64,000 nt of DNA from Blastococcus colisei. GTDB lineage: Bacteria > Actinomycetota > Actinomycetes > Mycobacteriales > Geodermatophilaceae. The notes below the pieces were generated by a model that had not been told where the DNA came from, searched no databases, and was given only the letters and a program-made list of their open reading frames with translations. The stretch lies in contig NZ_VFQE01000001.1 in the NCBI RefSeq assembly GCF_006717095.1, forward strand, positions 2,790,001-2,854,000, read 5' to 3'. Shown piece after piece: positions 1 through 64,000 of this stretch. The translations under genes were made by a program, and so were the position numbers. The stretch's first letter is position 1. Each line of letters begins with the position of its first letter.

Positions 1-122
1 AAGTGCGCGTCCATCACGTCGAAGTGGAGCCAGTCGGCGTCGGCGACCCGCCGGGTCTCCTCACCCAGGCGCGCGAAGTCCGCCGACAGGAGGCTGGGCG
101 CGATCAACGGTTCCCGGGACAC
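1..122 (-). CDS. rpe: Ribulose-phosphate 3-epimerase, N-terminal fragment (cut by window edge)
   Basis: Only the first ~40 codons are inside the window; the gene continues past the left edge. The translation carries the family's opening motif [16 protein letters not shown] followed by a [12 protein letters not shown] stretch, which contains the first metal/phosphate-site residues of the (beta/alpha)8 barrel. The enzyme interconverts ribulose 5-phosphate and xylulose 5-phosphate in the pentose phosphate pathway. I place the start at a GTG (120-122) seven residues before the IAPSLL motif, because no closer ATG exists in frame. It lies downstream of rsmB on the same strand, the usual actinobacterial order. 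Confidence 0.85.
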
Positions 123-243
123 GTCCGCCGAGTCTAGGTGGGCGCCGACGTCCCACGGCCGGGGTGTTCCGCCGTGGATCGGTGCCGGCGGCGGCGGTGC
201 TCTGGCGGCCTACACGGCCGGGCGAGCGTTACCCGCTGCTCGC

Positions 244-1620
244 CTAGCGGGTGCGGCGGAGCAGGGCCATGAACATGGCGTCGGTGCCGTGCCGGTGCGG
301 CCACAGCTGGCCGTACTTCCCGCGCTCGATGCCCGGCACCTCGGGGAAGAGCGGTGCGACCGGCAGGACCTCGACGTCGTCCCGGGCCGCCGCTACGTCC
401 ACGACGCCGATGGTCTCCTCCGTGTGCGGCGAGCAGGTCACGTAGGCCACCACTCCTCCGGGACGGACCGACGCCAGGGCCCCGGCCAGGAGCTCCACCT
501 GCAGCTCCACCAGCGGGGCGACGTCCTCGGGCGTCCGGCGCCAGCGCACCTCCGGACGGCGGCGCAGCGCGCCCAACCCGGTGCACGGCGCGTCGAGCAG
601 CACCCGGTCGAACGAGCCGGGTGCCCACGGCGCCTCCCGCCCGTCGGCGGCCAGCACCTCGACGTCGGCCTCCCCGGCCAGCGCCTTGCGCACCAGCTCG
701 GCGCGGTGCGGCGCCCGGTCGGCGGCGGTCAGCCGGACACCCTCGGGCCGGACGGCGGCCAGCAGCCCGGCCTTGCCGCCGGGTCCCGCACACATGTCCA
801 GCCACGCCCCGTCCCGGCCGTCGAGAGGCGCGCGGGCGAGCAGCAGCCCGGCCAGCTGGCTGCCCTCGTCCTGCACCGCCGCGACGCCGGACCGCACGGA
901 GGCGAGCCGGCCGGGATCCCCGCCGTGCAGGCGCACCGCATGCGGCGACCACGGGCCTGCCTCGCCGCCGGACTCCCCCACCAGCTGCTCGCGGTCCATG
1001 CGCCGGGCCACCAGGTGGACCTCCGGAGCCGCGTCGTCGGCCAGCAGCGCCGGTTCGAGCTCCGCGTCGCCGCCGAGCGCGACGCGCCAGGCGTCGACGA
1101 TCCAGAGCGGGTGGTTCGTGGCGAGGGCCAGCCGATGGGCGTCGTCCCCGCCGAGCGCGGCGAGCCACTGCTCGCGGTCGCCGCTCGCGGCCACCTTGCG
1201 GAGCACCGCGTTGACCAGACCCGAGGCGCCCGGGCCGACGATCGCGCGGGTGAGGTCGACGGTGGTGTCGACGGCGGCGTGCGACGGCACCCGGAGGTCG
1301 ATCAGCTGGTAGGTGCCCAGCCGGAGCAGGTCCAGCACCCGCGGGTCGAGCTCCGCGAGCGGGCGCGAGACCAAGCCGGTCAGGACGGCGTCGAGGGTGC
1401 CCTGCGCGCGCAGCGTGCCGTACGCCAGCTGGGTGGCGAAGGCGGCGTCCCGCTCGTCGAGCTCCGGCCGCTCGCGCAGCAGCTTCGGCAGGAGCAGGTT
1501 GGCATAGGCGGCCCGCGAGGTGACGCCGTCGAGGACGTCGTACGCGGTCAGCCGGGCGCCGTCGAGGCGCGGGGGACGCGTGGCGGGATGGCGGCGGCCC
1601 CGGGAACGGCCCGGGCTCAT
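244..1620 (-). CDS. rsmB: 16S rRNA m5C967 methyltransferase RsmB (Sun/NOL1 family)
   Basis: The 458 aa protein has an N-terminal NusB-like RNA-binding domain (about residues 25-160, with [20 protein letters not shown]) and a C-terminal Rossmann methyltransferase domain. The SAM loop [14 protein letters not shown] (about residue 270), the catalytic motif [17 protein letters not shown] and the second cysteine motif [11 protein letters not shown] are all present, so it should be an active RNA m5C methyltransferase. A basic N-terminal tail of ~25 residues precedes the NusB fold. Its ATG overlaps the fmt stop codon (ATGA), indicating translational coupling in the def-fmt-rsmB run. Confidence 0.93.
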
Positions 1621-2546
1621 GCGCCCATCCGCTCGCCGGGCTCCGGACGTGCGCCCCTGGCCCAGTCGGCCGCGGGGAACATGCGCTTGCCGGCGGGCTG
1701 CACGTTCCCGAGCCGGACGGCGCCGCGGCCGGTGCCGACCAGCACGCCGTCGGAGCCGACGGCCACCTCCCCTGCCTCGAGCAGCTCAGAGCCGGCGACC
1801 GGTTGGACCGGGCCCAGCCGGAGGCGGTCCCCGCGCCACGTCGTCCACGCGCCGGGCGCCGGGGTGACCCCGCGGACCCGACGGTCGACCACGTGCGCGG
1901 GAAGGTCCCAGCTCACCCGGGCGTCGGCCGGGTCCACCTTCGGCGCCAGGCTGATCCCCTCGGCGGCCTGGGGTTCGGCGACGAGTGTGCCTGCGGCGAT
2001 GCCGTCGAGGGTCGCCACGAGCAGGCCTGCGCCGCTTCCGGCCAGTCGGTCGAGGAGGTCACCCGCGGTGTCGCGGGGACCGATGGCCTCGGTGATCGTG
2101 CCGTAGACCGGGCCGGTGTCCAGGCCTGCCTCCAGTCGGAACGTCGATGCGCCGGTGATCTCGTCGCCGGCCATGAGCGCGTGCTGCACCGGAGCGGCCC
2201 CGCGCCAGGCGGGCAGCAGGGAGAAGTGCAGGTTGATCCAGCCGTGCGCCGGCAGGTCGAGGGCCGCCTGCGGGACGAGCGCGCCGTAGGCCACGACCGG
2301 CGCGCAGTCGACGGCCAGCCCGGCGAGCTGCTCGAGGAACTCCGGCTCGCGCGGCGATCGCGGCTGCAGCACCGGCAGGCCAGCCGCGTCGGCCCGCTCG
2401 GCCACCGGCGACCGGCTCACCTTCCGGCCGCGGCCGGACCGGGCGTCCGGACGGGTGAGGACGGCGACGACCTCGTGCCCGGAGGCGAGCAGGGCCTCCA
2501 GCGACGGGACGGCGGGCGCCGGCGTACCGGCGAACAGGAGCCTCAG
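1617..2546 (-). CDS. fmt: Methionyl-tRNA formyltransferase
   Basis: Transfers a formyl group from 10-formyl-THF to Met-tRNAi for translation initiation. The N-terminal formyltransferase domain shows [14 protein letters not shown], the catalytic [13 protein letters not shown] region (Asn/His/Asp type site, with NLHFSLLP) and AGDEITGAS, followed by a C-terminal OB-like domain (about residues 205-300). The protein is ~309 aa, normal for the family. The start is odd: alignment with the family's usual beginning places initiation at a CTG codon (2544-2546) that overlaps the def stop TGA by two bases, and no ATG/GTG/TTG occurs at a sensible position in this frame. Initiation could instead lie upstream inside def. 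Confidence 0.9.
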
Positions 2547-3088
2547 TGGGGGCTCACCTTGACGACCGGCGGCGGTGTGGGCAGGTACGCGGCCATGCCG
2601 GCCCACTCGGCCGCCTCCAGCTCGGCCAGGGCGGCCGCCCGGGCCTCGGCGTCGAGCCGGTCGACGAACAGGACACCGTCGAGGTGGTCGGTCTCGTGCT
2701 GGATGGCACGGGCCAGCATCTCCGAGCCCTCCACCCGAACCGGATCGCCGTGCATGTTCCAGCCCGTGGCCACGACGTGCAGGTGGCGGCGGCAGTCCCA
2801 GCGGAATCCGGGGATCGACAGGCAGCCCTCCGGGTCGATCTGCTCCTCGTCGCCCACCGGTGCCACGTCGGGGTTGACCAGGTGGCCCACCTCGCCGTCG
2901 ACGAACCAGGTGAAGACGCGCAGGCCCACGCCGATCTGCGGCGCCGCCAGACCGGCACCGCCGGCGGCGAACATCGTCTCGGTCAGGTCGCCGACCAGCC
3001 GGCGCAGCTCCGCGTCGAAGTCGGCCACGGGAGCGGCCGGAGTGCGGAGGACCGGGTCGCCGAGCAGCCGGATCGGGGTGACGCTCAC
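2543..3088 (-). CDS. def: Peptide deformylase
   Basis: Removes the N-formyl group from nascent proteins; a Fe/Zn metalloenzyme. The three diagnostic motifs are present in order: [17 protein letters not shown] (metal-ligand Cys) and QHETDHLDG (HExxH-type metal ligands). The length of 181 aa is typical. I chose the GTG at 3086-3088 because [15 protein letters not shown] is the usual N-terminus; a longer reading frame upstream is out-of-family and overlaps the racemase gene. The start overlaps the racemase stop (GTGA). It is functionally paired with the adjacent fmt. Confidence 0.93.
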
Positions 3089-3810
3089 CCGACGATCGTA
3101 TGCGGGGCCGCCGGACCGCCGTCCCCCAGCGCGGCACGGACGGCGGCGGCCACGTGCAGCGCCGTCGTCGGGAAGGTCGGGACGTCGACGTCGTCCGGTC
3201 CGAGCAGGAGTTCGATCTCGGTGCAGCCGAGCACCACGCCCTGCGCCCCGCGCGCGACCAGCCGGTCGACCACGTCGCGGTAGGCGCGGCGCGACTCCTC
3301 CCGCACGACGCCCCGCACGAGTTCCTCGTAGATCACGTGGTGCACCAGGTCGCGGTCGCCCCGATCGGGGACGACAACCTCCAGCCCGGCGGCGGAGAGC
3401 CGGTCGATCAGGAATGGCTGCTCCATCGTGTACCGGGTGCCGAGCAGGCCGATCCGGGTGAGCCCCGCCTCGGTGATCGCCTCGGCGGTGCTGTCGCCGA
3501 TGTGCAGGAAGGGGACGTCCAGCCCGGCGGTCACGGCGTCGGCGACAGCGTGCATGGTGTTGGTGCACAGGACGACCACCTCGGCTCCGGCCGACTGCAG
3601 CGACCGGGCGTCGGCGGCCAGCAGCTCACCGGCGCGGGCCCAGTCCCCGGTCGCCTGCAGGCGCTCGATCTCGGCGAAGTCCACCGACAGCAGCACGCAT
3701 CGAGCGGAATGCAGCCCACCCAGCTGCTCGGCCACCGACTCGTTGAGCAGCCGGTAGTACAGCGTGCTGCTCTCCCAGCTCATCCCGCCCAGCAGCCCGA
3801 TCGTCTTCAC
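3085..3810 (-). CDS. Aspartate/glutamate racemase family protein
   Basis: The 241 aa protein begins [19 protein letters not shown], the signature opening of the RacX/YgeA branch of the Asp/Glu racemase superfamily. Both catalytic cysteines of the two-base mechanism are visible: LCTNTMH (about residue 87) and [11 protein letters not shown] (about residue 195). It is predicted to be a cytosolic PLP-independent amino acid racemase, with aspartate or a broad range of amino acids as substrate. The GTG start at 3808-3810 is preferred over an Arg-rich upstream extension. It sits between priA and def and overlaps def by GTGA. Confidence 0.82.
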
Positions 3811-3888
3811 GAGTTGATCATCGTCGGTGTGCGCGGGACACGCGCGAACACGCCGGCCTGCCGGGACGCACACGATGATCGACCCGCG

Positions 3889-5880
3889 TCACACCAGGTC
3901 GAGCGGGTCCAGCTGGACGCGTACGTGCTCGGGTGCCTTCTTCGCGCTGCGCACGCCCTGGACCTCCGTCAGCGCGTGTGCCAGGGCGCCGCCCTCGCTC
4001 CGCGGCACCCGCACCAGGTAGCGCTCCCGCTCGCCCTCCTGTCCCGGCCGCGGGCGCTCGGGTACCGGCCCGAGCAGGTCGGCGTCGTCCGGGAGCCGCA
4101 GCGCGTCGAGGAACTCGGCGAGCGCCGCCGGGGACCCGGAGACCGACGCGATGCGGGTGACGGGCGGGAAGCCGAGCTCACGGCGGTCGGCGAGCTCGCG
4201 GGCGGCGAGCCAGCCCGGGTCCCAGCGCACCAGGGCCTGGACGACGGGGTGCGCGGCGTCGGCCGCGACGACGACGTGGCCACCGGCCGACGCCGGACGC
4301 ACCAGCGTGGCCGCGTTCATCCAGCGCCGCAGGGTCTCCTCGCCCGCCCGCAGGTCGGCGCGCCCCAGCAGCGCCCACGAGTCGAGCAGCAGCGCCGCGC
4401 CGTAGCCACCGTCGGCGACCGGCTCCGCTCCCGGCGTCGCGACGACGAGCGAAGCACCGGCCGGCACGGTGGCCAGGACTCCCGACGTGCTGCCGGAGGT
4501 GCGCACCGTCGCGCCCGGGAAGGCGCGGGCCAGCTCCTCCGCCGTCCGGGACTCACCCACCACCGAGGCCCGCAGCTTCGTCGCGTGGCAGTGCGGGCAG
4601 TCGAAGGTGGCCGCGGGCCGGGCGCACCACCGGCAGGCCGGGATCCTCGTCCCGCCCGGCCCGGGGCGCGGGGAGATCCCCAGCGGGCCGGCGCAGTGGG
4701 CGCATCGGGCCGGCGCACGGCAGCGGGCGCACGCCAGGGACGGCACGTAGCCGCGACGGGGCACCTGCACCAGCACCGGGGTGCCCGCGGCCAGCGCCCT
4801 GCGGGCGGCCTCGTGGGCCAGCGACGGCAGCCGCGCCGACCGGGCGGCCGGGTCGCGGGCCAGCTCGAAGTCCTCGCCGAGCGCCTGGACCCGGGGGGCG
4901 GCCGCGCGGAGGACGGCGCGGTCGGCGACCAGCTCGTGCGCCCAGCCCGACTCCACCAGCAGAGCGGCCTCCGCGGTGCGCGAGGTGCCCGCGACGACGG
5001 CGGCGCAGTTGTCCAGCCAGGCCCGCTGGACCAGGACGTCGCGTGCGTGCGGGTACGGCGCGTGCTCGTCGGAGTGCAGGTCGTCGCCGTCGTCCCAGAC
5101 CGCCACCAGGCCGAGGTCACGGACCGGGGCGAACATGGCCGCCCGCGTCCCCAGCACCACCTGGGCGGCCCCCCGGGAGGCCGCCAGGAACTGCCGGTAG
5201 CGCTTCTCGGGCGAGTCGTCGGCACGCAGCACCGTGTACGAGTGCTCCGGCAGCAGTCCGGCGGCCGCGGCAGCGAGCCGGTCGAGGTCCTTGCCGTCGG
5301 GGACGACGACCAGCGCGCCCCGCCGTCCGGACAGGGCCGCCCGGCACAGCTCGACGAGCCGGGTCGGCCAGTCCTCGCCCGGGAGCGCGGTCCAGACCGC
5401 GCGGGCCGGGCGCCCCTCCGCCAGGGCGTCGAGCAGGGCCGGGCCGGCCTGGTAGCGCGCGAAGCCCGTCGGATCCGGCGGCTCGGGCAGCGACTCCGGC
5501 GTCGGCGTCGGCCGCTTCTCGGCCGCGGCCCGGCGCGGCGGGAGGGCCAACCGGAGCACGTCGCCGGCCGTTCCCGCGTAGCGGTCGGCCACCGTCCGGA
5601 CCAGCCGGGCGACCTGCGGGGTCAGCACCGGTTCCCCGGAGGGGACGTGGGACAGCGGCTGCAGGGACCCGGGGAAGTCCGTGGTGTCCCCGAGCTCCCA
5701 GACGACGCCGTCGACGAGCCGCCCGTGGAACCGCACCCGCACCCGGCAGCCCGCCTGCACGGTGCCGGCGAGCTTCTCGGGGACGGCGTAGTCGAACGGC
5801 CGGTCCAGGTGCGCCAGGGGCACGTCGACGACGACCCGGGCCACCCGTGGGGACGCGGGCGGCGTCGGGTGATCCGGCAC
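3889..5880 (-). CDS. priA: Primosomal protein N' (PriA), actinobacterial ATPase-deficient type
   Basis: The 663 aa protein has the N-terminal DNA-binding region (VPLAHLDRPFDYAVPEKL), a helicase-like core and the central zinc-binding cysteine cluster (CARCRAPARCAHC ... CRWCARPAATFDCPHC) that is diagnostic for PriA. No Walker A lysine motif is visible where the helicase loop should be; the region reads VVPDGKDLDRL. Loss of the ATPase motifs is known for actinobacterial PriA, so it probably acts as a structural replication-restart factor and not as a helicase. The start is the GTG at 5878-5880 that gives VPDHPTPPASPRVARVVV; the longer in-frame extension is low-complexity read-through into the intergenic region. 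Confidence 0.88.
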   Translation of the reverse strand: MPDHPTPPASPRVARVVVDVPLAHLDRPFDYAVPEKLAGTVQAGCRVRVRFHGRLVDGVVWELGDTTDFPGSLQPLSHVPSGEPVLTPQVARLVRTVADRYAGTAGDVLRLALPPRRAAAEKRPTPTPESLPEPPDPTGFARYQAGPALLDALAEGRPARAVWTALPGEDWPTRLVELCRAALSGRRGALVVVPDGKDLDRLAAAAAGLLPEHSYTVLRADDSPEKRYRQFLAASRGAAQVVLGTRAAMFAPVRDLGLVAVWDDGDDLHSDEHAPYPHARDVLVQRAWLDNCAAVVAGTSRTAEAALLVESGWAHELVADRAVLRAAAPRVQALGEDFELARDPAARSARLPSLAHEAARRALAAGTPVLVQVPRRGYVPSLACARCRAPARCAHCAGPLGISPRPGPGGTRIPACRWCARPAATFDCPHCHATKLRASVVGESRTAEELARAFPGATVRTSGSTSGVLATVPAGASLVVATPGAEPVADGGYGAALLLDSWALLGRADLRAGEETLRRWMNAATLVRPASAGGHVVVAADAAHPVVQALVRWDPGWLAARELADRRELGFPPVTRIASVSGSPAALAEFLDALRLPDDADLLGPVPERPRPGQEGERERYLVRVPRSEGGALAHALTEVQGVRSAKKAPEHVRVQLDPLDLV

Positions 5881-6028
5881 GGTGCGACGGTAGCCGGGAG
5901 CTGCGACACGACCGCCGTCGTCGGGACGGTCGAGCCGAGCCGTCGGTCGAGCAGTGGACCCGGTGGACCCGGATGGCAGTTCAGTCTGGGCTGCCCGGGT
6001 CCACTGCTCGTCCGTGAGCTGACTGGGG

Positions 6029-7225
<1,197 letters not shown>

Positions 7226-7330
7226 TCGGCACTCCCTAACGTGGTGGACGAGACGACTGACCGCTCGGAGCACGGCCCGGGCGAAACGCTACCGGCAGGG
7301 ACGGACGGCCGGTGCGCCCACCCGAGGTAC

Positions 7331-8545
7331 TCAGTCCGGCAGCCGCGGGGCGATGGTCGCCCAGATGCCGGCCGCGACGGCGTCCTTGCTGCCGCGCGGC
7401 ACCTCGGTGGCCGAGCCGTCCGCGGCGAGGACCACGACCGTGTTGTCCGCCCGGCCGAACACCTGCCCGGCCGACACGTCGTTGACCACGAGCAGGTCGC
7501 AGCCCTTCCGGGCGAGCTTCGCCCGGGCGTGGGTGAGCACGTCGGCGTCGGCGTCCCCCGTCTCGGCGGCGAAGCCGACGACGAGCTGACCGGGCGACCG
7601 CTCGCCGACCAGCTCGGCGAGGACGTCGGGGTTGCGCACCAGCGGCACCGAGTCCGGCTCGGCGGCGGAGTCCTTCTTCAGCTTGTCCGCGGCGACCGAC
7701 GCGGGCCGGAAGTCCGCCACCGCGGCGGACATGACGACGACGTCCGCGCCCGGGACCTCGGCGAGCATGGCCGTCCGCAGCTCGTCGGCCGTGGCGACGG
7801 GAACCACCCGCACGCCGAACGGCGCCGGCGCCTCGACGTTGGCCGCCACCAGGACCACGTCCGCCCCGCGGGCGGCGGCGACCCGGGCCAGCGCCCAGCC
7901 CTGCTTGCCCGAGGAGCGGTTGCCCAGGTAGCGGACCGGGTCCAGCGGCTCGCGCGTACCGCCGGCACTGATGACCACGCGCCGGCCGCCGAGGTCGGGA
8001 GCCAGCGCGTCCGCGCCGTGCTCGAGGACGACCATGGCCAGCGCCGCGATGTCCGCCGGTTCGGGGAGCCGCCCAGGGCCGGAGTCGGGGCCGGTCAGCC
8101 GGCCGACGGCGGGCGGCAGCACGACCGCGCCCCGGCGGCGGAGGGTGGCCACGTTCTCCTGGGTGGCCGGGTGCAGCCACATCTCGGTGTGCATCGCGGG
8201 CACGAAGACGACCGGGCAGGAGGCGGTGAGGAGGGTGGCGGTGAGCAGGTCGTCGGCGCGGCCCATGGCGGCGCGGGCCAGCAGGTCGGCGGTGGCGGGG
8301 GCGACGACGACGAGGTCGGCGTGCTGCCCGATCCGGACGTGCGCGACCTCGGGGACGTCGGACCAGACGTCGGTGGTGACCGGGTTGCCCGACAGCGCCT
8401 CGAAGGTCGCGGCGCCGACGAAGTGCAGGGCGCCGCGCGTCGGGACGACGCGCACGTGGTGACCGGCCTCGGTGAACGCGCGCAGCACGAAGGCGGCCTT
8501 GTAGGCGGCCACCCCCCCGCTCACGCCGAGCACGATCGACGACAC
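7331..8545 (-). CDS. coaBC: Bifunctional phosphopantothenoylcysteine decarboxylase / phosphopantothenate-cysteine ligase
   Basis: The 404 aa fusion carries out two consecutive steps of coenzyme A synthesis. The N-terminal flavoprotein decarboxylase domain (CoaC, residues 1-180) has IVLGVSGGVAAYK and the active-site motif PAMHTEMW. The C-terminal ligase (CoaB, residues 185-404) has ISAGGTREPLDPVRYLGN, RSSGKQG and the CTP-binding region MSAAVADFRP. Initiation is at ATG/GTG 8543-8545, giving MSSIVLGVSGG. It follows rpoZ, separated by a hairpin and an intergenic repeat. Confidence 0.95.
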   Translation of the reverse strand: MSSIVLGVSGGVAAYKAAFVLRAFTEAGHHVRVVPTRGALHFVGAATFEALSGNPVTTDVWSDVPEVAHVRIGQHADLVVVAPATADLLARAAMGRADDLLTATLLTASCPVVFVPAMHTEMWLHPATQENVATLRRRGAVVLPPAVGRLTGPDSGPGRLPEPADIAALAMVVLEHGADALAPDLGGRRVVISAGGTREPLDPVRYLGNRSSGKQGWALARVAAARGADVVLVAANVEAPAPFGVRVVPVATADELRTAMLAEVPGADVVVMSAAVADFRPASVAADKLKKDSAAEPDSVPLVRNPDVLAELVGERSPGQLVVGFAAETGDADADVLTHARAKLARKGCDLLVVNDVSAGQVFGRADNTVVVLAADGSATEVPRGSKDAVAAGIWATIAPRLPD

Positions 8546-8570
8546 GTGATCATCCTCCCAGCACGAGAAC

Positions 8571-8595
8571 GCACCCGGCAGCGACTGCCGGGTGC
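8571..8595 (-). terminator. Perfect 11-bp hairpin downstream of rpoZ
   Basis: GCACCCGGCAG (8571-8581) pairs exactly with CTGCCGGGTGC (8585-8595) across a 3-nt loop. It lies between the rpoZ stop and the coaBC start, both on the minus strand. The tail is not a long T-run (GTTCTC on the minus strand), so it could be a partial terminator or an mRNA processing/stability structure. Confidence 0.55.
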
Positions 8596-8620
8596 CTTCT
8601 CATCAGTTCTGGCGACGTGC

Positions 8621-8684
8621 TGGAACGGCCACTTCGCAGGGACCCGCCGCGAGCGTGCGAGCGGTGGGGGGCGAAGTGGTCCTT
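8621..8684. repeat. REP-like intergenic inverted repeat, copy A
   Basis: On the plus strand the element starts TGGAACGGCC, has outer arms CCACTTCGC (8629-8637) and GCGAAGTGG (8671-8679), and between them CCCGCC...GAGC.TGCGAG, then runs to the rpoZ stop codon. The same framework in the same order is found on the minus strand at 45431-45494, with different but again mutually complementary arm bases. Conserved framework plus covarying arms is the signature of a dispersed palindromic (REP/BIME-type) element. It may also help terminate rpoZ transcripts. Confidence 0.6.
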
Positions 8685-8948
8685 TCAGTTCTCGCCGGCG
8701 GTGTGCGTCAGCAGACCCTCGTTGATCTCGCGGAGCGCGATCGACAGCGGCTTCTCCTGCGGCGCGGTGTCGACCAGCGGGCCGACGTACTCCAGCAGAC
8801 CCTCGGAGAGCTGGCTGTAGTAGGCGTTGATCTGGCGCGCGCGCTTGGCAGCGAAGATGACCAGGCCGTACTTGCTGCTGGTGCGCTCGAGCAGCTCGTC
8901 GATCGGCGGGTTGGTGATGCCCTCGGGGGCAGGTGCGACTCCGGACAC
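8685..8948 (-). CDS. rpoZ: DNA-directed RNA polymerase omega subunit
   Basis: An 87 aa protein with the actinobacterial omega signature [31 protein letters not shown]. This subunit assists beta' folding and RNA polymerase assembly. Initiation is at a GTG ([10 protein letters not shown]...). It lies downstream of gmk and upstream of coaBC, as in most actinobacteria. Confidence 0.95.
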
Positions 8949-9024
8949 GGGCGGGCGTGCTCCTCATTCGATAGCGGGAGGAAGGCGCCGGCGGGTCCAC
9001 CGGCGAGGCTCTTCCTCGTGGGCG

Positions 9025-9612
9025 CTACTCCCCTGGCACGAGGCCGGGCGAGGGCGCAGTCAGCAAGCCTACCAACTCGAAAGCAGCCCGGGCGACGTCG
9101 TCGTTGACGACCACCACGTCGAACTCGCCTGCGGCGTCCAGCTCGGCCTGCGCGAGAGCCAGCCGGCGCTCCTGGACGGCGGGCGGTTCGGAGCCCCGGC
9201 CGGCCAGCCGGCTGACCAGCTCGGCCCACGACGGCGGCGCCAGGAAGACCAGCTGCGCCTCGGGATCACGGGCCCGCACCTGGCGCGCCCCCTGGAGCTC
9301 GATCTCCAGCAGCGCGGGGGCGCCGGCGGCCAGCCGCTCCCGCAGCGGCGCCACGGGGGTGCCGTACCGGTTGCCCGCGTACTCGGCCCACTCCAGCAGG
9401 CCGTCGGTCGCGACCAGCCGGTCGAACTCGCCCTCGGCGACGAAGTGGTAGTGCACGCCGTCGACCTCGCCCGGACGAGGGCGGCGGGTGGTCACCGACA
9501 CCGACAGCCAGACGTCGGGATACCGACGCCGGACCTCCGCCACGACCGTGCCCTTGCCGACCCCCGAGGGGCCGGACAGCACGGTCAGCCGTGCCGCATC
9601 GCCTGAAACCAC
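9025..9612 (-). CDS. gmk: Guanylate kinase
   Basis: The 195 aa enzyme phosphorylates GMP to GDP. The P-loop [13 protein letters not shown] is near the N-terminus, followed by [21 protein letters not shown] (GMP-binding) and the lid. The start is GTG at 9610-9612 ([14 protein letters not shown]). It is 40 bp downstream of mihF, the conserved pair. Confidence 0.95.
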
Positions 9613-9652
9613 TCGCCGTCCTCGTCCGGGTACATCCGTGGTCGGGCCGGGA

Positions 9653-9979
9653 TCAGACGACCTTCTCGTCCTTGAACTCGGCCTCGAGCGCCTTCCGCTG
9701 GTTGGCCCCCAGCCCGCGCACGCGGCGGGTCGGGGAGATCTCCAGGCGCTCCATGATCTTCGCAGCCCGCGCCTTGCCCACGCCGGGCAGGGACTCCAGG
9801 ACGGCGGAGACCCGCATCTTGCCGATCACCTCGTCGGTCTCGCCCTGCTTCAGGACGTCGCCGACCGTGGCGCCCTTGCTCTTGAGCCGCTCGCGCAGCT
9901 CGGCGCGGGCCTTGCGGGCCGCTGCGGCCTTCTCCAGGGCTGCTGCGCGTTGTTCGGGGGACAGGTCAGGCAAAGGCAT
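9653..9979 (-). CDS. mihF: Integration host factor, actinobacterial type (MihF)
   Basis: A 108 aa nucleoid-associated protein of the mycobacterial IHF family, unrelated to HU/IHF of proteobacteria. An Ala/Arg/Lys-rich N-terminal helix precedes the helix-two-turn-helix DNA-binding region that includes the [18 protein letters not shown] motif and [11 protein letters not shown]. Initiation is at ATG 9977-9979. It binds DNA without strict sequence specificity and is typically essential in mycobacteria; here it is upstream of gmk. Confidence 0.93.
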
Positions 9980-10322
9980 GGCGACCCAATCGTGAGAGTT
10001 GGCCGGCGCGGTTTCGGCCGGGCAGTCGTCGTCAGGAAGTCGTAGGGAGTGGCTCGCCTCTGAGCCTCACGACCAACCTAGTTCCCGGTAAATGCGCTGG
10101 TCACGCGCACCCCCGCCGGGAAAAGCGCTGCTCGCGCGCCGTATCGGTTCACCCTGCGTCGACCTCCACGGTCACGATCGGTCATACACGCAGGTCGCAC
10201 GGGGAACCGTGCTTTTCCGCTCCGAATGACCCGTCCGGCCGCCGCGGGACGGAAACCGTGCCCGCATCGGCGACACGCGGGGGCGGGACAGGCCGCGTCC
10301 ACGCCATCCGTCGCCTCGTGAC
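9980..10322. other. Intergenic region upstream of mihF, no gene seen
   Basis: These 343 bp separate the phosphatase gene from mihF and probably contain the mihF-gmk promoter. Candidate reading frames here have Arg-rich, non-family translations and are not supported. Two small inverted repeats are visible: TTCCCGG/CCGGGAA (10082-10088 with 10116-10122) and GCACGG/CCGTGC followed by TTTT on the plus strand (10197-10216). Neither has an obvious partner gene. Confidence 0.5.
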
Positions 10323-12431
10323 TCATCGGAGAGCGACCAGGTGGCGCCCCGAGGGACGCGGGCGGACGGCCACGATCGCGACGTCGTCCTCACCTGCCTG
10401 CGGCACCATGCTGCCCAGGATCGCGTCGCACAGTTGCTCGGGGTCCCGGGCGGCGTGCTGCCGGATCGTGTTCATCAGCAGGTCCAGCCCCTCGTCGAGA
10501 ATCTGACTCCGGCGCTCGATCAGCCCGTCGGTGTAGAGCAGGAGGGTCGACCCGACCGGGAGCAGGGTCTCCTCGGTGACCCGGCGCGTGGTCGGATCGA
10601 CCCCCAGGAGCAGGGCCGCCCGGCCCCCGGACGGCTCGAGCAGCCGCACGCGGCCGTCCGGGTCCACCAGTACCGGTGGTGGGTGCCCGGCGTTCGACCA
10701 CCGGAGCCGGAGTCCGGCCGTGCCGTCGCCCCCCTCCTGCGGTGAGATCTGGGCGACGACGGCGGTGGCGATCGTGTTCAGCTCCAGACCGTCGATCGCC
10801 TCGTCGACCGAGGTGAGCACCTGGCTGGGCTCCTCCTCGGTCACGAAGCCGATGCTCCGCACGAGACCGCGCAACTGCCCCATCGCGGCGGCTGCGCGGG
10901 TGTCGTGTCCCGCCACGTCGCCGATCACGACCATCAGGTCCCCGCTCCGGCGCCGGAAGGCGTCGTACCAGTCCCCGCCCACCTGGGCCTCCTGCGCAGC
11001 AGCGAGATAGCGCACGGAGATGTCGGTGGAGGGAAGGGTCGGTGGTGCGGTGAGCAGGCTCTGCTGGAGCTCGCTCGCCAGGTTGCGCTGGCCGACGTAC
11101 AGCCGGGCGTTGTCCACGGCGATCCCGGCGCGGCGGCCGATCTCCACCGCGAGCTCGAGATCGGCTGCGCTGAAGGCATCCTCGCCCGACGATCGCGAGA
11201 GGAGCAGGGATCCCAGCACGCCGGTCCGGCCCGGGATCGGCACGGCGAGGACGCCGGCCATGCCGAGCTGCCCGACCACGGCCCGCAGATCGGCGTCGGG
11301 CACGTGCAGGCGCAGCCCGTCGTCGTCGATCCGTGGCAGCAGGACGCTCTCCCCACGAGACGCCCGCCGGGCCGGCTCCAGAGCCGCACCGTTTCGTCCC
11401 ACGAGCCGTTCCATCATCCGCGTCGCGATGGCGAGCGCCGGGTCCGAATGGCGCACGACGACGCCGGACACCTGCTCGTGCTCGTGCCGGACCTCGATGC
11501 CGACCCAGTCCCCGAGCGCGGGGACGACAGCGTCGGCCAACCGGGACAGGGACCGGGTGACGTCCAGCGACTCCATCAGCGACACCGAGACCCGCCCCAG
11601 GAGCTGGACCTGGCCCGCGAGACGGTCGCGTTCGCGCTCCGCCTCACGATGGGCCGTCACGTCGGCTGCGAGGAGCAGGACGACGGGCCGGCCGCGGTCC
11701 GTCTGGCTGCCCACCGCGCTGAGCTCCACGTCCAACCGACCGGCGACGCGCACCTGCAGCGGAGGCGCGGGCCGCGCCGGGGGCGCGCCCGGATCGGACG
11801 CGGGCGCGGCGGCGGCGACGAGCGCCGCCGCGCCGGGGACGACGGAGTCGACGCGTTGTCCACCGGCCGCCGACCGCAGGTCCAGCAGGGCCTCGGCCCG
11901 CCGGTTCCAGCCGAGCAGATCGCCTTCCGGACTGGCGACCAGCACACCGATCGGGGCGTGTTCGAGCAGCGCTCCGACAGCCGTCAGGCCCGACAGGGGT
12001 GCCGCTCCGGCGGCAGTGCGCCGTACGACGGCGTCGAGGACCGCGGCGTGCCGCCGTCTGTCGATGCTGCTCTCCCGCAACTGTTGCAGCCGCTCGGGGA
12101 CGTCGCCCTCGTCGGTCCCGGCGACGAGCAGGTCGATCGGGACGCCGGGGGCGAAGGAGGCCTCGCGGCGTACGGGATCCGGATCGGCGGAGAGCACGGC
12201 GACGGCGGCAGCCGGAGCGAGCCGGTGTGCGTGCTGCACGGCCGCCACGGGCGACGGCGCGAGGGAACCGATCACGACCAGGTCCACCGGTCCGGCCCGG
12301 TTCCTCACCTGCGCCTCCAGCTCGGGCGCGGGCACGATCAGCAAGTCGGTGAGACCGGCGAGCAGCACGGCGGCCTCGGCGGCGGAGGGGTCGACGACCA
12401 GACAGCGCCCGGGCGTGGCCGCCCCGGTCAC
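10323..12431 (-). CDS. SpoIIE/RsbU-type PP2C phosphatase with receiver-like, PAS and GAF domains
   Basis: A 702 aa signalling protein. Residues ~1-110 resemble a receiver fold, but the phosphoacceptor strand reads VDLVVIG with no Asp, so it is degenerate. Residues ~140-260 look like a PAS domain (LEHAPIGVLVASPEGDLLGWN). Residues ~290-450 are a GAF domain. Residues ~470-700 are a PPM phosphatase with the metal motifs GGDWYDAF, VIGDVAGHDTRAAAAMGQ, SNAGHPPP, LLLYTDGLIE and DDVAIVAV. Such proteins usually dephosphorylate anti-anti-sigma factors in stress partner switching; none is encoded nearby. Its GTG start overlaps the acyl-CoA dehydrogenase stop (GTGA). Confidence 0.85.
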   Translation of the reverse strand: MTGAATPGRCLVVDPSAAEAAVLLAGLTDLLIVPAPELEAQVRNRAGPVDLVVIGSLAPSPVAAVQHAHRLAPAAAVAVLSADPDPVRREASFAPGVPIDLLVAGTDEGDVPERLQQLRESSIDRRRHAAVLDAVVRRTAAGAAPLSGLTAVGALLEHAPIGVLVASPEGDLLGWNRRAEALLDLRSAAGGQRVDSVVPGAAALVAAAAPASDPGAPPARPAPPLQVRVAGRLDVELSAVGSQTDRGRPVVLLLAADVTAHREAERERDRLAGQVQLLGRVSVSLMESLDVTRSLSRLADAVVPALGDWVGIEVRHEHEQVSGVVVRHSDPALAIATRMMERLVGRNGAALEPARRASRGESVLLPRIDDDGLRLHVPDADLRAVVGQLGMAGVLAVPIPGRTGVLGSLLLSRSSGEDAFSAADLELAVEIGRRAGIAVDNARLYVGQRNLASELQQSLLTAPPTLPSTDISVRYLAAAQEAQVGGDWYDAFRRRSGDLMVVIGDVAGHDTRAAAAMGQLRGLVRSIGFVTEEEPSQVLTSVDEAIDGLELNTIATAVVAQISPQEGGDGTAGLRLRWSNAGHPPPVLVDPDGRVRLLEPSGGRAALLLGVDPTTRRVTEETLLPVGSTLLLYTDGLIERRSQILDEGLDLLMNTIRQHAARDPEQLCDAILGSMVPQAGEDDVAIVAVRPRPSGRHLVALR

Positions 12432-13591
12432 TCGCCCAGCAGGGGCAGGCCCAGAGCGGCCCGCCCCGTCCAGGTCCGCAGGATGTCGGTCGTCGGGCTC
12501 ATCACGTCCGCCGCGCGAGCGTCTCGCAGGTGGCGCTCCAGCGGCGAGCGGTCGCGGTAGCCGATGCCGCCGACCAGCGTCATCGCCTCGTTGGTGACCT
12601 CCACGGCGCAGCGCGCGACCTCCGCCTTGGCCGAGGTGAGGCCGGGGAGCCCGGAGGGGCCGCCGCCATCGGCCTCCTCGGCGGCCCAGTAGACCAGCCG
12701 ACGGGTGCGTTCCACCTGCGCCCACAGTTCGCCCAGGCGGTGCTGCAGCACCGGCTCGGACGCCAGCCGGCGGCCCGTGTGGGCGTGGGCCCGCCGCGAC
12801 AGATGTGCCGTGGCCTCGTCGAGCGAGGCCTGCGCGACCCCGAGATAGGTGCCGGCCATGGCCATCAGGAAGTACGGGGCCACGACCTCGAAGACGTACC
12901 AGATCTGGTCGCCCTCCGCGCCGAGCAGGTGACCGGGACCGAGACGGACGTCCTCCAGGCGCATGCCGCGCGAGGAGTTCCCGCGCATGCCGATGCCGGA
13001 CCACTCCGCGCCCCAGGTCAGTCCGGCGGCCTCCTTGGGGACGAGCACGCAGGAGAACTGGCCGGCCGGCGCCTCGGGGTCGGCAGCCACGGTGCTCAGG
13101 ACGTAGGAGTCGGCCTGCGAGCCGTTCGTCACGAACGACTTCTCCCCGTCGATCCGCAGGCCGGCGTCGGTCCTCGTCAGGCGGGTCTGCGGCAGCCAGA
13201 ACTGCGCGCCGGTGCCCGGCTCGGAGAGCGCCAGCGTGCTCAGGTGCTCCCCCGCCACGATCGCGTCGAGGAACTCGGTGCGCTGCCGTTCGGTCGGCCG
13301 GGCGGCGATGACCGCGGTCGCGACGCAGTGCATCCCGTAGCACAGGGCGGTCGATGCGCAGGTGCGCCCGAGCACCTCGCACACGGCCGCCACACCACGT
13401 AGCCCCAGTCCCGCCCCGCCCAGCGGACGAGGCGCGCTGAGGCCGGCCAGCCCCGCGACCTGCAGCGCCCGGACGGCCTCGGCGGGCCAGACACCGGAGT
13501 CCGTGCGTGCCGTCAGCGGCCCGGCGACCCCGGTAGCCACGTCACCGGCGCGGGCGGCGGCGTCCGCCACGCTCACCGGGGGTGCCGTCAT
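12428..13591 (-). CDS. Acyl-CoA dehydrogenase family flavoprotein
   Basis: A 387 aa FAD enzyme with the usual three-part fold: N-terminal helical domain (to ~125), middle beta domain (LALSEPGTGAQFWLPQT and GEKSFVTNGSQADSYVL, flavin-contact motifs), and a C-terminal four-helix domain (GIGYRDRSPLERHLRDARA). It is predicted to oxidise an acyl-CoA or related thioester; the substrate cannot be read from sequence. It is translationally coupled to the SpoIIE phosphatase. The pair sits between pyrF and mihF, which are normally adjacent, with a 99 bp gap to pyrF. Confidence 0.85.
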   Translation of the reverse strand: MTAPPVSVADAAARAGDVATGVAGPLTARTDSGVWPAEAVRALQVAGLAGLSAPRPLGGAGLGLRGVAAVCEVLGRTCASTALCYGMHCVATAVIAARPTERQRTEFLDAIVAGEHLSTLALSEPGTGAQFWLPQTRLTRTDAGLRIDGEKSFVTNGSQADSYVLSTVAADPEAPAGQFSCVLVPKEAAGLTWGAEWSGIGMRGNSSRGMRLEDVRLGPGHLLGAEGDQIWYVFEVVAPYFLMAMAGTYLGVAQASLDEATAHLSRRAHAHTGRRLASEPVLQHRLGELWAQVERTRRLVYWAAEEADGGGPSGLPGLTSAKAEVARCAVEVTNEAMTLVGGIGYRDRSPLERHLRDARAADVMSPTTDILRTWTGRAALGLPLLGE

Positions 13592-13690
13592 GGTTGACGA
13601 GCATAGGTGTCGTGATCACCTACGGCCGACGTCAGGACGACGGCCGCGATGCCGAGGACCCGGGGATGTGCGTCCGGGCGCCTCCGACGG

Positions 13691-14560
13691 TCAGCCCGCG
13701 AGCTCCGCCGTCCAGCGGTCCGCTGCGACGCGCAACGCGGCCGGGTCGGGCCCGGCCGCCAGCACGTCCCGGGACACCGTGGGGACGACGGCGCGGTCGG
13801 ACCCGAACAGCCGGCGCAGGTCGGCCACCGAGCCGCCCTGGGCGCCCAGGCCCGGGGCGAGGATCGGCCCGGAGAGGCCGTCGAGGTCCAGGTCCATCTC
13901 CCGCAGCGTGGCACCGACGACGACGCCGAACGATCCCGTGGCGGGACCCAATCGGCCGGCGACGTCGCGGACGGCAGGCAACGGGTCGCCGATCACCCAG
14001 CCGGGGGTGTTCCAGCCGCGCACGGTGTCGACGACGACCTGCGCCACCGACCGCCCTCCTACGAGGGCGTGCTGCAGCGTCCCGGCGTCGGGGTTCGACG
14101 TGCGGGCGAGCACGAAGAGCCCGCCGCCCTGCTGCCGGGCGGTGTCCACGGCCGGCTGGAGCGAGCCCGGACCGAGGTAGGGGCTGACCGTCATCGCATC
14201 CACCGACAGCGGGTGCTCGGGCCGCAGGTAGTCGCCGTAGGCGTCCATCGTCGAGCCGATGTCACCCCGCTTGGCATCCAGCAGGACCAGTGCACCGGCC
14301 GCCCGCGCACGGGCGACGGCGTCCTCCAGCACAGCCAGCCCCCGGGAACCGTGCCGCTCGTAGAACGCCAGTTGCGGCTTGAGCACGGCCACCGATCCGG
14401 CCAGGGCGTCGACGACGGCGTCGGTGAACCGGGCCAGCCCGTCCGGGTCGTCGGTCAGCCCCCACGCCGCGAGCAGCGGTGGATGGGGGTCGATCCCGAC
14501 GCACAGCGGTCCCCGGGCGGCGACGGCGTCGGCGAGCCGCCGGCCGAACGGCGCGCTCAT
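13691..14560 (-). CDS. pyrF: Orotidine 5'-phosphate decarboxylase, type 2
   Basis: Catalyses the last step to UMP. The 289 aa protein has CVGIDPHPPLL and the catalytic LLDAKRGDIGSTMDAYG motif (Asp-Lys-Asp charge network) typical of the longer actinobacterial PyrF type. The ATG at 14558-14560 overlaps the pyrD stop (ATGA). It is the final gene of the pyr operon. Confidence 0.95.
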   Translation of the reverse strand: MSAPFGRRLADAVAARGPLCVGIDPHPPLLAAWGLTDDPDGLARFTDAVVDALAGSVAVLKPQLAFYERHGSRGLAVLEDAVARARAAGALVLLDAKRGDIGSTMDAYGDYLRPEHPLSVDAMTVSPYLGPGSLQPAVDTARQQGGGLFVLARTSNPDAGTLQHALVGGRSVAQVVVDTVRGWNTPGWVIGDPLPAVRDVAGRLGPATGSFGVVVGATLREMDLDLDGLSGPILAPGLGAQGGSVADLRRLFGSDRAVVPTVSRDVLAAGPDPAALRVAADRWTAELAG

Positions 14561-15522
14561 CGGTGTGCGTACCCGACGGCCTCGCGCAGCGAGGCGAAGC
14601 CCCGCTGCGCGAGAGCGGCAGCCAGCTCGTCGTGCACGCGCGCGACCGCCGACGGGTCGTTGAAGACCGCCGTCCCCACGGAGACCGCCGAGGCGCCGGC
14701 CAGCACGAACTGCAGGGCGTCCAGCCCGCTGCGGATGCCGCCCATGCCGAGGATGGGCGCCTCCGGCAGGGCCTGGTGCACCTGCCAGACGCAGCGCAGC
14801 GCGACCGGCCGGATGGCCGGGCCGGAGAGCCCGCCCGTGACGCCGCCGAGCACCGGGCGCATCGTGTCCGGGTCGATCACCAGGCCGAGCAGCGTGTTGA
14901 TCATCGACAGGCCGTCGGCGCCGGCGTCGGTGACCGCGCGGGCCACGCTCACGATGTCGGTGACGTCCGGGCTGAGCTTCGCGTAGACCGGCTGCGCCGG
15001 GTCGGCGACGGCACGGACGGCGGATACGACGTCGGAGGCCGCGACCGGGTCGCAGGCGAACACCTCGCCGCGGCTCTCCACGTTCGGGCAGCTGATGTTG
15101 ACCTCGAGCCCCAGCACGCCCGGGACGCCGCGCAGCCGTTGCGCCAGCTCGGCGAAGTCCTCCACCCGGGTGCCGGCGATGGAGACGAACGCCCGGGCCC
15201 CCCGCTCGGCCAGCCAGGGCAGGTCGTCGGAGAGCAGCCCGTCGATGCCCGGGCCCTGGAGGCCGATCGAGTTGAGCATCCCGCTGGGCGTCTCGGCCAT
15301 GCGCGGCGTGGGCCGGCCCGAGCGCGGGCGCAGCTGCACCGACTTCGTGACGACGGCGCCGATGGCGGTGAGGTCGACGAACGGCTCCAGCTCCGCGCCG
15401 TTGGCCGAGCACCCCGACGCGGTGAGCACCGGGCTCGGGACCTCGACGGACCCGAGCGCCGTCCGCAGGTCGACCTCGAAGCGGCGTTTATGGCCATGAA
15501 CGCCGGTCTCGGTGGCGGTCAC
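14557..15522 (-). CDS. pyrD: Dihydroorotate dehydrogenase, class 1B catalytic subunit
   Basis: The 321 aa FMN subunit oxidises dihydroorotate, passing electrons to the PyrK subunit encoded just upstream. NISCPNVESRGEVFACDP contains the catalytic Cys used by class 1 enzymes (class 2 uses Ser), and GMGGIRSGLDALQFVLAGAS is the FMN phosphate site. The presence of pyrK makes class 1B (NAD-linked) the clear assignment. The GTG start at 15520-15522 overlaps the pyrK stop. A near-perfect palindrome lies inside codons ~6-14. Confidence 0.94.
   Translation of the reverse strand: MTATETGVHGHKRRFEVDLRTALGSVEVPSPVLTASGCSANGAELEPFVDLTAIGAVVTKSVQLRPRSGRPTPRMAETPSGMLNSIGLQGPGIDGLLSDDLPWLAERGARAFVSIAGTRVEDFAELAQRLRGVPGVLGLEVNISCPNVESRGEVFACDPVAASDVVSAVRAVADPAQPVYAKLSPDVTDIVSVARAVTDAGADGLSMINTLLGLVIDPDTMRPVLGGVTGGLSGPAIRPVALRCVWQVHQALPEAPILGMGGIRSGLDALQFVLAGASAVSVGTAVFNDPSAVARVHDELAAALAQRGFASLREAVGYAHR
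15482..15505. repeat. 24-nt near-perfect palindrome inside the 5' end of pyrD
   Basis: CGGCGTTTATGG is followed directly by CCATGAACGCCG; the arms match except for one T/C position, which would be a G-U pair in RNA of one strand. It lies ~17 nt after the pyrD start. The core TATGGCCAT is shared with a perfect palindrome at 16391-16414, which sits at the matching place in pyrK. Confidence 0.6.
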
Positions 15523-16423
15523 GGGGCCACCACCCCCATCGCGTCGGCGCCCACGACGTCCCAGGGCAGGGCGCCGACGTCGGCGAACCGCACCCGGTCG
15601 CCCCCGAAGACGGGGCCCTCGGTGCACGAACGGGAGAACCGGGTGCGCCCGTCCTCCCCCACGATCGGCAGTACGCAGGTCATGCAGACGCCGATCCCGC
15701 AGGCCATCGACTCCTCGACGGCCACGTAGGACGGCAGCCCGGCGGCCGTGGCCGCGTCGGCGACCGCCCGCAGCATCCCCATGGGGCCGCACGCGTAGAC
15801 CACGCCGACCTGCCCGATCACCGTCGCCACGGCGTCGGTGACCCACCCCTGCCGGCCGGCGCTGCCGTCGTCGGTCGTCACGACGACCTCGGCCAGGGCG
15901 CCCAGCTCGTCCACCGAGCAGAGCCGGTCGGCCGTGGCCGCGCCCACGACGGCGAGAACGGGCGACCCGGCGTCCCGAAGGGCGGCGGTCAGCCCCAGCA
16001 GCGCGGCCGACCCGTATCCCCCACCGACGACCAGCGCCGGGGTACCGCGCGGCGGCATCGGATATCGCCGCCCCAGCGGGCCGACCACGTCCACGGTGTC
16101 GCCCACCTGCCGCTCGGTGAGCCAGGTCGATCCGGGTCCGGCCGCGGACACGACGACGGAGACCTCGCCGTCGCCGGCGGTCGCGATCGCGATCGACCGG
16201 CGCAGCAGCAGCCCGGAGGTCTCGCCCCCGACCGCGAAGGCCACGAACTGCCCTGGTTCGGCACGCTCGGCGATCTCCGGGGCGGCGAGGGTCAGCTCCA
16301 CGTAGGCGCCGACCGGCCGCCGGCCCGCCACCTCGACCACCCGCTGCACCGGCGGGTGCGCCGCCCGCGGCGCCGGCCGGGTCAGCAGCGCGGCAGTTAT
16401 GGCCATAACTGCCGGATCACCGG

Positions 16424-16427
<4 letters not shown>
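15519..16427 (-). CDS. pyrK: Dihydroorotate dehydrogenase electron-transfer subunit (FAD, 2Fe-2S)
   Basis: A 302 aa partner of class 1B PyrD that passes electrons to NAD. It has an N-terminal FAD-binding barrel ([18 protein letters not shown]), an NAD-binding domain ([16 protein letters not shown] and [11 protein letters not shown]) and a C-terminal 2Fe-2S cluster site [15 protein letters not shown] plus a distal RSC. All four cluster cysteines are visible. The ATG at 16425-16427 overlaps the carB stop (ATGA). A perfect 24-bp palindrome lies in the first codons. Confidence 0.94.
16391..16414. repeat. 24-bp perfect palindrome inside the 5' end of pyrK
   Basis: CGGCAGTTATGG followed by CCATAACTGCCG is self-complementary over all 24 positions. 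It spans codons ~5-12 of pyrK, starting 13 nt after the ATG. It is AT-richer than the surrounding sequence and shares its core with the 15482-15505 palindrome at the start of pyrD. Possible roles are a protein-binding operator or an RNA hairpin controlling translation of the coupled genes. Confidence 0.7.
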
Positions 16428-19720
<3,293 letters not shown>

Positions 19721-19721
19721 C

Positions 19722-20891
19722 TCAGGCCTTCTCCCCCGTGCTGTGCTCGACCTGCGGCGCCGGCCCGCCGGCGTGCGCGTCCCCGTTCCGCGCGGTCTCC
19801 ATCAGATCGACGAACCGCTGGAACAGCGGCGCCGCATCGTGCGGCCCGGCGGCCGACTCCGGGTGGAACTGCACGCTGAACGCGGGCACCTCCAGACAGC
19901 GCAGGCCCTCGACGACGTCGTCGTTGAGGCCGACGTGGCTGACCTCGACCGGCCCGTAGGGCGTGTCGGTGGGCCGGTCGAGCGGGGCGTCGACGGCGAA
20001 GCCGTGGTTGTGGCTGGTCACCCGCACCGTGCCGCTCACCCGGTCGAGCACCGGCTGGTTCAGGCCGCGGTGACCGAAGCGCAGCTTGTACGTGCCCAGG
20101 CCGAGCGCGCGGCCGAGGATCTGGTTGCCGAAGCAGATGCCGAACAGCGGACGCTTCGCGTCCAGCACCCCGCGGACCGCCTCGACGGCGTAGTCGGCCG
20201 CGGCAGGGTCGCCGGGGCCGTTGGAGAGGAACACCCCGTCGGGGCCGGCGGCCAGGAGTTCGTCGGCGGTGGCCGTCGAGGGCAGCACGCGCGTCTCGAC
20301 GCCGAGCTCGGCCAGGTGCCGCGGGGTCGCGGTCTTGATGCCGAGGTCGAGGGCGGCGATCGTGTACCGCGTCTCCCCCACCGCCGGGACGACGTAGGCC
20401 TCACCCGTGCTCACCTGCGGGGCGAGGTCCGCGCCGGTCATGCTCTCGGCGGCCGTGACCTGCGCCAGCAGCTCGTCGACGTCGGTGATCACGCTGCTGA
20501 TGCCGACGCGCATCGCGCCACGGTCGCGGAGATGGCGGGTCAGCGCCCGGGTGTCGATGCCGCTGATGCCGACCACGCCCTGGGCGACCAGTTCGTCATC
20601 CAGGCTGCCGGTGGCGCGCCAGTTCGCCGGACGGCGGGCGGGGTCGCGGACGACGAACCCGGCCACCCACATCTTCCGGCTCTCGTCGTCCTCGCCGTTC
20701 ACGCCGGTGTTGCCGATGTGCGGGGCGGTCATGACGACGACCTGGCGGTGGTAGCTGGGATCGGTCAACGTCTCCTGGTAGCCGGTCATGCCGGTGGAGA
20801 AGACCGCCTCGCCGACCGTCGTCCCGACCGCGCCGTAGGCCTCGCCGCGGAACGTCCTGCCGTCCTCGAGCACGAGCAGTGCCTCTCTCAC
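19722..20891 (-). CDS. carA: Carbamoyl-phosphate synthase small (glutaminase) subunit
   Basis: The 389 aa glutamine amidotransferase supplies ammonia to CarB. The N-terminal CPSase domain begins [21 protein letters not shown]; the C-terminal class I GATase has the nucleophile motif [11 protein letters not shown] and the His-Glu pair in [11 protein letters not shown]. The GTG start at 20889-20891 overlaps the pyrC stop (GTGA). A ~30-residue Gly/Ala-rich tail follows the GATase domain. Confidence 0.96.
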
Positions 20892-22170
20892 CGTGTCGCC
20901 TTTCCGTCCAGAACGGTCGGCGTCCCCCGCAGGAACGTCGCGACCACCCGGCCCGGGAGCTCCCGGCCGGCATAGGGGCTGTTGCGGCTGCGGCTGGCCA
21001 GGGTGGCCGGGTCGACGGGAGCCCGGACCGCTGGATCCAGCAGCAGCAGATTGGCCGGCTCGCCGGGGGCCAGCGGGCGGCCGTGGTTCTCCAGGCGGCC
21101 GATCGCCGCCGGGCGGGCAGACATGCGGTCGGCGACGCCCTGCCAGTCGAGCAGCCCGGTCTCGACCATCGTCTCGACGACGACCGACAGCGCCTGCTCC
21201 AGGCCGAGCATCCCGGGCCGGGCCTGCGCCCACTCGCTCTCCTTGTCCTCCACCGCGTGCGGGGCGTGATCGGTCGCGACGGCGTCGATCGTGCCGTCCG
21301 CGAGTCCGGCCCGGAGCGCCTGCACATCGGCGTCGGTGCGCAACGGCGGGTTGACCTTGAAGACCGGGTCGTAGCTCTCCGCGCAGGCGTCGGTGAGCAG
21401 CAGGTGGTGCGGGGTGACCTCGGCGGTCACCTGCACGCCGCGGCCCTTGGCCCAGCGCAGGATCTCCACCGACCCGGCCGTCGACACGTGGCAGACGTGC
21501 AGCCGGGCGCCGACGTGACCGGCCAGCAGCACGTCGCGGGCGATGATCGCCTCCTCGGCGGCCGCCGGCCACCCCGTGAGGCCCAGGCGGGCCGAGCGGT
21601 CGCCCTCGTGCATCTGGGCGCCGGCGGTCAGCCGCGGCTCCTCGGCGTGCTGGGCGACGACACCGTCGAAGGCCTTCACGTACTCCAGGGCCCGGCGCAT
21701 GAGCGCCGGGTCGGCGACGCAGGAGCCGTCGTCGGAGAAGACCCGGACCCGGGCGGCCGAGTCAGCCATCGCGCCGAGCTCGGCCAGCCGCTCGCCCTTC
21801 AGGCCGACAGTCACCGCCCCGACCGGGACGACGTCGACGAGCGCGGCCTCCTGCCCGAGGCGCCACACCTGCTCCACCACGCCCGCGGTGTCGGCGACCG
21901 GGTCGGTGTTGGCCATGGCGTGCACCGCGGTGAACCCGCCCAGCGCGGCAGCCCGGCTGCCGGTCTCGACGGTCTCGGCGTCCTCGCGGCCCGGCTCGCG
22001 CAGGTGGGTGTGCAGGTCGACCAGGCCCGGGAGGGCGATCAGCCCCACGGCCTCGACCACCTCCGCGCCGGGCGCGGACAGGTTCTCGCCGATCGCGGCG
22101 ATGCGCCCGTCCTCGATGAGGATGTCGGCGGCGTCGCCGCCGTAGGGACGGGCGCCCTTGATCAGGTAGG

Positions 22171-22174
<4 letters not shown>
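20888..22174 (-). CDS. pyrC: Dihydroorotase
   Basis: The 428 aa amidohydrolase cyclises carbamoyl-aspartate. The binuclear zinc site begins with [18 protein letters not shown] (HxH motif); later metal ligands are in [11 protein letters not shown] and [10 protein letters not shown], and the catalytic Asp is in [13 protein letters not shown]. Its ATG overlaps the pyrB stop. In many actinobacteria a small membrane protein lies between pyrC and carA; here there is none and the two genes overlap directly. Confidence 0.95.
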
Positions 22175-23978
<1,804 letters not shown>

Positions 23979-23988
23979 GCAGACAGCG

Positions 23989-24543
23989 ATGAGCACCGAC
24001 TACTCACGGGCCCTCGGCGCCCGCCTCCGCGCCATCCGCAACCAGCAGGGCCTGTCCCTGCAGGGAGTGGAGGACAAGTCGCACGGCCGCTGGAAGGCAG
24101 TCGTCGTCGGCTCCTACGAGCGCGGCGACCGCGCCGTCACCGTCCAGCGCCTGTCCGAGCTCGCCGTCTTCTACGGCGTGCCCGTCTCCGAGCTGCTGCC
24201 CGACCCGCGTCCCAGCTCGGCCGTCACCTCCAGCACCAAGATCGTGCTGAACCTGGAGTCGCTGGGCTCGCTGCCCGCCGACGAGGCCGGCCCGCTCGCC
24301 CGCTACGCCTCGACCATCCAGGCGCAGCGGCACGACTACAACGGCAAGGTGCTGTCGATCCGCGCGGAGGACCTCAAGTCGCTGGCGATCATCTACGACA
24401 TGAGCCCCGACGAGCTGACCACCCGGCTCATCGAGTGGGGCGTCCTCTCCCCCGGCATGGAGAGCGTCGTCGGCTTCGGCGGTCCCGATGACGACGACGA
24501 GGAGCTCGACCCGAACTGGGAGCGCCGCCGCTCCCCCCGCTGA
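23989..24543 (+). CDS. bldD: c-di-GMP-responsive developmental regulator BldD
   Basis: A 184 aa protein. Residues ~1-75 form an XRE-type helix-turn-helix (LGARLRAIRNQQGLSLQGVE ... GSYERGDRAVTVQRLSELA). The C-terminal domain retains the c-di-GMP-binding signature RxD-X8-RxxD: RHD, eight residues, then RAED (about residues 112-126). In Streptomyces, BldD bound to tetrameric c-di-GMP represses development genes. An acidic DDDDEE segment near the end is typical. It is divergent from the pyr operon and convergent with the first LuxR-type regulator. Confidence 0.93.
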   Translation: MSTDYSRALGARLRAIRNQQGLSLQGVEDKSHGRWKAVVVGSYERGDRAVTVQRLSELAVFYGVPVSELLPDPRPSSAVTSSTKIVLNLESLGSLPADEAGPLARYASTIQAQRHDYNGKVLSIRAEDLKSLAIIYDMSPDELTTRLIEWGVLSPGMESVVGFGGPDDDDEELDPNWERRRSPR

Positions 24544-24590
24544 GACTCGCCGGCGAGGGGCTGCTGCCGAGGGCATCGGGCCCTGCGGCG

Positions 24591-27296
24591 TCACAGACCG
24601 AGCAGATCACTCGGCAGGGGCCTCGGCGCGGGTCCCCCCGGAGTCGGACGCCCCCTCACCAGCGCCCACTCCGCCATCGTCAGGGTCGTACGGAGATCGG
24701 CGCGCCCCTTGATCCCGAACTTCGTGTAGACGTGCGCCAGATGGGCCTCGACCGTCCGCACCGACACCACCAGCTGATGGGCGATCTCCTGGTTGCTCAA
24801 GCCCTGGACGGCGAGCCGGGCCACCTCCTCCTCCCGCGAGGTCAGCGCGGGAGGAGCCAGGAGGTCGAGCGCGGGCGTGTCAGCCAGGCCGCAACCCCGC
24901 GCAAGGGCCGCCGCCCTCGCGCGGGAGACCGCCGCCGCACGCCGGTCTCCCGCCCGTTCGTGCGCAGCAGCCGCCTCCGCCGCGGCGTCCGCGGCGAACA
25001 ACAGCGCTCCGGCCCCCTCGAAACGGTGGCCGATGGCGTCGAGTCGATCCCCGGCTCCGACGGCGACTGCCTCGGCGTGTGCTGCGAGATCGACCACGAA
25101 GGGCGAGTCGAGCCGCTCGGCGAGATCTCGCAGCCTCTCCACGACCTCGGCGGCACGCCCGTAGCGCAGGGCACAGTGCAGGACGATCGCCTCGACGGCC
25201 GACTGCCCTTGTCGAGCGGCGAGGGCCGCGGCATCGAGGACGAGGCAGCCGGCGTCCGCGCTGCGGTTCTCCGCACCCGCCAGCCATGCCTGGGCGAGAC
25301 GGGCCTGGGGGTCGAACACCCTGACCGGCCCAGATGGGGTGCTGCCCAGGTCGCCCAGGAGCTCCCGGGCGCCGGGGCGGTCACCGCTGAGCGCCTTGGC
25401 CATCGCGAGCAGCTGACGGCAGAGCCCTTCCAGGCCGACCGGGTCACCCCGCCGAAGACCGCCGAGGGCCTCGACGAGCCAACGGGTCGCCGGGCGTATC
25501 CGGCCGCCGGCCAGTGCCGCCCACCCGCGGTGCAGGCAGGCGATGGCGTCTCCGGCCCATTCCGGCGCCATGAGGTTGCTGCGATGCAGTTCCGCCGCGC
25601 GACGTTCCAGGTCGTGGATGCGCCCGGTCAGGTGGAGCGCCATGACCTCCGCCTGAGCCAGGACCACGCGCGCGAACGCAGCTTCGACGCACTCCCTCTC
25701 GGAACGGAGGGCCGCCCATCCCGCGCTGGTGGTCGCGAGCGCCTCTGTGGTGCGACCGGTCACGGCCAGCCCCGCGGCCGCGGCCGCGGCGGCCAGGGGA
25801 CGGGAGGCATCGCCGTGCCCGCCCGAGGACAGCACGGGCGTGGCCAGTCGCACGGCGCGCTCGGGGTCCCCGCCGAGGAACGCCAGGACCGCCTCGGCCG
25901 CCGCCAACACCGCACGAGCTTCTTCCGAACCGACGGTGGCGGCCGCCTCGCGGAGCGCGGCAGCGGCGTCCTCGCCCCGTCGCAGGCCACAGAAGAGCGT
26001 CAGCGCCCGCGCCGCGGTCAGCCGGGCGCGGTCGTACTCCGTGGCGACCACCCGCGTCGCCTCGATCGCGAGCTGGACGCTCCGCTCCGGTCGGCCCAGC
26101 CACCGGGAGGCATCGACGAGCTCGAGGTGGGCCCGTGGGTTCGCACCCGCGTCGATGCCGGCACGCGCCAGCCTTTCGGCCGCAGCGTGGTCCAGCATGG
26201 CGTTCGCGCGCCGGGCAGCCTCTGCCAGCATGGGGGCGTCCGGTGCCGACACACCGCTGTCGAGCAGGGCGACGCACCGGCGCACCAGCTGACCATCGAG
26301 CCCGTTCCCGGTCCGTTCCTCGGCGAGCCGGCGCTGGATGAAGCACATGGCCGCCGCGGGAGCCTGGCTGCGAACCACCTCCACGTACAGCGGATGGCCG
26401 GCACGGACCGCACCGGATCCGCCCTCGGCGTCCGTGACTACACCGCGGCGCGCCAGGGAGGCGACCGCTTCCGGACTGCTCAGCGCGGCGAGCTGGTGGA
26501 CGCTCACCGGTTCAGCGGTCGCCAGCACCTCGAGCGCCCTCCACTCGGTGGCGTCCAGGTGCCCGAGCTGCGCGAGGACGATCTCGGTCAGGCGTCCTGA
26601 CGGGACCACGGGCCCCTCCCAGCGCCACAACCCGCAGGAACTCCCCAACCGTCCGGTGCGCACGCCGTCCTCGAGGAGCTCCCGGAGGAACAGAGGGCTC
26701 CCCTGGCTCAGCCGCCAGAGCCGCTCACCGGTCCGCGTCTCGACGTCCCCGCCCAGCGCCTGGCTGATCAGCCGCTCCGTGTCGGACCGTCGCAGCGGCT
26801 GCAGCTCGATCCGCGTGGCCAGCCCGTCCTTCCACAGGGGCGCGGCGGGGTCCGGCGTGGCGTTCCCGGTGCGTACGGACAGCACGAGCGTGACCGCGCC
26901 ACTGGCAGCCAACTGGTGCAGCAGGGTGACCGACAGTGGGTCCAGGAGGTGCACGTCGTCGACGCCGAGGACCGGCACGGGGCCGGATCCGTCGCCAGCG
27001 ATGGCGTGTGCCGCTCGTTGGAGCAGCACGAGCGCGTCCGAGGAGACGTCGATGGTCGCCAGGAGGTGCGCCAGCGCACCCAGAGGGACGAACGCCGCCG
27101 CACCCGTTCCTCGGGCCCACCGTGTCGGCTGCCCCGCGCGCTGGGCCAGGGACAGGGCCTCGCGGGCAAGCCGCGTCCGTCCCACCCCGGCCGGCCCCAC
27201 GATGACGAGGCTGCGGGGTGGCTCGTCCTCCAGCGCGGAGGCGATCGCCGCGCAGGCGGCGTCCCGGCCGACCAGTGCCCAGCGCCCCTGGTCCAT
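24591..27296 (-). CDS. Large ATP-binding LuxR-family (LAL-type) transcriptional regulator, cassette A
   Basis: A 901 aa regulator. An N-terminal STAND/AAA-like ATPase (residues ~5-250) has a Walker A variant GPAGVGRT (34-41, Arg replacing the usual Lys) and Walker B VLGVDDVHLLD (109-119). A long helical repeat region (~300-820) resembles TPR-like sensor arrays. A C-terminal LuxR helix-turn-helix (~835-895) reads LTSREEEVARLAVQGLSNQEI and SVRTVEAHLAHVY. I chose the ATG at 27294-27296 (MDQGRWALVGRD) because the paralogue starts at the same place. Likely role: activator of the peptide/protease cassettes; inferred from position only. It is convergent with bldD. Confidence 0.85.
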   Translation of the reverse strand: MDQGRWALVGRDAACAAIASALEDEPPRSLVIVGPAGVGRTRLAREALSLAQRAGQPTRWARGTGAAAFVPLGALAHLLATIDVSSDALVLLQRAAHAIAGDGSGPVPVLGVDDVHLLDPLSVTLLHQLAASGAVTLVLSVRTGNATPDPAAPLWKDGLATRIELQPLRRSDTERLISQALGGDVETRTGERLWRLSQGSPLFLRELLEDGVRTGRLGSSCGLWRWEGPVVPSGRLTEIVLAQLGHLDATEWRALEVLATAEPVSVHQLAALSSPEAVASLARRGVVTDAEGGSGAVRAGHPLYVEVVRSQAPAAAMCFIQRRLAEERTGNGLDGQLVRRCVALLDSGVSAPDAPMLAEAARRANAMLDHAAAERLARAGIDAGANPRAHLELVDASRWLGRPERSVQLAIEATRVVATEYDRARLTAARALTLFCGLRRGEDAAAALREAAATVGSEEARAVLAAAEAVLAFLGGDPERAVRLATPVLSSGGHGDASRPLAAAAAAAGLAVTGRTTEALATTSAGWAALRSERECVEAAFARVVLAQAEVMALHLTGRIHDLERRAAELHRSNLMAPEWAGDAIACLHRGWAALAGGRIRPATRWLVEALGGLRRGDPVGLEGLCRQLLAMAKALSGDRPGARELLGDLGSTPSGPVRVFDPQARLAQAWLAGAENRSADAGCLVLDAAALAARQGQSAVEAIVLHCALRYGRAAEVVERLRDLAERLDSPFVVDLAAHAEAVAVGAGDRLDAIGHRFEGAGALLFAADAAAEAAAAHERAGDRRAAAVSRARAAALARGCGLADTPALDLLAPPALTSREEEVARLAVQGLSNQEIAHQLVVSVRTVEAHLAHVYTKFGIKGRADLRTTLTMAEWALVRGRPTPGGPAPRPLPSDLLGL

Positions 27297-27482
27297 CAGG
27301 AGCTCAGGGTGTCCGTCGGCCCACGAGGTGGACGCCGACCACGTCGCTGACCGGTCCCTCTCTGCAGACGCGTCATCTCGCGCTCGGTGACCACAACCGC
27401 TCCCCCCGGGACCCCATCCGCGAGCCCGTGCGGCGGACCCTAATGAGGTGGGGAGATCACCGGGGGTGACGCGACCACAGCG

Positions 27483-27496
27483 GTACGAATTCGTAC
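27483..27496. promoter_or_regulatory. 14-bp perfect palindrome between protease 1 and its regulator
   Basis: GTACGAATTCGTAC is self-complementary over 14 bp and is AT-rich for this genome. It lies ~190 bp upstream of the regulator ATG, in the 250 bp gap between the protease stop and the regulator start. It could be an operator. I find no clear counterpart in the corresponding gap of cassette B (34778-35014). Confidence 0.35.
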
Positions 27497-27546
27497 AGGA
27501 ACACACCCGTCCGCTCGTCGATTCCTGACCGAGCGTGGCCTGTCGG

Positions 27547-30500
27547 TCACCAGCCGGTGGCTGGAACGGGCGCAGGGGGCGACCAGCCGACGGACACTCC
27601 CGACGGCCCGGCTGTGACCACGGACGGCGCAAAGGGTGTTGGCTGCGCCTGCAGCCATTCCGTCAGGACGGCGACGACCTCGGGCCGGTCCGCCGAGCGG
27701 CCGTCCAGCCGGGTCACCACGATCTCGTGGCGGGGACCAGCGCCCGGGTCCTCCCCGCTCCCGGTGGGCACCGCCGCGACCTCGACGGTGTGTTCCACGG
27801 TCAGCCCGGCGAGCACCACGAGGACCCGGGCATCCACGCTGCCGTTCCGGAGTGCGGTCAGGACGTCGGGCTCCGCGAGCAAGCGGGGACTGGAGGCGAG
27901 AAGCCTGCCCAGCCTCTGCTGCGCCACGACCGCGGGCCCTGCCGCGTGCCGCCCGGCCGCCGCCTCGGCGGCGTGCCGCTCCACCGCCGCCATGCGATGT
28001 CGCATCTCGGCCGGCGGGAGCGGCAGGACCGTCAGCGACGTGGCTCCGGCGCCGAAGCCGGCCGCCGCGCCGGTCACGCCGCCGACATCGCCGACCTCCA
28101 CCGTCCAGATCGCTGCGGCCGCGTCCGGCGCCGTGGTGAGGACCAGCCGATCCTCGGGGACGCCGTCGCGGAGGAGGTCTCCCCACAGACGGACGGGCAC
28201 GGCGACGGTGCCGCCCGTGGAGGCGGGCCCGGTGATCCAGGCGGCCAGCTCCCGGTGCGGCAGGCCTCCGGCGGCCACAGGGAGGAACAACCCGCCCACC
28301 ACGATCACGACCACCGCGGGGACGGCCACGGCGACGCGCAGCAGTGGGTGCGGCCGTTCCTCCGGACGTCCGCGCGCGAGCGCGTCGGTGACGAGGGCCG
28401 CCAGGCCGGCGGCCGCCACGACCGCCAGCAGGAGGGCCCCCTCGGCCCCCCTCCACGGCAGCACCGCCAGGACCACCAGCGTCGCAGCGGCCATGGCGTG
28501 CGGCCGGAGCCAGCGGACGACGAGCCCGACGACGACCACCAGCCCGACGGCCAGGAGGAGCACGGTCCGCTCCGACCCGTCCAGGGACAGGTCCCGGGAC
28601 CTTCCCGCCGGCACCGCACCGAAGGCGCCGAATGCGCCGACTGCGAGCAGCAGGGCCATCGCGAGCCACACCGCGGGATCCGCCATCCCGCTCCGTCCCC
28701 GCACGGTCGTGTACCGCCGACCGGTGACCGGGTGCGCCGGATGCGCGGCGGTGCCGTTCGCCGGCACCGGTGCGACCGACCGTCGTGGCCGTCCCGTGCC
28801 CGGCTGGCCGTGGGTGAGGACGGCGGCGAGGCCGGCGGCCAGCGGCACCGCGAGCAGGGGCTCGGTGACCACCCCGACCGCGATCGCGAAGGCCCCGAGG
28901 AGCATCGCCGGCCGACGGCGCACCAAGGCCACTGTCAGCGCGCCGCCTGCGGCCCACGCGGCCCCGAGGAGGGAGGGCCCGGCCGTGGCCAAGGCCGTCA
29001 CTGCCGGGCCCATGGCCACGGTCGCGGCCAGGGGCACGGCCACGGCGAGCGGTCGCAACCGGCGCGTGGCCACGAGCACCAGCACGCAGATCACGACGAC
29101 GCCCGACGCGACGACGGCCGGTTCCCGGCCACCGGTGAGCACCGTGGCGTGGCGGTCGAAGGCCCCCGTCAGGGCGGCGTAGCCGACCAGCTGCTCACGT
29201 GCCGGCCACTCCCCCGGTCCGACCGTCGGGCCGCCGTCGATGCCCCGCACCGCGGCGAGCGCGCCGGCGACGAACCGCGCCTCCCCCGTCGTGGCGGGGT
29301 GCGCCGACGCGACGGCGGCTACCCGCGCGACGAGCAACGCACCGAGGGCACCCAACGCCGTGAGTGCCACTGCACGACGCACGGCCGGCTGCCCGGCGAC
29401 GCTCATCCGCGCCCACCGCCAGCGCGCGGCGAGAACCCGGTGGAGGAGGCCCGCCAGTGACCAGAGGATCAAGCCGACGCCGATCCAGGGCAGGGCCAGG
29501 AGCAGGAGCTGGAAGACGCCCAGCGTGGTGACGGCGACGTCACCGGTCCGCGCCGCTGCGTCCAGGCGCCGGAGGTACTCCAGGGTCGCCTCCCAGGCCG
29601 CGGGCAGGAGCCGGGGCACCGCGATGAGGAAGGCCACCAGGTACAGGGTCAGCACCGGGACCACCACCACGACCCAGAGCAGGACCAGTCGCCGGGCCCG
29701 CGGCTTGAGCTGACGCATCAGCGGGTGCGCCGGGCGCCAGGGAAGGAGGCTCCCGAGCACCGGCCTGACGTACCCGAACAGGTCGGGGACACCGAGCAGG
29801 TCGGCGAGGACGTAGTAGCCATCCATCCGGAGCAGGGGCAGGAACTGCCAGGCCGTCTCGACGTGCTTCCCGATGAGCGCGAGGAGCAGCCACGGCTCGC
29901 CCGTGCCGATGTACACCAGGCCCAGCCCGAGCATGAAGACGGCGTTGAAGTAGACGCCACCCAGATCCGTCCGCAGCCGCCCGACGCGGTCCAGTCGGTA
30001 GCTGTCGGTGACCGTGCTGTAGAAGGCCGGCCAGACCAGGTAGAGGCCGACGCCGATGTCGCCCGGGCGGGCCCCGCCGTACCGGCAGGCGGTGACGTGG
30101 CCGCACTCGTGGACGGCGGACGCCACGATGCCGAGGCCCAGGATCGCGAGGATCAACGTGGGGTGCAGCGCTATGTCACGGACGCCGGCCACCATGCGGC
30201 CCACGACGTCCCCCTGCGCGACGATCCAGAGGTCGGTGACGACGAACGCAGTCAGGAGCCCGATCCAGACCGGCCGGACGAACAGGACCCGGAAGAATCC
30301 GGCGATGCGCCATGCCACACCGGCGGAGATCACCCCGACCCGGTAGCGCAGGGCGAGCAGGGGGTCCGACCGGACGGGGGCCGGAGTCGGGGTCGGGGCC
30401 ACGGTCGTTCCGTCCTCGGCAGTGCGCTGGGAGCCGCGGTCGGGCGCGATCAACCCGACGGGCCGCAGCCGCTCCTCCACGAGGAAGGAGACCTGTTCGG

Positions 30501-30762
30501 CCGTGAGGTGCTGCTCCAGCTCCGCCCCGACCTGCGCCGCGACCTCCCCGTCGTCGCGCGTGCCGTCGAGGGAGCACGCCACGCGGTAGAGGAGTCCGGG
30601 CAGTTGCATCGCCTGCCCGTCGGCCCGCTGGACCAGGTACTTGGGTTCCTGGTAGGCCGAGTCCTTGTACTCCCCGAGGAGCTCGATGCCCTCCGCCAGG
30701 CGGTGCACGGGGAAAGCGCCCGCCGTCGAGGGCGTCAGGACGTCGCTGTCCGCCACACGCAC
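27547..30762 (-). CDS. M50-type peptide zinc metalloprotease membrane protein with PqqD-like N-terminus, cassette A
   Basis: About 1,071 aa. Residues ~18-105 resemble a PqqD-like domain (VHRLAEGIELLGEYKDSAY ... VSFLVEERLRPVGL), the fold that binds peptide leaders in many RiPP systems. Membrane spans follow, with the zinc motif HECGH at 218-222 and third-ligand motif RMDGYY (Asp ~314), as in YydH-like peptide metalloproteases. The second half adds many further spans (~350-790) and an exported C-terminal domain (~800-1071). It lacks Cys-peptidase or ABC domains. I prefer the GTG at 30760-30762, which follows GAGGAGG and makes the zinc motif align with the paralogue; a longer start at 30798 abuts a hairpin. 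Probably processes or exports the adjacent peptides. Confidence 0.8.
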   Translation of the reverse strand: MRVADSDVLTPSTAGAFPVHRLAEGIELLGEYKDSAYQEPKYLVQRADGQAMQLPGLLYRVACSLDGTRDDGEVAAQVGAELEQHLTAEQVSFLVEERLRPVGLIAPDRGSQRTAEDGTTVAPTPTPAPVRSDPLLALRYRVGVISAGVAWRIAGFFRVLFVRPVWIGLLTAFVVTDLWIVAQGDVVGRMVAGVRDIALHPTLILAILGLGIVASAVHECGHVTACRYGGARPGDIGVGLYLVWPAFYSTVTDSYRLDRVGRLRTDLGGVYFNAVFMLGLGLVYIGTGEPWLLLALIGKHVETAWQFLPLLRMDGYYVLADLLGVPDLFGYVRPVLGSLLPWRPAHPLMRQLKPRARRLVLLWVVVVVPVLTLYLVAFLIAVPRLLPAAWEATLEYLRRLDAAARTGDVAVTTLGVFQLLLLALPWIGVGLILWSLAGLLHRVLAARWRWARMSVAGQPAVRRAVALTALGALGALLVARVAAVASAHPATTGEARFVAGALAAVRGIDGGPTVGPGEWPAREQLVGYAALTGAFDRHATVLTGGREPAVVASGVVVICVLVLVATRRLRPLAVAVPLAATVAMGPAVTALATAGPSLLGAAWAAGGALTVALVRRRPAMLLGAFAIAVGVVTEPLLAVPLAAGLAAVLTHGQPGTGRPRRSVAPVPANGTAAHPAHPVTGRRYTTVRGRSGMADPAVWLAMALLLAVGAFGAFGAVPAGRSRDLSLDGSERTVLLLAVGLVVVVGLVVRWLRPHAMAAATLVVLAVLPWRGAEGALLLAVVAAAGLAALVTDALARGRPEERPHPLLRVAVAVPAVVVIVVGGLFLPVAAGGLPHRELAAWITGPASTGGTVAVPVRLWGDLLRDGVPEDRLVLTTAPDAAAAIWTVEVGDVGGVTGAAAGFGAGATSLTVLPLPPAEMRHRMAAVERHAAEAAAGRHAAGPAVVAQQRLGRLLASSPRLLAEPDVLTALRNGSVDARVLVVLAGLTVEHTVEVAAVPTGSGEDPGAGPRHEIVVTRLDGRSADRPEVVAVLTEWLQAQPTPFAPSVVTAGPSGVSVGWSPPAPVPATGW

Positions 30763-30800
30763 CCCGGGCACCCCCTCCTCGAACGGAACTCCGGACACGA

Positions 30801-30830
30801 GGAGGGGCGGCCGTGTCCGGCCGCCCCTCC
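30801..30830 (-). terminator. 13-bp perfect hairpin between peptide 1 and protease 1
   Basis: GGAGGGGCGGCCG (30801-30813) pairs exactly with CGGCCGCCCCTCC (30818-30830) with a TGTC loop. It lies 44 nt after the peptide 1 stop. No T-run follows, so it may be a partial terminator or 3'-end stabiliser that makes peptide mRNA more abundant than protease mRNA. Confidence 0.6.
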
Positions 30831-30873
30831 GTGCGACGCCGGGCGCTGCGCGTCAGCGATCCAGCGACCGGGC

Positions 30874-31065
30874 TCAGCCGCCGTAGAAGTTGCTGCCGGC
30901 GGCGGCCGCGGCGAACGCGCTGTTGAGCTGGTCACCACCGACGTTGATGTTGCCGGCATTCACGGCGACGGCGATGGCCAGGTTGCCGCTCTGGCTGGTG
31001 TAGCCGCCCCACGAGTCCATCGTGGTGCGCGCGGGCAGTAGCTCGACCTTCTGGTCCTCGAACAT
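30874..31065 (-). CDS. Small peptide 1 of cassette A (putative secreted/processed peptide)
   Basis: Encodes 63 aa: leader MFEDQKVELLPARTTM, a DSWGGYTSQS hinge, then an Asn/Gly/Ala-rich segment (SGNLAIAVAVNAGNINVGGD) ending FAAAAAGSNFYGG. A ribosome binding site (GAGGAG) lies just before the ATG. Three more paralogues in this window share the leader almost exactly, which is strong evidence of coding. The product has no Cys, no Sec signal and no predicted membrane helix of usual length. It could be a RiPP-like precursor cleaved after the leader or a self-assembling peptide. I do not recognise the family. Confidence 0.85.
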   Translation of the reverse strand: MFEDQKVELLPARTTMDSWGGYTSQSGNLAIAVAVNAGNINVGGDQLNSAFAAAAAGSNFYGG

Positions 31066-31138
31066 GGTGCTCTCCTCAGGGATCGGTATGCCGGGGATCC
31101 GCCACGGGGAGGACGACGGGGGCCTCCCGCCGAGCCTG

Positions 31139-31246
31139 TCCCGCTCGCCCCGTGGGCTGCCGAGATCGGGCCGCGGTCCGAAGTCGACGGCGGAAGTGTC
31201 TGCCGGTCCCGGTAGGCCGGACAACGGTGGGCGGCACCTAACCCGC
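31139..31246 (-). promoter_or_regulatory. Conserved upstream block of peptide 1
   Basis: This ~108 bp block, 74-181 nt upstream of peptide 1, matches the block at 31691-31796 upstream of peptide 2, including the shared string AAGTGTCTGCCGGTCCC, CCGCGGTCCG and CACCTAA (plus strand). Spacing to the start codon is the same within ~4 nt. It probably contains the promoter and operator of the peptide gene. Confidence 0.6.
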
Positions 31247-31365
31247 CGGGCTTCGATCCCTACCTCCCGCCCGGATCACCACGTCCGGCCGGGGCCGCTG
31301 TACGTAGGGAGAGCACCGGCTACTGACCTCGGGACGCCCGCGCCGCAGTGCACGAACGGAAAGGA

Positions 31366-31424
31366 GGGGCGGTCGGGTCCCGACCGCCCCTCCCCGTCCC
31401 GGCCACCGGGAACCGGTGGCCGGG
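31366..31424 (-). terminator. Two stacked 12-bp perfect hairpins after peptide 2
   Basis: First after the peptide 2 stop (minus strand): arms CCCGGCCACCGG (31398-31409) and CCGGTGGCCGGG (31413-31424). Second: GGGGCGGTCGGG (31366-31377) and CCCGACCGCCCC (31379-31390), followed on the minus strand by TCCTTTCC. Both stems are perfect. They probably end or stabilise a short peptide 2 transcript; peptide 1 then has its own upstream block. Confidence 0.65.
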
Positions 31425-31433
31425 ATCGATCCG

Positions 31434-31619
31434 TCAGCCGAAGTTGCTGCCGGCCGCGGCCGCGGCAAAGGCCTCGTTGGCCTGGAACCCGTACAGGTTG
31501 ACGTTGCCGTGGTTCACGGCTGCGGCCACCGCGGTGTTGTAGCTCTGTGAGGTGTAGCCGCCCCACGTGTCCATCGTGGTGCGTGCCGGCAGCAGCTCGA
31601 CCTGCTGATCCTCGAACAT
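31434..31619 (-). CDS. Small peptide 2 of cassette A
   Basis: Encodes 61 aa. The leader MFEDQQVELLPARTTM is followed by DTWGGYTSQS and an Asn/Ala-rich segment (YNTAVAAAVNHGNVNLYGFQ), ending FAAAAAGSNFG. The ATG is preceded by CTGAGGAGA. The C-terminal half diverges more than the leader from the other three copies, while keeping Asn positions and the AAAAAGSNF end. It is the first gene of cassette A, separated from the disrupted regulator of cassette B by 449 bp. Function as for peptide 1: likely a precursor or structural peptide handled by the neighbouring M50 protein; unproven. Confidence 0.85.
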   Translation of the reverse strand: MFEDQQVELLPARTTMDTWGGYTSQSYNTAVAAAVNHGNVNLYGFQANEAFAAAAAGSNFG

Positions 31620-32068
31620 GGTGTCTCCTCAGGATCGGTACTGGGATGGGGTCCGCCAGGAAGAACGACGACAGCGGTCGTCGTCCGGCCTTCCCGCTCG
31701 CTCCGTGGGCGCCGGTTCCGGCCGCGGTCCGGAATCGACCTCGGAAGTGTCTGCCGGTCCCGGAAACGCGGGCAACGGTGGAGAGCACCTAAACCCACCA
31801 CAGCGTGCCGAGGCCTCACCCGGATCACTACTGCGAGCGCACGGCGCCGGTACGCAGCAGAGCGGCCAGGTACGGATTCCCCGAACCCGGGGACCGGGGT
31901 GCCGCCCGGGGTCCCCGGCGACCGGCACGATCCGCCACCAGCACCCGGTTCGTCCGGTCGGGAAGTGCTTCCCGCGGCGGATCGCGCCGGGAACGCCGTC
32001 GTCCGCCGACCGGGACGGCCGCCTGGGGGCGTTCCCTGCCAGTGCGAGGAACCCTCGGTCCTCCACGG
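31620..32068. other. Intergenic region between cassettes
   Basis: These 449 bp hold the peptide 2 leader and upstream block. The first 26 nt of conserved leader (31624-31649) are identical to 38892-38917 before peptide 4. The remainder, 31800-32068, shows no gene: reading frames there are Arg/Pro-rich shadows without family features. No third peptide copy is present. Confidence 0.55.
31691..31796 (-). promoter_or_regulatory. Conserved upstream block of peptide 2
   Basis: About 106 bp, 72-177 nt upstream of the peptide 2 ATG, closely matching the block before peptide 1. CCGGCCGCGGTCCGG (31718-31732) is also found identically at 38987-39001 before peptide 4, at 99 and 102 nt from the respective start codons. 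Conserved sequence at fixed distance indicates a shared promoter/operator, perhaps the target of the LuxR-type regulator. Confidence 0.6.
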
Positions 32069-34777
32069 TCAGCGGTCAACGACGTTCCGCCCGATGCGGG
32101 CGACACCTGCGCCGTCGACCTCCGGATCCCGCCGAGGTAGCGGGGCCGCGCGCCTGTCCAGGGCATCGAAGAGCTCGGGGCGGCCTCTGATGCCGAGCTT
32201 GCTGTAGACGTGCGCCAGGTGCGCCTCGACGGTGCGGACCGACAGCACGAGCCGGTCGGCGATCTCCAGGTTGGTGAGGCCCCGGCTGGCGAACCGGGCC
32301 ACCTCCCCCTCGCGCGCCGTCAAGTCCGGCGGAGAGAGAGCACCCAGGGCCGGCGTCTTGACGAGGCCGCCCTCCCGTGCCAGGGCCATGGCCCTCGTTG
32401 CCGCCGATGCCGCCGCTCGCCGGTCGCCGGCGCGCTCGTGCACGGCAGCGGCCTGCGCAGCGGCGTCCGCGGCGGGCAGCAGGGCGCTCGCCTGCTCGAA
32501 GGCACGACTGACGGTGCTCAGCCGATCGGCCGAGCGCGCGACGGTGGCCTCGGCATACGCCGCGAAGTGCACCCCCAGCGGTGAGTCGAGGCGCTCGGCC
32601 AGGTCCCGTAACCGGTCCACGACCTCCGCTGCTCGATCGAAGCTCAGCGCGCTGTGGAGCATGGCCGCCTCGACCGCCCACTGCCCGTGCTCGGCGGCGA
32701 GTCGCGCCGCCCCGAGGGCCAGCCGGCCCGCGTCGGCGGTCCGGCCCTCCGCCGCGGCGACCCAGGCGCGGGACAGGTGCACGTCCGGGTCGAAGGCAGT
32801 GATGGCCGGCTGAGGAGTTCGATCGACGACGCAGAGGAGCTCCTTCGCGCCGGCCACGTCGCCGGAGAGGGCCTTCGCCCTCGCCAGCAGCGCGACGCAG
32901 ATCCGCCGCATGCCGGTCGGATCGAGTCGCTCGAAGCCGAGGAACGCCTCGTTGAGCCACCGCATCGCCGGCCGTGGTCGGCCGCACGCCAGCGCTGCCC
33001 ACCCGCGGTGGAGGCAGGCGACGGCGTCCCCCGCCCACTCCGGGAGAGCCAGGTTGCGCCGGTGCAACTCGGTCGCGCGGCGGTCGAGTTCCAGGAACTG
33101 CCCCCCGAGGTGCAGCGCCATGATCTCCGCCTGCGCGAGGGCGATACGCGCGAAGCCCGGCTCGGTCACCTCGGGCAGCCCCCCGAGCGCCTCCCAACCG
33201 GCGCGCGCGGTGGCGAGGGCACGCCCGGTCTCCCCGATCATGGCGAGTCCCGTCGCGGCAGCGGCTGCTGCCAGCGGCCCGGCGACGCCGCCACCGGTGT
33301 CCGAGCCGAGCACGGCCGTGGCCTGCCGGACTCCACGCGTGGGATCACCGCCGAGGACCGCCAGGAGCGCCTCGGTGGCCGCGAGGACCGCCCGGTCCTC
33401 GTCTCCCCCGACAGTGCCGGCCACGTGGGCGAGGAGAGCCGCTGCATCCCGGGCCCGCCCCCATCCGCAGAAGAGAGTGAGCGCACGGGCGGCGGTCAGC
33501 CGCACTCGGTCCTCCTCCGTGACGGCGAGGCGCGTCCCCTCGATCGCCAGCTGCTCACCGGCCTCCAGATCGCCTCGCCAGTAGGTTGCCTGGAACAGGG
33601 GGAGGTAGGCCTCGGCCCCCCCTCCTGCACGGATGGCGGTGCGTGCCAACCACTCGGCCCGGGGATGGTCGGACATCGCGATCGCTCGCCGGGCGGCCTG
33701 CACGAGGAGTGGCGGACCCGGCGCCGGGGCGTCGCTGTCCCAGTCCACGGACGGCCTTCGCAGCAGCTCCTCGGGCGACGCGGCGTGCCGGTTCCCGTCG
33801 ATGAGCCGTGTTCCGAGGAGCCTCAGTCCGGCTGGGGATGCCCGGCAGCGGACGACTTCGGCGTGCAGCGGGTGCGACACCTGCACCCCGGTCGAGCCGC
33901 CGGGGTCGGCGACGGTGATCAGCCCGCGGCGTTCCAGCCGGGCGACGGCGTCCTGGCCGGCGAGGTCGACCACCTCCTGGACGCTCGCCGCCTCCCCGGT
34001 GGCGAGCGCGTCGAGGGCCTTCCACTCACCGGCATCGAGCTCACCGATCTGCATGAGGACGATGTGCCTCAATCGCTCCGACGGTGTCATCGGGCCGTCC
34101 CACCGCCACAGACCCCGGTCGACGCGGAGCCGTCCGGTCTGCAGGCCGTCTTCCACCAGTTCCCGGAAGTACAGCGGCGTGCCTTGGCTCAGGCGCCACA
34201 ACGCCTCGCTCGTGCGGGTCTCCACGTCGCCGTCGAGAACCATCCCGGAGAGACGCTCGAGGTCCGCACGCACGAGGGGATGCAACTCCAACCGCTTGGC
34301 CAGACCGTCCTTCTAGAGGGGTGTCGTGGGGTCTGCTGCGACCGGGTCGGTTCGAACCGTGAGGACCAGGGTGGCCGCACCTGTGACGGCCAGGTGGTGG
34401 AGCAGGGTGATCGACAGCGCGTCCAGGAGGTGCACGTCGTCGACACCCAGCACCGGAGGTGCCTCCGATCCGTCCCCGCCGATGGCGTGAGTAGCGCGCT
34501 GGAGCAGGACGACAGGGTCCGTGGCAGCGTCCGCGGCCGGGAGGAGGTGGGTCAGCGCACCGAGCGGTATCCGGCCGGCTGCGGCGCTTCCCACCGCCCA
34601 TCGCGTCGGTCGGTGCGACGCCTCGGCGCGACGCAAGGCCTCCCGCGCGAGTCGCGTCCGACCGACACCGGCCGGCCCCGTGACGACGACACTGCGGCTG
34701 GGACGGGCATCCAGCGCATCTGCGACGGCCGCACTCTCCTGGTCACGCCCGACCAACGGCCAGCGGTCAGGCCGCAT
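32069..34777 (-). pseudogene. LAL-type LuxR-family regulator of cassette B, interrupted by an in-frame amber codon
   Basis: Would be 902 aa and is homologous end to end to the regulator at 24591-27296. It keeps Walker A GPAGVGRT, Walker B VLGVDDVHLLD, the helical repeat region and a C-terminal LuxR helix-turn-helix (LTAREGEVARFASRGLTNLEI, SVRTVEAHLAHVY). A TAG at 34313-34315 falls at codon 155, exactly where the paralogue has Trp155 (TGG): PL-stop-KDGLA versus PLWKDGLA. Everything downstream stays in frame and well conserved. It splits the gene into a 154 aa ATPase fragment and a ~740 aa piece that could restart at a TTG (34289-34291). The lesion is recent, a sequencing error, or subject to readthrough. 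Confidence 0.8.
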
Positions 34778-35014
34778 CAGCCCGACGCCTTCCCCGCATG
34801 CGGACCGTCGGCACTCCGCAGCGGGGCCCGCCGCACGCCCTGGGGCACACCACCTGCTCCGTCACGGCCGTCTCCCCCTCGCCCAGCCAGAGCGCTCGCC
34901 CGGGCACGCTACTTCGGAACGGAAGCGTCCGGATACGGGGCCGACGTCAGCCCTCACGACAGGTGGCGGCTGACACCAGCCGCCGTCGGGTCCTCACCGG
35001 CGGTGGGCGGGGCG

Positions 35015-38000
35015 TCACGCACCCGGCGGCCACGCGACCAGGACCCCCTCCGGACCCGGGGTCACCTCGGAGGGAGCGATTCCCGGCGCCCAGGCGGTGA
35101 GCCGCTGGGTCAGGGCGGCGACGACCTCGGGGCGTGCGACCGGGGCGTAACCGAGGGAGGTGATCAGGAGATGACGCCGGGGCAGCGCAGGATCGTCCCC
35201 GACGGCGACGGGCACGTCGGCAACGGTGACCGCGTACTCGTGCGTCAGGGAAGCCAGAACCACGAGGACCCGCATGTCCACACTGCCGTCACGAAGCGCA
35301 CCCAGCACATGCGGCGACCCCACGAAACCGGGCCGCTCCGCGAGCAGGCCGCCGAGCGAACGTCGCGCGGCATCCTGCTCCGCCTGCAGGACGACGAGCT
35401 GTTCCTGGACCGCCTCCTGGTCACGGGCCGCAACCTCGGCGCGCTGGTCGGCCCGGGCCCGCGCGATCGCCTCGGACCGGGCCCGGGCGGACATCTCCAC
35501 CGTCAGGGCGGTCCCGCCGCCGGCGAACGTAGCGGCGGGCTGCGTGCCCGGCCCGGGGGCGCCGACCACGACCGTCCAGTCCGCGTCGGCGTCGGTGCCC
35601 GCACGGACGAGGCGGGACGGAGGCACGCCGTTCCGCACGAGGTCACCCCACAGGCCCGCCGGGACCGCCACCGTGCCCGTCGGCCCGTCCGGTGCCGAGA
35701 TCCAGGAGGCGAGCGCCGCGTGTGGTGGCACGGGGGCCGCAACGGGGAGGAAGAGAGTTCCGGCCAGGATGAGGAGCGCGGCCGGTACGGCGACGGCGGC
35801 ACGGTGCAGCGGGTGAGGCCTGTTCGCGACCGGCCGACGGAGGAACGCCGCGGTCATGAGCACCGCGAGCAGTCCCGAGGTGACCACCGCCAGGGCGAGA
35901 GCGTCGCCCGACGCCGGCCACGGCAGCACCGCCAGCACGGTCGCCGACCCAGCCGCCGCGGCGAAGGGCCGCAGCGGCCACAGGGACCGCAGCACCAGGC
36001 CGCCGAGGACGACGACGGTGGCGGTGAGCAGGAGAACCATGCGCTCGGAACCGTCGAGGGGGCTACCGGCGGCGGCAGCCCCGAGGGTCGCGGCGCCTGC
36101 GCCCAACGGCAGGACCACGGCAACCGCGAGCCACCTCCGGGGGTTCCCCGGCGCCGACGTCGACTCGGCATGCCTGGCGTGCCCCGCCCTGTCCGAGGAG
36201 GCCGACGCGGCGATCCTGCGCCAGAGGTCACGCGGCCCCCGGTGATCTGCCGCGGCGTGCCCGGGCGTCTCGTGCCGGCCGGCCGGATGCCCTGTCCTGG
36301 CCAGCAGCAGCACCGCGATGGCGGCCGCCAGCGGAACGGCGAGGAGTGGCTCCGTGGCGGCCCCCACCGCGATCGCGACCGTCCCGACCGCTGCCACGCC
36401 CCTGCGCCGGGTGCACGCCACGAGCAGCACGCCGACCGCCGCCCAGGCGACGCCCACCGTGCCCGAACCGACCGTGGCCAGCATCGTGACAGCCGGTCCC
36501 ATCGCGAGGATCGCCACGAGCGGCACGCCGACCGCCAGCGGTGGCAGTCGGCGCATGCCGACGAGAGCGACGAGGCAGACGACCAGCACCGCGCAGGCCA
36601 GCACGGCGATCTCCCGGGCGCCGGCGACCACGGTGGCGTGCCGATCGAAGGCCCCCGTCCCACGGGCGAACAGCACGAGCTGCTCGCGGAGAAGCCAGTC
36701 CCTCCACCCGGGAGCGAAGTCACCGTCGTGCCCGCGCACCTCGGCCAGCGCGCTGTCGGTCAGCGTCGTCTCATCCGGCGTCGCGGGACGCGACGACGCT
36801 GTGTGGACGACCCGCACGAGGAGGAGAGCGCCGACGGTGACGAGGCCGGCCAGGCTCGCCAGACGGCGCACCGCCGCCCTCGTGTCCGGGCGGAGCCGGG
36901 CCAGTCCCGAGCGGTCCGCGAGCCGGCGGCCGACCACGTCGACCAGCATCCAGAGGGCCATGACACCGCCGGCCCAGGGCAGCAGCAGGAACAGGAGCTC
37001 GGTGACTCCCAGCACCGTGGTCACGATGTTGCCGTCCCGAGCGGCGCGGTCGACCACCTGCAGGTAGTTCAGCAGCGCCTGCCAGGCAGCCGGCAGGAGT
37101 CGGGGCAGCGCGACGGCGAAGAAGGCCAGCCAGAAGAGCAGCGTCGGCACGACCGCCACCACCCACAGGACGATGATCCGCCGCGCCCGCGGCTTGAGCT
37201 CGCGCACTGCCGGGTGCGTCGGACGCCCCGGCAGCACGCTGAGCAGCGCCGGCTTGACGTAGCTGAACAGGTCCGGCACGCCGACGAGGTCGCCGAGGAT
37301 GTAGTAGCCGTCCAGCCGCAGACTGGGGAGGAGCTGCCAGGCCGCCTCGACGTGCATCCCGAGGAGCGCGAGCAGCAGCCAGGGCTCTCCCGTATGGAGG
37401 TGGACCAGCCCGAGGCCCGCCATGAAGATCGCGTCGATGTACAGCCCGCCCAGGTCGGTGCGCAGCCGGCCCACCCGGTCGAGGCGGTAGCTGTCGGTGA
37501 CCGTGCTGTAGAAGGCCGGCCACACCAGGTACAACCCCACGCCGATGTCGCCGGGTCGGGCACCGCCGTAGCGGCAGGCGCCCACGTGGCCGAACTCGTG
37601 GAGGACTCCGGAGAGCACCGTGAGTCCGAGGATGACGAGGAGGAGGCCGGGCCGACGGCCCATCTCCCCCAGGCCGGCGACCATCCGGTCCACCAGGTCG
37701 CCCCGGAGGAGGATCCAGGCGTCCACCGCGACGAAAGCCGCGAGGAGGAGGGTCCAGACGGGCCGGCGGAACAGCGGCTGGAAGAGCCCGGCGATGCGCC
37801 AGACGACTTCGGCCGGGATCACGCCCACCCGGTATCGCAGCGCGAGCAGGAGGTCCGACCGGACCGGCAGTGGGATGTCGGCCGCCCGGTCCTGCGGATC
37901 GTCGGGGGCAGTCCGGTCCGGGGCGACGACGCCCACCGGACGAAGTCGCTCCTCGATCAGGAACGCCACCTCGTCCGCGGTCAGGTCAGCGCCCGACTCC

Positions 38001-38248
38001 CTGCTCAGGACAGCGGCGATCTCGTCGTCCCGGCGGCCGTCCAGTGAGCACGCCACCTGGTAGAGAAGGCGGGGCAGCTGCATGGCCTGGCCGTCCGACC
38101 GCTGGACCAGGAACTTCGGCTCCTCGTAGGCCGAGTCGCGGTACTCACCGAGCAACTCCGTGCCCGGCGCCAGCCGATGAACGCCGTCCGCGTCGCCGGC
38201 AGGCTGCGGCACGGCGCCGCGCTCCGCCACGCTGGTCACGTCCGACAC
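35015..38248 (-). CDS. M50-type peptide zinc metalloprotease membrane protein with PqqD-like N-terminus, cassette B
   Basis: A 1,077 aa paralogue of the cassette A protein. PqqD-like region at ~23-110 (HRLAPGTELLGEYRDSAYEE). Zinc motif HEFGH at 217-221, then a nearly invariant stretch YGGARPGDIGVGLYLVWPAF, and RLDGYY (Asp 313). Further membrane spans run to ~800, then an exported domain ~820-1077 that opens with SWISAPDGPTGTVAVPAGLWGD and contains an Ala/Glu/Gln-rich coiled segment. Initiation is at GTG 38246-38248. It follows peptide 3 by ~110 bp and precedes the broken regulator by 237 bp. The protease half is more conserved between copies than the C-terminal half. Confidence 0.82.
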   Translation of the reverse strand: MSDVTSVAERGAVPQPAGDADGVHRLAPGTELLGEYRDSAYEEPKFLVQRSDGQAMQLPRLLYQVACSLDGRRDDEIAAVLSRESGADLTADEVAFLIEERLRPVGVVAPDRTAPDDPQDRAADIPLPVRSDLLLALRYRVGVIPAEVVWRIAGLFQPLFRRPVWTLLLAAFVAVDAWILLRGDLVDRMVAGLGEMGRRPGLLLVILGLTVLSGVLHEFGHVGACRYGGARPGDIGVGLYLVWPAFYSTVTDSYRLDRVGRLRTDLGGLYIDAIFMAGLGLVHLHTGEPWLLLALLGMHVEAAWQLLPSLRLDGYYILGDLVGVPDLFSYVKPALLSVLPGRPTHPAVRELKPRARRIIVLWVVAVVPTLLFWLAFFAVALPRLLPAAWQALLNYLQVVDRAARDGNIVTTVLGVTELLFLLLPWAGGVMALWMLVDVVGRRLADRSGLARLRPDTRAAVRRLASLAGLVTVGALLLVRVVHTASSRPATPDETTLTDSALAEVRGHDGDFAPGWRDWLLREQLVLFARGTGAFDRHATVVAGAREIAVLACAVLVVCLVALVGMRRLPPLAVGVPLVAILAMGPAVTMLATVGSGTVGVAWAAVGVLLVACTRRRGVAAVGTVAIAVGAATEPLLAVPLAAAIAVLLLARTGHPAGRHETPGHAAADHRGPRDLWRRIAASASSDRAGHARHAESTSAPGNPRRWLAVAVVLPLGAGAATLGAAAAGSPLDGSERMVLLLTATVVVLGGLVLRSLWPLRPFAAAAGSATVLAVLPWPASGDALALAVVTSGLLAVLMTAAFLRRPVANRPHPLHRAAVAVPAALLILAGTLFLPVAAPVPPHAALASWISAPDGPTGTVAVPAGLWGDLVRNGVPPSRLVRAGTDADADWTVVVGAPGPGTQPAATFAGGGTALTVEMSARARSEAIARARADQRAEVAARDQEAVQEQLVVLQAEQDAARRSLGGLLAERPGFVGSPHVLGALRDGSVDMRVLVVLASLTHEYAVTVADVPVAVGDDPALPRRHLLITSLGYAPVARPEVVAALTQRLTAWAPGIAPSEVTPGPEGVLVAWPPGA

Positions 38249-38279
38249 CTCACCCGCTCGGACTCAGGAGCAGACGAGA

Positions 38280-38308
38280 GAGGGGCGGCCGGGGACCGAC
38301 CGCCCCTC
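38280..38308 (-). terminator. 9-bp hairpin between peptide 3 and protease 2
   Basis: GAGGGGCGG (38280-38288) pairs with CCGCCCCTC (38300-38308). It holds the same place, and shares the GGGGCGG arm, with the hairpin between peptide 1 and protease 1. Likely attenuates transcription into the protease gene. Confidence 0.5.
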
Positions 38309-38360
38309 CCTGTCACCTCGGATGACGGTGCAGCGTCGGGAGACGACCACACCGCCTGCA

Positions 38361-38552
38361 TCAGCCGAAGAAGTTGCTGCCGGCCGCGGCCTCGGCCACG
38401 GCGACGTTGAGCTGGCTGCCGAACACGTTGACGTTGCCGTAGTTGACGGCTGCCGCCACGGCGAGGTTGCCGCTCTGGATGTTGGTGCTACGACCCCACT
38501 TCTTCATGGTGGTGCGCGGCGGAAGGAGCTCGACCTGCTGGTCCTCGAACAT
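38361..38552 (-). CDS. Small peptide 3 of cassette B
   Basis: Encodes 63 aa: leader MFEDQQVELLPPRTTM (Pro replacing Ala at position 12), KKWGRSTNIQS hinge, then SGNLAVAAAVNYGNVNVFGS and an end EAAAGSNFFG. A ribosome binding site GAGGGGA precedes the ATG. It is the second peptide of cassette B, 129 nt after peptide 4, and lacks the conserved upstream block, so it is probably co-transcribed with peptide 4. The KKWGRSTNIQ hinge is shared only with peptide 4, showing pairs diverged after the cassette duplication or were homogenised within cassettes. Confidence 0.84.
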   Translation of the reverse strand: MFEDQQVELLPPRTTMKKWGRSTNIQSGNLAVAAAVNYGNVNVFGSQLNVAVAEAAAGSNFFG

Positions 38553-38641
38553 GGGATTCCCCTCAGCATCGGTTGTGGTGTGGACTGCGGAGCGAGGAGT
38601 CACGGGCGGGCCCGTGACACCTGTACGAGCTCTGCGTGGCC

Positions 38642-38672
38642 GGCCGGCCCCGGACACGGTCCGGGACCGGCC
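38642..38672 (-). terminator. 14-bp hairpin (one mismatch) after peptide 4
   Basis: GGCCGGCCCCGGAC (38642-38655) pairs with GTCCGGGACCGGCC (38659-38672), with a single mismatch and a 3-nt loop, 9 nt downstream of the peptide 4 stop. A further 8-bp hairpin, GTCACGGG/CCCGTGAC (38599-38618), lies in the peptide 3 leader. These parallel the hairpins after peptides 1 and 2. Confidence 0.6.
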
Positions 38673-38681
38673 GGGCACACG

Positions 38682-38885
38682 TCAGGGAGCGCCGAAGTAG
38701 AAGAAGTTGCTGCCGGCCGCGGCGGCCGCGCTGGCGACGTTGACCTGGTCGCCACCGAAGTTGATGTTGCCCGCGTTCACGGCGATGGCGATGGCGATGT
38801 TGCCGCTCTGGATGTTGGTGCTGCGACCCCACTTCTTCATGGTGGTCCGCGCCGGTAGCAGCTCGACCTGCTGGTCCTCGAACAT
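38682..38885 (-). CDS. Small peptide 4 of cassette B
   Basis: Encodes 67 aa, the longest copy: leader MFEDQQVELLPARTTM, KKWGRSTNIQS hinge, SGNIAIAIAVNAGNINFGGD core and an extended end AAAAAGSNFFYFGAP. The ATG is preceded by CTGAGGAGA. The core alternates small hydrophobics (Ile/Ala/Val) with regularly placed Asn and Gln, a pattern seen in beta-strand stacking repeats. It is the first gene of cassette B, with ~590 bp of upstream sequence shared with a divergent lipoprotein gene. The product may be a leader-cleaved bioactive peptide or a surface-assembling peptide. Confidence 0.85.
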   Translation of the reverse strand: MFEDQQVELLPARTTMKKWGRSTNIQSGNIAIAIAVNAGNINFGGDQVNVASAAAAAGSNFFYFGAP

Positions 38886-39474
38886 GGATGTTCTCCTCAG
38901 GATCGGTACTGGGATGGACTCGGCAGGAAGGATTCACAGCGGTGTCCGTGGGCCCTTCCGGCGTGCCCGGGGACTGACTGCCGCCTCCGGCCGCGGTCCG
39001 GGGACGACGGGCGAAGTCTCGACCCGTCCGCCGACGGCCAACAAGCGCGTCGATTACTGCTTCCAGCGCGACGAGCCACGTAGTCGACGACGCACAGCAC
39101 TGCCTCTCGCACCAGGACCACGTACTCATCCGCGGGGACTGCGCAAGCAACGGTCCCGGAACTGCAAAGGGCTCGACGGAACGGTCTCCCGTGCTAGAGA
39201 TGCGAGGTTTGCGCCCCGCCCATCGCGTCTCGGCGCACGTCGCCGGCGGTCAGGGACGCCGGCGCGGTGGAACCGGCGCGGCCGGACGGGTGTTGTGCGG
39301 CGAATTTCTCGGGTCATGCCTCGGCGCAGTAGTCGGCCGAGCAGGTATCGCTGCCCGCGAGCGCAGACCGTCAGCCACCTGGAGACGACGGCGTCGGCCG
39401 GTCGCCGGCACCGGTGCCCCGGAGGCGCTCCACCATCTTGTCCGCCGGGGGCTTCTGTGCTGGCCTTCTCGTCC
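38886..39474. other. Divergent intergenic region upstream of cassette B
   Basis: 589 bp between peptide 4 and a plus-strand lipoprotein gene. It contains the conserved 5' leader (38892-38917, identical to that of peptide 2) and the conserved upstream element at 38987-39022 (CCGGCCGCGGTCCGG then CGAAGTCTCGA). The region 39040-39470 is relatively AT-richer and shows no supported gene; several overlapping frames exist on both strands but none has a believable translation. Confidence 0.5.
38987..39022 (-). promoter_or_regulatory. Conserved upstream element of peptide 4
   Basis: CCGGCCGCGGTCCGG (38987-39001) is identical to the element before peptide 2 and nearly so before peptide 1, at 99-103 nt from each start codon; GAAGT follows at the same offset in all three. 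The rest of the ~105 bp block is less conserved here than between peptides 1 and 2. Confidence 0.5.
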
Positions 39475-39936
39475 ATGAGCCGCGTGACACATCCCGCCAT
39501 GGGTGCTCTCGTCCAGGCCCTGCTGCCCGTGCTGGTGACGGCCTGCGCGAACTCCTCCAGCTGGAGCACGAGCGGTTCCGCTGCTGCGGCCGGCTCTCCC
39601 GGCGCGGCCGCCCGACCCGGCCAGCCCCGCTCTGGCGGGCGGGGCGCTCCCGGCGGCGCGGGGGGATCCGGTGGATCCGGCGGAAGCGGTGGCATCAGCG
39701 TCGTGTCCTGCTTCGGCAGCACCTGCTCCGTGACGCTGTCGGGGGGTGGCTCGAGTGCGTCGCTCAACGGTAGGAGCTTCTCCGTCGAGGGCATCCGAGA
39801 CGGCCGGGTGACTCTCCGGGTGAACGATCGATCCGTTTCCCTTGCCGAGGGAGAGACCGTCCCGGTCGAGAGCGTGCGGCTGACCTGCACGATGGTGACC
39901 GGCGGCACGGTCACGTTCACCGTGACAGATCGCTGA
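39475..39936 (+). CDS. Predicted small lipoprotein with Gly/Ser linker and beta-rich C-terminal domain
   Basis: Encodes 153 aa from ATG 39475 (or 145 aa from ATG 39499). The N-terminus MGALVQALLPVLVTACANSS has a hydrophobic stretch ending in a lipobox (VTAC), so the mature protein would be membrane-anchored outside the cell. A low-complexity Ala/Ser/Gly/Pro region with GGSGGSGGSGG leads to a ~75 residue domain of alternating strand-like sequence (SVVSCFGSTCSVTLSGGGSS ... RVTLRVNDRSVSLAEGE) with three cysteines. I recognise no family. It is divergent from peptide 4 and convergent with nusB; a role with the peptide system is possible but unsupported. No strong ribosome binding site is seen. Confidence 0.6.
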   Translation: MSRVTHPAMGALVQALLPVLVTACANSSSWSTSGSAAAAGSPGAAARPGQPRSGGRGAPGGAGGSGGSGGSGGISVVSCFGSTCSVTLSGGGSSASLNGRSFSVEGIRDGRVTLRVNDRSVSLAEGETVPVESVRLTCTMVTGGTVTFTVTDR

Positions 39937-40004
39937 CGGCCTCACGGGTATCGACGCCCTGTCTCACCGGGACGGCTCCGGCACGACCGCGGGCGAAGGG
40001 CGGC

Positions 40005-40409
40005 TCAGGCGGTGGGCACCTCGGCGGCCAGGATCGCGCCGAGGACGCCGTTGACGTACGCCGGCGAGTCATCGGTGGACAGCGCCTTGGCCAGCTCCAC
40101 CGCCTCGTCGATGACCACGACGTCGGGGACGTCGTCGGCCCACAGCAGCTCGAACACCGCCATGCGCAGGATCGCCCGGTCGACGTCGGGCAGCCGGTCG
40201 ATCGACCAGTTGGACGCGTGCGCGTCGATCAGCGCGTCGATGCGGACGGCGTGTTCGGCCACGCCCTCGACCAGGCGGATCGTGTGCTCGGGGACGGGCG
40301 GTGGGGTCTCCATCCGGTCGCGGAGGACGGCGAGGCGGTCGCCACCCCGTACGTCGGCCTCGTAGAGGACGTCGACGGCGCGCTTGCGCGCCTTGGAGCG
40401 GGCAGCCAT
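40005..40409 (-). CDS. nusB: Transcription antitermination factor NusB
   Basis: A 134 aa all-helical RNA-binding protein acting with NusE in rRNA antitermination. Typical sequences are MAARSKARKRAVDVLYEADVRG at the start and LPDVDRAILRMAVFELLWADDVPDVVVIDEAVELAK. Full length. It is 13 bp downstream of efp, matching actinobacterial synteny. Confidence 0.95.
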   Translation of the reverse strand: MAARSKARKRAVDVLYEADVRGGDRLAVLRDRMETPPPVPEHTIRLVEGVAEHAVRIDALIDAHASNWSIDRLPDVDRAILRMAVFELLWADDVPDVVVIDEAVELAKALSTDDSPAYVNGVLGAILAAEVPTA

Positions 40410-40422
40410 GGAGGTGCCGGGC

Positions 40423-40983
40423 TCAGTTGACGCGGCCGAGGTACCGGCCGTCGCGGGTGTCGACCTTCAGCTTCTCGCCGGTGGTGATGAACAGCGGGAC
40501 CTGGATCTGGGCGCCGGTCTCCAGCGTCGCGGGCTTGGTGCCGCCGGTGGAGCGGTCACCCTGCAGGCCCGGGTCGGTGTGCTCGACCACGAGCTCCAGG
40601 GTGACCGGGAGCTCCACGTAGAGCGGGGTGCCGTCGTGCACGGCGACGATGACCTCGGTGTTCTCGAGGAGGTAGTCCGCTCCCCCGCCGACGGTCTCGG
40701 CCGGCACGTGGATCTGGTCGAACGTGTCGCCGTCCATGAACACGAAGTCGGCGCCGTCCTTGTACAGATAGGTCATCGACCGCTTGTCGACGTTGGCCGT
40801 CTCGACCTTCGTGCCCGCGTTGAAGGTCTTGTCGACGACCTTCCCCGAGAGCACGTTCTTCAGCGTCGTCCGCACGAATGCACCGCCCTTGCCGGGCTTG
40901 ACGTGCTGGAAGTCGGTCACCGTCCAGAGCTGGCCGTCCAGGTTGAGGACGATGCCGTTCTTCAGGTCGTTGGTGGTAGCCAT
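40423..40983 (-). CDS. efp: Translation elongation factor P
   Basis: A 186 aa protein that relieves ribosome stalling at polyproline. It has three beta-barrel domains; the tip loop reads KPGKGGAF with the Lys that is modified in some bacteria, and the C-terminal domain ends [22 protein letters not shown]. No modification genes (epmA/earP/ymfI-like) are visible here. Its ATG lies directly before the nusB-side sequence and one base from the pepP stop. Confidence 0.96.
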
Positions 40984-42114
40984 CTAGAGAACCAGCAGTT
41001 CCTTGCTCGTGAGGGTCAACAACTCGGGCGCGTCGTCGGTGACGATCAGGGTGTCCTCGATCCGGACACCGCCGTGGCCGGGCAGGTAGACGCCCGGCTC
41101 CACGGTGACGGCCATGCCGGCGGCCAGCCTACCCGCGCCGAGCGGGCCGATGCCCGGCGCCTCGTGGATCTCCAGGCCCACGCCGTGCCCCAGGCCGTGG
41201 GTGAAGTGCTCACCGTGGCCGGCGGCGGCGATGACGTCCCGGGACGCCGTGTCCACCGCGACGACGTCGGCGCCGACGGCGAGCGCCGCCCGGCCGGCCG
41301 CCTGCGAGGCCGCGACCAGCTCGTAGACCTCCCGCTGCCAGTCCGCCGCGTGCCCGAGCACGACGGTGCGGGTCATGTCGGAGTGGTAGCCGTCGACGGT
41401 CGCGCCGAAGTCGAGCTTGAGGAAGTCGCCGTCGCGCAGCTCGGTGGCGTCCGGGCGGTGGTGCGGGATCGCCGAGTTGGCGCCGGTGGCCACGATCGTC
41501 TCGAAGCTCGGCGCCTCGGCGCCGAGGGTGAGCATGCGGGCGTCGAGCTCCCGGCCCACCTCCAGCTCCGTCCGGCCCGGCCGCAGCGCCCCCTCGGCGG
41601 CGAGCTCGGCCAGCGCCTGGTCGGCGACCGCGCAGGCGCGGCGCAGCGACTCGATCTCGTCGTCGTCCTTGATCGCCCGCTGCCCCTCCACCGCGCGGCG
41701 GACCGAGGCCAGCTCCGGCAGGGTCCCACCCGCCGCGGCGTCGGCGAGCACCTTCTCCAGCTGCGCCAGCCCGTCGACGGTGAGGTCGTGGGACTCGTAG
41801 CCGAGCCGTCCGGCGCCCCGGCGCACCGCCTCGCGGGCGATCCCGGCGACGGTGGCCCGGTCCACGAGCACCTCGACGCCGGGCACCTGGGTCTGCGCCT
41901 GGGTGGTGTAGCGACCGTCGGTGCCGAACAGGTCGGCCCCGGAGGCATGCACCAGGAGGACGCCGTTGGACCCGGTGAACCCGGTCAGGTACCGCACGTT
42001 GAGCAGATTGGTCACCAGGACGGCGTCGAGACCCCGCTCAGCGGCGACCCGCCGCAGGGCGTCCCGGCGACCAGCTCTGCTGTCCACCCGCCCCGCCGCC
42101 CCAGCGGTAGTCAC
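40984..42114 (-). CDS. pepP: Xaa-Pro aminopeptidase/dipeptidase (M24 family)
   Basis: A 376 aa metallopeptidase that cleaves next to proline. The N-terminal creatinase-like domain ([19 protein letters not shown]) precedes a pita-bread catalytic domain with all metal ligands: [16 protein letters not shown] (two Asp), [13 protein letters not shown] (His), VEPGVYLPG (Glu) and GGVRIEDT (Glu). The GTG start at 42112-42114 overlaps the aroQ stop. The aroQ-pepP-efp-nusB order is conserved in actinobacteria. The exact specificity (PepP versus PepQ) cannot be read from sequence. Confidence 0.9.
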
Positions 42115-42545
42115 TTCACGCCCTGCTGCGCGAGCCACCCCAGGGCCAGGATGTAGCCGCTCACGCCCAGACCCGCGATCACGCCGTCGGCCACGCCGGA
42201 GACGTAGGAGTGGTGCCGGAACTCCTCGCGGGCGTGGATGTTGGTGATGTGCACCTCGACCAGCGGCGCGTTGAGCCCGGCCAGGGCGTCCCGCAGCGCC
42301 ACGGAGGTGTGCGACCAACCGCCGGGGTTGATCAGCACCGGGTCGGCGGCGTCGGAGGCCGCGTGGATCCAGCGCAGCATCTCCCCCTCGTCGTCGGTCT
42401 GCCGGACCTGCACCTGCACGCCCATCTCGCGGCCGGTCGCCTCCACCAGCTCCACGAGTTCGGCGTAGGTCGTCGTGCCGTACTTCTGCGGCTCCCGCAG
42501 GCCGAGCCGGCCGATGTTGGGGCCGTTGAGCACCTGGATCGTCAC
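42111..42545 (-). CDS. aroQ: 3-dehydroquinate dehydratase, type II
   Basis: A 144 aa dodecameric enzyme for step three of the shikimate pathway. [23 protein letters not shown] contains the catalytic Arg/Tyr loop; [17 protein letters not shown] and [18 protein letters not shown] are family motifs. The GTG at 42543-42545 is preceded by GAGGAGAAG. A longer start would overlap the ribosome binding site and is rejected. Confidence 0.95.
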
Positions 42546-42618
42546 GACTTCTCCTCGCTGGCGCTCGTCGGCGCCGTGCCGAATCGGGCTGTGCCGTCGC
42601 ATGACCTCGCGAGCTCGG

Positions 42619-43695
42619 TCATGTAGTTCCTCCGGATGTGGCCGCCCAGGCGGCGTCGAGCCAGGCCTGGGAGGGGTCGGTCATGATCGTGGGGTTGCCG
42701 AGCCCGTCGAGGACGACGAACCGGAGGGTGGCGCCCCGGGCCTTCTTGTCGACCCGCATCACCGACTGGAGCGTCGCCCAGTCGCCGGCGTACCGGGTGG
42801 GCAGGGCCATGGCGTCGATCAGCGTCCGGTGCCGCGCCACCTCGCCCGGGGTCAGCAGGCCGGCCTGACCGGCCAGCTCGGCGGCGAAGACCAGGCCGAC
42901 GGCGACCGCCTCACCGTGCCGCCACCCGAAGTCCTCCACCCGCTCGATCGCGTGGGCCAGGGTGTGCCCGTAGTTGAGGAACTCGCGGCGGCCGAGGTCG
43001 TAGAGATCGTCGCCCACAGCGTCGGCCTTCACCTGCACCGCCCGCTCGATGAGCTCCGCGGTGCCCTGGCGACCGGTGGGGTCCTCGTCCAGGAGCCGCA
43101 GGATCGCCGCGTCGGCGATGAAGCCGCACTTCACCACCTCGGCCAGGCCCGACCGGAACTCCGCGTCGGGCAGACCGGCCAGGGCGTCGGTGTCGGCGAG
43201 CACGGCGGCCGGTGGATGGAATGCGCCGACCAGGTTCTTGCCGGCCGCGGTGTTGATGCCGGTCTTGCCCCCCACGGCGGCGTCGACCATCCCGAGCAGG
43301 CTGGTGGGCACCTGCACCACCCGGACGCCGCGCGTCCAGGTGGCCGCGACGAAGCCGGCGAGGTCGGTGACCGCTCCGCCACCGATGCCCACCACCGCGT
43401 CAGATCGGGTGAGCCCCAGGCGGCCGAGTTCCTCCCACAACCCGGCGGCGACCGCGGCGGTCTTGGCCGCCTCCCCGTCCGGGACGACGAGGGCCTCGGC
43501 CGCCACGCCGGCGCTCTGCAGCGTCTCCACGGCGGCGCCGGCGAGGGCGGCCAGCGGCGGGGCGTGCACGACAGCGGCCTTCGCCGTCCCGGCGAGGACG
43601 AGCCCCAGCTCTGCCTGAGCCCCCGGACCGATGACCACCTCGTAGGGCTTCTCCCCCGGGACGGTGACCCGCCGCGTCGCCGTGCGACCGCTCAT
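42619..43695 (-). CDS. aroB: 3-dehydroquinate synthase
   Basis: A 358 aa NAD- and Zn-dependent enzyme converting DAHP to 3-dehydroquinate. NAD-binding [40 protein letters not shown] and metal-binding residues in the [12 protein letters not shown] and [11 protein letters not shown] motifs are present. The ATG at 43693-43695 overlaps the aroK stop. Confidence 0.96.
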
Positions 43696-44228
43696 CGGCC
43701 GGTCCTCGCTGCGGGCAGCGCGGCGAGGATCTCGGCGACGACGTCCTCCGGCGGCCGGCCGCCGGTCTGCACGGTGAGCGTCGCGACCTCGCCGTAGAGC
43801 GGCGCGCGGGTCTCGAGCATGTGGCGCAGCATCTGTCGCGGGTTGACCCCCAGGATCGGGCGGTCGCGGGACAGGCCCACCCGCTTGGCCGCCGACGGCA
43901 GGTCGACGTCCAGCCACACCACCGTCCCGCCGGCGCGGCCGTAGGCCACCAGCAGGTCGCGGGTGCCGGCGCTGGTCACCGCTCCCCCGCCCAGTGCCAG
44001 GACGCCGTCGTGGCCGGCGAGCGCGGCCGCCACCGCCTGTTTCTCCAGCGCCCGGAAGTGCGGCTCGCCCTCGGCGACGAAGAGGTCGGCGACAGTGCTC
44101 CCGGCGGCGGTCTCGATGTCGTGGTCGGTGTCGCGGAAGTCCGCGCCCAGGGCGTCGGCCAGCGCGATCCCCACCGTCGTCTTGCCCGACGCCGGGGGGC
44201 CGACGAGCACGAGGAGCGGAGTGCTCAT
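43692..44228 (-). CDS. aroK: Shikimate kinase
   Basis: A 178 aa kinase. The P-loop is [13 protein letters not shown]; shikimate binding is through [16 protein letters not shown] and [10 protein letters not shown]; the lid region is [12 protein letters not shown]. The ATG at 44226-44228 overlaps the aroC stop. Three shikimate genes (aroC, aroK, aroB) are translationally coupled. Confidence 0.95.
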
Positions 44229-45418
44229 CGGATCGGCAGCGAGTCGAGGTACGCCCGCGCGTTGCGGCGGGTCTCGGGCACCGAGTCGCCGCCGAACTTC
44301 TCCAGGACGGCGTCGGCGAGCACCAGCGCCACCATCGCCTCCATGACGACGCTGCCTCGGGGTACCGCGCACGCGTCACTGCGCTGGTTGATCGCGACGG
44401 CGGGCTCCAGGGTCGCGGTGTCCACCGTGGCCAGGGCGCGGGGAACGGTCGAGATCGGCTTCATCGCCGCGCGCACGCGGAGCACCTCGCCGTTGGTCAT
44501 GCCACCCTCGATGCCCCCGGCCCGGTCGGTGCGGCGCTGCACGCGCTGCTGCCCGCCCTCGGGGCCCGCGTAGTCGATCTCGTCGTGGGCCACCGAGCCC
44601 CGGCGACGCGCGGTCTCCAGTCCGTCGCCCACCTCGACGGCCTTGACCGACTGGACGCCCATGAGCGCCCCGGCCAGCCGCGAGTCCAGCCGGCGGTCCC
44701 AGTGCACGTGGCTGCCCAGACCCGGCGGCAGCCCGTGGACGACGACCTCGATGACGCCGCCGAGGGTGTCACCGTTCTTCCGGACGTCGTCGATCTCGGC
44801 GATCATCCGCTCGCTGGTCGCCGGATCGGCACAGCGGACCGGGTCCTCGTCGATGCGCGCGTTGTCCTGCGGACCGGGGAGCACGCCCTCGGGCACGACG
44901 ACCGGGCCGATCGCCACGACGTGGCTGACCACCTCGACGCCGAGCACCTGGCGCAGGAACGCCTGAGCGACCGCCCCGAGCGCCACGCGGGCCGCGGTCT
45001 CCCGGGCGCTGGCCCGCTCGAGCACCGGCCGGGCGTCGCCGAAGCCGTACTTCTGCATGCCGGCGAGGTCGGCGTGACCGGGGCGCGGGCGGGTGAGGGG
45101 CGCGTTGCGCGCCTGCCCGGCCAGCACGTCGGCGTCCACCGGGTCGGCCGACATCACGGTCGACCACTTGGGCCACTCGGTGTTCCCCACCTGGATGGCG
45201 ATCGGGCCGCCCTGGGTCCGGCCGTGCCGCACACCACCGCTGAGGGTGACCTCGTCCTGCTCGAAGGACATGCGCGCGCCCCGGCCGTGTCCCAGCCGGC
45301 GGCGGGCGAGCTGGACGTCGATGTCGGAGGTCTGCACCTCCACGCCGGCGGGCAGGCCCTCCAGAATCGCGGTGAGCTGCTGACCGTGCGATTCCCCTGC
45401 GGTCAGCCAGCGCAACAT
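44225..45418 (-). CDS. aroC: Chorismate synthase
   Basis: A 397 aa FMN-dependent enzyme forming chorismate. Family signatures [18 protein letters not shown] near the start, [30 protein letters not shown] and [18 protein letters not shown] are all present. Initiation is at ATG 45416-45418. It is the first gene of the aroC-aroK-aroB unit; the upstream 274 bp contains REP-like repeats. Confidence 0.97.
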
Positions 45419-45430
45419 GCCCGTGATTCT

Positions 45431-45540
45431 AAGAGGACCCCCTGCCCCCCTTCCCCTCGCAGGCTCGGGGCGGGCCCCTGCAGGGGGCCGTTCCATCACC
45501 TCACTGGCTCGGGCGGGCCACTGAAGGGGGCCGCTCCAGT
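45431..45540. repeat. REP-like intergenic repeat, copy B plus a truncated copy C
   Basis: On the minus strand, copy B (45494 to ~45431) reads TGGAACGGCC..., with arms CCCCCTGC and GCAGGGGG around CCCGCCCCGAGCCTGCGAG. It has the same framework as 8621-8684. Immediately upstream, copy C (45540 to ~45495) begins TGGAGCGGCCCCC, keeps CCCGCC.GAGCC.GTGAGG and stops before its second arm. Tandem full and partial copies in one gap suggest an actively spreading element. The rest of the gap, 45541-45692, shows nothing recognisable. Confidence 0.6.
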
Positions 45541-45692
45541 CCCTCACCAGGCACCACGGGCGGCGGCAATCCTCGGCTCCGGACTGCGGGCCTCGCGTTG
45601 CAGCACGAGGTCCGCGGCCCGACGGGAGGAACGGTGGCGCTCGTCGGTGGCCGCGGGCCTCCGGTGCCGGAACGACGACGTCGGCTCGTCCG

Positions 45693-46355
45693 TTAGCCGA
45701 GGGAGACAGCGCCGAGCGTCAGTACCAGCACGGCCCCGGTCAACAGCGGCGGCCCGAACGGGATCGCCGTCCGCCAGCCCGCCCGCCGGGTCGCGAGCAG
45801 GAGCAGCGACACGACCGCGCCGGTCAGCAGCCCCAGGAAGACCCCCGTCATGAGGACGCCCCACCCGAACCAGCCGAGCACCAGCCCGAGCAGCCCCAGC
45901 AGCTTCACGTCGCCGAAGCCGAAGCCGTCGGGCGAGAGCACGGCGGCGCCGGCACCGACGGCGAAGGAGACGACCGCGGCCAGCAGGCCGCGGAGGAACG
46001 CGTCCCAGGTGCCGAGCACCGCCGCGTCGACGAGCAACGCGACGGCGCACACCGCGGCCGCCGGGTAGGTGACCCGGTCGGGCAGCCGATGACTGGCGAG
46101 GTCGACGGCGCCCAGGACGACCGCTGCCCCGGCCGCCCACCCCAGTGCCACCGTCGCCGGCCGGAGACCGGTCAGTTCGACCGCTCCGACCAGCAGGACC
46201 GCGACCAGCCCCGTCATGACGCCGATCCGTGCGAGCGAAGGGACGGCGTCGTGATCCCGGGTCGTGAGGCGGACGGCCACGCGGGCCAGCCAGGGCCCGA
46301 GCAGCACGGCGATCAGCAGGGCGGCGCCGAGCAGCACCGGTCGGGAGATCTCCAC
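45693..46355 (-). CDS. Prepilin peptidase, A24 family (small form)
   Basis: A 220 aa integral membrane protein with about seven hydrophobic segments. The two aspartates of the aspartic prepilin peptidase are visible: [14 protein letters not shown] (D-x-x-SHRLPD region) and the GFGDVKLLG motif (F-G-D). It lacks the N-terminal methylase domain of the large form. No pilin or secretion genes are nearby; this placement between aroE and aroC is common in actinobacteria. It would process type IV-like prepilins encoded elsewhere. Confidence 0.85.
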
Positions 46356-46367
46356 CGGGGACGGCCG

Positions 46368-47171
46368 TCAGGAGGTGGCGATAGCCGCGTCGAGGGCGGT
46401 GCGCATGGCCTCGAGGGGAGCCGGGAGGCCGGTCATGAGCTCGACCTGGGCCGTCGCCTGCCAGAACAGCACGTCCAGCCCGCCGGTGACCGTGCCACCG
46501 ACGGAGGCCACGTGCGAGGCCAGGACAGTGGGCCAGGGCGCGTAGAGCACGTCGAGCAGCGTGTGGTCCGGGCGCCACGGCAGCGCGAGCAGCGCGGGCT
46601 GCGCCTCGACCGGCACCGTGCTGATCACGAGGGGGGCGTCCACCGTCGCCCGGGGAATCGGGGTGATGGTGGCGGGCACGTCGAGCGCAGCGAGGACGCG
46701 CACGACCTCCCGGGCCCGCGTCGGCTCCCGGACGACGACGTCGACGTGCTCGGCGCCCAGCGAGGCGAGGGCCACCGCCGCGGCAGCCGCCGTCCCGCCC
46801 GCACCGATGACCACCGCGGAGCCGACCTGCTCCACCCCGGCGAGCTGGAGCGCCATGCCGATGCCGGTGACGTCGGTGTTCTCCGCCCGCCAGCCCTCCG
46901 GAGTACGCACCAGGGTGTTCGCCGCGTGCAGCAGGCCCGGCAGCGGCGCGACCACGTCGGCGACGTCCACGGCCGCCTGCTTGCACGGCATGGTCACCGA
47001 GAACCCCCGCCACTCCTCGCCCAGACCGGCGAGGAGCACCGGCAGGTCGGCAGACCCGATGTCGAGGGCGTCGTAGGTCCAGTCGGTGAGCCCGAGCGCC
47101 ACGTACGCGGATCGATGCAGGACCGGGGAGAGCGAGTGGGCGACCGGCCGACCGAGGACCGCTGCCCTCAT
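46368..47171 (-). CDS. aroE: Shikimate dehydrogenase
   Basis: A 267 aa enzyme reducing 3-dehydroshikimate. The substrate-binding motif VAHSLSPVLHRSAY, the catalytic Lys in VTMPCKQAAV, Asn/Asp in AANTLVR and ENTDVTG, and the nucleotide-binding GAGGTAAAAAVALASLGA are present. Initiation is at ATG 47169-47171, one base from the mltG stop; a longer frame is Arg-rich and rejected. Confidence 0.93.
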   Translation of the reverse strand: MRAAVLGRPVAHSLSPVLHRSAYVALGLTDWTYDALDIGSADLPVLLAGLGEEWRGFSVTMPCKQAAVDVADVVAPLPGLLHAANTLVRTPEGWRAENTDVTGIGMALQLAGVEQVGSAVVIGAGGTAAAAAVALASLGAEHVDVVVREPTRAREVVRVLAALDVPATITPIPRATVDAPLVISTVPVEAQPALLALPWRPDHTLLDVLYAPWPTVLASHVASVGGTVTGGLDVLFWQATAQVELMTGLPAPLEAMRTALDAAIATS

Positions 47172-47172
47172 G

Positions 47173-49026
47173 TCATCCCTCCGGGTTCTCCCGCAGCCAC
47201 TGCCGGAAGAGCTCCACGTTCTGGTCGTGCTCCGCCTTGGTGGCCGCGAACCGGGTGTCACCGGTGTCGGGGTCGACGACGACGAAGAAGCGCCAGTCCC
47301 CCGGAGTGGGGTTCAGCACCGCGCGCAGCGCGTCCTCCCCCGGGTTGTTGATGGCGCCCGGGGGCAGGCCCGGATAGAGGTAGGTGTTGTACGGCGACGG
47401 GTTGGCCCGGTCGGCGGCCGTGGTGGTGATGCCGCCCTTGTCGTTGGCGTAGTTGACCGTCGTGTCGAGCTGCAGGGCCATGCCGTCGGCGAGCCGGTTC
47501 TCCAGCACGCGGGCGACCTTGCCCATGTCCTCGACGTTCCCGGCCTCGGCCTGCACGAGGCTGGCCTTGGTGACCACGGCCAGCCGATCGGCTTCGGGAA
47601 TGCCGAGCCCGGTGAGGACCTCGGTGCCGCGGCTGACCATCTGGCGCAGCACGTCGACGGGTGCGTCGTCGGGCTCGACGTCGTAGGTGGCCGGGAAGAG
47701 GAAGCCCTCCAGCTGACCGTTGGCGTAGGCGGGCAGGCCCAGGGCGGCGGTGTCGACCGCGGCGGCCTGGAACTCCTCCACCGGGCGACCGGTCTCCTCG
47801 GCGAGGCGGGCCAGGGTGCGCTCGACGGTGAGCCCCTCCGGGATGGTGACCCGGGACAGCACCCGAGACGTGGGGTCGAGCAGCAGATCGAGGGCGGCCT
47901 GGCCACTCATCTGCAGTCGCATCTCGTAGACACCGGGCTGGATGCCGACCGACGCGGCGTTGCTCTCCGCCGCCTCCACGAAGGGGCCGACGGAGGCGAC
48001 GACGTCGGCCCCGACCAGGGTCCGGCCGATGTCGCTGAGGGTGTCGCCGTCCTGCACGCGGATCGGGACCTCGCCGGTGCCCTGCCCCGTGTAGTCCTTC
48101 GCGGTCGGGTCGATCAGCTCGATCAGCTTCTGCCCCCCCAGGACGATGCCGACCACGATGCCGGCGAGCACGAGCAGCGACCCGATGACCGCGACGGGGC
48201 TCCGGCGCCGGCGAGCGCGGCCGTTGCGCGGGTCGTACGGCTTGACGGGAATGTCCTCGCCGAACGCCGGGTCGTGCACGAGGGAGTCCTCGTCGAGGTC
48301 GGAGTGGCCGATGAGGTGGCCGTCGTCGGCGTGCTCCTCGGCCCGGGCCCGGCGTCCGCGGCGGCCGCGGCGCCGGGGGGCGTCCTCCTCGACGTGGGCG
48401 CCGATGACCTCCAGGCCACCGGTCTGGTCCTCCCAGAGGTGCCCGTGATCAGGGTCCAGGACGTGCGCGTCCGTCGCGTCGTCGTCGGCACGATCGTCGT
48501 CGGACAGGTGGGAAGCGCCCACGGGTCCGGGAGTCTGCCTTCCCGACCGGGTCGTGTCGAGGGGGGCGCCCGGGAGCACCGGCGCGGCGACGGTCTCGTC
48601 GTCGGCGGTGTCCTGGCGGGGGTGCAACCGGTCCCACACGCCCAGGGGGCGGGGCGGCAGAGGTGCGGAGGGGTGGCTCGGCGGCAACCCGCCGCCGGTG
48701 CCCCAGCCGTCCGGATCCTGGCTGCCGCCACCGTGGCGGGCGCTCAGGGGATGGTCGGGGTGGTCGCTGGACCCGTAGGACCACCAGTCCGGCTCGACGA
48801 GCGGACCGGTCTGGTCGCCAGTGCGGTGAGCGTGGCGGTCGAGGACGCCGGGCGATCGCCGGGAGGCGCCGGAGGTCGTGCGCCCGACCGGGTCGAAGCC
48901 GCCGGTGACGTAGGGCGGGACCTCGTAGCGGGCCGGCTCGTAGCGCGGGACGCCGAATCCGTAGCCGTCCGTCCCGGGCAGGGAACCGTCGGGCGAGGAG
49001 TGCCGCCCCCCGCCGAAGTCCTTCAC
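47173..49026 (-). CDS. mltG: Endolytic transglycosylase MltG (YceG family)
   Basis: A 617 aa membrane protein that cleaves nascent glycan strands. A ~270 residue Asp/Gly/Pro-rich cytoplasmic region, ending in a basic patch, precedes one transmembrane helix (AVIGSLLVLAGIVVGIVLGG), a LysM-like segment and the YceG catalytic domain with the Glu in KASLVQAEAGNVEDMGKVA, and NPSPYNTYLYPGLPPGAI. The cytoplasmic extension is unusually long compared with the E. coli protein and is likely disordered. The GTG start at 49024-49026 overlaps the ruvX stop. Confidence 0.9.
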   Translation of the reverse strand: MKDFGGGRHSSPDGSLPGTDGYGFGVPRYEPARYEVPPYVTGGFDPVGRTTSGASRRSPGVLDRHAHRTGDQTGPLVEPDWWSYGSSDHPDHPLSARHGGGSQDPDGWGTGGGLPPSHPSAPLPPRPLGVWDRLHPRQDTADDETVAAPVLPGAPLDTTRSGRQTPGPVGASHLSDDDRADDDATDAHVLDPDHGHLWEDQTGGLEVIGAHVEEDAPRRRGRRGRRARAEEHADDGHLIGHSDLDEDSLVHDPAFGEDIPVKPYDPRNGRARRRRSPVAVIGSLLVLAGIVVGIVLGGQKLIELIDPTAKDYTGQGTGEVPIRVQDGDTLSDIGRTLVGADVVASVGPFVEAAESNAASVGIQPGVYEMRLQMSGQAALDLLLDPTSRVLSRVTIPEGLTVERTLARLAEETGRPVEEFQAAAVDTAALGLPAYANGQLEGFLFPATYDVEPDDAPVDVLRQMVSRGTEVLTGLGIPEADRLAVVTKASLVQAEAGNVEDMGKVARVLENRLADGMALQLDTTVNYANDKGGITTTAADRANPSPYNTYLYPGLPPGAINNPGEDALRAVLNPTPGDWRFFVVVDPDTGDTRFAATKAEHDQNVELFRQWLRENPEG

Positions 49027-49699
49027 GAGCGCGGCCGCCGGCTGTCGAGGAACTGTTGCAGGATGACCACGGCCGCCGCCTGGTCGATCACCGCTCGCTG
49101 CTTGCGGCTGTCGATGCCGCCCTCGCGCAGGTGACTGGCTGCGGTCACGGTGGAAAGCCTTTCGTCGATCAGGATCACCGGCACATCCGGAATGCGGTCG
49201 GCTAGTTCCTGAGCGTAATCGGCAGCGTCGTGGGCGGACGCGCCCGACGCACCCGACAGGTGCACCGGCTCTCCCACCACCACCTCCGTCACCTCGTGTT
49301 CCACGACGAGGGCGGCGAGGCGGTCCAGATCCGACTTGTCCTTGGCCCGGCGGAGCGTCTCCAGCGGGCTGGCGAGCGTGCCGGTCGGGTCCGACAACGC
49401 CAGGCCCACGCGGACGGTGCCGACGTCGACACCGAGCACCCGCCCCGCGGACCGCTGCGCCGAGGGCCGGCGCGGCGGCACCTTGAGGTGCTCCGGCCAA
49501 CCGCCGCTCAGGTCGATCTCGCTCGTCTCGTTGGAGACGGGCGGGAAGCCACGGCCGAGGTCCAGCTCGGTCGTCGGGTGGTACTGCGGCTGCGCCGGGG
49601 TCGCGCGGGGCCGTGCCGGCGGCACGGCCGGCAGCTCGCGCCGCCGCCCGCCGACCGGGCCGGTGTCCTCGGGGTTGTACTCGGATCCGGACACGTTGG

Positions 49700-49703
<4 letters not shown>
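49023..49703 (-). CDS. ruvX: Putative pre-16S rRNA nuclease (YqgF/RuvX family)
   Basis: A 226 aa protein with an RNase H-like fold in the C-terminal ~140 residues: VLGVDVGTVRVGLALSD (first Asp), VVVGEPVHLSG and LIDERLSTVTAASHL. The N-terminal ~85 residues are Pro/Arg-rich and family-foreign, probably disordered. YqgF proteins trim the 5' end of 16S rRNA. The start codon is a GTG overlapping the alaS stop; a shorter start at the next GTG (VSGSEYN) is possible. Confidence 0.87.
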
Positions 49704-52375
<2,672 letters not shown>

Positions 52376-52431
52376 CAGGCCTACTCAGTTCTGCGAATCG
52401 GGCACCCAGGGCAGGGCGCCCACGGCGGGCG

Positions 52432-52716
52432 TCAGCTGTCGGCGGCGTGGGCCCCGCGGCGCTGGGCCGCGGCGTCCTCGACGGCGGGCAGCGGTGCGTC
52501 CAGTCCCGTGCCCGCGCGCAATTCGGCCTCGCGCTCGGCCATCGCGTCGCGGATGTCGGCGCCGAAGTCACCGATGGCCTCGGCCAGGTCGCGCAGGCCC
52601 TCGGCGATGGACCCGCCGATACCGGCCGGGGTCATCTTCTCCGCGGCGCGGCCGAGCTTGCGCACGACGAGCGCGCCGATGGTGATGCCCATGGCCAGCC
52701 AGAACAGCCGGCGCAT
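52432..52716 (-). CDS. Small membrane protein, DUF6167-like
   Basis: A 94 aa protein with one N-terminal membrane helix (MRRLFWLAMGITIGALVVRKL) followed by an amphipathic helical stretch with GIGGSIAEGLRDLAEAIGDFGADIR. It matches the small protein normally found between DUF948 and alaS in actinobacteria; the DUF name is from memory of that context. Function is unknown. Its start overlaps the end of the DUF948 gene. Confidence 0.75.
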   Translation of the reverse strand: MRRLFWLAMGITIGALVVRKLGRAAEKMTPAGIGGSIAEGLRDLAEAIGDFGADIRDAMAEREAELRAGTGLDAPLPAVEDAAAQRRGAHAADS

Positions 52717-53141
52717 CAGGCGGCCCGCCGGGCGGCGCGGCGCTCACGGCGCGCGGCCTTGTCGCGGGCGGCGGCGTCGGCGATGGCCTGCCCCTCACGC
52801 TTCTTCCTGGTCGCGCTGCGGACGCCGTAGCTGAACGCGGCGACCTTGATCAGCGGGCTGCCGAGGGTGGCGGCGACGACGCTGGTCAACGCGGCCACGT
52901 TGCTGGACACGTTGGCCGCGTTGCCGGTGATGTCGTCCACGCGCTCGAGGTTGCTGTTGACGTGGGCCACCGTCGTGCTGGCCTGGCCCAGGATCGGCGC
53001 GCTCTGCTCGCGCACCTGGCGGATCGTCAGCGTGGTCTCGTCGAGCGTGCGCCCGAGCTTGAGCAGCGGCACCGCCACCAGCACCACCAGCAGCACGAAG
53101 GCCAGGGCGGCGATCAGTCCGGCCCACTCTCCTGCGGACAC
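52716..53141 (-). CDS. DUF948 family membrane protein
   Basis: A 141 aa protein with one N-terminal membrane helix (AGLIAALAFVLLVVLVAVPLL), a long heptad-rich region (LDETTLTIRQVREQSAPILG ... VNSNLERVDDITGNAANVSS) and a basic Arg/Lys tail. This layout is typical of DUF948 proteins, which resemble methyl-accepting chemotaxis coiled coils but lack signalling sites. Its function is unknown. Operon with the DUF6167-like gene and alaS. Confidence 0.82.
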   Translation of the reverse strand: MSAGEWAGLIAALAFVLLVVLVAVPLLKLGRTLDETTLTIRQVREQSAPILGQASTTVAHVNSNLERVDDITGNAANVSSNVAALTSVVAATLGSPLIKVAAFSYGVRSATRKKREGQAIADAAARDKAARRERRAARRAA

Positions 53142-53243
53142 GCGGGTCTCCCGTTCCTCGATGACATGCGATGAGCGGGCGTCGGCCCGGCGTGGTCACA
53201 GTAGCCGCGCCGCCGTACCCGCCTTGAGCTGTATCGGCAGCCG

Positions 53244-54581
53244 TCAGCGCGTGCGCCGCACGATCGCCCGGAGTTTGGTGAGTCGTTCGCCCAGTCGCGA
53301 CTCGGCACCGCGGCCCGTCGGTCGGTAGTAGTCCTTCCCGACCAGGGCGTCGGGCGGGTACTGCTGCGGGACCACGCCGTCGGGGTGGGCGTGCGGGTAG
53401 ACGTAGGTCCTGCCGTGGCCGAGCTTCTTCGCCCCGGGGTAGTGCGCGTCCCGCAGACCGGGCGGCACGGGGCCGGCCAGCCCGGCGTGCACGTCGGCCA
53501 TGGACTCGCCGATGCCGACGGTCAGGGCGTTGGACTTCGGCGCCGTCGCCAGGTGGACGACCGCCTGCGCGAGCGGGAAGTGACCCTCGGGCATCCCGAT
53601 GAACGCCACCGCGTCGGCGGCCGCGACCGCCGTGAGGAGCGCGGTCGGATCGGCCATGCCGATGTCCTCGCTGGCGGAGATGACCAGCCGGCGGGCGATG
53701 AACCGCGGGTCCTCACCCGCCGCCACCATCCGGGCCAGGTAGTGCAGGGCGGCATCGACGTCGCTGCCTCGGATGCTCTTGATCAGCGCGCTGGCGACGT
53801 CGTAGTGCTGGTCGCCCTGCCGGTCATAGCGGACGGCGGCCTGCGCGACCGCGGTCTCGAGCGTGCCGAGGTCGAGCACGTCGGCGCCGGCCGCCGTCGC
53901 CGCCCCGGCGCCGGACTCCAGCGCGGTCAGGGCCTTGCGGGCGTCGCCGCCGGCGACCCGAACCAGGTGCAGCTCGGCCTCCTCGGTGAGGGTGACCGCG
54001 CCGTCGAGACCGCGTTCGCTGGTCAGCGCGCGGTGCAGGACGGCGCGGATGTCGTCGTCGGACAGCGGCTGCAGGGCGAGGACGAGACTGCGCGACAGCA
54101 ACGGGCTGACGACGGAGAAGAACGGGTTCTCGGTGGTGGCCGCGATGAGGCTGACGATCCGGTCCTCCACCGCACTCAGCAGCGAGTCCTGCTGGGTCTT
54201 GGAGAAGCGGTGCACCTCGTCGATGAACAGGACCGTGCGGCGTCCGGCGTACGTGAGTTCCCGCTTGGCGGCGGTGATGACCGCGCGGACCTCCTTGACG
54301 CCGGAGTCCAGGGCCGAGAGCTGGACGAACTGCCGCTTGGTGGCCAGGGAGATGACGTGCGCCAGCGTGGTCTTCCCGGTGCCGGGCGGGCCGTAGAGCA
54401 CCAGCGACATCGGCTCGTCGGACTCCACCAGCCTCCGCAGCGGCGCCCGCTCGCCGAGCAGGTGCTGCTGGCCGACGACCTCGTCCAGCGCACGCGGCCG
54501 CATCCGGACCGCCAGCGGCGCGCCCGCGTCGATCGCCGCCTCGGCCGCGACCTCCGCTGGGTCGTCGAACAGCGAACTCAC
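53244..54581 (-). CDS. rarA: Replication-associated recombination protein A (RarA/MgsA AAA+ ATPase)
   Basis: A 445 aa clamp-loader-like AAA+ protein. Walker [14 protein letters not shown], Walker [11 protein letters not shown], sensor region [11 protein letters not shown], and the C-terminal tetramerisation segment ([34 protein letters not shown]) are present. It acts at stalled replication forks. The GTG at 54579-54581 gives [15 protein letters not shown]; an upstream Arg/Thr-rich extension is rejected. Confidence 0.94.
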
Positions 54582-54724
54582 ACTGTCCTCGGTTCGCTCC
54601 CGCGGGGCGCTCCGCTCCTCGGTCGCTGTCCCCCGCAAGCGGGAGGTGCCCCCAGCCTGCGGCGATGCTCACGCCCCTGTCCGCTCACGTATGCGAACGC
54701 TACCCGCGGGGCACGACACCCTTC

Positions 54725-55594
54725 GTGCAGCAGCGAAGCATCGGGAACGACACCGTCGGCCGGGTCAGCGTCGGGGCCATCGGCCTGGGCGCCATGCCCC
54801 TGTCCACCAAGGAGGACCGCCCCACGCGAGAGAACGCGATCGGCGTCGTGCACGCCGCACTCGACGCGGGGGTGACGCTGATCGACACGGCCGACGCCTA
54901 CTCCCGCGACGAGGCGGAGTTCGGCCACAACGAGTCGCTCGTCGCCGAGGCGGTGTCGTCCTACGGGGCCTCCGACGTCCTCATCGCCACGAAGGGCGGC
55001 CACACCCGGGAGGGCACCGAGTGGGGGCTCGACGGGTCGCCGTCCTACCTCCGGCGGGCCTGCGAGGCGTCGCTGCGGCGGCTCGGGGTGGAGGCGATCG
55101 GGCTCTACCAGTTCCACCGGCCGGACCCGTCGACACCGTGGGAGGTGTCGATGGCCGGCCTGCGCTCGCTGTTCGACGACGGCCTGGTGCGCATGGTCGG
55201 GATCTCGAACGCCTCGGTTCCGCAGATCGACTCCGCCCGCGCGGTCCTCGGTGAGGCGCTGGTCGCCGTCCAGAACCAGTTCTCGCCCGGCTACCGGTCA
55301 TCGGCCGTCGAGCAGGCCCACTGCGCCGAGCACGGGCTGACGTGGCTGCCGTGGAGCCCGTTCGGCGGGGTGTCGGCGGCCGGGTCGCTGGGGGCTGCGG
55401 CGCCCGCCTTCGCCGAGGTCGCCGACGAGCTCGGGGTCTCGGTCTACCGGGTGACGCTCGCCTGGCACCTGGCGCAGTCCGACGTCGTCCTCCCCATCCC
55501 GGGGGCCTCGCGCCGGGAGTCCGTCCAGGACTCCGCGGCGGCCGCGGACCTGGAACTGACCGACGACCAACTCACCCGCCTGAACAGCGCCTGA
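54725..55594 (+). CDS. Aldo/keto reductase family oxidoreductase
   Basis: A 289 aa TIM-barrel NADPH-dependent oxidoreductase. Catalytic tetrad residues are visible: Asp and Tyr in LIDTADAYSRDEAE, Lys in LIATKGGH and His in LYQFHRPDPS. The nucleotide-binding end has PIPGASRRESVQDSAAA. The GTG at 54725 is chosen because QQRSIGNDTVGRVSVGAIGLG is the family's usual start. Substrate is not readable. It is divergent from rarA. Confidence 0.87.
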   Translation: MQQRSIGNDTVGRVSVGAIGLGAMPLSTKEDRPTRENAIGVVHAALDAGVTLIDTADAYSRDEAEFGHNESLVAEAVSSYGASDVLIATKGGHTREGTEWGLDGSPSYLRRACEASLRRLGVEAIGLYQFHRPDPSTPWEVSMAGLRSLFDDGLVRMVGISNASVPQIDSARAVLGEALVAVQNQFSPGYRSSAVEQAHCAEHGLTWLPWSPFGGVSAAGSLGAAAPAFAEVADELGVSVYRVTLAWHLAQSDVVLPIPGASRRESVQDSAAAADLELTDDQLTRLNSA

Positions 55595-55609
55595 CCGGTC
55601 GGTCCGTCG

Positions 55610-55632
55610 CCCCCGGGGAGGCCGCCCGGGGG
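55610..55632 (+). terminator. Hairpin after the aldo/keto reductase gene
   Basis: CCCCCGGG (55610-55617) pairs with CCCGGGGG (55625-55632), 15 nt after the stop codon. No T-run follows. Plausible transcript end before the cyclase gene. Confidence 0.4.
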
Positions 55633-55695
55633 TAGCAGCGCGCGGATCGTGCAGGGCGCTGGTGCCGGCGGGGTGGTGGGGAGCACACTGACCCG

Positions 55696-57219
55696 GTGGA
55701 CCCGGCCGGGCTCCCCCGCACGCAGGACGAGTCGGGCCGTCGGCACCAGGGGGTAGGCCGGCGGCTGGTCGGCGTCGTCCGGCCGGAGGACGTGGTCGTC
55801 CTGGTGGGGCTGCTGCTCCCGCTGGCCGGGCTGGTGTTCCTGCTCCGGCCGGACTACTCCGCCGTCCACTGGACCAGCCCGGCGATGCACTTCGTCTTCT
55901 TCCTGCTCGTCGGCTCCATCGCGGCCAGCCTCTCGCTGGTGGCCGGCGCGGCCGCGCGACGACGCGGCGACGCCCGGGTCTTCCTCCTGTCGCTGGCCTT
56001 CCTCGCGATCAGCGGCTTCATGGCCCTGCACGCCGCCGGAACCCAACACGTCCTGACCGACGAGTCGCTGCCCGGGTTCACCGTCGCCATCACGGTGGGG
56101 CTGCTCGTCGCCGCTCCGTTCGCGCTGGCGTCGGCGTACGTGGACATCCGGCCGTGGGCGGGGCCGGCGGTCATGCGGGCGCGGCCGTTGCTGCGAGGTG
56201 GGATCGTCGTCGCATTGGTCGCGTGGGGGGCCTGGTCGCTGGGGAACTGGCCGCCCATCGACGTCATCACCGGCGAGGGACCCAGCGGCGACGCGCTCGA
56301 GATCGCCGCCGGTCTCGCCGCCCTGGCCTACGTCGCCGCCGCCGCCCGGCTGTGGTGGGTGCACCGGGACCACCCTGGCTTCCTCGTCCTCAGCGTCGTC
56401 ACCTGCTACGTCCTGCTGGGCGAGGCGCTCGTGGGGGTGGCGGCTGCCGGCGAACGGAAGTTCCACCCGTCGTGGTGGGTCTGGCACGCACTGATCGTCG
56501 CCGGCTTCCTGCTCGTGTTCCTCGCTGCCCGGCGGGAGTGGGGCGAGGAGCGGTTCCGGCCGCTCTACCTGCCCGGGACCCGCGAACAGCGGCAGGAGGT
56601 CTCGGTGCTCGTCGGCGATCTCGCCGGCTACACCGGCTTCGCCGAGCACCGGGACCCGGCCGAGGTCGCCGCGATGCTCCGGGCCTACTACGAGGTCGCC
56701 ACGCCCCTCATCGCCCGCCGGTACAAGGGCGAGGTCGAGAAGTTCGCGGGCGACGGCATCTTCGCCACGTTCAACCGACGCGGCGACCAGGCCGACCACG
56801 CGCGGCGCGCCGTCGAGGCCGCGGCGGCCCTCCAGGGCGAGGTTGCCCGTATCCGGAGCGCACGGCCGGACTGGCCGGGCCTGCGAGTCGGCGTCAACAG
56901 CGGACCTGTCGTGGTCTCCGAGATGGGGGGCAGCGGGTACGTCGTCTACGCCGCCGTCGGCGACACGGTCAACGTCGCGGCCCGGCTGCAGGCCGCGGCG
57001 CCGGTCGGCGGTGTGCTGGTCGGGGAACGCACCGGGCGGTTGATCGACGACGCCGCCCCCCTGCAGCCGGCCCCTCGGATGCGGGTCAAGGGCAAGACGG
57101 ACGAGGTCGACGCCTACCTGCTGCAGCTTCCCGAGCCCCGCACCTCCCCCGACCCGCGGCCCGCCGCTCCGTCGCCGGAGCCCGCGATGACCTTCTTCCG
57201 CACGAGGAGACGCCGATGA
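55696..57219 (+). CDS. Membrane-bound class III adenylate/guanylate cyclase
   Basis: A 507 aa protein. Residues ~30-290 contain about seven to eight membrane helices; the cytosolic C-terminal domain (~300-480) is a class III cyclase with metal Asp residues in SVLVGDLAGYTGFAEH and KFAGDGIFATF, and VGDTVNVAARLQ later. Substrate choice (ATP or GTP) is uncertain. A Pro-rich tail ends in a basic RTRRRR. Its stop overlaps the CBS gene start (ATGA), so the two are coupled. The membrane part resembles no sensor domain I can name. Confidence 0.87.
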   Translation: MDPAGLPRTQDESGRRHQGVGRRLVGVVRPEDVVVLVGLLLPLAGLVFLLRPDYSAVHWTSPAMHFVFFLLVGSIAASLSLVAGAAARRRGDARVFLLSLAFLAISGFMALHAAGTQHVLTDESLPGFTVAITVGLLVAAPFALASAYVDIRPWAGPAVMRARPLLRGGIVVALVAWGAWSLGNWPPIDVITGEGPSGDALEIAAGLAALAYVAAAARLWWVHRDHPGFLVLSVVTCYVLLGEALVGVAAAGERKFHPSWWVWHALIVAGFLLVFLAARREWGEERFRPLYLPGTREQRQEVSVLVGDLAGYTGFAEHRDPAEVAAMLRAYYEVATPLIARRYKGEVEKFAGDGIFATFNRRGDQADHARRAVEAAAALQGEVARIRSARPDWPGLRVGVNSGPVVVSEMGGSGYVVYAAVGDTVNVAARLQAAAPVGGVLVGERTGRLIDDAAPLQPAPRMRVKGKTDEVDAYLLQLPEPRTSPDPRPAAPSPEPAMTFFRTRRRR

Positions 57220-57659
57220 GCTCGTCTGCGGCCACCACGGGCCACCCCACCGTGCGGGAGGTGATGCGCCCGCCGGTGACGACGGTGGAGCGGGACGCGC
57301 ACGTCGCCGCGGCCGCCTACCTCATGAAGAAGTCGCACGACAACGCTCTCGTGGTGGTCACCGACGGGGCCACCCGCACGCCCGTCACGCTGATCTGTGA
57401 CAGCGACATCACGCAGGCCGTGGCGGACGGACGGAACCTCGAGGACGCGCGGATCAACCAGTTGCGGCTGCCGCCGATGGTCCTCCTGACCCCGGACACC
57501 CCGGTGTCCGAGGCGGCGGAACGGATGCTCGCGGTGGGGGTCGTCTACGCGCCCGTCGTGGCCGAGGGCGCGCTGGTGGGGCTGGCGGACCTGGCGGGCC
57601 TCTGCCGGGGGCTGCTCGTCGAGCGCGGCTCGGGCGGGCCGGCGGGCGAAGGGGCGTAG
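57216..57659 (+). CDS. CBS-domain pair protein
   Basis: A 147 aa protein consisting of two CBS motifs (VREVMRPPVTTVERDAHVAA and INQLRLPPMVLLTPDTPVSE), a Bateman module that binds adenine nucleotides or similar ligands. Coupled to the cyclase gene, it may sense nucleotide state for the local circuit. Its 3' end overlaps the 3' end of the convergent histidine kinase gene by 115 bp. Confidence 0.85.
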   Translation: MSSSAATTGHPTVREVMRPPVTTVERDAHVAAAAYLMKKSHDNALVVVTDGATRTPVTLICDSDITQAVADGRNLEDARINQLRLPPMVLLTPDTPVSEAAERMLAVGVVYAPVVAEGALVGLADLAGLCRGLLVERGSGGPAGEGA

Positions 57660-59002
57660 TACCGGCGCCAGGCACGCCGGGGCAGCACCACCCGCGCACG
57701 GGTGACGCCGTCGGCCGACGTCAGCGTCAGCTCGCCGCCGTGCTGCTGGGTGACGACGGCGAGCGACGTGGCCAGGCCCAGCCCGGTGCCCTCGCCGACC
57801 GGCTTGGTGGTGAAGAACGCGTCGAAAGCCCGCTCGAGCACCTCCGGCGGCACCGGGGGGCCGGTGTTCTCCACGTCGACCTCCACCCGGTCCCCGGCCG
57901 GTCGGGTGCGGACGGTCAGCGTCCCCCGCTGCCCCACCGCGGCCACCGCGTTGTCGAGCAGGTTGACCCACACCAGCGCCAGGTCGGCCGCCCGGCCCTC
58001 GACGTAGCGGGCTCCGGCGTCCAGATCACGGACCACGACGATCTCGGGCGGGATCTTGTGCCGCACCAGGACCAGGGCCTGCTCCAGACCCGCGTGCAGG
58101 TCGACCTCGGTCAGCCCCTGGTCGGCCGAGTACGCGAGTGGCCGCACCCCGGTGACGATGCGGGAGAGGTGCTCCGCCGCCGCGGCGAGCTCCTCCAGGA
58201 GGGCCGACACCTCCGTTGCGCGCAGGAGGTCGCGGACGGCTCCGGCGCGCTCCTCCGGACGGAGGCCGGCCAGCGCCCCCTCGAGGGCCCGCGGATCGAC
58301 CCCGAGCCCGGCCAGCTGCTCCGCGGCGGCCCGGGTCAGGCCGGGCGCCGCCCGCCGCAGCACGCCCGCGATCGCGGTCGCCGCGTCGGACCGGGCCAGC
58401 GGATCCCCGGGCGCGGCGGCGGCCAGGGCCCGGAGGGGACCGGCGGGTGAGTCGGCCGACAGCAGCGCGCGCAGTCGCGCCGCGCTGCGCGCCACCGCGG
58501 CGGCGGGGTTGTTCACCTCGTGCAGCAGGCCCGCCGCCAGAGCACCCAGCGCGGCCATCCGCTCCCGCTGCCGCAGCAGCGCCTCCTCCCGGGCCAGCCG
58601 GCGGGTGATGGCCTGGACGAGCGCACGGGCCGACCCCGGATGGGCGAGCAGCCTGTCCAGGGCATCGCCGCCGATCCTCCGGACCCGCGCGCGCGTCCGG
58701 GCCCGGACGGTCGCCGACCTCGGCAGTCCCTGCAGCACACCCAGCTCCCCCAGGAGGTCGCCCCGCGTGCAGACGTTGAGCAGCAGGTGCGCTCCTCCCC
58801 CGTCCCGCGTCACCTCCAGCTCGCCGTCCAGGACGACGAGCAGCGCGTCCGAGGGATCACCCTCGGCCATGAGCACCGCGCCGGCCGGCACCTCGACCGT
58901 CCGTCCCTCGGCAGCCAGCTCGGTGACGTCCCGGTCGGGCAGCTCGGCGAACAAGTTCGAGCTCCGCAGCGCGGCGACCACGTCGCCGGCCGCGTCCGTC
59001 AC
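57545..59002 (-). CDS. Sensor histidine kinase with N-terminal cyclic-nucleotide-binding domain
   Basis: A 485 aa soluble kinase. Residues ~1-130 are a CRP-like cNMP-binding domain with GELGVLQGLPRSATV, retaining the Glu and Arg that contact the cyclic phosphate. The H-box is LLHEVNNPAAAVARS (about residue 175), and the HATPase domain has NLLDNAVAAVG and GEGTGLGLATS. The C-terminal ~45 residues (PSPAGPPEPRSTSSPRQRPA) are low complexity and antisense to the CBS gene. Its GTG start overlaps the receiver/reductase stop, so the two form a two-gene unit. Confidence 0.85.
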   Translation of the reverse strand: MTDAAGDVVAALRSSNLFAELPDRDVTELAAEGRTVEVPAGAVLMAEGDPSDALLVVLDGELEVTRDGGGAHLLLNVCTRGDLLGELGVLQGLPRSATVRARTRARVRRIGGDALDRLLAHPGSARALVQAITRRLAREEALLRQRERMAALGALAAGLLHEVNNPAAAVARSAARLRALLSADSPAGPLRALAAAAPGDPLARSDAATAIAGVLRRAAPGLTRAAAEQLAGLGVDPRALEGALAGLRPEERAGAVRDLLRATEVSALLEELAAAAEHLSRIVTGVRPLAYSADQGLTEVDLHAGLEQALVLVRHKIPPEIVVVRDLDAGARYVEGRAADLALVWVNLLDNAVAAVGQRGTLTVRTRPAGDRVEVDVENTGPPVPPEVLERAFDAFFTTKPVGEGTGLGLATSLAVVTQQHGGELTLTSADGVTRARVVLPRRAWRRYYAPSPAGPPEPRSTSSPRQRPARSASPTSAPSATTGA

Positions 59003-60639
59003 CGCCCGGCCAGCCGCTCGTGGACGAAGCTGACCGCCATCGCCCCCTCGCCGACCGCCGAGGCGATGCGCTTGACCGATCCGCGGCGGACGTCGCCGGC
59101 CGCGAACACGCGCGGCACCGACGTCTCCAGCGGCAGCGGCGGCACCGGCAGCGGCCACCCCTCCGGCGGCTGACCGAGGTCCGCGCCGGTGAGCACGAAC
59201 CCCCGCTCGTCCCGGCGCACGACGCCGTCCAGCCAGCTGGTCCTCGGGGCCTGCCCGATGAAGACGAACACCGCGTCGGCGGGCACCTCTCGCTCCTCGG
59301 CGCCGGTGCGCAGCCGCAGCCCCTCCAGCCGCCGTTCGCCCAGGACGCCGGCGACCTCCGTCCGGTTCCCGACGGTGATGGTGTCGGATGCCTCGATCCG
59401 GTCGACGAGGTAGCGGGACATCGTGCTCGCCAGGTCCTCGCCGCGGATCAGCAGCGTCACCGAGGCGGCGAACGCGGACAGGAACATCGCCGCCTGGCCG
59501 GCCGAGTTGCCGCCGCCCACCACGAACACCCGTCCACCGCTGTGGTCGACGGCCTCGGCTCGCCCGGCCCCGTAGTAGACGCCCATGCCGGTCAGTGCGG
59601 CGGCACCCGGGACGTCGAGGGTCCGGTAGGTCACCCCGGAGGTGATGACGAGGGCCGACGCGCTGACCTCGCCGCCGTCTGCGATCCGGACGATCGTGTA
59701 CGGGTCGGCCCGCGCCAGGCCGACCGCCTCACTGGGCACCAGCATCTCCGCTCCGAACCGCGTCGCCTGCTCGCGTGCCCGCAGGGTGAGGTCCGCGCCG
59801 GACAGGCCGACCGGGAAACCCAGGTAGTTCTCGATCCGGCTGGTCGTGCCGGCCTGCCCGCCCGGCGCGCTGCACTCCAGCAGCAGGGTGGCGAGCCCCT
59901 CGGAGGCCCCGTACACCGCCGCCGCGAGCCCGGCCGGACCCGCGCCGGCGATCACCAGGTCGTAGGCCTCGCGCTCGGCACGCACGTGCAGGCCGATGCG
60001 CTGGGCGACCCCGTGCAGATCGGGTCGGGCCAGCACCTCGCCGTCCTCGAGCACCACGACCGGCAGTTCGCCGGCGTCGACCCCGGCGATCTCGAGCAGC
60101 TCCCGCGCCTGCGCGTCGGCCTCCACGTCCAGCCAGCGGTAGGGCACGAGGTTGCGGGCCAGGAACTGGCGCACGTCGTGCGTGGCCGGCGACCAGCGGT
60201 CCCCGATCAGGCGCAGGTTCGCCGCGGGCGCCGGGCGCCGCCAGGTCTCCAGCAGGTCGTCCAGCACCGGGTACAGCCGGTCCTCGGGCGGGTCCCACGG
60301 CTTGAGCAGGTAGTGGTGCACGTCAGCGTCGTTGATGGCCCGGATCGCGGCCTCGGTGTCGGCGTAGGCGGTGAGCAGCACCCGGCGCGCCTCCGGGTAC
60401 AGCCGGCGTGAGGCGGTGAGCAACTCGATGCCGCTCATGCCGGGCATGCGCTGGTCGACCAGCAGCAGCGCGACCGGGTCCTCGCGCAGCCGCAGCCGGT
60501 GGAGCAGGTCCAGCGCCTGGTTCCCGGACGACGCGGTGAGCACCTGGTAGTGCTCGGCGTAGCGGTCCCGCAGGTCGCGCTCGACAGCGGCGAGCACCGG
60601 TGCGTCGTCGTCCACGGCCAGCAGCACCGGACTGCCCAT
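58999..60639 (-). CDS. Response-regulator / thioredoxin-reductase-like FAD fusion protein
   Basis: A 546 aa fusion. Residues ~1-125 are a receiver domain (LLAVDDDAPVLAAVERDL, phosphoacceptor in LLLVDQRMPGMSG, LLKPWDPPEDRL). A short glutaredoxin-like linker region (~140-215) precedes a thioredoxin-reductase-type FAD/NAD domain (YDLVIAGAGPAGLAAAVYGA, FVVGGGNSAGQAAMFLS, RVFAAGDVRRGSVKRIASA). The redox CxxC is absent: that position reads GVYYGAGRAEA. So it is probably a flavoprotein oxidase or sensor, not a thioredoxin reductase. The adjacent kinase is the likely phosphodonor. Confidence 0.87.
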   Translation of the reverse strand: MGSPVLLAVDDDAPVLAAVERDLRDRYAEHYQVLTASSGNQALDLLHRLRLREDPVALLLVDQRMPGMSGIELLTASRRLYPEARRVLLTAYADTEAAIRAINDADVHHYLLKPWDPPEDRLYPVLDDLLETWRRPAPAANLRLIGDRWSPATHDVRQFLARNLVPYRWLDVEADAQARELLEIAGVDAGELPVVVLEDGEVLARPDLHGVAQRIGLHVRAEREAYDLVIAGAGPAGLAAAVYGASEGLATLLLECSAPGGQAGTTSRIENYLGFPVGLSGADLTLRAREQATRFGAEMLVPSEAVGLARADPYTIVRIADGGEVSASALVITSGVTYRTLDVPGAAALTGMGVYYGAGRAEAVDHSGGRVFVVGGGNSAGQAAMFLSAFAASVTLLIRGEDLASTMSRYLVDRIEASDTITVGNRTEVAGVLGERRLEGLRLRTGAEEREVPADAVFVFIGQAPRTSWLDGVVRRDERGFVLTGADLGQPPEGWPLPVPPLPLETSVPRVFAAGDVRRGSVKRIASAVGEGAMAVSFVHERLAGR

Positions 60640-60744
60640 GACAACCCCCACGCATTCGGCGGGCACCGCCGGATCGGGGCGGTGGGCGGACGCTACGCCC
60701 GATGGGCGGGTGCTGACCAGGCGCGGACGGGCGGCCGCCGGCTC

Positions 60745-61833
60745 TCAGCGGCCGAGCGTCTCCCTCAGCGCGGCCAGCACGAGGGCGACCTTGTCCGGCG
60801 TCGCGTTGGCGCCCATGAGCCCGATCCGCCAGACGGTGGCCGCGTAGGCGCCCACTCCCCCGCCGATCTCGACATCGAAGCGCTCCAGCAGCTCCTTGCG
60901 GACGGCGGCGGAGTCGACGCCGTCGGGAACCTTCACCGTGGTCAGCTCCGGCAGCCGGTGGCCCTCGGCGGCGAAGAGCTCGAGCCCCAGCTCGGCCAGC
61001 CCCTCGTGCAGCAGCCGGCCGGCCTCGGCGTGCCGGGCGTGGACGGCGTCCAGGCCCTCCTCGATGATCCGGCCCAGCCCCGCGTGCAGCGACACGACCA
61101 TCCCGGTCGGCGCGGTGTGGTGGTAGGTGCGCCCCGATCCGGCCGCCTCGCCCGCGTAGCCGCCCAGCAGCCCGAGGTCGAGGTACCAGCTCTGCGGCTT
61201 CTCGATGCGCCGCTCCCAGGCCCGGTCGCTGATGGTGAACGGGGCCAGGCCGGGGGCGACGCCGAGGCACTTCTGCGAGCCGGAGTAGGCGAGGTCCACG
61301 CCCCAGTCGTCCAGCCGCACCGGGATGCCGCCGAGCGAGGTCACGCAGTCGGCGAGCAGCAGCGCATCGCCCTTGCCCGCGGCCAGCGGTTGGAGGTCCG
61401 ACCGCACGCCGGTCGAGGTCTCCGCGTGGACGGCGGCGATGAGCTTCGGCGACGGGTGGGCGGCGAGGACGCGGTCGGCGTCGACCGGCTGCCCCCACTC
61501 GTGCTCCACGGCCACCACCTCGGCCCCGCACCGTGCGGCGACCTCGACCATGCGCTGGCCGAACAGCCCGTTGACCGCCACGACGACGACGTCACCCGGC
61601 CCGACGGTGTTGACGAAGGCCGCCTCCATGCCCGCGGAACCGGTCGCCGACAGCGGCAGGGTGCGCCGGTTCGCCGTCCCGAAGACCTGGCGGAGCCGGT
61701 CGGAGGTCTCGTCGAGGATGCCCAGGAACACCGGGTCGAGGTGGCCCAGCAGCGGCCGGCCGAGGGCGACGGTCGCCTCCGGGTACGGATTCGACGGACC
61801 GGGACCGAGCAGGGTGCGGGCACGTAGCGGCAT
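60745..61833 (-). CDS. Class V aminotransferase, alanine/serine-glyoxylate type
   Basis: A 362 aa PLP enzyme. LGPGPSNPYPEATVAL opens the family; SATGSAGMEAAFVNTV and LADCVTSLGGIPVRLDDW are PLP contacts, and the Schiff-base Lys is in YSGSQKCLGVAPG. Likely transfers an amino group between alanine or serine and glyoxylate. I use ATG 61831-61833; a TTG three codons earlier is possible. It is divergent from the ASCH gene by 38 bp. Confidence 0.87.
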   Translation of the reverse strand: MPLRARTLLGPGPSNPYPEATVALGRPLLGHLDPVFLGILDETSDRLRQVFGTANRRTLPLSATGSAGMEAAFVNTVGPGDVVVVAVNGLFGQRMVEVAARCGAEVVAVEHEWGQPVDADRVLAAHPSPKLIAAVHAETSTGVRSDLQPLAAGKGDALLLADCVTSLGGIPVRLDDWGVDLAYSGSQKCLGVAPGLAPFTISDRAWERRIEKPQSWYLDLGLLGGYAGEAAGSGRTYHHTAPTGMVVSLHAGLGRIIEEGLDAVHARHAEAGRLLHEGLAELGLELFAAEGHRLPELTTVKVPDGVDSAAVRKELLERFDVEIGGGVGAYAATVWRIGLMGANATPDKVALVLAALRETLGR

Positions 61834-61871
61834 GCTGAGCAAACTACCGGCGCCGACACGGAGGGGCAGGA

Positions 61872-62369
61872 ATGACCGACCAGACCCTCGACCCCGTGCG
61901 ACGGGACGACGCCCGGGCCATGTGGCACGCCTACGCCGCCGCGACGGGACGCCCCGCCGACGAGGAGCTGCCCGTCGAGCGGTTCGGCGACGGCGCCGCG
62001 CTCGCCGACGAGCTCATCGGTCTGGTGCTGGCCGGCACCAAGCGGGCGACGGCGGCCCTGGTCACCGACTTCCTCGACGACGGCGAGCCACTGCCCCGGA
62101 TCGGCGGTCACTGGGTCGCCTGCGACGGCGCAGGCGCTCCCCGGGCGATCCTGCGCAGCGTCGATCTCCGGCTCGGCCCACTGGCCAGCGTCGACGACGC
62201 CTTCGCCCGGGACGAGGGGGAGGGTGACCGCACGCGCGACAGCTGGCTACGGGAACACGAGCGCTACTTCCGCCGGACCGAGGCCGCTCACGGGCGGCAG
62301 TGGAGCGACGACGCCGAGGTCCTCTTCGAGCGGTTCCGGGTGGTCTGGCCGCCGGAGATCGCGGACTAG
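61872..62369 (+). CDS. ASCH domain protein
   Basis: A 165 aa protein with the ASCH fold: FGDGAALADELIGLVLAGTKRATA (conserved GxKxxT-type motif) and RAILRSVDLRLGPLASVDD, with a C-terminal FERFRVVWPP. ASCH proteins bind RNA or modified nucleosides; some hydrolyse N4-acetylcytidine. Initiation at ATG 61872 after GAGGGGCAGG. Its stop is one base from the aspS stop on the other strand. Confidence 0.83.
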   Translation: MTDQTLDPVRRDDARAMWHAYAAATGRPADEELPVERFGDGAALADELIGLVLAGTKRATAALVTDFLDDGEPLPRIGGHWVACDGAGAPRAILRSVDLRLGPLASVDDAFARDEGEGDRTRDSWLREHERYFRRTEAAHGRQWSDDAEVLFERFRVVWPPEIAD

Positions 62370-62370
62370 C

Positions 62371-64000
62371 TCAGTTGGTCGGATCTGTCGGTCCCGGCGC
62401 GCCCGGCTGCCCGGGCAGCGCCGGCTCCTCCGGGGTGGCGTCGATACCCGCCTCCTTGCGCTGGGCCGCGGTGATCGGCGTCGGCGCGCCGGTCAGCGGG
62501 TCGAACCCGGCGCCGGTCTTCGGGAAGGCGATGACCTCACGGATCGAGTCCACGCCGGACAGCAGCGCCGAGAGCCGGTCCCAGCCCAGCGCGGCACCGG
62601 CGTGCGGCGGCGGGCCGTAGGCGAACGCCTCGAGGAAGAACCCGAACCGCTCGCGGGCCTCCTCGCGGGACATCCCGAGGGTCTCGAACACCCGCTCCTG
62701 CAGCTCGGCGTCGTGGATACGTACCGAGCCGCTCATGACCTCGTTGCCGTTGATCACCATGTCGTAGGCGTCCGACAGCGCTTCGCCCTTGTTCTCGGCG
62801 AAGCTTCCCCGCCACTCGGGGGTGGGCGAGGTGAACGGGTGGTGCATGAACGTCCAGGAACCGTCCTCGGTCTCCTCGAACATCGGGAAGTCGACGACGA
62901 ACAGGAAGGACCAGGTGCCCGGCTCGATGAGCTCGAGCCGCTTGGCGATCTCGTTGCGGGCTGCGCCGAGGAGTTCCTGGGCCGAGCGGCGGGCACCGGC
63001 GGCGAAGAACACGCAGTCGCCCGGCTTCGCGCCGACGGCCTCGACCAGGCCCTCGCGCTCGGCGTCGGAGATGTTCTTGGCGACCGGCCCGCCCAGCGTG
63101 CCGTCCTCGGCGATGGTCACGTAGGCCAGGCCGCGGGCGCCGCGCGACTTGGCCCAGTCCTGCCAGGCGTCGAACGCGCGCCGCGGCTGTGAGCCGCCAC
63201 CGGGCATGACCACGGCGCCCACGTAGGGCGCCTGGAACACCCGGAACGGTGTGTCCGCGAAGTAGGAGGTCAGCTCGGTGAGCTCGACGCCGAACCGCAG
63301 GTCCGGCTTGTCCGAACCGAACCGGTCCATCGCCTCGCGGTAGGTCATCCGCGGGATCTCGGGCACGTCGTAGGAAGCCAGCTCCCGCCACAGAGCCCGG
63401 ACGACGTCCTCCGCGATCGCGAGCACGTCGTCGCGCTCGACGAAGCTCATCTCGAAGTCGAGCTGGGTGAACTCCGGCTGCCGGTCGGCGCGGAAGTCCT
63501 CGTCCCGGAAACAGCGGGCGATCTGGTAGTACCGCTCGAGTCCCCCGATCATCAGCAGCTGCTTGAACAACTGCGGCGACTGCGGCAGCGCGTACCACTT
63601 GCCGGGCTGCAACCGCACCGGGACGACGAAGTCGCGGGCTCCCTCGGGCGTCGAGCGGGTCAGCGACGGCGTCTCCACCTCGACGAACCCGTGCCGGGCC
63701 ATCACGCCGCGGGCGATCCGGTTGACCTCCGACCGCAACCGGATCGCCTTGGCCGGCCCCTGGCGGCGCAGGTCGAGGTAGCGGTAGGCGTACCGGACGT
63801 CGTCGCCGGCGGCCTGGTCGGTCTCGATCGGGAAGGGCAGCGGCGCCGAGGCCGACAGCACGCGCAGCTCCGACGTCGCGACCTCGATCTCGCCGGTGGG
63901 CAGCTCCGGGTTCTCGTTGCCCTCCGGGCGCCGGCGCACCTCGCCGGTCACGAGCACGCAGTACTCGTTGCGCAGGTGGTGCGCCTCCTCCTCGCGGACG
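62371..64000 (-). CDS. aspS: Aspartyl-tRNA synthetase, C-terminal ~90% (cut by window edge)
   Basis: The gene runs off the right edge; ~543 codons are inside. A residual anticodon-binding segment ([20 protein letters not shown]) leads to the class II catalytic core: [58 protein letters not shown], a bacterial GAD insertion (~270-370) and [11 protein letters not shown] near the end. A ~35 residue Pro/Gly-rich tail ([16 protein letters not shown]) is extra. Whether it is discriminating cannot be judged without the N-terminus. Confidence 0.95.

Follow-up and report, generated by a model that had tools for sequence, protein, structure and literature searches.

Leader-bearing precursor peptides encoded beside an M50-type membrane protease in actinobacteria: an apparent stripped-down relative of known peptide-making systems

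The window analysed here, a stretch of 64,000 nucleotides of Blastococcus colisei DNA (G000:C1:2790001-2854000) from a genome of 5.16 Mb, contains eight genes on the minus strand that form two tandem units, A1-A2-P1-LAL1 followed by A3-A4-P2-LAL2 in the 5′ to 3′ direction. The features are as follows:

38682..38885, minus strand: A1, precursor peptide of 67 aa, consisting of the leader MFEDQQVELLPARTTM and a core
38361..38552, minus strand: A2, precursor peptide of 63 aa, consisting of the leader MFEDQQVELLPPRTTM and a core
35015..38248, minus strand: P1, M50-type membrane protein of 1077 aa with an RRE-like N-terminus
32069..34777, minus strand: LAL1, LuxR-type ATPase regulator with an in-frame TAG, assigned by similarity to LAL2
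31434..31619, minus strand: A3, precursor peptide of 61 aa
30874..31065, minus strand: A4, precursor peptide of 63 aa
27547..30798, minus strand: P2, M50-type membrane protein of 1083 aa with an RRE-like N-terminus
24591..27296, minus strand: LAL2, LuxR-type ATPase regulator without an internal stop, 901 aa if translation begins at the ATG selected in this analysis

Each unit thus comprises two leader-bearing small ORFs, a membrane protease of about 1,080 aa and a LAL regulator of about 900 aa, confirming the layout proposed in the initial annotation. The annotation had also claimed paralogy of all four components; both units are complete in order, but LAL1 is split by an in-frame TAG at 34313-34315, so that, as assembled, an uninterrupted LAL is present in unit 2 only. 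LAL2 was matched by Pfam GerE (E 1.6e-15) and fell just below the cutoff for AAA_16 (31.8 vs 32.6 bits). P1 and P2 are 57% identical to each other, and the best named matches of the window protease were from Geodermatophilus.

All four precursor peptides begin with MFEDQ[QK]VELLP[AP]RTTM, which bears out the leader identity noticed earlier, and their C-terminal ends are GG, G, G and AP. The GC content of the small ORFs was 0.90-0.93 at codon position 3 vs 0.44-0.50 at position 2, a GAGG-type site precedes each start, and at the sequence level the window peptides look like real genes. When nucleotide differences among A1-A4 were summed over the six pairwise comparisons, which are not independent of one another, the leader showed 6, 0 and 26 differences at codon positions 1, 2 and 3 (25 synonymous and 6 nonsynonymous codons) and the core showed 69, 55 and 73 (38 synonymous and 84 nonsynonymous codons). 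The 16-residue leader therefore varies almost solely at silent third positions and the core at all three, supporting protein-level constraint on the leader and none on the core among A1-A4, a pattern that would fit a fixed recognition leader joined to a freer core. A search of the same genome with one window peptide at E ≤ 10 returned four matches, which are A1-A4. Searches of Pfam and NCBIfam with the four window peptides gave no match up to E 10, and NCBIfam gave none with the peptides of five relatives. The long precursor of the clade-2 loci and one Gly-rich peptide gave only DUF5558 (E 5.7) in the same two databases, and the best match of the long precursor in a sequence search of the PDB was troponin (E 0.82).

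The zinc motifs reported previously are present in both window proteases, HExxH at residue 230 of P2 and 217 of P1, and DGY at residue 326 of P2 and 313 of P1. In an alignment of 47 homologues, HExGH and R-x-D-G, which correspond to the HExxH and distal DG zinc ligand of M50 or site-2 proteases, were invariant in all 47, the loci having been filtered beforehand for HExxH plus DG; that filter lost just truncated or stop-split frames (five of 131 ORF hits, namely one frame truncated where its locus stops, and the doubly retrieved locus G240, which a stop splits). Pfam gave no match to P1 or P2, including Peptidase_M50, which matched 11 of the 47 homologues weakly (E up to 0.1, best 0.0043). NCBIfam gave sub-threshold matches only: the model of the daptide protease MpaP (NF041824) scored 83.2 bits on P2, 81.4 on P1 and 85.9 on the first member of the alignment, short of its curated cutoff of 300 bits, and the LiaK model scored 37.5 and 42.1 bits on the window proteases against a cutoff of 225. 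Both models were matched by 47/47 aligned homologues at E ≤ 0.001. The full-length AlphaFold2 model, with a mean pLDDT of 55.6, did not confirm the protease fold, being of too low a confidence to be compared with known structures.

The N-terminus of the protease had been called PqqD-like. A model of the N-terminal 107 residues (pLDDT 76) contains strands at 11-16, 25-29 and 35-39 and helices at 40-48, 55-66 and 72-83, in the order of an RRE; the full-length model gives the same order, and in P2 these elements occupy residues 39-111 of the model. A Foldseek search of 350,542 PDB chains with the N-terminal model placed two RRE proteins, TbiB1 (E 0.057) and PqqD (E 0.078), at ranks 1 and 2, but weakly, with TM-scores of 0.45-0.46 normalised by query length, and no chain matched at E ≤ 0.001. 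PqqD was also the best PDB match of an N-terminal profile (E 0.037), with unrelated proteins close behind. Pfam PqqD matched five of the 47 homologues weakly (E up to 0.1, best 0.011), and the gathering score was not reached (16.3 vs 23.4 bits in one homologue). The PqqD-like assignment thus holds for the predicted order of elements, with statistically weak scores in the fold and profile searches, and the models point to a weak resemblance to the RRE fold.

The pairing of leader and protease was then followed across genomes. Loci were collected by plasmid, named-genome, family and class searches, and the 131 protease ORF hits yielded 126 that passed the HExxH-plus-DG filter and 97 distinct cores, two weak hits (L044, G011:C5) and two fragments (G014:C69, G251:C446) having been excluded. 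By a fixed rule that looked upstream for an ORF of 35-300 aa with a ribosome-site-like sequence and the leader motif, a leader-bearing ORF was found in 87 of the 93 loci in which 1,900 nt or more precede the HExxH codon, compared with 6/97 in the antisense control and 3/51 in the downstream control. One of the three downstream hits (L009) is a real extra peptide. On inspection, four of the loci missed by the rule (L104, L036, L107 and L118) contain the leader, one (L116) has a BLAST-homologous precursor in which no leader motif was seen, and one (L090, which coincides in position with L031) has a candidate precursor whose leader is of a variant form. The four loci left out of the 93, with less than 1,900 nt before HExxH, have a precursor in two cases and none in the short stretches of L128 and L092. 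The upstream regular expression was relaxed once after the clade-2 precursors had been seen (last position from M/L to M/L/I/V, with a slightly wider range), which raised the number of positive loci from 68/97 (controls 1/97 antisense and 1/51 downstream) to 89/97 (controls 6/97 and 3/51). A leader DNA pattern, built from leaders already seen and missing the window's own A2, gave 39 matches in 112 Geodermatophilaceae genomes. Of the 15 genomes that have a clade-1 protease, 14 contained matches, and of the other 97 none did; no match was farther than 6 kb from such a protease, and the reversed control pattern gave one match in the same genomes. The fifteenth clade-1 genome, G014, has a variant leader. 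The co-occurrence of leader and protease in other genomes, on which the earlier proposal depended, was thus found both by the rule and by the DNA pattern. The protease itself is common, being detected in 58 of the 394 genomes sampled from the class (E ≤ 1e-15) and in 27 of 296 genomes of the phylum (E ≤ 1e-20), the phylum-level figure being a count of protease matches, a few of them weak.

The leader has the general form E-x-L-L-P-x-R-x-x-M/L, which in the window's clade reads VELLPARTTM, and one to four precursors are found per protease. Clade-2 loci gave a first impression of lacking a precursor, which was dropped since a longer precursor with the leader ALPDKEV is present. The class of the leader goes with the position of the protease in the tree. 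In a quickly built tree with 100 rows (97 protease loci plus two MpaP and one Hymenobacter M50 protein), ten labels, comprising precursor classes, outgroup and unassigned and set by regular expression or, for six loci, by hand, required 11 changes (minimum 9), compared with a mean of 59.9 for shuffled labels and 0/200 shuffles as low as 11, near-copies among the rows favouring a low count. The variant and the 17 loci whose leader is of the ELLPARTTM type fall together in one fully supported group.

Genes beside the protease were surveyed in 53 protease entries that span 6 kb or more, the window being counted twice, by de novo clustering of ORFs of at least 90 aa and naming of families by eye; such a survey is blind to genes encoded elsewhere, to ORFs below 90 aa and to families in fewer than four loci. 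The families found in at least four of the 53 entries were the precursors, LAL, the flanking genes nusB, efp, a peptidase and pyrR, a 147 aa ORF and shadow frames, and several of the shadow-frame families were discounted by eye. The neighbour names nusB, efp, pyrR, pyrB, pyrC and carB are putative, being read from the sequences. The 147 aa ORF lies on the opposite strand in four Streptomyces-type loci (L010, L011, L012 and L093), and in another Streptomyces locus (L005) an MFS transporter is encoded close by, along with other genes. Among these recurrent families, none was noted that would be a tailoring enzyme, an exporter or a relative of MpaB, MpaC, MpaD or MpaM, and at this depth the system looks minimal, as had been suggested. 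All 15 clade-1 loci of 8 kb or longer have a LAL gene near the protease, its order and orientation differing between loci, whereas none (E ≤ 1e-10) was present in the 37 non-clade-1 loci of 6 kb or longer. The view of LAL as a component of the system thus applies to the Geodermatophilaceae clade, but no LAL was found beside the other proteases and one of the two window copies is interrupted.

The remark that the system cannot be named needs amending, as the daptide protease is a close named relative. In MpaP/DapP, an RRE forms the N-terminal part of a fusion with a site-2 protease; daptides were discovered via the co-occurrence of RRE and short ORFs, their leader is ELExMEAP and their last residue is an invariant Thr (PMC10036551). 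The present system resembles the daptides described there in the fusion of an RRE-like domain to a site-2 protease and in having short precursors directly upstream, as in an annotated daptide example. It differs in its leader (VELLP[AP]RTTM in the window), in that a terminal Thr is found in 4 of 147 precursors, in the separate protease group (81-83 vs 300 bits) and in that no Mpa tailoring family was noted among the recurring neighbours. By sequence, it shares daptide logic, with a different leader and protease group. The epipeptide pathway has a radical SAM epimerase, a family not noted among the recurring neighbours here, and the model match on that side is remote (37-42 vs 225 bits). EpeP/YydH is likewise a membrane M50 protease, tied to the maturation of a ribosomal peptide and presumably also to its export (PMC10885120). 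The pearlin proteins TglG/TmoG are similarly M50 membrane proteases within a RiPP-type pathway; they trim a scaffold peptide by a C-terminal amino acid (PMC10885120), whereas the conserved part of the present peptides is N-terminal. No description of the leader/protease pairing, and no paper containing the leader strings, was found in the open-access papers searched; supplementary data of RRE surveys may list these proteins. The system appears to be a pared-down and as yet undescribed relative of known peptide-making systems.

In many actinobacteria, the adjacent membrane protease probably recognizes the leader as a tag and removes it. We consider it likely that the genes encode a two-component peptide maturation system, consisting of leader-bearing precursors and an RRE-M50 membrane protease, in which the core is released unmodified and which is under LAL control in the Geodermatophilaceae. 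The RRE-like N-terminal domain of the adjacent protease would bind the precursor leader, the membrane-embedded M50 zinc site would cut near the leader/core junction at a putative site close to the final M/L of the motif, and the core would be set free across or into the membrane with no further chemistry. The one to four precursors per protease would supply variant cores, and the LAL regulator would govern the cassette in the Geodermatophilaceae. If so, leader recognition plus intramembrane proteolysis would be a complete route of peptide production without tailoring chemistry. The tracking of protease clade by leader class would amount to a testable substrate code, the pair of leader motif and protease could be used for genome mining, and the cores would be candidate surface or antimicrobial peptides.

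An unlikely alternative is a daptide-like pathway with tailoring genes elsewhere, in which the core is modified before MpaP-like cleavage. All 47 homologues tested match the MpaP model remotely and the annotated daptide locus has the same order, with precursors directly upstream of mpaP; however, no tailoring family was noted among neighbours in at least four of the 53 entries, the leader is ELLPxR rather than ELExMEAP, and the C-terminal Thr that is invariant in daptides (PMC10036551) occurs in just 4/147 precursors. The constant presence of LAL in clade-1 loci, even as order and orientation vary, could also mean that the peptides are signals, released by the protease and sensed by LAL in a quorum or stress circuit. 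We hold this to be decidedly improbable, given that 0/37 other loci of 6 kb or longer have a LAL at E ≤ 1e-10, yet a precursor or candidate is present in all but two of the 97, that the cores are long and low-complexity, and that LAL1 is interrupted. That the M50 protein does not cut at all, and acts as a leader binder serving as an exporter or anchor, would accommodate the large multi-pass region that follows the M50 core in P1 and P2, but the zinc-site residues are invariant in 47/47 homologues, from loci pre-filtered for HExxH plus DG; we give it hardly any weight.

Across 147 precursors, the cores have a median length of 56 aa and are low-complexity, with 19.5% Ala and 11.5% Gly, followed by V, S, D, N and T, and few K, R and C. 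Their maximum 19-residue hydropathy has a median of 1.27, which lies below the value of about 1.6 at which a transmembrane helix is usually expected and counts against the preferred reading. The hydropathy period, as mean excess over shuffles, peaked at 172 and 176 degrees (strand-like) in two precursor classes, at 160 degrees but weakly in the window's class (0.92, s.e. 0.22), at 152 in the Streptomyces class, at 108 (helix-like) in another class and at 128 in the rest; polar and apolar residues alternate strongly in two classes and weakly in that of the window, and other classes show no such alternation. Since the periods differ between classes, beta-fibre cores as a general rule were rejected, and as alternation is confined to some classes, a fibre-forming role is at most possible. 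Chaplins and rodlins are likewise small, low-complexity actinobacterial peptides, and two of the present core classes alternate polar and apolar residues; the present leader, however, is acidic and by eye not Sec-like, and Pfam chaplin, rodlin and curlin did not match the six peptides and precursors scanned.

A broader and rather doubtful proposal is that these are phylum-wide, unmodified, protease-released peptides whose cores form self-assembling surface polymers (fibre or coat), with RRE-guided intramembrane cleavage replacing Sec signal peptides; in the Geodermatophilaceae they would constitute a LAL-controlled coat cassette, often between nusB and pyrR. Of the 13 clade-1 loci that extend over some 15 kb or more, 9 have the cassette between these two genes. 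In three of 13 nusB loci from the same genus (flanks of up to 1.5 kb, the window's included), the distance from nusB to pyrR is about 1 kb and no cassette separates them.

Judged from their sequence, the regions on both sides of the tandem units (16424-24000 and 40005-47261) look like core genes, with what we take to be carB, pyrC, pyrB and pyrR on one flank and nusB, efp, a peptidase gene and aro genes on the other.

Inspection of the regions upstream of the leader-bearing precursor peptide genes showed that the window has four exact copies of CGGACCGCGGCC, three of which precede A1, A3 and A4 by approximately 100-115 nt, as follows:

38989-39000, CGGACCGCGGCC copy upstream of A1
31720-31731, CGGACCGCGGCC copy upstream of A3
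31169-31180, CGGACCGCGGCC copy upstream of A4

The motif is a possible operator for the LuxR-type ATPase regulator (LAL). When one mismatch was allowed, 13 copies were found compared to 8.6 expected, and over-representation of the motif is not clear.

The LAL1 coding sequence contains an in-frame TAG (34313-34315), and its paralogue LAL2, in the same window, is uninterrupted. The LAL1 stop may reflect either a pseudogene or an assembly error. A TAG stop also splits a protease homologue between its two zinc motifs in another genome (G240:C426, a single locus listed as both L061 and L127).

A further protease homologue (L064:199-2412) is fused at its C-terminal side to a CbiA/ParA-like ATPase domain, and a clade 2 protease (L088:6157-8478) has a Cys-containing C-terminal stretch, ASCTGCRTVAVAFQVV, that was not observed in the tails of P1 and P2. 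Near the Streptomyces-type protease, a 147 aa ORF family is found on the opposite strand in L010, L011, L012 and L093.

Any Cys in the core was found in 17 of the 147 precursors. A Streptomyces-type precursor with a Cys-containing core (as in ACQS and CTPA or CVPA) occurs in L006, L048, L051 and L056.
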